In this document: positions 1-32,765 of the stretch, one piece after another | How the letters are laid out: each line of letters opens with the position of its first letter | Numbering within the stretch: position 1 is the first letter of the stretch | Assembly (NCBI GenBank): GCA_017467705.1 | Contig: JAFUSC010000134.1 | Location: 1-32,765 of the forward strand | DNA from: Prevotella sp. | Lineage (GTDB): Bacteria; Bacteroidota; Bacteroidia; Bacteroidales; Bacteroidaceae | Length of the DNA stretch: 32,765 nt | Reading direction: 5' to 3' | Translations under genes and position numbers: made by a program | The notes under the pieces: model-generated | Seen by the model: the letters and a program-made list of their open reading frames with translations, nothing else | What the model was told of the DNA's origin: nothing | Databases searched by the model: none

Positions 1-677
1 ACTAATCTCACTTCATCCTCATATTCATATGCTTTATGTTTATGATATGGACTTATAGTTACGGCAAGAGTGGCAAAAAGACTCAGCATCTTTTGCTTTC
101 TTGCAATCTCATCTTCATTTGAATTTTTTTCAATCTCTCTCTTATACAATGACAGAACAGCATTTCTTATGACATCATCCACGCATCCGTATGAGACATC
201 TTTTGCATGAAGATAAGGGATAATATTTATATTATCGAAATCGTAAATGTCATTAATCTCATAATCGGAATTATTAAAACAAAGGCAAACGCCCTTTCCC
301 CTGTCAGCATATGCATTCCACATAGGTAAATAGTCTTCACATCTTGAGAATGATACAATGAATGGAATCTGTTGTTCCTTATAGATCTTATCTAATAAAG
401 CATTATTCCATTTCTCGATGTCTTCATCACTAAATATTTTCCATAACCTTGACAATTTGAGGGTGTCATCTTCAATTCCTAATTCTTTTTCAATGTCAGG
501 AAGTATGGCTTTCTGTAGAAGCTTATAGCCATAAACAAACTCTTGTGGATCATTCATTGAAAAACTGCTGCTTGCCCAAAAAGTCAAGTCTCTCTCTCTT
601 GGCTCTTTGTTCCAATCCACATGCTCTAACATATTATGTAGAGCTTCAATGCTTGTATAATGATAAGCTAATTCCAT
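1..677 (-). CDS. DUF2971 family protein, 3' end outside the window
   Basis: Open on the minus strand from an ATG at 677 to the window edge, so only the N-terminal 225 residues are visible. The start MELAYHYTSIEALHNML, then LTFWASSSFSMNDPQEF and later PFIVSFSRCEDYLPMWNAYAD and GVCLCF, match the N-terminal pattern of DUF2971 proteins: a 'YHYTS' start, a 'FSMNDP' block, and a 'SFS...D.LPMW..YA' block. The biochemical role of this family is not known; members are often found in accessory regions. No signal peptide or membrane segment is visible, so it is probably cytoplasmic. A purine-rich AGGAAGCGGA lies upstream of the start. The gene is clearly more AT-rich than the PUL and uses many AAT, AAA and ATA codons, suggesting separate ancestry. 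The family call is confident; the function is unknown. Confidence 0.75.
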   Translation of the reverse strand, partial: MELAYHYTSIEALHNMLEHVDWNKEPRERDLTFWASSSFSMNDPQEFVYGYKLLQKAILPDIEKELGIEDDTLKLSRLWKIFSDEDIEKWNNALLDKIYKEQQIPFIVSFSRCEDYLPMWNAYADRGKGVCLCFNNSDYEINDIYDFDNINIIPYLHAKDVSYGCVDDVIRNAVLSLYKREIEKNSNEDEIARKQKMLSLFATLAVTISPYHKHKAYEYEDEVRL

Positions 678-743
678 ATTAGAATAAGCGTCCGCTTCCT
701 CCCTTCACGGATGATTTAGAATATAGTAAGAGCTTGCTGATAT

Positions 744-846
744 ACAAAAAAGAAGCGTGGGAGTTCTACCTGTTACTCGTCCCACACACAGAGGCTCTGG
801 CATCGCCCAACTAGTAAGAACGAGCAACGCCGAAGCCCACGCCAGT
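744..846 (-). ncRNA. Small structured RNA, 6S-like
   Basis: Read on the minus strand, this segment folds into a long interrupted hairpin. The closing stem is GCGTGGG (842-836) with CCCACGC (761-755). A bubble follows, with 7 nt on one side (835-829) and 10 nt on the other (771-762). The upper stem is 9 bp, GTTGCTCGT (828-820) with ACGAGTAAC (780-772), including one G-U pair. The closing stem is followed at once by a T-rich run, TTCTTTTTT (754-746), as expected of an intrinsic end. A closing stem, a central bubble and a terminal arm in about 100 nt is the architecture of 6S RNA, which sequesters RNA polymerase. The fold is seen directly; the 6S identity is inferred. It could instead be an attenuator in the leader of the DUF2971 gene. 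Confidence 0.5.
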
Positions 847-848
847 AT

Positions 849-879
849 GTATATATACGACCAATATGCAGGAAGCCAA
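849..879 (-). promoter_or_regulatory. Possible promoter of the 6S-like RNA
   Basis: On the minus strand a TTG (879-877) lies 19 bp upstream of TATATATA (857-850), followed a few bases later by the first base of the closing stem. The spacing suits a Bacteroidetes sigma-ABfr promoter, but the -7 box lacks the usual TTTG end, so support is moderate. Confidence 0.35.
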
Positions 880-1070
880 TGATGGCTAACTGCTATAAGT
901 GGTACGGATATCACATACCCATGGACGTCATTGTTGCTTTACTCTTGACTAGTTGTTTGGAACTGCCAGATTCCTGTGTGCCAAAAGACAAAGCGTCAAG
1001 TAACGCCTTTTCCTATATATAGGTCCTCACCCTTACAGTCCCACCCACAGGCAGGGCGTCGGCATGAGAA
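861..1070 (-). other. Region without a recognisable gene, downstream of a strong promoter
   Basis: No convincing protein gene is seen here. A canonical promoter (1077-1108) points into this stretch on the minus strand, so it is probably transcribed. It holds a perfect 12-bp palindrome CCTATATATAGG (1011-1022), a GCGT/ACGC hairpin followed by TTTGTCTTTT, and an AGCCA/TGGCT hairpin near 873-886. The first possible reading frame after the promoter is only 25 codons (Cys-rich, starting MFSCRRPACGW). It could be an untranslated small RNA, a long leader of the DUF2971 gene, or a relic. Confidence 0.3.
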
Positions 1071-1076
1071 CATCTG

Positions 1077-1108
1077 CAAAGGTAAATATTTCTTTTGAAA
1101 CAGCCAAA
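1077..1108 (-). promoter_or_regulatory. Canonical Bacteroidetes promoter
   Basis: On the minus strand TTTG (1108-1105), a 20-bp spacer and TACCTTTG (1084-1077) match the -33/-7 consensus well. Transcription would start near 1070 and run toward the 6S-like RNA and the DUF2971 gene. Confidence 0.6.
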
Positions 1109-1130
1109 CATTTAAGTGAAAAAGATTTTA

Positions 1131-1152
1131 TGTGACGGTCATGTGACGGTCA
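1131..1152. repeat. Perfect 11-bp tandem duplication
   Basis: TGTGACGGTCA occurs twice in immediate succession (1131-1141 and 1142-1152), directly before the hairpin array. It could be a protein-binding direct repeat or the edge of the array. Confidence 0.7.
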
Positions 1153-1312
1153 TATAATGGCGGCTGGGCCGCGATATAAGCGCGGGGGTACCCGTAATAT
1201 GGGGGCGGCTTCGCCCTAATGGTATGGCGGGGGGAGCCGCAATATAGGCGCGGGTGGGCCGTAATATGATTGCGGCTATGCCGCGCTGATGGTTCGCCTG
1301 TGCCGCGCAGGA
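1151..1312. repeat. Array of about seven short GC-rich hairpins
   Basis: Six to seven units of 20-25 bp follow each other. Most units start with TAT(A/G) and contain a small GC-rich inverted repeat such as GCGGC-tgg-GCCGC, GGGCG-gctt-CGCCC, GCGG-ctat-CCGC or CGGG-ggta-CCCG. Linkers are AT-rich (TAATATG, AATATAG). Units differ in sequence while pairing is largely kept, which is what one expects of a structured array rather than a recent slippage repeat. No coding sequence is credible here: open frames on both strands just echo the repeat period. Confidence 0.65.
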
Positions 1313-1407
1313 GATGACAAAGTGCCGGCTCATGGCTATGAGAAGCCTGCAAGAAAATTTTTTCAAAAAAAATCGGGGAAAAAGATACAACTTATCAAAT
1401 TATTTAT

Positions 1408-1415
1408 TACCTTTG
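1408..1415 (+). promoter_or_regulatory. -7 box of the HU gene promoter
   Basis: TACCTTTG on the plus strand matches the Bacteroidetes -7 element. No clear TTG is seen about 20 bp upstream. Initiation near 1420 would make a leader of about 130 nt before the HU start codon. Confidence 0.5.
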
Positions 1416-1419
1416 CAGC

Positions 1420-1552
1420 GCTCTTACAGAGCAGTACATCATTAATCAATGATGGTGTTTGTAGCCAAAGAGCATTTTTTTTAATGGGTAGTAGCCCTCA
1501 ACCTTTGAGTGCGTCCCATCAAAAGGCTACAAACAAATTAAAAATTGTTTAT
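1420..1552 (+). promoter_or_regulatory. Structured 5' leader of the HU-family gene
   Basis: Nearly the whole leader can pair. Hairpin 1: GCTCT-tac-AGAGC (1420-1432). Hairpin 2: CATCATT-aatc-AATGATG (1437-1454). Hairpin 3 is large: a perfect 10-bp outer stem GTTTGTAGCC (1457-1466) with GGCTACAAAC (1525-1534), then TTTTAATGGG (1479-1488) with CCCATCAAAA (1515-1524, one mismatch), then CTCAA (1497-1501) with TTGAG (1505-1509). Alternatives exist: GTAGCC recurs at 1491-1496 and competes for GGCTAC, and AGAGC recurs at 1469-1473, followed by A and eight T's, and competes for GCTCT. Competing stems next to a T-run suggest a switchable leader. A ligand or protein partner is not evident. Confidence 0.55.
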
Positions 1553-2047
1553 ATGTTTAACATTATTAATGATGCTGGGTTCCGCATCCAATATTATAAG
1601 GTGCAGAACCAGAACTCCAAATCGGAGTTTTACGGAAAGTGGTACGGGCGTACTCACATGCTCGGTACCGCAGGTATTAACGAGCTTGCTCAGCAGATTC
1701 AGAACCGTTGCACGGTGCGTGAGTCAGACATCTTGGCTGTGCTCTCAGAGCTGTCGGATGCCATTGCCGGCATCTTGGCACAGGGCTATCAGGTGCGTGT
1801 GCCGGGGTTGGGAATCTTCCACACCACCATCACCACCGAGCGCGCTGACAGCAAGGAGAAGTTTACGGACGACAACATCAAACGGCTGAACGTCAAGTTC
1901 CGTGCAGAACGTCCGCAGACGCAGATTGGCAACAAGACGGCCACGGTGCTGAAGTACTGCAAGATGCCTGTCTTTGCGGAGTACACGCCAGTCAAGAAGT
2001 CGAAGAAAGACACGACTGGCGGCGGTACGTCGCAGACAGGTGGCTAA
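1553..2047 (+). CDS. HU-family DNA-binding protein (HU-HIG type)
   Basis: 164 residues from ATG 1553 (MFNIINDAGFRI). Residues 7-90 read as the HU fold with an extended N-terminus as in Bacteroidales HU-HIG proteins: YYKVQNQ, then KWYGRTHMLGTAGINELAQ (helix 1), RCTVRESDILAVLSEL (helix 2), and VRVPGLGIFHTTI, the beta-arm entry motif. The C-terminus is Lys- then Gly-rich (GGGTSQTGG), typical of the 'HU fused to Ig/Gly-rich' group. Such proteins bind and bend DNA and sit in the nucleoid. The same frame is open upstream to 1289, but that part would translate the leader hairpins and has no family similarity, so I place the start at 1553. There is no Shine-Dalgarno; the start is preceded by an AT-rich stretch, usual in this phylum. 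A strong terminator follows. Confidence 0.85.
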   Translation: MFNIINDAGFRIQYYKVQNQNSKSEFYGKWYGRTHMLGTAGINELAQQIQNRCTVRESDILAVLSELSDAIAGILAQGYQVRVPGLGIFHTTITTERADSKEKFTDDNIKRLNVKFRAERPQTQIGNKTATVLKYCKMPVFAEYTPVKKSKKDTTGGGTSQTGG

Positions 2048-2052
2048 TGAAG

Positions 2053-2090
2053 AGCGGCTGTGTTCAACGAATGAGCACAGCCGCTTTTTT
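2053..2090 (+). terminator. Intrinsic terminator of the HU gene
   Basis: AGCGGCTGTG (2053-2062) pairs with CACAGCCGCT (2076-2085), with three further inner pairs, followed by six T's. It separates the HU gene from the convergent uxuB gene. Confidence 0.9.
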
Positions 2091-2110
2091 CTTTTGTTTC
2101 GGGGAAAACG

Positions 2111-3742
2111 TTATCTTGCCAGAACGTATTTGTGCAGTGTCCGGCGCACGGCACCGGGACCGGCATAGAGCTCCTTGACCATGCCCTCAATCTGCTGGCC
2201 GAGGCCGGCCTCGTAGAGGTCGAGCCCGAAGACGTCCTCGCGGCTGTAGAGCTGGTGCAGGGGGCTCCAGTCCTGATTGGGTTTGCCGATTTCGAGCGGG
2301 GCCACGATGGCTTGCAGCTCACTGAGCATTGGGTCAGGTGAAGGCTCGAAGGGCGTGCCGTCGTCCTTGATGCCCTTCAGGTAACGGGTGTAACCGGCCA
2401 GCGTGAGCGGGATGAGCACGAGGTTCGACATGTCGAGGCCGCGGCTGACGTATTTCTTGATGGTCTCGCCGAAGCGGATGGGCAGCTTCTGGCTGGTGTC
2501 CATGGCAATGCGCTGCGGGGCATCGGGCATGAAGGGGTTGGGCAGACGGCGGTTGATGACGGCGCCGATGAACTCGTAGGGGTTCAGCACGCCCGGGTCA
2601 ACGACGACGGGCATGGCCTCCATGTAGCCGATCTTCTGGATGAACGGGCGCAGGTCCTCGTCGGCCATCTCAGCCGAGATGAGCGTGTAGCCCAGCATGC
2701 AGCCGTAGATGGACATGGCCGTGTGCAGGGGATTGAGGCAGGTGGTTACCTTCATGGTCTCCACCTTGTCCACGGTCTCGCGCGTGGTGTAGAGCGCACC
2801 GCCGAGATGGAGTGGGGGACGACCGTTGGTGTAGTGGTCTTCGATGACGAGGTACTGCACTTCCTCTGCATTGACGAAGGGGGCGGTGAAGGTGTGCTTC
2901 TCCGTTTCGATGTAGTTGTTGTCCTCGAAGCCGTCAGCCTCCAGCAACTCTTTTACTTTCTGATGCGGGCGGGGCGTGATCTTGTCAATCATCGACCACG
3001 GGAAGGTGACCTTGGTCTCGTCTTTCAGGTAGTCGAGGAACGCCTGCGGCACCAGTCCGTCGCTGACCCAGCGCTCTGCGTAGGCCATGATGCCTGCACG
3101 CACCTTGTCGCCATTGTGCGAGCAGTTGTCCATGCTCTGGACGGTGAGAGCCCCCCCTTGGGGGGATGTTGCAAGTGCCTGCCAGCGCTCGTAGAGCAGC
3201 TCACACACCTTACCCATTGCAAACTTAGGACCTCCGGAAGTCCCCCCTTGGGGGGAGACAGGGGAGGCTCCCAGGTCGGCTTCGTTGTAGGTGTAGCCCT
3301 TCTCGGTGATGGTGAACGAAATCATCTGGAGCGAGGGATTGCGGAAAATCTCCACCAGACGGCTCCAGTCGTCGAACTGCGGGTCGGCCTTCAGTGCCTC
3401 GGTGATGCTGGCAATGACTTTCTTCTCGATGTTGCCGTCACTTTGCAGCGAGACCAGCAGCGAGAGGTTGTTGTAAGGGGTGTATGCCTTGTCGATGACT
3501 TCAAAATCAAACGTTTCGGCCACGATGACGCCCCGGTCGTACTTGCCCGTGTTCAGGGCATCGTTGAGAATGGCAGCAGGAAAGGCACGGAAGATGTTAC
3601 CGCCACCGAAGTGCACCCATGTGGGTTCCTTGGCCGTCTTCTCGCGCACGGCCTGAATGTCGAACTGAGGAAGCTGGTAGCCCTTGGCTTCCCACTCTGC
3701 GGCATTGAACTGGCCGCTCAGTATGTCATTTAGCTTCATCAT
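2111..3742 (-). CDS. uxuB: D-fructuronate reductase (mannonate oxidoreductase), UxuB type
   Basis: 543 residues, a member of the long-chain mannitol dehydrogenase family (N-terminal NAD-binding domain, C-terminal helical domain). Visible family blocks are WVHFGGGNIFRAF near the N-terminus (nucleotide binding), VQSMDNCSHNGD, and TFPWSMIDKITPR. It interconverts D-fructuronate and D-mannonate in the cytoplasm. Tagaturonate reductase (UxaB) is a close relative, but mannonate dehydratase nearby favours UxuB. Two proline-glycine loops, GASPVSPQGGTSG and ATSPQGGA, are encoded by in-frame copies of a palindromic repeat (see separate entries). The start MMKLND allows either of two adjacent ATGs (3742 or 3739). 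A canonical promoter lies directly upstream and diverges from the phosphatase gene. No T-rich terminator of its own is visible; the HU terminator stem lies just beyond the stop. Confidence 0.85.
   Translation of the reverse strand: MMKLNDILSGQFNAAEWEAKGYQLPQFDIQAVREKTAKEPTWVHFGGGNIFRAFPAAILNDALNTGKYDRGVIVAETFDFEVIDKAYTPYNNLSLLVSLQSDGNIEKKVIASITEALKADPQFDDWSRLVEIFRNPSLQMISFTITEKGYTYNEADLGASPVSPQGGTSGGPKFAMGKVCELLYERWQALATSPQGGALTVQSMDNCSHNGDKVRAGIMAYAERWVSDGLVPQAFLDYLKDETKVTFPWSMIDKITPRPHQKVKELLEADGFEDNNYIETEKHTFTAPFVNAEEVQYLVIEDHYTNGRPPLHLGGALYTTRETVDKVETMKVTTCLNPLHTAMSIYGCMLGYTLISAEMADEDLRPFIQKIGYMEAMPVVVDPGVLNPYEFIGAVINRRLPNPFMPDAPQRIAMDTSQKLPIRFGETIKKYVSRGLDMSNLVLIPLTLAGYTRYLKGIKDDGTPFEPSPDPMLSELQAIVAPLEIGKPNQDWSPLHQLYSREDVFGLDLYEAGLGQQIEGMVKELYAGPGAVRRTLHKYVLAR
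3152..3165. repeat. Palindromic CT/GA-rich repeat, copy 1, inside uxuB
   Basis: Perfect palindrome CCCCCCTTGGGGGG within the coding sequence, read on the minus strand as Ser-Pro-Gln-Gly-Gly. A second copy lies about 85 bp away in the same gene. The surrounding family sequence continues normally on both sides, so the repeat was accommodated in frame. Confidence 0.75.
3242..3270. repeat. Palindromic CT/GA-rich repeat, copy 2, inside uxuB
   Basis: CCCCCCTTGGGGGG followed by AGACAGGGGAGG. This longer copy shows the family layout: a C/T-rich arm, TTG, a G/A-rich arm, then a second G-rich block. It encodes Pro-Val-Ser-Pro-Gln-Gly-Gly in UxuB. Related copies lie at 18248, 18365 and 31663. Confidence 0.75.
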
Positions 3743-3779
3743 GAATGAGTAGTGTTATGTTAATTTGTTGATTATGATG

Positions 3780-3811
3780 CAAAAATAATCATTTCTTGGC
3801 TAATAGGCAAA
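3780..3811 (-). promoter_or_regulatory. Promoter of uxuB
   Basis: TTTG (3811-3808), a 20-bp spacer and TATTTTTG (3787-3780) on the minus strand; the start would be near 3773, about 30 nt before the ATG. Confidence 0.6.
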
Positions 3812-3850
3812 TTTCTTGATAAATAATTCTGCTTTTACGACAATAAGTTG

Positions 3851-3858
3851 TATTTTTG
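3851..3858 (+). promoter_or_regulatory. -7 box for the histidine phosphatase gene
   Basis: TATTTTTG on the plus strand, 24 bp before the start codon. The -33 element is weak. It is back to back with the uxuB promoter. Confidence 0.4.
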
Positions 3859-3881
3859 CAGGGGAAATATAATATATTGCT

Positions 3882-5153
3882 ATGATGAAAAGAATACTAA
3901 CTAACTTACTTCTGGTGCTCCTTGTCACGTCAGCATGGGCACAGCGCACATCTGCCATCAGCCAGTTGCAGACCGACCCGAGGAAAGCCTACGGCATGGA
4001 TTACCCTTACTCACTGAACACCGCTCCGCTGACCAAGGCGCCCGACGGCTATGTGCCGTTCTACGTCAGTCACTATGGTCGTCACGGTTCGCGCTACTAT
4101 TGGACGGACAAGCTCTACAGGGAACTGGACACACTGCTGACCGATGCTCACAACCGGCATAACCTGACGGCAGAAGGAGAGGCGTTCTATGAGCGCTACA
4201 TGGCAGTCAAGGACGAACTACTGACCGGCATGGGCGAACTGACGCAGCTGGGGTGGAACCAGCATCAGGGCATTGCACGTGCCATGTATGACAACTTCCC
4301 CGAGGTGTTCAACCATGGCGGCTACGTGTCTGCCGTGTCGTCGCTGTCAGGGCGATGCGTCATCAGCATGTCAGCCTTCTGTCTGGCACTCATGCAGCGC
4401 AATCCGGCTATCGATATACGGGAGCAGTCATCACGCTTCACGCTTGACGGCGTGGTGCCAATGGACCGTCAGAACCCCGTGAAGCATCATTATCCGAAGG
4501 TACGTCCGAACTATGAGAAGAACCGCGACCAATTCAGCTGCCATGACCAACTGCGACGGAAGGCCGTGGAGCGGGTGTTTGTCAACACGGACAGCCTGCA
4601 CGCCAACCTGCACCACACGGGCAGCAATCTGATCAATCTTTACACATCGTTGCCGAGCATCGGGCATGAGGGACTGATGGGAAACATCATCACCGATGCA
4701 GAACTGGTTGACGAGTGGGAGACGTCAAACCTTGGCTCTTATTCATGGGTGTTCGCACCGCAGTATGAGATGATACCGATTCTTGAAGACTTCATCAGGA
4801 AAGCCGATGCCGTGATTGACGGTAGCAGCAACCATCTTGCTGACCTGCGTTTTGGGCATGACAACTGTCTCGGACCGCTCACGGTGCTGATGGGCATTAA
4901 TGGCGCCGACCGTAACCCGGACGACCCCAATGAGGTGAAAGACTGTTACCAAAACTGGGAAACGTGCAAGGCTTCCAACTTGCAACTGGTGCTTTATCGC
5001 AGTGCCCGTGCTGCTGACGATGTCCTTGTGAAGTGCCTGTTGAACGGAGAGGAAGCTGTACTGCCTGTACCAACGGACAGCTATCCTTATTATAAGTGGG
5101 CCGACTTCCGCAGTTTCTACAAGAAACGCTGCGAGAGTGTGAGCACTCAGTGA
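3882..5153 (+). CDS. Secreted histidine acid phosphatase (clade 2, phytase/MINPP-like)
   Basis: 423 residues. A signal peptide covers about residues 1-20 (hydrophobic LLLVLLVTSAWA, likely cleavage after AWA or AQ) and has no lipobox, so the protein is probably periplasmic or secreted. The catalytic signature GRHGSRY is at residues 66-72 (His68 would be the phosphohistidine). The distal HD motif is FGHDNCLGP with His327-Asp328. This pairing defines histidine acid phosphatases acting on phosphomonoesters such as phytate or sugar phosphates. MINPP enzymes normally have HAE rather than HD, so the family is sure but the substrate is not. It is transcribed alone on the plus strand between uxuB and uxuA, ending in a shared bidirectional terminator. 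Its link to xylan use is not evident. MMKR allows either of two adjacent starts. Confidence 0.8.
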   Translation: MMKRILTNLLLVLLVTSAWAQRTSAISQLQTDPRKAYGMDYPYSLNTAPLTKAPDGYVPFYVSHYGRHGSRYYWTDKLYRELDTLLTDAHNRHNLTAEGEAFYERYMAVKDELLTGMGELTQLGWNQHQGIARAMYDNFPEVFNHGGYVSAVSSLSGRCVISMSAFCLALMQRNPAIDIREQSSRFTLDGVVPMDRQNPVKHHYPKVRPNYEKNRDQFSCHDQLRRKAVERVFVNTDSLHANLHHTGSNLINLYTSLPSIGHEGLMGNIITDAELVDEWETSNLGSYSWVFAPQYEMIPILEDFIRKADAVIDGSSNHLADLRFGHDNCLGPLTVLMGINGADRNPDDPNEVKDCYQNWETCKASNLQLVLYRSARAADDVLVKCLLNGEEAVLPVPTDSYPYYKWADFRSFYKKRCESVSTQ

Positions 5154-5158
5154 TGGTG

Positions 5159-5202
5159 GAAAAACGCTGCCATTGTTGGCTGACACAGTGGCAGCGTTTT
5201 TT
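5159..5202. terminator. Bidirectional terminator between the phosphatase gene and uxuA
   Basis: AACGCTGCCA pairs with TGGCAGCGTT around a 16-nt loop. A's precede the stem and T's follow it, so it has a T-run on both strands and can serve both convergent genes. Confidence 0.85.
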
Positions 5203-5204
5203 CT

Positions 5205-6548
5205 TTAATCGAAGAATCCCGGTTGCTTGTAGGGGATGCCCAGCTCGCGGTCAACGGTAGCAAGGATGCCCTGCACCTGTCCGAGGGCGAACATACGGCC
5301 CAACAGTGTGTAGCCGGAATTGTGACCATGGCTTGACTCATCCATGATGCCGCCGGGTTCGTCGGTGAACGTCATGCCGTGGTCAACGCGCATGGGAAGT
5401 TGCGGATTCTCTTGCTCAAAAATGCGGCAAAGCTCAATGAGGTCAGCACGTCCACCCAGATGGCTGGCTTCCGTGAAGTCACCGTTGGGGAAGATGTGGC
5501 AAGAGCGCAGATGTACGAAGTGCGTACGCGGCGCAAACTTACGGGCCATCTCCACCACGTTGTTATAGGCACCGGCGGAGAGGCTTCCTGCGCAGAATGT
5601 CAGGCCGTTGTGCTTGTTGGGAACAGCATCAAGGAACCACTGGATGTCTTCTTCAGTACGCACGATGCGCGGCAGTCCGAGAATCTCGATGGGCGGGTCG
5701 TCCGGATGCACGCACATGTCCATGTCGCACTCATCGCAGACGGGCATAATGGCCTCGAGAAAATATTTCATGTTCTCGCGTAACTGCTTCTTGTCTATTC
5801 CTTTATAGAGTTCAAGGAAATCGCGGAACTTCTGAATGGGAGCCTCGTCGTTCTCACTGAAGTTGCCAGAGACAAACCCCTGTGTCTTGATGATGATGTT
5901 CTCTACCAGCTTGTGCTCTTTCTCGGGCGTCATGGTCTTGGCCAGCTCGTCACATTCGGCAAGAACGTCTCTTTCAATGAATTGAGAATTGAGAGTTGAG
6001 AGTTGAGAATTATGATTTGCTTGTACGCCCTCGTTTCTGCTGTTAGTGTAATCATAATTCTCAATTCCGAATTCTGAATTCTCAATTTTGAACTTGCTCC
6101 ACTCTTCACGGGCACCTTCACGCTTCAGGATGTAGATGTCGAAATAGGCAAATTCGGCATAGTTGAAGTAGAGGTTCGTGGAGCCGTTGGGGTTCGTGTG
6201 CAGCAGGTCAGTACGTGCCCAGTCGAGCACGGGCATGAAGTTATAGCAGATGCAGTGGATGCCCTCAGCAGCGAGGGTACGCAGACTCTGCTTATACACC
6301 TCAATCTGTTCGTCGCGGTCAGGACCGCCATACTTGATGGTCTCCACCACCGGCAGACTTTCGACGACGCTCCAGCGCATGCCGTAGCTCTCAATATACT
6401 CGCGGAGGTCACGAATCTTCTCGCGTGTCCATACTTGGCCGAGGGGCACGTCATGCAGGGCCGTGACGATGCCTTCGACACCTATTTGTCTCAACTGGGC
6501 AAGAGTGATCTTATCCTTCTTGCCAAACCAACGCCATGTTCTTTCCAT
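5205..6548 (-). CDS. uxuA: D-mannonate dehydratase
   Basis: 447 residues; dehydrates D-mannonate to 2-keto-3-deoxy-D-gluconate in the cytoplasm, using a divalent metal. The start MERTWRWFG and the blocks GIVTALHDVP, VVESLPV, CYNFMPVLDWARTD, DECDMDMCVHPDDPP, FCAGSLSAG, HLRS and VDHG are those of UxuA, with the His and Cys residues expected of the metal site. E. coli UxuA has about 394 residues; the excess here is largely residues 155-190, a low-complexity insertion encoded by a repeat (separate entry). It follows the GH98 operon on the same strand with a 109-bp gap that contains its own promoter. With UxuB it forms the end of glucuronate catabolism, matching the GH115 product. Confidence 0.9.
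   Translation of the reverse strand: MERTWRWFGKKDKITLAQLRQIGVEGIVTALHDVPLGQVWTREKIRDLREYIESYGMRWSVVESLPVVETIKYGGPDRDEQIEVYKQSLRTLAAEGIHCICYNFMPVLDWARTDLLHTNPNGSTNLYFNYAEFAYFDIYILKREGAREEWSKFKIENSEFGIENYDYTNSRNEGVQANHNSQLSTLNSQFIERDVLAECDELAKTMTPEKEHKLVENIIIKTQGFVSGNFSENDEAPIQKFRDFLELYKGIDKKQLRENMKYFLEAIMPVCDECDMDMCVHPDDPPIEILGLPRIVRTEEDIQWFLDAVPNKHNGLTFCAGSLSAGAYNNVVEMARKFAPRTHFVHLRSCHIFPNGDFTEASHLGGRADLIELCRIFEQENPQLPMRVDHGMTFTDEPGGIMDESSHGHNSGYTLLGRMFALGQVQGILATVDRELGIPYKQPGFFD
5979..6086. repeat. In-frame repeat insertion in uxuA with 15-bp inverted repeat
   Basis: About 108 bp encoding residues 155-190 of UxuA, a stretch with no counterpart in the family as I know it. It is built of variants of AATTGAGAATT and AGTTGAG. 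TTGAGAATTATGATT (6003-6017) pairs perfectly with AATCATAATTCTCAA (6050-6064) around a 32-bp loop. The translation reads NSQLSTLNSQF, a low-complexity pattern I associate with Prevotella repeats. No stop or frameshift results. Confidence 0.75.
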
Positions 6549-6594
6549 AAATCTGTTTGTTATTACAATTTTCGTTTTTGTCTAAATACCGCTG

Positions 6595-6602
6595 CAAAGT
6601 TA
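6595..6602 (-). promoter_or_regulatory. -7 box for uxuA
   Basis: TAACTTTG on the minus strand (6602-6595), about 47 bp before the ATG. A TTG lies 22 bp upstream. The half-sites seen at the PUL promoters are not present at the same distance, so uxuA seems to be controlled separately. Confidence 0.5.
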
Positions 6603-6657
6603 ATCAAAAGTTTTGACAATACACCAATCATTAACCATTGTTTTATTTGCTGATGCC

Positions 6658-9432
6658 TTATTTACATATTTTCTTTATGACTTGTCCATTGCTGTAGCTT
6701 ACAATGTAGATTCCTTTTCCAGGATAGTCAACTCGCTGTCCTTGCAAGGTATAATAGGCCACAGGTGCTGTTGCCTGTTGGTCAATACTGTTAATGTCGG
6801 TTGTATGGCTTTTGATGACAATGTCGGTGATGGTCATGGTTCTCGGAACCGTTTTCGGTGCATTGGCAGTCCACTCTAGTTTGCAGACAGCCAGACTGGC
6901 TTCCGTTTGCTGATAGTCAGCATAGTTCAGGTTGTATTTGCTGGACCAGAAGGCACCTTGTGTCCCTGTCGGGTTGGCCGTGTTGCCTTGGTTGTCGCTG
7001 ATGAGGAGGTATTTGAATATATCACCATCACCCTCGTAGCTCACCATCAGACTGGTAACGTGCGTAAAGTCAGCATAATCAAAGAAAAGTCTCAACGAAC
7101 CACTATCATTCTGGCTTCCTGCCGACTGTGTTACCACACCCGTAGCCGGGTCGAAGCTGATGGTACCTGACGCCATGAGATCGTTCTGGTCAACATGATA
7201 TTCACCAGACTCGTCAGGAGTAAATACTGCTGCCTTGATGCTTTCCAGTATCATGCAGTCGATGTAGGTACTTTTCCCACTTTTGTTCAGCAGCACGATG
7301 TTGTTGTCACCTTCGTTCAGCAGCACGATGGCAGTCGCTGTGGCCCATGTGTCTGATTGTGACAATGCCAGCGTCTCATCTGCAGCGGTCATGATGCCGT
7401 CGTCGTCGGCCTGATAGCGGAGACTTAACAGGTAGTAGCCCGTCTGGGGCACCTTTACGGCAAACCGTAGTGCACTGTTGGTACTCTTCAGTTCTGCAAA
7501 CCCTTGACCCCAGTAGCCGTCGTGCCCTTGATTGTAGCCCGTCTTGCGTATGGATGCGTTCTTATAGTCTGCCAACTCCGCTTCATATTGTAAGATGCCG
7601 GTGTATGCTGGTGGCATGGCTGGTGCTGTGGGGACTGTGTGTTGTGGAGCCGTCAGTCTGTCTGCGGCAAATCCCTTGCAGTTGATGGTCATGTCCAATG
7701 GTCCGTTGTGCTTCACTTTGATAGTCAGTATGCCGTCTGTCCAAACCGTACTGACTATACTCTCCGCGTGGTTGCTGCGGTCAGTCCACGTTACTGTGGG
7801 CAGTGATGAGGCGCCATAAACGGTTATCACGTCTTCTGACATGGTACCGGTGGTCTGATAGTTGTTCAGATAGAGCGTGAGGTGGTCTGCATATTCCTTG
7901 ATGATGCCTAATGAGTAAGGCGCATAGTCAAGCGTCATACATTCGCAGGTGTTATATTGGAAAGGTATGGTGCCTGTTGCTCTTTGTGTTGATGCACTGC
8001 AGACGCGGTAACCGTCAGCCATAGTCTCGTCATATTGGTAGGGATTATATGTTACCCAGCCGTTCTCTACGTGTCCTGCGAAGATGTCACCCGTATATTC
8101 CTGAGCGAAAGTTTCGTTCATCCAAGCGTCAAATGCTGCTTTGTTGTATTGTGATTTCTTGAAGCATGTCATGCCTTCCACTTCTGTCAACACTTGCGGA
8201 ATGGCAGGGTAGCGGCCTGTTGACTTCATCCACCAGCGGTTAGCAATCCAATGGTTAGGTGCTCCACCTTGGTCTGCTGCTGAGCGGTAGAGGCCGTCGA
8301 AGAGCTGCTCTGGTGTGACATAAGAGTCATGCTCGTCTTCATTGTCCAGGTTTTTATTGATGTCATTGACTATGCACACCTTCGTCCGGTTTATGACCTC
8401 ACTCTTGGAGGGTATGCGCATGGTTCCGTCAAGCATCTTGCGGAACAAGTCCAAGCTGATGTTCTCAAATTGTGAAAACCATTTCCAGTTTCTCTGCGTG
8501 TATCCGTCGGCATTGACCGTTGTCGCCGCCTCTTGTGAACATTCTGTCCACGTCAGTTCTGGTCCATCCATGATGCTAACCCCGTTCAGCATGACATGTT
8601 CTGCCAAAGGGATGGCTCCTGCTGCACGCACAAAGTCATCGGCTCCGCGCGTTTGGTCAGTCTCATCATTGCCCGTCAGCCAACCACTGCTATCAAAGCG
8701 TATTCCATACTGTCCTGCGTAGCCGCCAATCCATGCTCCGAGGCAATTGCTCTCGATATCGAGGAAATTCTTTTTCAGCGTGAATTTCTCAAAGCAAAGG
8801 AAATGCGTTGCGTCCTCTTCAAGAAAAGCTCTTAGCTGGGCATTGCGCTTCATCCATGCCAAGGGCATTTTGCTACTGCTATAGTATGAGTCAGTAAAAC
8901 TGACGGCTAAGTATCCGCCGTAAGCATGGCAGATGGGCATTAGGTCTGCAAATAACTGTAAACGTTGTGCAAACGTCACATGTCCATCGCTGCTGAAACC
9001 CCAGAACTGTTCGGCAAAATTAAAGCCGAGGAAGTTCGGATAATCTTTGAAATACTGCTCGTAAGCCTCCGTGCTGCCATCATCAGGCATGCGGTTCACA
9101 GCACCGCTGGAACACTGTATCATTGTCCATACGCGGTTCTGGGCGCACACTTTCATCCATGAATCATAGATGTCAGGACCGTTAGGCTGTTTGTCGTCAC
9201 TTGATGATGTGGCAATATTGAAAATGACAAATGGTCGAATGTCATCAGGTACCATGTCGATGATTTTCTGCGGATCGGCATAGTTCCACACGTCAATATG
9301 AATAATCCATGCCGGCTGTTGTTCGGAGATAGGACGGCGCAGTTGCTCTGCGGCATTTGTTGAAGATTGAAAATTAAGGATTGCAGATAGTAGGCAGACT
9401 GCAATGAGTGTCATTCTCTTCATACCATTCAC
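6658..9432 (-). CDS. Multimodular GH98 endo-glycosidase, probably an endo-xylanase
   Basis: 924 residues. A signal peptide covers about 1-28. Residues 33-350 carry GH98 blocks: RRPIS, WIIHIDVWNYADPQKIIDM, IRPFVIFNI, VWTMIQCSSG, LGFNFAEQFWGF (Glu141 in the conserved motif) and GGYLAVSF. Residues about 355-590 fit the GH98 C-terminal domain. Residues about 612-733 look like a CBM35/CBM6 beta-sandwich (LQYEAELADY ... VPQTGYYLLSLRYQ). Residues 755-875 resemble the repeated PUL module of the lipoproteins upstream. The end, YYTLQGQRVDYPGKGIYIV to KKICK, resembles a type IX secretion sorting tail. GH98 includes blood-group endo-galactosidases and Bacteroides xylanases; GH115 and uxuAB here favour glucuronoxylan. 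It is last in an operon with three lipoprotein genes (9-bp gap). The start could also be Met4 (9423). Confidence 0.85.
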   Translation of the reverse strand: MNGMKRMTLIAVCLLSAILNFQSSTNAAEQLRRPISEQQPAWIIHIDVWNYADPQKIIDMVPDDIRPFVIFNIATSSSDDKQPNGPDIYDSWMKVCAQNRVWTMIQCSSGAVNRMPDDGSTEAYEQYFKDYPNFLGFNFAEQFWGFSSDGHVTFAQRLQLFADLMPICHAYGGYLAVSFTDSYYSSSKMPLAWMKRNAQLRAFLEEDATHFLCFEKFTLKKNFLDIESNCLGAWIGGYAGQYGIRFDSSGWLTGNDETDQTRGADDFVRAAGAIPLAEHVMLNGVSIMDGPELTWTECSQEAATTVNADGYTQRNWKWFSQFENISLDLFRKMLDGTMRIPSKSEVINRTKVCIVNDINKNLDNEDEHDSYVTPEQLFDGLYRSAADQGGAPNHWIANRWWMKSTGRYPAIPQVLTEVEGMTCFKKSQYNKAAFDAWMNETFAQEYTGDIFAGHVENGWVTYNPYQYDETMADGYRVCSASTQRATGTIPFQYNTCECMTLDYAPYSLGIIKEYADHLTLYLNNYQTTGTMSEDVITVYGASSLPTVTWTDRSNHAESIVSTVWTDGILTIKVKHNGPLDMTINCKGFAADRLTAPQHTVPTAPAMPPAYTGILQYEAELADYKNASIRKTGYNQGHDGYWGQGFAELKSTNSALRFAVKVPQTGYYLLSLRYQADDDGIMTAADETLALSQSDTWATATAIVLLNEGDNNIVLLNKSGKSTYIDCMILESIKAAVFTPDESGEYHVDQNDLMASGTISFDPATGVVTQSAGSQNDSGSLRLFFDYADFTHVTSLMVSYEGDGDIFKYLLISDNQGNTANPTGTQGAFWSSKYNLNYADYQQTEASLAVCKLEWTANAPKTVPRTMTITDIVIKSHTTDINSIDQQATAPVAYYTLQGQRVDYPGKGIYIVSYSNGQVIKKICK

Positions 9433-9440
9433 GTTTAAAT

Positions 9441-10343
9441 TTAGTTTCTGATGTTCAGGTTTTCTTCTCCCTCTTCGTCCCAGTCAGTGATGCTCCAGCC
9501 GTCGGGCATCAACCCGTGTTCTGTCAGTCGCATGTTGATGGTATACGTCTTACCGCTTTCCAAGGTTGCTGCTTGTGGAATGGGATAAATTTCTTTACTG
9601 CCGTAGAGCGTGATAGCTAGGAAATCACTCCCTTCAGCTATATATTGTGGTGCTACGATGGCATATGACGAGACTCGCCAATCAGTGATCATTTCTGCCA
9701 GCATGTTGATGTTCGTCCGTTGCTCTTCGATGGTGCTTACTTTCTGTTCCATCAGGTGCACGCGCACGCTGTTGTTCACATTCAACAGCTCTGCACTGAT
9801 GCGGTTCAGGTCAACCTGTCCTGTCTCATCAATGATGTGGACTGCCACTTTTGCCAGCATGTGGTGGAAAACCATTCCTCCTGTGTTGTTATCAGCCCGA
9901 GTCGTCTCTGTTCTGATGCCTATCATCAGATCACTGGCAGCAAACAGTTCTTTTGTAGACTGATTGCTCTTTACCGTGAACACGGGGTTCGATGTCAGTG
10001 CATCGTCGCCCCAATCCTCTTGATAAGGCGTATAAGCGATGATGCTGTTCCCTGCTGTTGAGGCGGGGAGAACGGCATTGCCGTTCTCGTCCACCACAAC
10101 CTGCTTCAGGATGACACTTCCATCCTCACCAACCACATAGATGCCAATAACACTTCCCGGCGTCAGTGTTACCTTATTGCCGTTTTCATCAGTGGCAGTA
10201 ACGGCTTCACCGCCGGTTGCACTCTCTGTGTCGTCAATGTATTCAAACTCATCTTGTTTGCTGCAAGCGGACCACAAGAATAGCACACTTGCTAAACAAC
10301 AAATGGCCTGCACGCATTTTGGTGGGAACGGAATGTGTTTCAT
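9441..10343 (-). CDS. Fimbrillin-like surface lipoprotein
   Basis: 300 residues. A signal peptide ends in the lipobox LWSAC (Cys27), followed by acidic residues (CSKQDEFEYIDD) of the kind that direct Bacteroidetes lipoproteins to the surface. The body resembles the Mfa-like/fimbrillin fold: IIAYTPYQEDW, FAASDLMIGIR, FHHMLAKVAVHI and SGKTYTINMRL match the 'AYAPY', 'SDL', 'F.HKLAK' and 'G..Y...V.L' landmarks of its two larger neighbours, but it stops where they continue into the repeated modules. It is third in the operon, 70 bp after the 591-residue gene and 9 bp before GH98. Co-transcription suggests glycan binding at the cell surface rather than a pilus role. Confidence 0.7.
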   Translation of the reverse strand: MKHIPFPPKCVQAICCLASVLFLWSACSKQDEFEYIDDTESATGGEAVTATDENGNKVTLTPGSVIGIYVVGEDGSVILKQVVVDENGNAVLPASTAGNSIIAYTPYQEDWGDDALTSNPVFTVKSNQSTKELFAASDLMIGIRTETTRADNNTGGMVFHHMLAKVAVHIIDETGQVDLNRISAELLNVNNSVRVHLMEQKVSTIEEQRTNINMLAEMITDWRVSSYAIVAPQYIAEGSDFLAITLYGSKEIYPIPQAATLESGKTYTINMRLTEHGLMPDGWSITDWDEEGEENLNIRN

Positions 10344-10412
10344 TTTTACTTTTACTTTAGCTTTTCTTTTTCTTATACTTTGTGCTTCTAAGTATACAGT
10401 AGTTATGCCATT

Positions 10413-12188
10413 TTATTTTGACAGGATGACATCACTGGCCAGAATGTCGCATGAGCCGGCATTGCTGCGACCGCCAAAGGCAATCTTCGTTACGGTTGAC
10501 AAATCAATGCCCAAAGCTGTCAAGTCAACCTCTTTGGTACCAGCACTATAGAATCCGTTGCCAAACTCTGTAAAGTCTGAGCCGACGTAATAGCCCATGC
10601 GTACTGGCCCGTCAACAAGATTGCTGAATGTAAAGGTCAGCTTCGTGTAGTTGGCCAGTTCACCGTTGCTAAATTCAAAGACGGGCATTAGGTTGTTGGT
10701 GCTGCCTGTCCATGTGTAGGTGGGAGCTACGTATGAAGCATTTCCGCCAGGTGTGCCGAAGGTTGCTGTCAACGTATTCCCGTCTGATGGCGTGTCATTA
10801 CCATTGTCATCGCCATTACCATTGTCATCGCCATTGTTGTCACCAGGCGTGCTGCCATCAGCATTACCAATTAGAATGACATCACTGGCCAGAATGTCGC
10901 ATGAGCCAGCATTGCTGCGACCGCCAAAGGCAATCTTCGTTACGGTTGAAAGGTCAATGCCCAGAGCTGTCAAGTCGATGGTCTTCGTTCCATCGCTGTA
11001 GAATCCGTTACCAAACTCAGTGAAGTCTGATCCGACATAGTACCCCATGCGTACAGGACCGTCGACAAGGTTGCTGAACGTGAACTTCAGTGTGTGATAA
11101 TTGGCCAGTTCTCCATTAGCAAATTCAAAGACGGTCATCAGGTTGCCTGTACTTCCTGTCCATGTGTAGGTGGGAGCGTTGTAGGTAGCATTACCACCGG
11201 GAGTGCCGAAGGTCGCTGTCAGCGTGATAGGCTCAGGTTCTGGAGCATCCTCCTCGGTGACATCACCTGTCAGCTCGTCGGTAGCCTCATCCCAGTCAGT
11301 GACGGTGCTGCTCAATACAATCTGTGCCTTGGTCTCTGCGCCGCTGCCACTGATGTTTACGTTATAGGTATATGCCTTGCCTGATGCAAATGTAGCAGCA
11401 TTGTTCAATTCTGCGTTGAGCATCTTGCCGTTGGTTAATATTACCTGCACAAAACTGCCTGCTTCTACTGTCTGTGGGACAATCACAGCACTGGCTACGA
11501 ATGTCGTTGCGTCGTTTGCAAAGGTCACGGCCTTGATATTAGTTGCAGTGCCCGATGCAGCACCGATGGTGCCGTCTGTCACCTTCAAGGTGGTCGTGGG
11601 CAGTGTGTTCACGATGTTGATGGTTGCTCCTGTCAGGTCAACATCGGTGTCATCGCTGGTAGTGAATTTCACTGTCAGTTTAGAGAGCTTATGTTCAAAG
11701 TTTAGTGCCACAGTAGGAGTTTCCTTGGTAAAAGCGTTGCTCCCGATGGGAGCTCCGCAAAGTAGGTCACTCTTCAAATATCCGGCATCCGTACTTTGGT
11801 CTGCAGCCACAGAGAAACTGACTGCTTCATCAGCTTTTCCTGTAAAAGCATTGCTATAAGGCGCATACGCATTGATGCTGACAGATGTCTTGTCGTCAGG
11901 AAAGTAGAGCGTTGTGCCAGTGAAGTTGCCGTTGCCGTCAGCTGTTAGCTTAGCATTGTCACCATTGGTGATGTAGCCGTCGGCAGTCTTGACAAACACC
12001 CCCACTTCTACACCGTTGGCAATCTGCACTTTCTGTAAATTAACGTTGGCACTGCGAGTCTGTGCTACGCTGCTCACGAAATAAATCGGTGTGGGCTTTA
12101 CCACAGTCTGCAATTCATTTTCCTCTGAAGAGCAGCTGGCCAGGGTCAATAAGGCGATACCCAGTGAAAGATAAGATAGCTTTTTCAT
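10413..12188 (-). CDS. Fimbrillin-like lipoprotein with two tandem PUL modules
   Basis: 591 residues. The lipobox is LASC (Cys19). Residues about 30-300 have the Mfa-like/fimbrillin layout, including INAYAPYSNAF, GYLKSDLL and LNFEHKLSKLTVKF. Two nearly identical modules follow at 321-441 and 471-590, joined by a Gly/Asn/Asp-rich linker (442-470). Each starts LTATFGTPGGNA, contains YTWTGST, NGELANY, RMGYYVGSDFTEFG and IAFGGRSNAGSCDI, and ends in DVIL. The regular beta strands and the aromatic positions (YTW, GYY, GFY) suggest a carbohydrate-binding sandwich; I do not recognise a named CBM family. The same module occurs in the neighbour upstream, in two secreted proteins of another operon, and in divergent form in GH98. 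Likely a surface glycan-binding protein of the PUL. Confidence 0.75.
   Translation of the reverse strand: MKKLSYLSLGIALLTLASCSSEENELQTVVKPTPIYFVSSVAQTRSANVNLQKVQIANGVEVGVFVKTADGYITNGDNAKLTADGNGNFTGTTLYFPDDKTSVSINAYAPYSNAFTGKADEAVSFSVAADQSTDAGYLKSDLLCGAPIGSNAFTKETPTVALNFEHKLSKLTVKFTTSDDTDVDLTGATINIVNTLPTTTLKVTDGTIGAASGTATNIKAVTFANDATTFVASAVIVPQTVEAGSFVQVILTNGKMLNAELNNAATFASGKAYTYNVNISGSGAETKAQIVLSSTVTDWDEATDELTGDVTEEDAPEPEPITLTATFGTPGGNATYNAPTYTWTGSTGNLMTVFEFANGELANYHTLKFTFSNLVDGPVRMGYYVGSDFTEFGNGFYSDGTKTIDLTALGIDLSTVTKIAFGGRSNAGSCDILASDVILIGNADGSTPGDNNGDDNGNGDDNGNDTPSDGNTLTATFGTPGGNASYVAPTYTWTGSTNNLMPVFEFSNGELANYTKLTFTFSNLVDGPVRMGYYVGSDFTEFGNGFYSAGTKEVDLTALGIDLSTVTKIAFGGRSNAGSCDILASDVILSK
10416..11230. 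repeat. Internal direct duplication encoding the two modules
   Basis: About 350 bp at the 3' end of the 591-residue gene is repeated about 450 bp further along. More than 60 bp (for example 10428-10490 and 10874-10936) match with a single difference, indicating recent duplication or gene conversion. Confidence 0.8.
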
Positions 12189-12217
12189 ATTGATATTGTT
12201 GTTTTAAGTTGTTAGTG

Positions 12218-13951
12218 TTATTCCAGATACATCTCTGAAGCCTTGACTACCGTCGAACCGCTGTTGCTGTTGCCACCAAAACGGATAGCAGTTACGTCAG
12301 CTGCGGTTTTGTCCCCGCTCAGCAACTCAGTGATAGGAGTAGCTTTTGTGCCTGCCGTATAGTACAGCTTGCTGTTATTAGTGTTGTCGCTGTAAAGCAC
12401 ATTGATGCGTACGGATGCGTCAGCAGTAAGTTCTGTGAACGCAAAGTTCAGCGTCGTGTAGTTTGCCAGTTCACCATTCTCGAAAGAGAAGCAGTTCATC
12501 AGGTTGTTGGTGCTCCCAGTCCATGCGTATGTGAATGAAGTTCCGTCGTATGAAGCATTGCCGCCGGGGGTGCCGAATGTAGCGTAGAGCTTACCGTCAT
12601 CAGAAGGAGTGTCATCGCCACCTGTAGAGCTACCATCACCATTTCCAATCAGAATGACGTCAGTAGCCACAATGTCACAAGAACCTGCATTGCTGCGACC
12701 GCCGAAGGCAATCTTCGTCACGGTCGAGAGGTCGATGCCGAGGGCCGTCAGGTCAACGGTCTTCTCGCCGGCGCTGTAGTAGCCGGAGCCGAACTCGGTG
12801 AAGGTGCTGCCCACATAGTAGCCCATGCGCACGGGACCGTCCACGAGGTTGCTGAACGTGAACTTCAGCGTGTGGTAGTTGGCCAGCTCACCGTTGGCAA
12901 ACTCAAACACCGTCATCAGGTTGCTGGTACTACCCGTCCACGTGTAGGTGGGAGCATTGTAGGTGGCGTTGCTACCATGTGTCTGGAACGTTGCAGTGAG
13001 TGTGATGGGCTCAATCTCGCCCTCTTCAGAGTCAGCAGCGCCCAAATCTTGGTCGTCCCAGCTTGCAATGGCAGTAGAACCCAGTGTGAGCGTCACTTCT
13101 GTGACGGGTTCTTCTACTGTCCCGATGTTCACCGTGAAGTTATATGACATTCCACTCTCAAAGGTAGTGGCATCAGTCAGTTTTGCGTTCAGTTGCTTGC
13201 CATCAGCAATAATTTTTACCAGTTGTGTGCCTGCGGCCAACTGTTGAGGCACGATGATGGCACATGCAGTGGTCTCGCTGCCCAATGCAGAGGCAGCCTT
13301 TATGTCTGTTTCAGAACCGGAAGCCTCTCCGACTGTTCCCTTCGTTGGGTCAAATGTGGTGGCAATCTTTGTGTTGGTTACGGTGACGGTCGCACTGGTC
13401 AAATCAAGTGTTGAGGTTTCCTGTTGCTGAATGGTTACGTTGATTTTTGCTAACTTGTGACTGAAGTTCAGGGCTACAGCGCTTTCACTCTGTTCCTGTC
13501 CGGTCTTTGAGGCATAGATGAGATCGCTGGCCAGATAACCCGCTGCGGTGCTTTGGTCAGCAGCAACAGCGAAGTTGTTGCTTCCCAGTGTCATACTTGA
13601 TGCGTAGGGTGCGTAAGCATAGATGTCTACCGTCGCACCGTCCTCTGTGGGATAGTTCATGGCATTGGCTGTCGAAAGGTTACCGTTTGACTCCACCGTG
13701 TGCTCATTGTTGTTACCGTTTGTGATGGGGGCATCATTGTAAGTCACGAACACGCCCACCTTGTTAGAGGTGTTGATGGCGATGGCCTGAGGGTCGCTGG
13801 TCGTACGGGTCTGTGCCAGTGCTGAGGTCAGGTTAATCACATTGCTCTGATGAGCACTCTGCTGGAAGTCAGCTTCTTCATTTGAACAAGCAGTCATGCC
13901 GATGATGGTTGCCATGCTTGTCATTCCAATTAAAATTCTATTCACCTTCAT
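12218..13951 (-). CDS. Fimbrillin-like lipoprotein with two PUL modules, first gene of its operon
   Basis: 577 residues. The lipobox is MTAC (Cys22), followed by SNEEAD. Residues 35-305 are fimbrillin-like and resemble the next protein (IYAYAPYASS, GYLASDLI, LNFSHKLAKINV, GMSYNFTVNI). Module 1 (317-436) is almost identical in protein sequence to module 1 of the 591-residue protein, although the DNA differs at many synonymous sites. Module 2 (454-577) is more divergent, with VRINVLYSD in place of RMGYYVGSD. It is preceded by a promoter with four regularly spaced half-sites (14035-14106) and leads the operon 577-591-300-GH98. Probably a surface glycan-binding protein. Confidence 0.75.
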   Translation of the reverse strand: MKVNRILIGMTSMATIIGMTACSNEEADFQQSAHQSNVINLTSALAQTRTTSDPQAIAINTSNKVGVFVTYNDAPITNGNNNEHTVESNGNLSTANAMNYPTEDGATVDIYAYAPYASSMTLGSNNFAVAADQSTAAGYLASDLIYASKTGQEQSESAVALNFSHKLAKINVTIQQQETSTLDLTSATVTVTNTKIATTFDPTKGTVGEASGSETDIKAASALGSETTACAIIVPQQLAAGTQLVKIIADGKQLNAKLTDATTFESGMSYNFTVNIGTVEEPVTEVTLTLGSTAIASWDDQDLGAADSEEGEIEPITLTATFQTHGSNATYNAPTYTWTGSTSNLMTVFEFANGELANYHTLKFTFSNLVDGPVRMGYYVGSTFTEFGSGYYSAGEKTVDLTALGIDLSTVTKIAFGGRSNAGSCDIVATDVILIGNGDGSSTGGDDTPSDDGKLYATFGTPGGNASYDGTSFTYAWTGSTNNLMNCFSFENGELANYTTLNFAFTELTADASVRINVLYSDNTNNSKLYYTAGTKATPITELLSGDKTAADVTAIRFGGNSNSGSTVVKASEMYLE

Positions 13952-13999
13952 TTTTTAGGTCTTTATTTGTGATACATTAATTATTTGAATTTTCTGATG

Positions 14000-14106
14000 C
14001 AAAGTTACGCTGTTTAGGCAGAATCGGCTTATTGATTTGTTTCGTTGCCCTACGATATTGTTACATCCGTTTCATGATGCGTAACTTCGGAATGTCCATT
14101 TGTTTC
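14000..14106 (-). promoter_or_regulatory. Promoter and candidate HTCS operator of the lipoprotein-GH98 operon
   Basis: The -7 box is TAACTTTG (14007-14000), about 50 bp before the ATG; no TTG is seen at -33, as expected of an activated promoter. On the minus strand four half-sites start at exactly 21-bp steps: GAAACAAAT (14106), GTTACGCAT (14085), GTAACAATA (14064) and GAAACAAAT (14043). The third starts 57 bp upstream of the -7 box, as at the two other PUL promoters. The stretch TTCTGCCTAAACA before the -7 box is nearly the same at the susC promoter. Confidence 0.6.
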
Positions 14107-14113
14107 GCGCCAA

Positions 14114-15628
14114 TTATTCTTTTGTGGTTGCGGGGATTCCGTAAGGTACAAGACGCATGTTGGCGATGCAGAACTGGAAGTTGGAAAGCATCTGGGCCGG
14201 GTGTGTGTCATCTAACTGGTAATTGATCAGTTTGATGATGGCCTGCTTATTGTTCTGCTTCAGGTAGTTCATGAGACTTCCTACGGTTGCATACGTTTCA
14301 CTTTCCGTGATGCGGAACGCAGAGAGTGGAATGGTGTATGTCTGCCAGCCGTTGGCAAATGAGACTGTAGCATTTAAATCCCACATGGCTGTTTGGGCAA
14401 ACCAAGACTGAGTAAGTGATTTCCCTTGATCCTTATCCAGCCTGAACGACATGAAGCCAGTGTTCCATAGTGGCTGCCCGTCGCTATAGACATAGATGTC
14501 CATTTCGATGGCAACCTCCTTACACTTGCTGCGGGTGGTGATGAGGCCGTCGGAGTGGTCAATGACGTATTGCATACGGTCACCCATGCTGAAACGTATC
14601 ATTCCCGTATTGGGGTCAAGATTGTTGTCAATACCCCATGGCGTAGGCGTTTCACCGAAGAAGCATAGCATATACTCTGGATTGATGATGCCGGGAGCTT
14701 CTGTCAAGGCGTGACCATCAGGCAAATTGTCTGCTGCTACAACGGAAACCTTGTCGAACAGACTTTGTGTGATATTGATGCTGTTCTCGAACTCAGTATC
14801 GGTATAAGGACTTTGTGTCCCGTGGGTACTGAAGTCGTGGAAGAATACGCAGTTCTGGCAGAACATGGCCGGTGAATAGGCGTTGACATGAGCTCCTGTT
14901 GCCTGACAGCGCACATAGCCTGACGTCAGTTCTACTGATGGTACGGTGAACTGGATTTGACGTGATGTGGCGTTGAAATCGTTTACTTCTGTTTCTCCTG
15001 TCGGAGTGGGCAGGTAGAGGTGGTCTACGAACTGGAGGTTACGCCCGGTCAGCGTTACGGTCTCTCCTGCTTGCGGCAGGGTACGGTCTACCCCCGTAAT
15101 GGAGGGCTGTGGATCGCCAGTGCGGGTGAGCGTGCACATCGTTGTGACGGCATCATTCTTCACGGCGTAGAGCACCATTGTGTTGTTGCCCGTGTGTACG
15201 CCTTTTATCTTAACGGCACCAGCTGCCGTGGCTGCGGCATGAGGGGTCAGGTCGATGGTAGAGCCGTCAAACTCATAGCTATATGTCAGGTTGCAAATAG
15301 AGTCACGCATGGTGCTGGTGGCATCAACAAACCAATGGGAGAACACAGCTTCGGCATCGTTTACACTCTGGAACTCTACGCGATATGACTGTTCAAAGTG
15401 GTTGGTGTTGTCAGTTCCGACTTCTGATACTCCTTCCCAAATGCCAAACAGTTGGTCTGCTGACAGCGTGACGCCTTGTGCTATGGTGGTGCTCTCCGGT
15501 TCCGGGAGTGATGGGATGTCTATATCGGAGCTACACGACGTCTGCATCGTGCAGACGGATAAATTACAAATGATAAGTGATAAGCTTATCAGATGTTTTT
15601 GATGTATCTTGGTAATCATCGTTTTCAA
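14114..15628 (-). CDS. Surface glycan-binding lipoprotein (SGBP-B type) with IPT/TIG domain
   Basis: 504 residues. The signal peptide ends in a lipobox-like MQTSC (Cys32). An IPT/TIG-like Ig domain lies at about residues 173-255 (PSITGVDRTLPQAGETVTLTGRNLQ). The C-terminal 250 residues (FFHDFSTHG, GWQTYTIPLSAF, FCIANMRLVPYG) resemble the glycan-binding domain of SGBP-B proteins such as those of xyloglucan and xylan PULs. It is fourth in the susC operon, 10 bp after the preceding gene. The role is to hold polysaccharide near the SusCD complex. The hydrophobic part of the signal peptide (HLISLSLIICNLSV) is encoded by repetitive DNA with a perfect palindrome TGATAAGCTTATCA (15578-15591). The start could be Met1 or Met4. 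Confidence 0.75.
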   Translation of the reverse strand: MKTMITKIHQKHLISLSLIICNLSVCTMQTSCSSDIDIPSLPEPESTTIAQGVTLSADQLFGIWEGVSEVGTDNTNHFEQSYRVEFQSVNDAEAVFSHWFVDATSTMRDSICNLTYSYEFDGSTIDLTPHAAATAAGAVKIKGVHTGNNTMVLYAVKNDAVTTMCTLTRTGDPQPSITGVDRTLPQAGETVTLTGRNLQFVDHLYLPTPTGETEVNDFNATSRQIQFTVPSVELTSGYVRCQATGAHVNAYSPAMFCQNCVFFHDFSTHGTQSPYTDTEFENSINITQSLFDKVSVVAADNLPDGHALTEAPGIINPEYMLCFFGETPTPWGIDNNLDPNTGMIRFSMGDRMQYVIDHSDGLITTRSKCKEVAIEMDIYVYSDGQPLWNTGFMSFRLDKDQGKSLTQSWFAQTAMWDLNATVSFANGWQTYTIPLSAFRITESETYATVGSLMNYLKQNNKQAIIKLINYQLDDTHPAQMLSNFQFCIANMRLVPYGIPATTKE

Positions 15629-15638
15629 TCTTTAGTTT

Positions 15639-16328
15639 TCAATTACGGAAGTTTATTTCGCCCGAGTACACTTTCTCTGTGAAGGTGATGTTTCTCACCG
15701 TGTCAGTTTTCTCCAAGACAATCTCGCAGCGTCCTTTGGCGAATGTTACGTCGTCGGGAATGATGGCGTGGACATTCGTCTCATCGTTCTCTCGCAAAGC
15801 GTCAATTTCGCATTTCGTTCGCCCACCGAAGGCAAGTGGCAGCCATACTTCCTGCGCGCCGTCAAGATGAGTACCCGTAATGGTGAGTGTACGCCCTGCA
15901 ATGAGTGTTGTTGCTGAGAAGGCAGTGATGGTCGGCTGTTCCGAGGCGGGACGTATGATGAAATGATAGTCGTCCATGCCCCAACGGGTTACTACGCGGA
16001 TATTGTCTCCCTCTGTGTTTACATCCGAAGGTAGCTGGAAGGTGATGTTCGTGTCTGATTCATAGACAAACAGCGTGTTCAGGTTGATGTCTGTGCCATT
16101 GACAATAACACGCTTCAAGTCACTCAGATGCTCGCCATGCAGACAGATGGTCTGGCCAGGGTAGGCAAACTCGGTTTGCTCAATGGGAGCCTCTACCATG
16201 TTATACCACACGCTGTCAATGCGCGGACCTTCCTCGTCCTTGCTGCATGATACCAGTAGCGTCAGCAATAGGCAATAGCCCATAATTGTTACTGCATTGG
16301 TCATTCGTTTTGTTCTCTTCTTATCCAT
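15639..16328 (-). CDS. IPT/TIG-domain lipoprotein of the PUL
   Basis: 229 residues. The lipobox is LVSC (Cys28), then SKDEEG. Two Ig-like IPT/TIG domains can be seen: about 34-130 (AYPGQTICLHGEHLSDLKRVIVNG) and about 133-225 (ITAFSATTLIAGRTLTITGTHL). There is no obvious separate glycan-binding domain, so it may be a spacer or short accessory SGBP. It lies between susD (53-bp gap) and the larger SGBP gene in the susC operon. Cell-surface location is likely from the lipobox and context. Confidence 0.75.
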   Translation of the reverse strand: MDKKRTKRMTNAVTIMGYCLLLTLLVSCSKDEEGPRIDSVWYNMVEAPIEQTEFAYPGQTICLHGEHLSDLKRVIVNGTDINLNTLFVYESDTNITFQLPSDVNTEGDNIRVVTRWGMDDYHFIIRPASEQPTITAFSATTLIAGRTLTITGTHLDGAQEVWLPLAFGGRTKCEIDALRENDETNVHAIIPDDVTFAKGRCEIVLEKTDTVRNITFTEKVYSGEINFRN

Positions 16329-16381
16329 GATGTTCTGGTGTTTTGTCTTGTCTAATGCTTATCATCTCATTCTTTCATCTC

Positions 16382-18319
16382 TTATGGTGTCAGGTAGTCC
16401 TGACGGTGATTGATAATGTCAGTGAAGTCAAACGTTACGGGTGCTTTCTGTAGGTTTGCATCCTGCATCATCTCCGTCGGTGGATAGATCATAGACCAGA
16501 GATTGTCGCTGGTGCCCAGTTCCTGATTGTGACAATAGCTGCCCTCGGGAATGTTGTGCACGCACTCACGGCTGGGCTGTATGATGGTATAGCTGCCGTC
16601 AGCAGCGTTGGTGCTGAGGGTGGGGGTGCCGATTTTTGTCAGGTCATCATTCTTCTTATAGCTGTATTTGTAGAGACGGTGACAACCCATCAGTGGCTCA
16701 TCCTCTAAGTCTGCTAACCTGTTGTTTTGATAGTTGAGCATCCGCCGTAAGTGGCTCTCACCCATAAATGAGCGCCTTACGATATCAGTCCAGTAGAGCC
16801 CTTCGGCAAAGAATTCCAACCGACGCTCCAACAATATGGAGTCAAGGTTGACGGTGGTATAGTCGCCGGGATAGGTTCCGTTCTGTAGTTCCGTCTTGTA
16901 GGCACGGCGGCGCACGGCGTTGATATTCTCCATGACGCGCGGGCTGGTGGTGCTCTCCTCACCGTAAAGGCCCATTAAGGCTTCGGCCAGATTGAGATAT
17001 ACTTCGCTCAGTCTGATCATGGGGGTGCAAAAACCTGAATTGCCCTGAATGGCTATGTTGTCTGTTCCCAATGGGCCGCCCACCACTTGTTTCTTGATGG
17101 CCACGGGGTCCCACGAGTTACGTTCAACGGTCCATGCTGTGCCCTTGGTGTGGCAGGTGTCCTGCTCATGGTAGAGGTAGTCGTAGGTCATGCCGTGGGG
17201 CATGATGTTGCCACGTGTGCGGGTCAGTCCGCCCCGCCGCTGTGACAGCAGCACCATGTCATAGCTGGCCCAGTTGAAGTAGGTGATGCCGTAGTTCTTG
17301 TTAATGCAACGGTCGTAGCAGAACATTCCCTGTAGCTCATTGCCTAGCCCATAGCTGGTGCTTGAGGCTACGGTCTGGATGGCAAACAGCACCTCCGGGC
17401 AGTTGTTGTTCTGTACGCGGAACAGCTGTTCATAGTCATCCATCAAGGCATAGCCTCCCTGAGGAGCCAATTCCAGAGCCTTGCGTGCGGTGAGGGCAGC
17501 TTTAGCGTAGTAGAATTCTTCAAGCGAGAGCTTGGCACCATACTCTATATCATCGGCATAAAAAGTATCAAGCACTTCGCTCCGGAACGTTTCTGTAAAA
17601 TGATTGCCCTTGGCCCATGCAGCAGCCGTCAGGTAAATGCGCGACAACAGTGCCCATGCGCTGACCTGTGAAACGCGCCCTTTGGCTTCGGGTACTATGG
17701 GCAGCCAACGTGCGGCATACTCTGCATCACACAGGGCGTACTGTATGACGCTTTCGAAGGTGTTGGCATAGGCTGTCGGACTCTGTGTGACAGGGTCGTC
17801 CACGATGGGAACATCATGCCAGTACATAGCCAGATACCAGTAAGCCAGTGCCCGCATGAAGCGTGCCTCACCTACACAGGCGTTCACTTCCGACTCTGTG
17901 CTGATTTCGTTCTCTCTGCAGTAGGGGGCATAGTCATTGATGATGTAGCTGGCCTGTGTGATGACATTGTAAAGTGAAGCCCATGAGTATTGTATAGAGG
18001 CATTCTGTCTTTCCTCGTTGAGTGTGGCCTGCGCGTTCACTTCGCCCAGTGTGGAGTTGGAAATATAGAAGTTGTTGGCGCGGGCATCACCCAGTGAGAT
18101 GAAGCGTTGTTTCATGAAGTAGTACCACGGCTGTGCATAGAGTCCTGCTGTGGCTGCTCGCAGCGCACTGATGTCTGTCAGCTCGTCGTGAGCTGGCACG
18201 ATGCGTTCATTGGTGGTATCCAGATAGCCGTCGCAGGACACAAGAAGTCCCCCACCGATTCCCCCGAGGGGGAGGGCGGTTGCCACACCGACAAATAAAT
18301 TAATAATATTCCGTCTCAT
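16382..18319 (-). CDS. SusD/RagB-family glycan-binding outer membrane lipoprotein
   Basis: 645 residues. The lipobox is LLVSC (Cys29) followed by DGYLDT, a usual SusD start. The helical TPR-type core is visible (ALRAATAGLYAQPWYYFMKQ, EARFMRALAYWYLAMYW), with the RagB/SusD C-terminal block RLSEVYLNLAEAL and VNLDSILLERRLEFFAEGLYW. It caps the SusC barrel and captures oligosaccharides. It lies 78 bp downstream of susC in the same operon. Oddity: the hydrophobic core of the signal peptide, ALPLGGIGGGLL, is encoded by a copy of the palindromic repeat (18248-18279). Confidence 0.9.
   Translation of the reverse strand: MRRNIINLFVGVATALPLGGIGGGLLVSCDGYLDTTNERIVPAHDELTDISALRAATAGLYAQPWYYFMKQRFISLGDARANNFYISNSTLGEVNAQATLNEERQNASIQYSWASLYNVITQASYIINDYAPYCRENEISTESEVNACVGEARFMRALAYWYLAMYWHDVPIVDDPVTQSPTAYANTFESVIQYALCDAEYAARWLPIVPEAKGRVSQVSAWALLSRIYLTAAAWAKGNHFTETFRSEVLDTFYADDIEYGAKLSLEEFYYAKAALTARKALELAPQGGYALMDDYEQLFRVQNNNCPEVLFAIQTVASSTSYGLGNELQGMFCYDRCINKNYGITYFNWASYDMVLLSQRRGGLTRTRGNIMPHGMTYDYLYHEQDTCHTKGTAWTVERNSWDPVAIKKQVVGGPLGTDNIAIQGNSGFCTPMIRLSEVYLNLAEALMGLYGEESTTSPRVMENINAVRRRAYKTELQNGTYPGDYTTVNLDSILLERRLEFFAEGLYWTDIVRRSFMGESHLRRMLNYQNNRLADLEDEPLMGCHRLYKYSYKKNDDLTKIGTPTLSTNAADGSYTIIQPSRECVHNIPEGSYCHNQELGTSDNLWSMIYPPTEMMQDANLQKAPVTFDFTDIINHRQDYLTP
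18248..18279. repeat. Palindromic repeat copy 3, within the SusD signal peptide
   Basis: CCCCCGAGGGGGAGG with a flanking second block CCCCCACCGAT, the mirrored layout of the copy at 3242. It is read in frame on the minus strand as LPLGGIGGG. Confidence 0.65.
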
Positions 18320-18364
18320 ATATATATTATTCTTTTTTGTTTAAACACATTTTCATCTATACAT

Positions 18365-18396
18365 TCCCTCCTCTTGGGGAGGGTCAGAGTGGGGGC
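18365..18396. repeat. Palindromic repeat copy 4, between susC and susD
   Basis: CCCTCCTCTTGGGGAGGG followed by TCAGAGTGGGGGC, ending one base before the susC stop codon. Same layout as the other copies. With copy 3 it brackets the short susC-susD gap. Confidence 0.7.
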
Positions 18397-18397
18397 T

Positions 18398-21300
18398 TTA
18401 AAATGTTGCCTCTATGCCGAATATGATGCTTCGGGGAGCGGGTACGCGGCCCGTGTCAACACCATACATCAGCATGCCCTGTCCTGTCATGGAGTACTGT
18501 CCGTTCTGGCTACCCACTTCGGGGTCATAGCCAGTGTAGCCTGTCAGTGTCCAGACATTCTGGATGTTAGCAGAAAGGCGCAAGTCTGACAAATAGTATT
18601 TCTTCAGCAATTGCTTCGGCACGTTGTAGGTCAGCGTGATGTTCTTGATGCGCAGGTAGCTGGCATCTTCCACGTAGCGGTCGCTGACGCGGCTGTTGTA
18701 GTTGCTGTGCAGGTTGTCGATGCGTGGGATGGAAGGTTCTGCTCCTTCAGCTACATAGACGTTCCACACGTCCAGATTGCCGCTGTTGCCGTCATGGTAG
18801 GCCCAGCGGGCGTAGCTGCCGGTGCGGGTGTATTTGTTCCATGCTGCACCACCCGGCGTCAGTGATGGATCGTCCATGCGGCGGCGTGTCCAGTTGAAAA
18901 CCTTGTTCCCCACGCTGCCATACATGAAGATACTGAGTCCAAACTGCTTCCATGTAAACGTGTTGTTCCAGCCGAAGGTGTACTTGGGTAATCCGTTGCC
19001 GAGGAATGTTTTGTCATTGTCGTCAATGATTCCGTCGCCGTTCAGGTCTTTGAACAGCAGGTCGCCGACGCTGGTTTTCAGGTCTGCGGCTGAGGCATTG
19101 CTTACCACCGTGCCTACGCGGTAGTTAGGCGTGGCTGCCGTGACAGTGCTGGTGCCGTCGCCGTTGTCACGCAGGAAGTCGGCAGCCGAGTTGATGCGCC
19201 CGGCCACGCGAAAACCATAGAACTGGCTGATGCCGTAGCCGACGGCAGTGCGGGTGATGGTCTCACCCGTTCCCTCGTAGTCAAGGGTCTTGTCAATGAA
19301 GCCTGACTCTGTGTTCAGACTGGTCACCTTGTTCTTTACCAGCGAGTAAGTGAGTGAAGTCTTCCACTTCAGGTTCTTCTTATTGAGTATGTGAGCATTA
19401 AGTGTAAACTCTATGCCTCGGTTACTCATGTTGCCTACATTGGCCCACTGCGGCTCGGCACTACCGGTCACCTTGGTCGACGTGCCGCTGTAGAAGGGTA
19501 GGGCAGTCTGCATCAGCAGGTCGCGGGTGTTTTTCCAGAAAGCATCGAAGATGAACTCTATGCGGTTGTCCAACAGGTTCAGGTCCAGTCCCACGTTCCA
19601 CGAGTCGGTCTTCTCCCATGTCAGCTTGTCATAGTTAGGCATGTTGGCTGTCTTGTAGCTTGTGCCGAAGTTTGACTCAAGATTGGAGAAGTTGGCCATG
19701 AAGGTGCTTTCCGTCAAGTTAGCATTACCCACCAGACCGTAGCCCAAACGCAGCTTCAGGGAGTTGATGGCTGCCACGATGGGTGACTTCTCCTGTAGCT
19801 GCATCCAGAAGTCTTCTTCTGACACACGCCAGCCGAGAGCAGCCGAGGGGAACGTGCCCCAGCGCTGTCCGCGCTCGAAGAGCGACGAACCGTCGTTGCG
19901 CAGCGTGCCGGTGAACATGTAACGGTCCTTATAATTATAGGTAAGGCGTCCGAACATGCTGCTGTAGCGGCGTGTGGTGCTGTAGCCGGCATTGTCGTCG
20001 CGGCTGGCATCGCCGCCTGATAGAGCCTCGTTTGTGTTGGAGCCGCCCAGACGCTGACCGTAGAGATAGTCACGATAGCGGTTGTTCATCTCCACACCCA
20101 GCATGGCTGACACCTTGTGACCGCCCTTCAGCTTCCAGTTGCCCGTGGCCACTGACTTCAATGACCAGTAGAGGTTAAATGTCTTCGTGGTCTGGTGAGT
20201 GGCATATTCGCGGGTGGCTCCGTTCTCGCCTAACTGATATTCAGGCAGCAGATAGCGGTAGTTGTCCGTGTTGGTGTCGTAGGTGCCTTCTGTCTTCCAG
20301 CTGAGCCAGCTCCACGGCTTCACGGTGAAGTATATGTTCGTACGTTGGCTTACAATCTTGTTCTTACGTGTCGTCAGCTCTGCCAGCGCCACAGGGTTCG
20401 GCTGCCACGTGTCGGTGTCGCCGTTGAATCCCGACTTGGCCCATGAGCCGTCAGGGTTGCGCACGGCATTATTCGGCGTGTCGCTCAGTGCGTTGGGCAC
20501 CACGTCCCACGAGGCCATGCCTGTGTTGCGGTCGGACTGTCCTAAGTTGAACGTCGCTCCAATGTCAAGCCAGCTGTAGGCTTTCACGTCGACGGAGCCG
20601 CGTAGGGTCAGACGGTGGAAGTCATTGTTCGTGGTGATGCCCTCCTGCGAGAAGTAACCACCTGACAGACTGTATTTGATTTCCTTGCTGCCGCCGCGTA
20701 TGGACAGGTTGTACTCCTGTCGCAGACCAGTGCGGAACAGGGCATCCTGCCAGTCGCTGCCAGCACCGAGTGTCTCGGGGTTGGCAAACATGTTGCTCAC
20801 CTTGCTCGTTGCACGTTGCAGGTTGGCTTCGCGGGCCCACTCTGCAAACTGGTGCAGGTCCATCACGTCGAGTTTGTGGGGCAGCATGTCCCAGCCCACT
20901 TGTGTCTTGAAGTTGACTTTGGGTGCCGAGCCCTCCTTGCCTTTCTTCATGTTGACAATAATGACGCCGTTGGCTGCCTGTGCTCCATAGATGGCTGTGG
21001 CCGAGGCATCCTTCAGTATCTCAATGCTCTCCACGTCGTTGGGGTTCAGGTCGGCCAGCGGGTTGCTAAACACGTCGGCGCCTGCATCTTGTGTGATGAT
21101 GGCACCGTCAATGACGTAGACCGGTTCGTTGCTTGAGTTCAGCGAGTTCACACCGCGAATCTGTATGCTCGTCGAACCGCCCGCTGCGCCGCTGTTCGAC
21201 GTCAGCTGCATGCCCGCAGCGCGTCCTTGCAGCATCTGGTCCATCGTTGAGGATGATGTCTGTTGCATGTCGTCGGCTTTCACTGACACGACAGAGCCGG

Positions 21301-21652
21301 TGATGTCGCTTCGCTTCATGGTGCCATAGCCCACTACTACAACTTCGTTCAGCACGTGTGAATCGTCTTGCATCACAACCTTCATGCCTGTGCCTGCTTT
21401 TTCCTCCTTCGGCTTATAGCCGATATAGGTGAACACCAGCACAGCGTTCTTGGGTACTTGCAGCTTGAAGTTTCCGTCCAGGTCAGTCACTGTGGCCACC
21501 TGCGAGCCTTTCATCTGCACCGTGCAGCCAATCAGCGTCTCACCCGTTTCGTCGGTCACGGTTCCAGTCGCCGTCACCATGTCCTGAGCCGCAGCCGTCA
21601 GCGGAGCCAGCAGCATCAGCACAACGAGGTTTAAGAGAATTCTTTTCTTCAT
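18398..21652 (-). CDS. SusC/RagA-family TonB-dependent outer membrane transporter
   Basis: 1084 residues. A signal peptide (1-22) ends APLTAAAQ. A carboxypeptidase-regulatory-like domain covers about 27-100 (GTVTDETGETLIGCTVQMKG, FTYIGYKPKEE). The TonB box region and plug follow (NEVVVVGYGTMKRSDITGSV, IQIRGVNSLNSSNEPVYVIDG, IEILKDASATAIYG). The remaining 830 or so residues form the beta-barrel and end in the terminal Phe strand SIIFGIEATF. It imports oligosaccharides across the outer membrane with energy from TonB, together with SusD. First gene of a four-gene operon (susC, susD, IPT lipoprotein, SGBP). The promoter upstream has regularly spaced HTCS-like half-sites. Confidence 0.95.
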   Translation of the reverse strand: MKKRILLNLVVLMLLAPLTAAAQDMVTATGTVTDETGETLIGCTVQMKGSQVATVTDLDGNFKLQVPKNAVLVFTYIGYKPKEEKAGTGMKVVMQDDSHVLNEVVVVGYGTMKRSDITGSVVSVKADDMQQTSSSTMDQMLQGRAAGMQLTSNSGAAGGSTSIQIRGVNSLNSSNEPVYVIDGAIITQDAGADVFSNPLADLNPNDVESIEILKDASATAIYGAQAANGVIIVNMKKGKEGSAPKVNFKTQVGWDMLPHKLDVMDLHQFAEWAREANLQRATSKVSNMFANPETLGAGSDWQDALFRTGLRQEYNLSIRGGSKEIKYSLSGGYFSQEGITTNNDFHRLTLRGSVDVKAYSWLDIGATFNLGQSDRNTGMASWDVVPNALSDTPNNAVRNPDGSWAKSGFNGDTDTWQPNPVALAELTTRKNKIVSQRTNIYFTVKPWSWLSWKTEGTYDTNTDNYRYLLPEYQLGENGATREYATHQTTKTFNLYWSLKSVATGNWKLKGGHKVSAMLGVEMNNRYRDYLYGQRLGGSNTNEALSGGDASRDDNAGYSTTRRYSSMFGRLTYNYKDRYMFTGTLRNDGSSLFERGQRWGTFPSAALGWRVSEEDFWMQLQEKSPIVAAINSLKLRLGYGLVGNANLTESTFMANFSNLESNFGTSYKTANMPNYDKLTWEKTDSWNVGLDLNLLDNRIEFIFDAFWKNTRDLLMQTALPFYSGTSTKVTGSAEPQWANVGNMSNRGIEFTLNAHILNKKNLKWKTSLTYSLVKNKVTSLNTESGFIDKTLDYEGTGETITRTAVGYGISQFYGFRVAGRINSAADFLRDNGDGTSTVTAATPNYRVGTVVSNASAADLKTSVGDLLFKDLNGDGIIDDNDKTFLGNGLPKYTFGWNNTFTWKQFGLSIFMYGSVGNKVFNWTRRRMDDPSLTPGGAAWNKYTRTGSYARWAYHDGNSGNLDVWNVYVAEGAEPSIPRIDNLHSNYNSRVSDRYVEDASYLRIKNITLTYNVPKQLLKKYYLSDLRLSANIQNVWTLTGYTGYDPEVGSQNGQYSMTGQGMLMYGVDTGRVPAPRSIIFGIEATF

Positions 21653-21735
21653 AGACAGTTCTTTATGTTTGTTTTAAGCTTTCAAATCAGGCCATCAAAA
21701 AAATGCACCCGCCGACAAAAGGGTGTCAGCGAGTG

Positions 21736-21843
21736 CAAAGTTACTGTGTTTATGCAGAAAAGGGATTGCTCGGAATACCCGTGTTCCCACTAATTGTTAA
21801 GTCATCACTTCCGGTCTGTTACATTTGACATTGTTTTTGTTTC
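21736..21843 (-). promoter_or_regulatory. Promoter and candidate HTCS operator of the susC operon
   Basis: The -7 box is TAACTTTG (21743-21736). Half-sites on the minus strand start at 21843 (GAAACAAAA), 21822 (GTAACAGAC) and 21800 (TTAACAATT), steps of 21 and 22 bp; the last starts 57 bp before the -7 box. The block TTCTGCATAAACA before the -7 box is shared with the 14007 promoter. The distal half-site overlaps the stop codon of the HTCS gene. Confidence 0.6.
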
Positions 21844-24800
21844 ACTCCGTGTCCGTCAACCCCTTTTTCTGGTGCTTTTGTATGTATTCAGTCGGTGTTA
21901 CGCCGAAGTGTTTCTTAAAGGCTGACGAGAAGTGGGTGGGGTTGGCAAAGCCCACGGCCCATGTCACTTGTGCCACGGTGGTGTCGCCTGCGGCCAGCAA
22001 CTTGGCAGCCTGTTGCAGGCGCAGGTTACGGATAAACTCACCCACGGTGATGCCTGTCAGTTCCTTCATGCGGCGATGCAGCTGTACGCGACTCAGGCCG
22101 ACCTCTGAGGCCAGTGCTTCCACGTTGAAGTCGCTGTCATCTATCCGTGCATTGACGGCTTTCATGATGCGCTCCATCAGGGCGGCATCGTTTCCTTTCA
22201 GCTCTATTTGCCGCACGGTGTCTTCCTGCTCCTGCATGCCGGTGAATTTGCCTTTCATGCGGATGCGGTTGGCAATGAGACCGGCAATGCGGGCTTCCAG
22301 TTCTTCCATGTCGAAAGGCTTGTCCATGTAGGCATCAGCTCCTTGTTCCAGTCCTTCCACACGTGCCCTGTGCTCTGTCTTCGTGGTGAGCAGAATGACG
22401 GGGATGTGGCTGGTCTTGCTGCTCCCCTTCAGTCGTCGCAGCAGTTCAATGCCGTCCATGCGGGGCATCACCACGTCGCTGATGATCAGGTCGGGCACGG
22501 TGTCTACGATGCCTTCGAGTGCCTGCTGCCCGTCCGTGTAGGTGTGTATGTGGTAGGTTTCGCCCAGCTCGGTCTTCAGGAAATTGCATATTTCCTGATC
22601 GTCGTCAACCACGGCCACATGGTAGGTGGTCTTGCGGCGCACGCGGCGGGACGGTGTTCTGGGATCAGCAGTAATGCCGCCCTCTCCCTGTTGCTGTGTG
22701 AGCGAAGCTGATACCATGGCGGTCGGTGCCTTGGCATCACTCTCATTCCCGGCTGTGACGGGCTGTGTGTGAGTCTGCTGCAGTCTGACCACGAACTCCG
22801 ACCCATGTTCCCCGTCGGTGCGGTTGGTGGCGGTGATGGTGCCGTGGTGCAGTGTGACTATCTTCTGTGTCAGGTTCAGGCCGATGCCGTAGCTCATCTG
22901 TCCGGCTGCCGGGCGTGCTGATGCCTGATAGAAACGCTCGAAGATTTTGCGCAGCTGTGCCTCGTCAATGCCCTGGCCGTTGTCGCGTACGGTGAGCTCT
23001 GCTGATTGATGTTCAGCGGTCTCACGGACTATTACCTCTATCTTGCCTCCGTCGTCCACATACTTGATGGCATTGCTCAGCAGGTTGGTCACCACTTTGT
23101 CGAAGTGGTTGGGGTCGATGCTTACTCCCATGTCGGGAGCCTGATTGTCAAACGTCAGCGTAATCTTGCGGCGTTCCAGTTGGTAGTCGTAGTCATGGCA
23201 GATGTCACCGACAAAGTCGCCCAGCCGTACGTTGATGGGGTGGAGCGTCAGCTGTCCTTTCTCAATCTTGCGGATGCTCAGTATTTGGTTGGTCAGAGCG
23301 AGCAGGCGGTCGGTGTTGCGTTCTATGTTGCGCAGGGCCCGCGTCTGTGCGGGGTCTTTTGAATTGTTCAGCAGTTTGCTGAGCGGACTCTTGATGAGCG
23401 TCAGCGGTGAGCGCAGTTCGTGGCTGATGTCGACAAAGAACTTGATCTTCTCCTCGTTGATGTCAGCCTGCCGTTTGTTCCAATAGTAACGCCATGCGAG
23501 TGTGGCCATGGCGAGTAGCAGCAGCAAATAGACAAAGTAGGCTCCCCACGAGCGGTACCACGGGGGCGTGACGTGGATGGTCAGCTGCTTCTCCGGCGAA
23601 TAGACGCCATTGTCGTAGGCCCTGACGAGCAGGCGGTGGGTGCCTGCGGCTAAGCGTGACAGGAAAATCTCATTGACACCTGATGCTGTCTGGTGCCACA
23701 CATCGGCCGGCTCGTCGGCAAAGCGGTACTCGTAGTGAACATTCTGGGCATCGCGGAAGTCCATCGACGAGAAGCGCAGGCTGAATGTGTTGTCAAGATA
23801 GGAGACGGTGATGTCGCTGGTCAGCTCCAATGGTTCGCTGATGATGGTACTGCCGTTCGACCGCGTAGAGACGTTGACGTTGATGTCGCCCAGACGCATG
23901 CCCGTCAGGGTGATGCCTTGGGTGAACTCGTCCTTCTTGATTTTCTCTGGTGTAAAATATGTGATGCCGTTCTGGTTTCCCATGATGACCTCACCCGCCC
24001 CCGAGTAGGCATAGACACCGCGCAGATACTGCCACTCCTGCAAACCATTGCCGCGGTAGTAACGGGTGAAGTGTCCGTCGGGCTCTATCTGTGCCATGCC
24101 ACGGTAGGTGCTGACCCAGATGGTCCCGTCAGAGGTGATGACTAAACCGCAGACAATGTCGTTGGGTAATCCCTCCTTGGTGGTAAAACGCTTCCACTGA
24201 CCGCGCCCGTCGCCTTCGGTGAAGTATTGGAACAAACCCTTGCTGCTGCCTATCCAGATGGAATGGTCCTTGGGTGACTGTCCGATGACGTAGACAATGG
24301 CTGGGCGCAGCGCCTCGGGGATGCCGACGTCTGTCAAGCGGTCGGTCTTCGGGTCGTAGACGTCGACGCCGTAGTAGTGGCCTATCCAGATACGGCCGTC
24401 ATTGGCGGTGAACAGCGTGTTCAGGTAATGGTTTGTCAACTCCAACTTTCCGCCGCCCAGCGTGCGCTCGGTCTGGCCGTCGGGGGTGTAGCTGTGCAGC
24501 CCATCGTTGAACACGGCGGTGTAGAGATTGCCCGACTGGTCATGCGTGATGCTGCCGATGCGCTGTGTGCCCGTCAGGAGCAACCACTCCTCGTGGCCCG
24601 TCTGCGGGTCAATGCGGAACATGCCGTTGCGGAAGGTGCCTGCCCAGAACGTGCCCTGCGCGTCCTCATGGATGGTCATCACCGTGTGGTCGCCCATCCA
24701 GTGATGCAGCGTATGCCCCTTCCGGTCAATGCTTGTGATGCCGCCTTTCTCCTGACAGATATACACATGCTTGTTTTTATCAGCATAGACGAAGCGCAGC

Positions 24801-25849
24801 ACATTGCCGTTATTTGCCTCCAGCTGGTCAAGGGCGAGGAAATGGAAGGGGGCTTCCTTGGGCGAGATGAGCAGCAACCCCTTCTGGCTACAGCCTATCC
24901 ACTGGTTGCCGTCGCGGTCTTCCAGATAAGCATACACCTTCTCTGCGTTACAGTTGAATGGCAAGTCGTTCTGCCCCTCTGTGTGTACCAGCTGATGCGC
25001 GGTGAGGTCAATGCTCCACAGTCCGCTGCCTGACGTGCCCATGAGCAGTTGTCCGTGGCGGTTCTGATAGAGCCGGTGAACGGAACGGCGCTCGAAGCTG
25101 ACCACCGGCTCAAACTGCTGCGTCTGCTCGTTGAGCTGCAGCACGTCTGTGTAGGTGGCTATGGTCAGATGGTGTTGCTGGTCCTCCGTGATGTCAAGCG
25201 GGCGTTTGGCCCGCAGCTCTGCTTCACCGTAGAAGTGGCTGCGGTTGCTCTTCGGGGCTACCTGCAGCAGTCCTTCGTCACGATAGCCGATCCACAGCCG
25301 TCCGCGGCTGTCAACGTACATGTTGTCGCACTCTGATTTCTTCTTGATGTGCTTGTTCACGCTGTCCATCGGACGGGCCGTCAGGTCAGCCGTGTTGACT
25401 TCAAACACACCCTCGTCGGCATGCAGCACCCAGATGTGCCCGTCTGCCGTCTGCAAGATGTCGTTGGCATTAACAGAAAGCTCTTCGCCGTAGTCCATCA
25501 TGAACCTGACGGTCTCAAAGGCGTCAGTCAGGCAGTTGTAGCGTTGCACGCTCCGGTTGGTCAGCACCCACAGCGTGCCGTCGCGGTCGGTCATCATGTG
25601 GCGCACAATGTTGTCGGAGAGCGATTGCGGGTTGCTGTCGTCGTTGAAATACTGGGTAAAGAATACACCGTCGAACTTGTTGAGCCCGTACTCCGTGCCA
25701 ATCCAGATGTAGCCCTGCTGGTCTTGGCAGAGGCTGGTGATTTGGTTCGACGACAGCTGGCTGCCATCGAAGAAGCGCGGCACGGCAACTGCCTGCAGCA
25801 CCATGAGGACCGTCAGCAGCAGCATGCAAAGTCTTTGTGTTTGTTTCAT
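21842..25849 (-). CDS. Hybrid two-component system regulator (HTCS) of the PUL
   Basis: 1335 residues, all modules present. A signal peptide covers 1-22. Residues about 28-640 are Reg_prop beta-propeller repeats (GYIWIGTEYGLNKFDG, GRLWIGYRDEGL, GRIWIGHYYGVDVYD and others). A Y_Y_Y domain covers about 695-760 and a membrane helix about 770-787. Histidine kinase: FFVDISHELRSPLTLIKSPL with His810, N-box NLLSNAIKY (922-930), G-boxes DNGQGID and GIGLNLTQKIV. Receiver about 1077-1190 with Asp1125 in IISDVVMPRMDG. AraC-type DNA-binding domain about 1238-1330 (VGLSRVQLHRRMKELTG, VGFANPTHFSSAFKKHFG). The periplasmic part senses an oligosaccharide and the protein activates PUL promoters in cis. Adjacent susC fixes its role; xylan fragments are the inferred signal. 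It has its own promoter. Confidence 0.95.
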   Translation of the reverse strand: MKQTQRLCMLLLTVLMVLQAVAVPRFFDGSQLSSNQITSLCQDQQGYIWIGTEYGLNKFDGVFFTQYFNDDSNPQSLSDNIVRHMMTDRDGTLWVLTNRSVQRYNCLTDAFETVRFMMDYGEELSVNANDILQTADGHIWVLHADEGVFEVNTADLTARPMDSVNKHIKKKSECDNMYVDSRGRLWIGYRDEGLLQVAPKSNRSHFYGEAELRAKRPLDITEDQQHHLTIATYTDVLQLNEQTQQFEPVVSFERRSVHRLYQNRHGQLLMGTSGSGLWSIDLTAHQLVHTEGQNDLPFNCNAEKVYAYLEDRDGNQWIGCSQKGLLLISPKEAPFHFLALDQLEANNGNVLRFVYADKNKHVYICQEKGGITSIDRKGHTLHHWMGDHTVMTIHEDAQGTFWAGTFRNGMFRIDPQTGHEEWLLLTGTQRIGSITHDQSGNLYTAVFNDGLHSYTPDGQTERTLGGGKLELTNHYLNTLFTANDGRIWIGHYYGVDVYDPKTDRLTDVGIPEALRPAIVYVIGQSPKDHSIWIGSSKGLFQYFTEGDGRGQWKRFTTKEGLPNDIVCGLVITSDGTIWVSTYRGMAQIEPDGHFTRYYRGNGLQEWQYLRGVYAYSGAGEVIMGNQNGITYFTPEKIKKDEFTQGITLTGMRLGDINVNVSTRSNGSTIISEPLELTSDITVSYLDNTFSLRFSSMDFRDAQNVHYEYRFADEPADVWHQTASGVNEIFLSRLAAGTHRLLVRAYDNGVYSPEKQLTIHVTPPWYRSWGAYFVYLLLLLAMATLAWRYYWNKRQADINEEKIKFFVDISHELRSPLTLIKSPLSKLLNNSKDPAQTRALRNIERNTDRLLALTNQILSIRKIEKGQLTLHPINVRLGDFVGDICHDYDYQLERRKITLTFDNQAPDMGVSIDPNHFDKVVTNLLSNAIKYVDDGGKIEVIVRETAEHQSAELTVRDNGQGIDEAQLRKIFERFYQASARPAAGQMSYGIGLNLTQKIVTLHHGTITATNRTDGEHGSEFVVRLQQTHTQPVTAGNESDAKAPTAMVSASLTQQQGEGGITADPRTPSRRVRRKTTYHVAVVDDDQEICNFLKTELGETYHIHTYTDGQQALEGIVDTVPDLIISDVVMPRMDGIELLRRLKGSSKTSHIPVILLTTKTEHRARVEGLEQGADAYMDKPFDMEELEARIAGLIANRIRMKGKFTGMQEQEDTVRQIELKGNDAALMERIMKAVNARIDDSDFNVEALASEVGLSRVQLHRRMKELTGITVGEFIRNLRLQQAAKLLAAGDTTVAQVTWAVGFANPTHFSSAFKKHFGVTPTEYIQKHQKKGLTDTE

Positions 25850-25901
25850 GTCAGTATGTAGTACTACGTCTTTTTTTGTTTAATGGTTAGTATGCTGGCT
25901 G

Positions 25902-25934
25902 CAAAAGTACAAAATAATTCTTAATTATAACAAA
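25902..25934 (-). promoter_or_regulatory. Promoter of the HTCS gene
   Basis: TTTG (25934-25931), 21-bp spacer, TACTTTTG (25909-25902). It fits a constitutive Bacteroidetes promoter. The half-site spacing of the PUL operons is absent, though two GTTAAC palindromes lie 16 bp apart further upstream (25968-25973 and 25984-25989). Confidence 0.6.
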
Positions 25935-26051
25935 TGCAAGCTGAATTATTTTCCGAATTAAACATGAGTTAACCAAAAAAACTGTTAACTGTGTTAAATT
26001 TTCAGGTTGAATTTTCCTGCAATTTTTCGCGTAACTACGATTCAACAGTGA

Positions 26052-26227
26052 CCTCAAACGGTGCTTTTGGTGTGTTAGGCGGCACCTTTCGGGTAGTTAG
26101 GCGGCACCTTTCGAGTGGTTAGGCGGCACCTTTCGACCCGCAAATCGGCACCTCTCGACCTGCAAATCGGCACCTCTCGACCCGAAAATCGGCACTTTTC
26201 AGGGTCTAAAACGGCATGTTTTGCATG
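26052..26227. repeat. 22-bp tandem repeat array, about eight units
   Basis: Eight consecutive 22-bp units between the HTCS promoter and the terminator of the upstream gene. The core CGGCACCTTTCGA is well kept in the five central units (for example 26074, 26096, 26118, 26140, 26162). Flanking units are degenerate (cores ACGGTGCTTTTGG and ACGGCATGTTTTG). Unit heads are of two types, GTTAGG (first three full units) and GCAAAT (next two). A possible ninth unit begins near 26228. It lies outside any gene. Confidence 0.8.
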
Positions 26228-26410
26228 CCCAAATACCGGCTGTTTTCGTTTCACGTTGATTATCAGTGAGTTACTAAGTGGCCTGTAATTCGCGTATTTT
26301 CGACCGAAGTCGGACTTGCTGAAAGAGAGGCCCTTCTCCAAGTTAAAGGATTTTGGCTGATTGTTAAACTTTGCAAAACGATCTGGACGTTTTCTTGACC
26401 GTTTGGGGAT

Positions 26411-26446
26411 AAAAAAGAATGGATGCGGCAGTCGCTGCACCCATTC
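26411..26446 (-). terminator. Terminator of the 167/53/479-aa operon
   Basis: On the minus strand GAATGGGTGC (26446-26437) pairs with GCATCCATTC (26426-26417, one G-U), followed by six T's. It starts 25 bp after the stop of the 479-residue gene. Confidence 0.85.
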
Positions 26447-26471
26447 TCCAAAACAATTATAAATTTAACAA

Positions 26472-27911
26472 TTACTTAACAACGAATTTGCGTCCGTTCT
26501 TGATGACGATGCCCTTATAGTCAGCACCTACGCGCTGGCCCTGCAGGTTATACATCACACCGTTCTCCTGCTGCACATCGCTGATGGCATTGATGGTAGT
26601 CGTCTCGCTGTCGTTGAAGTTGACATCAAGACGGGCACCTGCACCCTCATTGGTGATATAGGCACGGAATGGAGCAATTGTTACACTGCCAGACGTGGTG
26701 ACGGAGAAAGTTCCGTTAGTTGAGTTATATCCGTAAGCACCAGCAGGAACTGTGTTGTCCTTCATGGAACCGACGAATGTGGCAGTTCCTACTGTATATG
26801 AACATGCTTTAGGAGCCACGACGGTCTTCCCTTTAAATCCGGAGAATGGAGTTCCTGTTTCATTGGCTACGAACACGTAGGGCTTGTAAGCTTCAGTTGC
26901 ACCCGTTACCTCGGTAAAGGTCAGGGTTGAACTTGTAGCTGCAGTCAGCTCATAGAATTTACCGTTAATGGCTGCTACTTCTTCTGCTGTCAGAGCGAAG
27001 GGAAACCATACGGTAGACTTCTGGTCTTTGGTGAACGAGCGGGTGTAGGCTTCGCTGCGAACAAGGAACATGTTTGTGGGAAGAATCTTGGCAGAGCCTG
27101 AATTGTCTTTCGAGCCAAACTGAATCTTTGTAGCACTGCCAGCAGCTGAGGAATAGCTGCTAAGGTCAATATGTTTGACTCCACCACCGCCATAACCGTC
27201 TCCACTTACAGGTGTGAAGGTTGAGCCGTCATGGAAACCGATGCGCATCATACCAGTTACATTCTGAATCTCAAACTGGAGTTTCCCGTATTTCGAGAAA
27301 TCACCTGCTGAGCCTGTATAACAATCCATCAGATTGTTGTTGCCTGCTGTAGCACTGTATACGGTGTTTGTGTAGGTGGCATTGCTTGCTGGCTTGGCAA
27401 AGCCTGCAGTCACAACAGCATCGTTATCATTTTCTAAATATACACATGTCCAGTCGATGACCACAGAATAGGAATTCCCTGTTCCGGGGTCAGAGGCACC
27501 ACCGATTCTAATGGCCGTCACATCGGCCAAGGTATGGTTAACACCATCTACGGTCAAATCCGTGTCTCCCCACTTCTCTCCAGAGGAGAGGTCAATGCTC
27601 TTGTCATTATAGTTATACCAAATAAAACTCTTGTTCTTACCGTCGCTGAACAGCACATTAGCGCGCCACTCTTTAGAATACGTGCCACCGATTCTGACAA
27701 CCTTTAAAGCCTTATAGGTAGCAAGTTCACCATTACTGAAGGTGAAAACAGTCATCAGGTTGTCTGAGTTCTTGGTCCAGGTATAGGTGCATGTCTCTGT
27801 ATTGTACGAACCACCCGAACCTGTAGGAGCAACGAATGTAGCATACTTTCTATCAGCATTTGCCGTGCCCACGGCGAGCATCATTGCAAAAAGGAGTATA
27901 ATCTTTTTCAT
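26472..27911 (-). CDS. Secreted protein with two PUL modules and a sorting-type C-terminal tail
   Basis: 479 residues. The signal peptide MKKIILLFAMMLAVGTANA is cleaved before DRKY and there is no lipobox. Module 1 (about 21-160: YTWTKNSDNLMTVFTFSNGELATYKALK, split here only by description; VTAIRIGG) and module 2 (about 163-287: NNLMDCYTG, RIGFHDGSTFTPV, IQFGSKDNSGSAKI) are divergent relatives of the lipoprotein modules. Residues 288-440 form another domain common in Prevotella secreted proteins (STVWFPFALT, KPYVFVAN, IAPFRAYIT). The end, VMYNLQGQRVGADYKGIVI to KFVVK, resembles a type IX secretion tail. It is third in an operon with the 167- and 53-residue genes, whose promoter carries the HTCS-like operator. 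No catalytic motif is seen; a secreted glycan-binding role is inferred. Confidence 0.7.
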   Translation of the reverse strand: MKKIILLFAMMLAVGTANADRKYATFVAPTGSGGSYNTETCTYTWTKNSDNLMTVFTFSNGELATYKALKVVRIGGTYSKEWRANVLFSDGKNKSFIWYNYNDKSIDLSSGEKWGDTDLTVDGVNHTLADVTAIRIGGASDPGTGNSYSVVIDWTCVYLENDNDAVVTAGFAKPASNATYTNTVYSATAGNNNLMDCYTGSAGDFSKYGKLQFEIQNVTGMMRIGFHDGSTFTPVSGDGYGGGGVKHIDLSSYSSAAGSATKIQFGSKDNSGSAKILPTNMFLVRSEAYTRSFTKDQKSTVWFPFALTAEEVAAINGKFYELTAATSSTLTFTEVTGATEAYKPYVFVANETGTPFSGFKGKTVVAPKACSYTVGTATFVGSMKDNTVPAGAYGYNSTNGTFSVTTSGSVTIAPFRAYITNEGAGARLDVNFNDSETTTINAISDVQQENGVMYNLQGQRVGADYKGIVIKNGRKFVVK

Positions 27912-27963
27912 TTTTTCTTTTCTGTTTATTTATATGGTTAATACTTTTGTTTGAACACACATG

Positions 27964-28125
27964 TTATTCGTCGAAATCGTCATCGTCCCATTCGCGGGAG
28001 CCGAAGCTGCCACTGATCATACCTTCAGCGCTGCCCGTGTCCTCAGTTTGTGAGCCAGCCAGCAGGCTCTGCGACAGGTTCATCATGTGAACGCTCATCT
28101 CTGGTTTCTCGTAAATCTTTTTCAT
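27964..28125 (-). CDS. Small acidic 53-residue protein of unknown function
   Basis: ATG at 28125 to TAA at 27964. The protein begins MKKIYEKPEMSVHMMN, has LLAGSQ near residue 21, and ends SREWDDDDFDE. The layout (a basic MKK.Y..P start, a short hydrophobic patch with a small-residue 'LAGS' motif, a Gly/Ser-rich middle, and an acidic Trp/Phe-Asp tail) recalls small unnamed Prevotella proteins found beside secreted proteins. It has no signal peptide of normal length, no Cys and no recognisable domain. It lies 35 bp after the 167-residue gene and 52 bp before the 479-residue gene, in the same operon, and is missed by a 60-codon cut-off. Coding is supported by its position, its start and its composition; the function is not known. 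Confidence 0.6.
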   Translation of the reverse strand: MKKIYEKPEMSVHMMNLSQSLLAGSQTEDTGSAEGMISGSFGSREWDDDDFDE

Positions 28126-28160
28126 TGTCTGAATGTGTTTGTTTGTTTATTGTTTATGGT

Positions 28161-28664
28161 TTATTGTATAGTCACTTCGCCGAACTGGGTCTCCCACGGT
28201 TCCTCATTGCCGTCGACAGCCTTGGCCATGGAGATGCGGATGCTGGTGACATTCTTCAGCACGTCTTCACCAATCTTGCCGTCCTTGGTCAGGTCAGCCG
28301 TTACCTTGGTGTCGCTGGTGATGGTCTTGCCCATGCTGCGATAGAACTGGGCGGCATCAACCTGCTGCTGCTTGCCGTCGGCATCCTTGTAACGAATCAC
28401 CACCTTGAGCATGCAGGTGCTCTTCTTGATGACCATGGTGAGCTTGGTGTGCTGCGTCAGGTCGCCGCTCACTTCGGGCAGGTCGAACCAACGGTCCCAC
28501 TTCTCTTTAAAGGTGGCGGTGAGCGTCTCTTCGTCGAAGTCGCAATTACCACCGTGCTTGGTCACGTTCTCCATGTCGATGATCTTCCAAGGAGTCTGTT
28601 GCTGTGCCACTGCTGTGAGGGCGAACATTGCCACGAGGGCTACAAACATTACTAATCTTTTCAT
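28161..28664 (-). CDS. Small secreted protein consisting of one PUL module
   Basis: 167 residues from Met at 28664 (MKRLVMFVALVAMFALTAVAQ). An upstream in-frame Met at 28694 would put ten polar residues before the signal peptide, so the later start is preferred. No lipobox. The mature part is a single divergent copy of the module found in the lipoproteins: LTATF, LTQHTKLTMVI, LKVVIRYKD, AAQFYRSMGKTI, VTSIRISM and FGEVTI keep its order of strands. It is the first gene of an operon controlled by the clearest HTCS-like operator in the window. A periplasmic or secreted glycan-binding protein is a reasonable guess; there is no catalytic signature. Confidence 0.7.
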   Translation of the reverse strand: MKRLVMFVALVAMFALTAVAQQQTPWKIIDMENVTKHGGNCDFDEETLTATFKEKWDRWFDLPEVSGDLTQHTKLTMVIKKSTCMLKVVIRYKDADGKQQQVDAAQFYRSMGKTITSDTKVTADLTKDGKIGEDVLKNVTSIRISMAKAVDGNEEPWETQFGEVTIQ

Positions 28665-28688
28665 AATCTTTAAATGTTTAAGTTTGTT

Positions 28689-28750
28689 ATTCAATGTTTA
28701 TTGTTTATTGTTTATTGTTCAATGTTTATTGTTAATTGTTTATTGTTAAT
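28689..28750. repeat. AT-rich simple repeat in the leader of the 167-aa gene
   Basis: About eight copies of TTTATTGTT or TTCAATG variants (AACAATAAAC on the mRNA strand) fill the untranslated leader. A shorter run (28141-28165) lies before the 53-residue gene. The mRNA leader would be nearly free of G and unstructured, favouring translation without a Shine-Dalgarno. Confidence 0.7.
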
Positions 28751-28762
28751 TCTTCGACGTTG

Positions 28763-28871
28763 CAAAGGTAGTCAGTTTCGCGCAGACGGGCAGTCGAAAA
28801 GCTGTCATGCACCTGCGGTTTTGTTTCGTGCGGGCTTTCGTTTTGTTTCATGACACCATCGGTTTTGTTAC
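28763..28871 (-). promoter_or_regulatory. Promoter and candidate HTCS operator of the 167/53/479-aa operon
   Basis: The -7 box is TACCTTTG (28770-28763). Three nearly identical half-sites on the minus strand start at 28871 (GTAACAAAAC), 28849 (GAAACAAAAC) and 28827 (GAAACAAAAC), each 22 bp apart. The last starts 57 bp before the -7 box, exactly as at the 14007 and 21743 promoters. There is no TTG at -33. Confidence 0.65.
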
Positions 28872-28906
28872 ACCATCTGCTTCATTGACAAATAACGGTT
28901 GATGCT

Positions 28907-31429
28907 TTAATTCATTTTTAGCGTCTCCTGCGGCCCCAAGTAGCTCTTGTGCATGCCGCCGAGGTTGATGAGAATTTTCTGAAGCACGAGCGCGTTGTCT
29001 AACGGACGGATGCGCAGCGTGTGCTTGCCGGCTTTCAGGGCGTGCAGCGTCTGCGAGTCGATGGCGTGCTCGCGCTGCCACTGGTTGCCCGTCTCGCCGT
29101 TATAGTCGCCGTTGATATTGACCACCTGCTCCTCGCCGCCGTCGAAACTGACGGCATAGCGCAGGCCCGTCTTATTGAAGTTCAGCGTCGGTGCGAAGCG
29201 CAGCATGACACGTGCCGTGGCTTCGGTGGGAATCTCCATGTCATACTCGAGCGACATGCCGTCGACCTTGGCGGTGACAGGCTGTGGCGTGATGGCCGAC
29301 AGCGTGCGTCCCAGTTCGGGAATGACCGTCCACTTGGCCTCGCGCCCGTCGGTCTTGCGGGTGAAGTGCTCAGCCTCCATGCTGACGTAACCGTCAACGG
29401 CCACAAAGGTGGGCGTGCCCTTCGGCTTATTATAAGTAATGTATGCGGGCGTGGGCAAGGTGATGGGCGCCGTGGCGTTGCCATCGACGTGCTTCACTTC
29501 GGGCATGATCTTCTTGTCGGGCGACTTCCATGACTGGTAGCCGATGTACTGTTCGTCCATCATGTGGTTCCACTTGCCGCCCCGCATGGCGTGATATTGA
29601 CGGGCAAAATCAGCGTCGCGCTTGAAGCACTGCTCCACGCGGGCAGCCCACCCGTTGGCCATGGGGTCGTTCTTCTTGGCCAGGCGTTGGTTCATGGCCT
29701 GAGCGTAGTACATGTCGTAGAGGTTGGCCATGGCCTTGATGGGGTAGCCCAAGAGCTGGAACCATGCGTCCTGCAAGTCCTGCGGCAGACGTGCAGCCAG
29801 TGCGTCGGCATCGAGTGCCAGCTGGTCGTACTCACCCGTGACGCGGGCCCATTCGTCATAGTTGGCCACGGAGTAGGTGCGCATGTTGAGTAGCTCGGGT
29901 GTGACGCGGCGGTTGAACTTGGCGTAGGTGCGCAGCAGGCGTGCGGCCTCCTCAGCCTCGGCATCGCCGAAGATGCTGCGGCAGAACTCTACGCTGTGGG
30001 CCTGCAGGTTCTGCGCGTTGAACTGCTCAGGATTCCAGGCCATGTCGAGGAAGAACTGTATGGGGTACTCCATGGGCTTCAGGTCGCCCACGTTGAGAAT
30101 CCACATCTGGTCAACGCCGTAGCGATAAGTGAGGTTCATCTGTTCCCACAGACGGGGGATAGGGCTGACGTTGATCCACTTGGAGTTGCGTGGTCCGCCC
30201 ACGTAGTCGACGTGGTAGTACATGCCGAAGCCACCCTTGCGTTTGGGACTGCCCAGCTCGGGCAGACGGCGGATGTTGCCCCAGTTGTCGTCACACGGCA
30301 GCAACGTCACGTCGTCGGGCACCTGCATGCCTTGGTCGTAGAAGTCCTGTACCTCTTTATAGAGTGCCCACACCTGCGGGATGTCCTCAGCCCGCAGGCC
30401 AGTGACCTGCTCCAGCAGCTGGCGCTGCTCCTTGACAATCTGCTCCATGAGCTGCACGGTGGCCTTGTCTTCCATGGCCTCGTCGCCGTCACCACGCATA
30501 CCGACGGTATACATGGTCTCCCAACCCTTGGCACGCTCCACGCCGCCACGCCAGAAGTCCATCATCTCGTCGTGGTTGCTGGTGAAGCTCCATTTGCCAT
30601 GACCCTGACGGCGCTTCCAGTCTTGCTGAGCCAAGGCCATGGGCTCGTGGTGAGAGGTGCCCATGACAATGCCCATGCGGTCAGCCAACGGGCCGTTTTC
30701 CTTGTCGTCGTCGTAGAACGCGCTGCCCCACATGGCTGGCCACATGTAGTTGGCCTTCAGGCGCAACAGCAGCTCGAAGATGTGAGCATAGCACTTGGAG
30801 TTGATGCCGCCGAAGTGTTCAACGGCCCAGTTGCCGAACGACGGCCACTCATCATTGATGAAAATACCGCGGTAAGCCACGCATGGCTCACCGTCGGTAT
30901 AGACACCCTTTTTAATAAAAATGTTATCCTGATGACGTACGGGCACGTCAGCCCACCAATACCATGGTGAGACACCCATCTGGCGCGACAGTTCGTAGAT
31001 GCCATAGATGGTGCCACGCTTGTCGCTGCCGGCAATGACCAGTGCCTGTGTTACACCTGTCATGGGTTTGTCAATGACCTGTAGCAAATATTTCTCACGC
31101 TTGCCGTCGAGCTCTTTCTTCTGCAGCTTGCCTGACTTCATGAGCTGCTGAATGAGCTGTGACTTCAGACTGCCCACGATGACACATTGTGGCTGGACGA
31201 CATGTAGCAGCTGCGGCTCTGCACCTGTCACATTTTTGATGTCGGCCTGCAGACTCTGCAGGGCCATGATGACACCTTCGTCGTCATTGGCATCACAGAC
31301 AATGTTCTGCACTTGTCCGTTCGTGGCTAAGGCAAAGCCTGACTTGACACTGCTGAATGTGATAAACCGGTCAGCGGCACTTGCGGCTACTGAACAGATG
31401 AGCATGAATGTGAGAATTACTTTCTTCAT
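28907..31429 (-). CDS. GH115 alpha-glucuronidase
   Basis: 840 residues, about the usual GH115 length. A signal peptide (MKKVILTFMLICSVAASA) without a lipobox points to the periplasm. GH115 landmarks: CVIVGS, KRGTIYGIYELSRQMGVSPWYWWADVP, YRGIFINDEWPSFGNWAVEHFGGI, LLRLKANYMWPAMWGSAFYDDD, GIVMGTSHHEPM, WSFTSNHDEMMDFWRGGVER, YTVGMRGDGDEAM and LLPCDDNWGNIRRLP. The C-terminal 200 residues form a beta-sandwich (VDGYVSMEAEHFTRK). The enzyme removes (4-O-methyl)-glucuronic acid from internal and terminal xylose of glucuronoxylan, giving substrate for the uxu pathway. The frame is open to 31552, but that start lies upstream of the predicted transcription start, and only Met31429 precedes a signal peptide. 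It is transcribed alone from its own promoter. Confidence 0.9.
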   Translation of the reverse strand: MKKVILTFMLICSVAASAADRFITFSSVKSGFALATNGQVQNIVCDANDDEGVIMALQSLQADIKNVTGAEPQLLHVVQPQCVIVGSLKSQLIQQLMKSGKLQKKELDGKREKYLLQVIDKPMTGVTQALVIAGSDKRGTIYGIYELSRQMGVSPWYWWADVPVRHQDNIFIKKGVYTDGEPCVAYRGIFINDEWPSFGNWAVEHFGGINSKCYAHIFELLLRLKANYMWPAMWGSAFYDDDKENGPLADRMGIVMGTSHHEPMALAQQDWKRRQGHGKWSFTSNHDEMMDFWRGGVERAKGWETMYTVGMRGDGDEAMEDKATVQLMEQIVKEQRQLLEQVTGLRAEDIPQVWALYKEVQDFYDQGMQVPDDVTLLPCDDNWGNIRRLPELGSPKRKGGFGMYYHVDYVGGPRNSKWINVSPIPRLWEQMNLTYRYGVDQMWILNVGDLKPMEYPIQFFLDMAWNPEQFNAQNLQAHSVEFCRSIFGDAEAEEAARLLRTYAKFNRRVTPELLNMRTYSVANYDEWARVTGEYDQLALDADALAARLPQDLQDAWFQLLGYPIKAMANLYDMYYAQAMNQRLAKKNDPMANGWAARVEQCFKRDADFARQYHAMRGGKWNHMMDEQYIGYQSWKSPDKKIMPEVKHVDGNATAPITLPTPAYITYNKPKGTPTFVAVDGYVSMEAEHFTRKTDGREAKWTVIPELGRTLSAITPQPVTAKVDGMSLEYDMEIPTEATARVMLRFAPTLNFNKTGLRYAVSFDGGEEQVVNINGDYNGETGNQWQREHAIDSQTLHALKAGKHTLRIRPLDNALVLQKILINLGGMHKSYLGPQETLKMN

Positions 31430-31487
31430 ATTGATACTTATTTTATATTTAATAGTTTGTTTTTTTGCCTGATTCTGTTTTCGCCAG

Positions 31488-31518
31488 CAAAGATAAAAAC
31501 TAATTTTCTTACCCGCAA
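31488..31518 (-). promoter_or_regulatory. Promoter of the GH115 gene
   Basis: TTG (31518-31516), 20-bp spacer, TATCTTTG (31495-31488). It gives a leader of about 50 nt and supports the start at 31429. Confidence 0.65.
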
Positions 31519-31545
31519 TAGAGCGTAACAATTTCACTATCGTTT

Positions 31546-31566
31546 GAAACAAAAGCGTTTTGTTTC
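31546..31566. promoter_or_regulatory. Perfect 9-bp inverted repeat upstream of the GH115 promoter
   Basis: Arms GAAACAAAA and TTTTGTTTC around GCG. The arm equals the half-site of the HTCS-like operators but is inverted rather than direct, and starts 71 bp from the -7 box. It is a candidate binding site for the same or a related regulator. Confidence 0.5.
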
Positions 31567-31579
31567 ATTTGTGCCACAA

Positions 31580-31618
31580 AACGTTACGGGGCACCGTGAA
31601 TGGGCGCCCCGTAACGTT
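31580..31618 (-). terminator. Strong hairpin after proS
   Basis: AACGTTACGGGGC (31580-31592) and GCCCCGTAACGTT (31606-31618) are a perfect 13-bp inverted repeat. On the minus strand it is followed only by TTTG, so it is a terminator with a short T-run, or a processing or stability hairpin. Confidence 0.6.
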
Positions 31619-31662
31619 GAATAGAATAAGTATGATATGAAATCCGTTTCCCCGTAGGTGAG

Positions 31663-31689
31663 TCTCTCCTTGGGAGAGAGGGCAGGGGA
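31663..31689. repeat. Palindromic repeat copy 5, downstream of proS
   Basis: CTCTCCTTGGGAGAG followed by AGGGCAGGGGA, intergenic here. Same layout as the copies in uxuB and near susC/susD. Confidence 0.7.
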
Positions 31690-31694
31690 ACATC

Positions 31695-32765
31695 TTAATA
31701 GCTTCTTGCAATGATGACACGATGCTTGGCAGGCTTGCCGCTGACCATGTCGGTGCCCGGCGTCTGCTCGTAGGCAAAGGGCACGCAGCGGATGGTGGCC
31801 TGCGTCTCTTCCTTGATCTGAGCCTCGGTCTCAGCTGTGCCGTCCCAGTGGCAGAGGAAGAAACCGCCGTCCTTGATCTTCTCCTTGAACTCCTCGTAGT
31901 TGTCGCACTCGTAGACGTGCTCGTCGCGGTAACGGCGGGCCTTCTCAAAGATGTTCTTTTGGATTTCGTCCAAAAGTCCTTCTACGCGCTGTGCAATGCC
32001 TTCGATGGGGAGGGTTTCCTTCTCCAGCGTGTCGCGGCGCATCACCTCGATGGTGCCGTTCTCCAAGTCGCGGGCACCGAGGACGAGACGCACGGGAACA
32101 CCCTTCAGCTCATAGTCGGCGAACTTGAAGCCCGGGCGTTTGTTGTCAGCGTCGTCGAACTTCACGCTGATGCCCTTCAAGCGCAGTTCCTCGATGATGG
32201 GCTGCGCCTCCTTGTTGACCTGTTCCATCTGTTCGGGTTTGGTGGCAATGGGGATAATGACCACCTGAATAGGAGCCAGACGCGGCGGCAGCACGAGGCC
32301 GTTGTCGTCGCTGTGGGTCATGATGAGGGCGCCGATGAGTCGGGTGGAGACACCCCACGAGGCTGCCCAGACATATTCAGGTTTGTTCTCCTTATTTAAA
32401 TAAGTAACGTCGAACGCCTTGGCGAAGTTCTGTCCGAGGAAGTGTGAGGTACCGCTCTGCAGTGCCTTGCCGTCCTGCATCATGGCCTCGTTGGTATAGG
32501 TGTCGAGTGCACCGGCGAAGCGCTCGGTCTCTGACTTCACGCCTTGCAGCACGGGAACGGCCATCCATTCCTCCACGAACTTGGCATAGACCTTCACCAT
32601 CTTCTGTGCATCGGCCTCGGCCTCCTCGCGGGTGGCATGAGCCGTATGGCCCTCCTGCCACAGGAACTCCGACGTGCGCAGGAACGGACGGGTGCGCATC
32701 TCCCAGCGCATGACGTTACACCACTGGTTGCACTTCAGGGGCAGGTCGCGCCATGAGTGAATCCA
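31695..32765 (-). CDS. proS: Prolyl-tRNA synthetase, 5' end outside the window
   Basis: The C-terminal 356 residues are visible. The frame runs to the window edge ([15 protein letters not shown] upstream of the first in-window Met), so the true start lies outside. Class II synthetase motif 2 is seen as [20 protein letters not shown], motif 3 as [21 protein letters not shown], then the anticodon-binding domain ([10 protein letters not shown] ... [14 protein letters not shown]) and the C-terminal zinc-like domain, ending RVIIARSY. It charges tRNA-Pro in the cytoplasm. The archaeal/eukaryotic-like (ProS type 3) form is usual in Bacteroidetes. A housekeeping gene marking the edge of the PUL. Confidence 0.95.

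Follow-up and report, generated by a model that had tools for sequence, protein, structure and literature searches.

The promoters of susC, of the 177-aa/479-aa genes, and of the fimbrillin-like/GH98 genes, all on the minus strand of the window (the whole 32,765-nt stretch of DNA analyzed), carry ladders of direct-repeat half-sites with the consensus RYGWAACAAAW, repeated in steps of 21 to 22 bp. At all three, exactly 57 bp separate one half-site from the downstream TAnnTTTG (−7) box. Judging from sequence, these repeats are probably (about 80%) operators of the hybrid two-component sensor (HTCS) encoded at 21842 to 25849 on the minus strand. This proposed activator consists of a propeller, HisKA, HATPase, receiver, and AraC-type HTH_18 domains, and a reading of its sequence indicates an intact H-box, receiver Asp, and SHIP motif. 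Its proposed target units, also on the minus strand, are the susC, susD, IPT/TIG, and SGBP-B-like genes (14114 to 21652); three Mfa_like_1 (fimbrillin-like) genes with GH98 (6658 to 13951); and the 177-aa (167 aa from ATG) and 479-aa genes, which have no Pfam match (26472 to 28694).

The candidate operator of the Mfa_like/GH98 unit (14035 to 14106, minus strand) has four half-sites, GAAACAAAT at 14106, GTTACGCAT at 14085 (weak), GTAACAATA at 14064, and GAAACAAAT again at 14043, followed by the −7 box TAACTTTG (14000 to 14007; box coordinate 14007). The susC operator (21792 to 21843, minus strand) consists of GAAACAAAA at 21843, which overlaps the HTCS stop codon, GTAACAGAC at 21822, and TTAACAATT at 21800, with the −7 box TAACTTTG at 21736 to 21743 (box coordinate 21743). 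Upstream of the 177-aa/479-aa unit (28819 to 28871, minus strand), GTAACAAAA at 28871 is followed by GAAACAAAA at both 28849 and 28827, and the −7 box is TACCTTTG (28763 to 28770; box coordinate 28770). The half-site and box coordinates of the original prediction all check on the minus strand, and the 57-bp distance that it proposed is exact at the three promoters. Its GWAACAAWA-type half-site describes most of the repeats: GWAACA is found in 8 out of 10, and the departures are GTTACG at 14085 and TTAACA at 21800, where the T at the variant place is common to all six susC promoters. A terminator-like hairpin with a T run (21704 to 21737, minus strand) starts where the susC −7 box ends; the susC −7 boxes behind HTCS genes are overlapped by such hairpins, which are there in 5 out of 6 loci.

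Housekeeping Bacteroidetes promoters (−33/−7) combine TAnnTTTG with an upstream TTTG. The −7 box is present at all promoters examined, those with forward ladders as well as that of GH115, and a TTG between −35 and −10 is absent from 11 of the 13 forward promoters listed, including the three in the window, as had been predicted for these. Like HTCS operators, the window ladders consist of at least two direct-repeat half-sites about 21 bp apart and precede PUL genes that neighbor an HTCS gene encoding an AraC-type domain. Scored with a matrix made from orthologous loci only, the three ladders are the top-scoring triples of the window (47.0, 31.1, and 27.9), compared to 19.4 for the best triple among 200 dinucleotide shuffles. 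The pattern AACAN{16,18}AACAN{49,53}TANNTTTG matched three times in the 2.5-Mb genome (77% complete), twice in the window and once on contig C156, and not at all in the reversed control. At the scan threshold used, the upstream regions of uxuA, of uxuB, and of the HTCS gene yielded no ladder, in agreement with the original prediction, and weak pairs (three in the window with sums of 12.8 to 13.5, and two in the related locus L004 with sums of 12.6 and 19.2) were taken as noise. No additional regulon member was prominent in this 77%-complete genome in searches with AACRAA pairs and with the sequence model R1, which was built from 12 forward ladders. The AACRAA pairs did not rise above background (21 matches compared to 35 in the reversed control), and extra members defined by them were not accepted.

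The arrangement is conserved in relatives that carry the HTCS. The loci compared hold HTCS orthologues that are 46 to 66% identical; one scan of genome contigs gave seven loci, of which L004 was the sole orthologue. With half-site-to-box distances of 50 to 64 bp permitted, the distance was 57 bp in 14 out of 15 own or related promoters, the exception being 59 bp. For susC, a half-site lies exactly 57 bp upstream in 6/6 loci that have susC downstream of the HTCS. The 177-aa promoters show 57 bp in 5/6 loci (59 bp in L004), and Mfa-type units with their own promoter show it in 3/3. The Mfa/GH98 register recurs in genome G389 (L049), and in the L004 genome −57 and −36 sites stand in the same register at an Mfa-like gene (L172). 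Between orthologues, half-site cores are 71 to 90% identical compared to 25 to 47% for spacers. Genomes that hold the orthologous HTCS have thus kept the ladders in front of the orthologous genes, which supports the predicted AraC-type direct-repeat operator and the predicted three-operon regulon. The best R1 match had an E value of 2.7e-11 to 9.9e-5 in 7/7 carrier genomes and of 0.03 or worse in 9/9 non-carriers, which were hand-picked from 392. Some matches depart from the rule. G322, the one carrier that did not contribute to the training of R1, has only partial matches (E of 1e-4 and 0.012): a −57/−36 pair preceding a 479-like gene, and another pair, out of register, close to a distant susC-like gene. 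With pairs only in this single untrained genome, independent evidence that links the ladder to this HTCS is thin. L004 deviates in two places, with its 177-aa promoter at 59 bp and a GH115 inverted pair that has no −7 box at 30 bp, and a match on contig C90 of genome G302 fits neither the forward nor the inverted register.

GH115 (28907 to 31552, minus strand) had been left out of the regulon. It indeed has no forward ladder, but it has the same half-sites inverted. Its candidate operator (31525 to 31554, plus strand) consists of two half-sites (31525 and 31546) that run in the direction opposite to the gene and were detected with a matrix that was not trained on GH115; the pair scores 23.3, above the best of 200 shuffles (21.1), whereas with R1 the ladder reaches only an E of 0.6. 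The nearest half-site lies 30 bp from the −7 box TATCTTTG (31488 to 31495, minus strand), and a −33-like TATTG is found at 31516 to 31520 (minus strand). Both the 21-bp spacing of the inverted half-sites and the 30-bp distance hold in 4/4 close loci (the window, G234, G389, and G302). The same four keep the −33-like TTG, as CTATTG, whereas most forward promoters lack it. Apart from the L004 exceptions, the ladders keep a fixed orientation and a fixed distance relative to the core promoter, as in AraC-type class I/class II activation. GH115 probably belongs to the regulon. As a genus-wide rule, the inverted register was rejected for want of a clear peak (of 75 matches, 7 were at the GH115 length of 65, 17 at 67, and 10 at 69), and no clear peak was seen in the family, judged by eye. 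By eye, the length-67 matches resemble palindromic TGTWACA half-sites. Of ten loci taken from the length-69 set and its length-68 look-alikes, eight share one type of divergent gene, and six of these eight are also flanked on the opposite side by a small gene. Pfam searches of two such loci gave AraC-type HTH_18 for the divergent gene and Ferritin for the small gene; this set therefore does not represent HTCS promoters.

The forward register is not private to the three promoters, as had been supposed. Of 50 boxes at other HTCS promoters, 19 have a half-site at −36 and 16 at −57, compared to a mean of 0.74 per position. In the genus, 37 out of 49 pattern matches fall at two lengths (at lengths 65 and 66, a 22-bp step looks the same as a box shifted by one base). 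Outside the family, 25 genomes had 0 and 1 out of 42 matches at these lengths, which gives no evidence of the register there. Such sequence patterns indicate that a common −57/−36 grid is used by other HTCS-type promoters of the genus and family. At the window's forward promoters, the ladder extends upstream of this grid. Since the half-sites resemble those of other HTCSs, cross-talk is possible.

The ladders could be a shared operator, with the same GWAACA half-sites recognized by several HTCS paralogues of the genome, so that each ladder would combine the input of more than one sensor instead of serving a single-HTCS regulon. GNNACA half-sites do occur in the same register at other HTCS promoters, and five promoters of this genome with −36/−57 sites precede PUL-type genes. 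However, full-length ladders (R1 matches at E ≤ 1e-5) are confined to six of the seven carriers, all six of which supplied R1 training sequences, and are found in none of the nine non-carriers. Other HTCS matches at E ≤ 1e-100 are present in eight of those nine. We consider sharing rather unlikely. Somewhat more plausible, though still short of an even chance, is that every promoter has an occupied, if degenerate, −36 site, making them ordinary −57/−36 pairs in which the upstream sites add affinity and −57 is not the working proximal site. This would fit the clear −36 sites at the Mfa promoters (window and G389) and the recognizable ones at L004 susC and the G234 177-aa gene. In the matrix profile of 11 susC/177-aa promoters, however, the mean score at −36 is only third among positions 14 to 51 and 10 of the 11 score below zero there, so that a degenerate half-site at all of them is unsupported.

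That a different regulator is responsible, be it an AraC-type one-component protein, a SusR-like protein, or an ECF sigma factor, appears improbable. An unrelated AraC-type regulator of the genus does have 21-bp GAAACAAA-like repeats at a divergent promoter, but among the 17 window proteins scanned the only second DNA-binding regulator is an HU-like protein (1289 to 2047), a standard TAnnTTTG box is present, and SusR-like repeats are 67 or 77 bp apart between centers (PMC3878776), not the 21 to 22 bp seen here. Chance or low-complexity AT-rich repeats can be given next to no weight: the cores are A-rich and the AACRAA pairs are not enriched, but the ladders exceed all shuffles, their cores are more conserved than their spacers, and both ladders and distance recur in orthologues.

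Under the reading that we prefer, that of operators for the HTCS encoded in the window, xylan oligosaccharides would act as the signal by binding the periplasmic propeller, and the kinase would phosphorylate the receiver domain within the same chain. Phosphorylation would free the AraC-type domain, which, as a dimer or higher array, would bind the half-sites two helical turns apart. At susC, 177/479, and Mfa/GH98, this array would face the promoter, with half-sites at about −100, −78, and −57 from the first T of TAnnTTTG and, in the Mfa unit, an additional one at −36. It would contact RNA polymerase, substitute for the missing −33 element, and allow transcription to start at these boxes. At GH115, the same array would be turned round, with the −33-like TTG retained. 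We give slightly better than even odds to the fuller proposal that one HTCS uses two mirror-image geometries, forward (−100/−78/−57/[−36]) without a −33 element and backward (−30/−51, with more sites upstream) with one, and that the forward grid is a family-wide law that makes HTCS targets readable from sequence alone.

Control of this general kind is already known, whereas the exact spacing rule and the reversal look new. In Bacteroides thetaiotaomicron, operators were predicted upstream of PUL operons for 16 HTCSs, each a direct repeat of two conserved sites with an average spacing of 21 bp, and HTCS dimers binding one side of the DNA were proposed (Ravcheev et al. 2013, PMC3878776). The window ladders share that spacing and position but have three or four sites instead of two. 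In the portions of the main text of that paper available to us, we found no fixed distance to the −7 box, inverted operators, transcription start, or Prevotella. AraC/XylS activators such as MarA likewise couple orientation to core-promoter distance: class I marboxes are usually reversed, whereas class II marboxes are forward and overlap −35 (PMC6900184). MarA, however, is a monomer on one box (PMC6900184), compared to the multisite ladders predicted here, and in the window, unlike for MarA, the inverted array is the one nearer the promoter. The Bacteroides ovatus xylan locus PUL-XylL also combines a GH98 xylanase, a GH115 glucuronidase, and an HTCS in one locus, and the parts of that account available to us mention no operators or fimbrillin-like genes (PMC4491172). 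A supplementary figure legend describes predicted HTCS sites shown together with −7 boxes (PMC5061871). In the literature searched, in the parts accessible and supplements aside, no statement of the −57/−36 register or of an inverted HTCS operator was found.

Among the glycan regulators of Bacteroides, HTCSs form a major class (PMC11253607). A fixed register (−57/−36 from TAnnTTTG, 21 bp apart) would make the prediction of their targets a short, low-background pattern search; to our knowledge, the targets of many HTCSs are unknown. Such a register also suggests why promoters of this type can dispense with a −33 element. The inverted GH115 operator shows that likely regulon members escape a search restricted to the forward orientation, and it offers a test of how an AraC-type domain would address the Bacteroidetes RNA polymerase from two orientations.

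Rereading of the sequence bore out the half-site and -7 box positions of the original prediction, all on the minus strand. It also bore out the fixed distance: in each of the three promoters, those of the Mfa_like/GH98 unit, susC, and the 177-aa/479-aa unit, one half-site (14064, 21800, and 28827, respectively) starts precisely 57 bp upstream of the -7 box (TAnnTTTG), counted to its initial T. The half-sites follow the consensus RYGWAACAAAW, C being weakly favored at +10 and G at +14; the half-site at 14085 is poor (GTTACG), and the first base of that at 21800 is T. Scored with a matrix built from orthologous loci only, the three ladders (arrays of direct-repeat half-sites 21 to 22 bp apart) reached 47.0, 31.1, and 27.9, compared to 19.4 for the best triple across 200 dinucleotide shuffles of the window. 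Across the 170 contigs (2.53 Mb) of the window's genome, which is 77% complete, the pattern AACAN{16,18}AACAN{49,53}TANNTTTG gave three matches, two in the window and one on another contig, and its reversed control gave none. The stop codon of the gene for the hybrid two-component sensor (HTCS), TGA at 21842 to 21844, overlaps the first susC half-site, and consecutive imperfect repeats of the AACAATAAAC type make up the leader of the 177-aa gene (28690 to 28755).

A search of 398 same-genus genomes found the HTCS at E ≤ 1e-256 in six, the window's own included. The other five orthologues are 66% (G234), 65% (G187), 59% (G389), 58% (G322), and 62% (G302, over residues 5 to 773) identical to it, and a scan of genome contigs added an uncultured Prevotella locus, L004, with an HTCS 46% identical. 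Gene order is mostly retained in five of the six loci; in G322, different genes lie beside the HTCS. With the box-to-site distance left free from 50 to 64, the best triple ended at 57 for susC in all six loci searched (window, G234, G187, G389, G302, and L004). The same distance came out for the 177-aa gene in four loci (window, G187, G389, and G302) and for the Mfa unit in two (window and G389). Loci fetched later also had the -57 half-site at the 177-aa gene of G234 and, in the L004 genome, at an Mfa-like gene. The predicted conservation of the distance in relatives therefore holds at 14 of 15 promoters, the window's own included, the exception being the 177-aa gene of L004, where it is 59. 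In G234, G187, and G302, the Mfa genes begin within about 100 bp after the SGBP gene, and the intervening DNA yielded no ladder. Between orthologues, half-site cores are 71 to 90% identical compared to 25 to 47% for the spacers. A sequence-only model built from 12 forward ladders had matches at E 9.9e-5 or better in seven of seven HTCS carriers and nothing better than E 0.03 in nine hand-picked same-genus non-carriers (eight of which hold other HTCS matches at E ≤ 1e-100), a control that is partly circular because six of the carriers gave the training sequences and all full-length matches. The untrained carrier, G322, had partial matches only, on other contigs: one pair, at -57/-36, precedes a 479-like gene, and the other, out of register, lies near a distant susC-like gene.

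The same positions recur at other HTCS promoters. In 27 loci with other HTCSs (36 to 39% identical), 50 TAnnTTTG boxes close to open reading frames were compared: 19 have GNNAC[AG] at -36 and 16 have it at -57, the mean being 0.74 per position over 15 to 129, and 18 have both sites within one base. In the own genome, five of seven pattern matches were exactly -57/-36: one is the window's Mfa promoter, and the other four precede a TonB-plug (susC-like) gene, a gene for an MFS_2 sugar transporter, and two genes for SASA-type carbohydrate esterases. Pattern lengths of 65 and 66, which represent this register, accounted for 26 and 11 of 49 matches in 60 genomes of the genus, 27 and 12 of 124 in 26 genomes of the family (other lengths averaged 2.9), 14 and 11 of 99 in the family sample minus the own genus, and 0 and 1 of 42 in 25 genomes of the phylum outside the family. 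The -57 site therefore belongs to a common grid of HTCS promoters. The window regulon prolongs this grid upstream to about -100, mostly without a recognizable -36 site.

By gene content, the window is a xylan-type PUL, with GH115, 177-aa, 479-aa, HTCS, susC, susD, IPT/TIG, SGBP-B-like, three fimbrillin-like (Mfa_like_1), GH98, uxuA, and mannitol-dehydrogenase-like (uxuB) genes; the B. ovatus complex-xylan PUL also has GH98 and GH115 together (PMC4491172). The three Mfa_like_1 genes (9441 to 13951) share one unit with the GH98 gene, and orthologous loci hold related tandem genes; their products are possibly surface glycan-binding proteins. The HTCS has propeller, HisKA, HATPase, receiver, and HTH_18 domains, and its receiver contains the SHIP motif, which PMC11253607 links to inhibited DNA binding prior to phosphorylation. 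Published HTCS operators are 21-bp direct repeats (PMC3878776), and AraC-type activators such as MarA couple promoter distance with site orientation (PMC6900184). The window agrees with each in these respects but departs from both in its three- to four-site ladder, its fixed -7 box distance, and its two orientations in one locus. At the ladders, we infer HTCS binding, dependence on phosphorylation, RNA polymerase contacts, and transcription starts.

The second orientation is that of GH115, upstream of which the forward-trained matrix picks up half-sites that face the other way, on the opposite strand: two in the window (31525 and 31546), four each in G389 and G302, and three in G234, spaced by 21 or 43 to 44 bp. 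The nearest is exactly 30 bp from the GH115 -7 box in all four (the GH115 promoters of G187 and G322 lie beyond the fetched stretches). With the orthologue-only matrix, the window pair scores 23.3 versus 21.1 for the best shuffled pair (200 dinucleotide shuffles). CTATTG is conserved at the -33 position of these four promoters, and 11 of the 13 forward promoters lack a TTG there. On another contig, G302 has a second GH115 gene (52% identical), whose inverted triple is weaker and lies at 29 bp. However, the inverted pair that precedes GH115 in L004 has no -7 box at 30, a G302 match on contig C90 is in neither register, and a search across the genus revealed no overall peak at the inverted register; only GH115 of this locus is therefore shown to have the inverted geometry. 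At 31546 to 31566, a forward and an inverted half-site make the palindrome GAAACAAAAcgcTTTTGTTTC, which by eye is absent from the other three close GH115 copies. In the genus, a conserved divergent promoter (L175 and L177 to L183) separates a ferritin-like gene from one for an AraC-type regulator that is unrelated to HTCSs (HTH_18; Pfam assignment from L177 and L180 only). It carries two TTTGTNTCRTTT-type repeats, reversed, with 21-bp spacing, 34 bp away from the -7 box on the ferritin side. GH115 is therefore not alone in having a reversed 21-bp array.

Terminator-like hairpins overlap the promoter of susC where an HTCS gene runs into it. The window's hairpin, which has a T run (21704 to 21737, minus strand), starts where the susC -7 box ends, and five of six orthologous loci have one at the corresponding place (z, -4.7 to -7.6); in L004, z is -0.7, and a strong hairpin lies just upstream of the -7 box. 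Besides the window, L044, L046, L048, L051, and the set L014 to L040 include hairpins that overlap or adjoin the susC -7 box downstream of an HTCS gene read in the same direction. In the 27 other-HTCS loci, with a co-directional frame of at least 900 codons taken to be an HTCS, a hairpin at least as stable as -12 kcal/mol overlaps the -7 box in 8 of 19 boxes downstream of such a frame compared to 0 of 37 other boxes, L014 and L017 sharing an identical hairpin sequence. In L014, L017, and L033, by our own reading, the -7 box sits in the hairpin loop, and a transcript starting after the box would therefore be without the 5′ arm. Read-through from the HTCS gene would fold the whole hairpin, unlike a transcript begun after the -7 box. 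Judged from sequence, the susC-promoter hairpin is a plausible one-way insulator: such hairpins could shield susC from HTCS read-through while sparing transcripts begun inside or after the 5′ arm.
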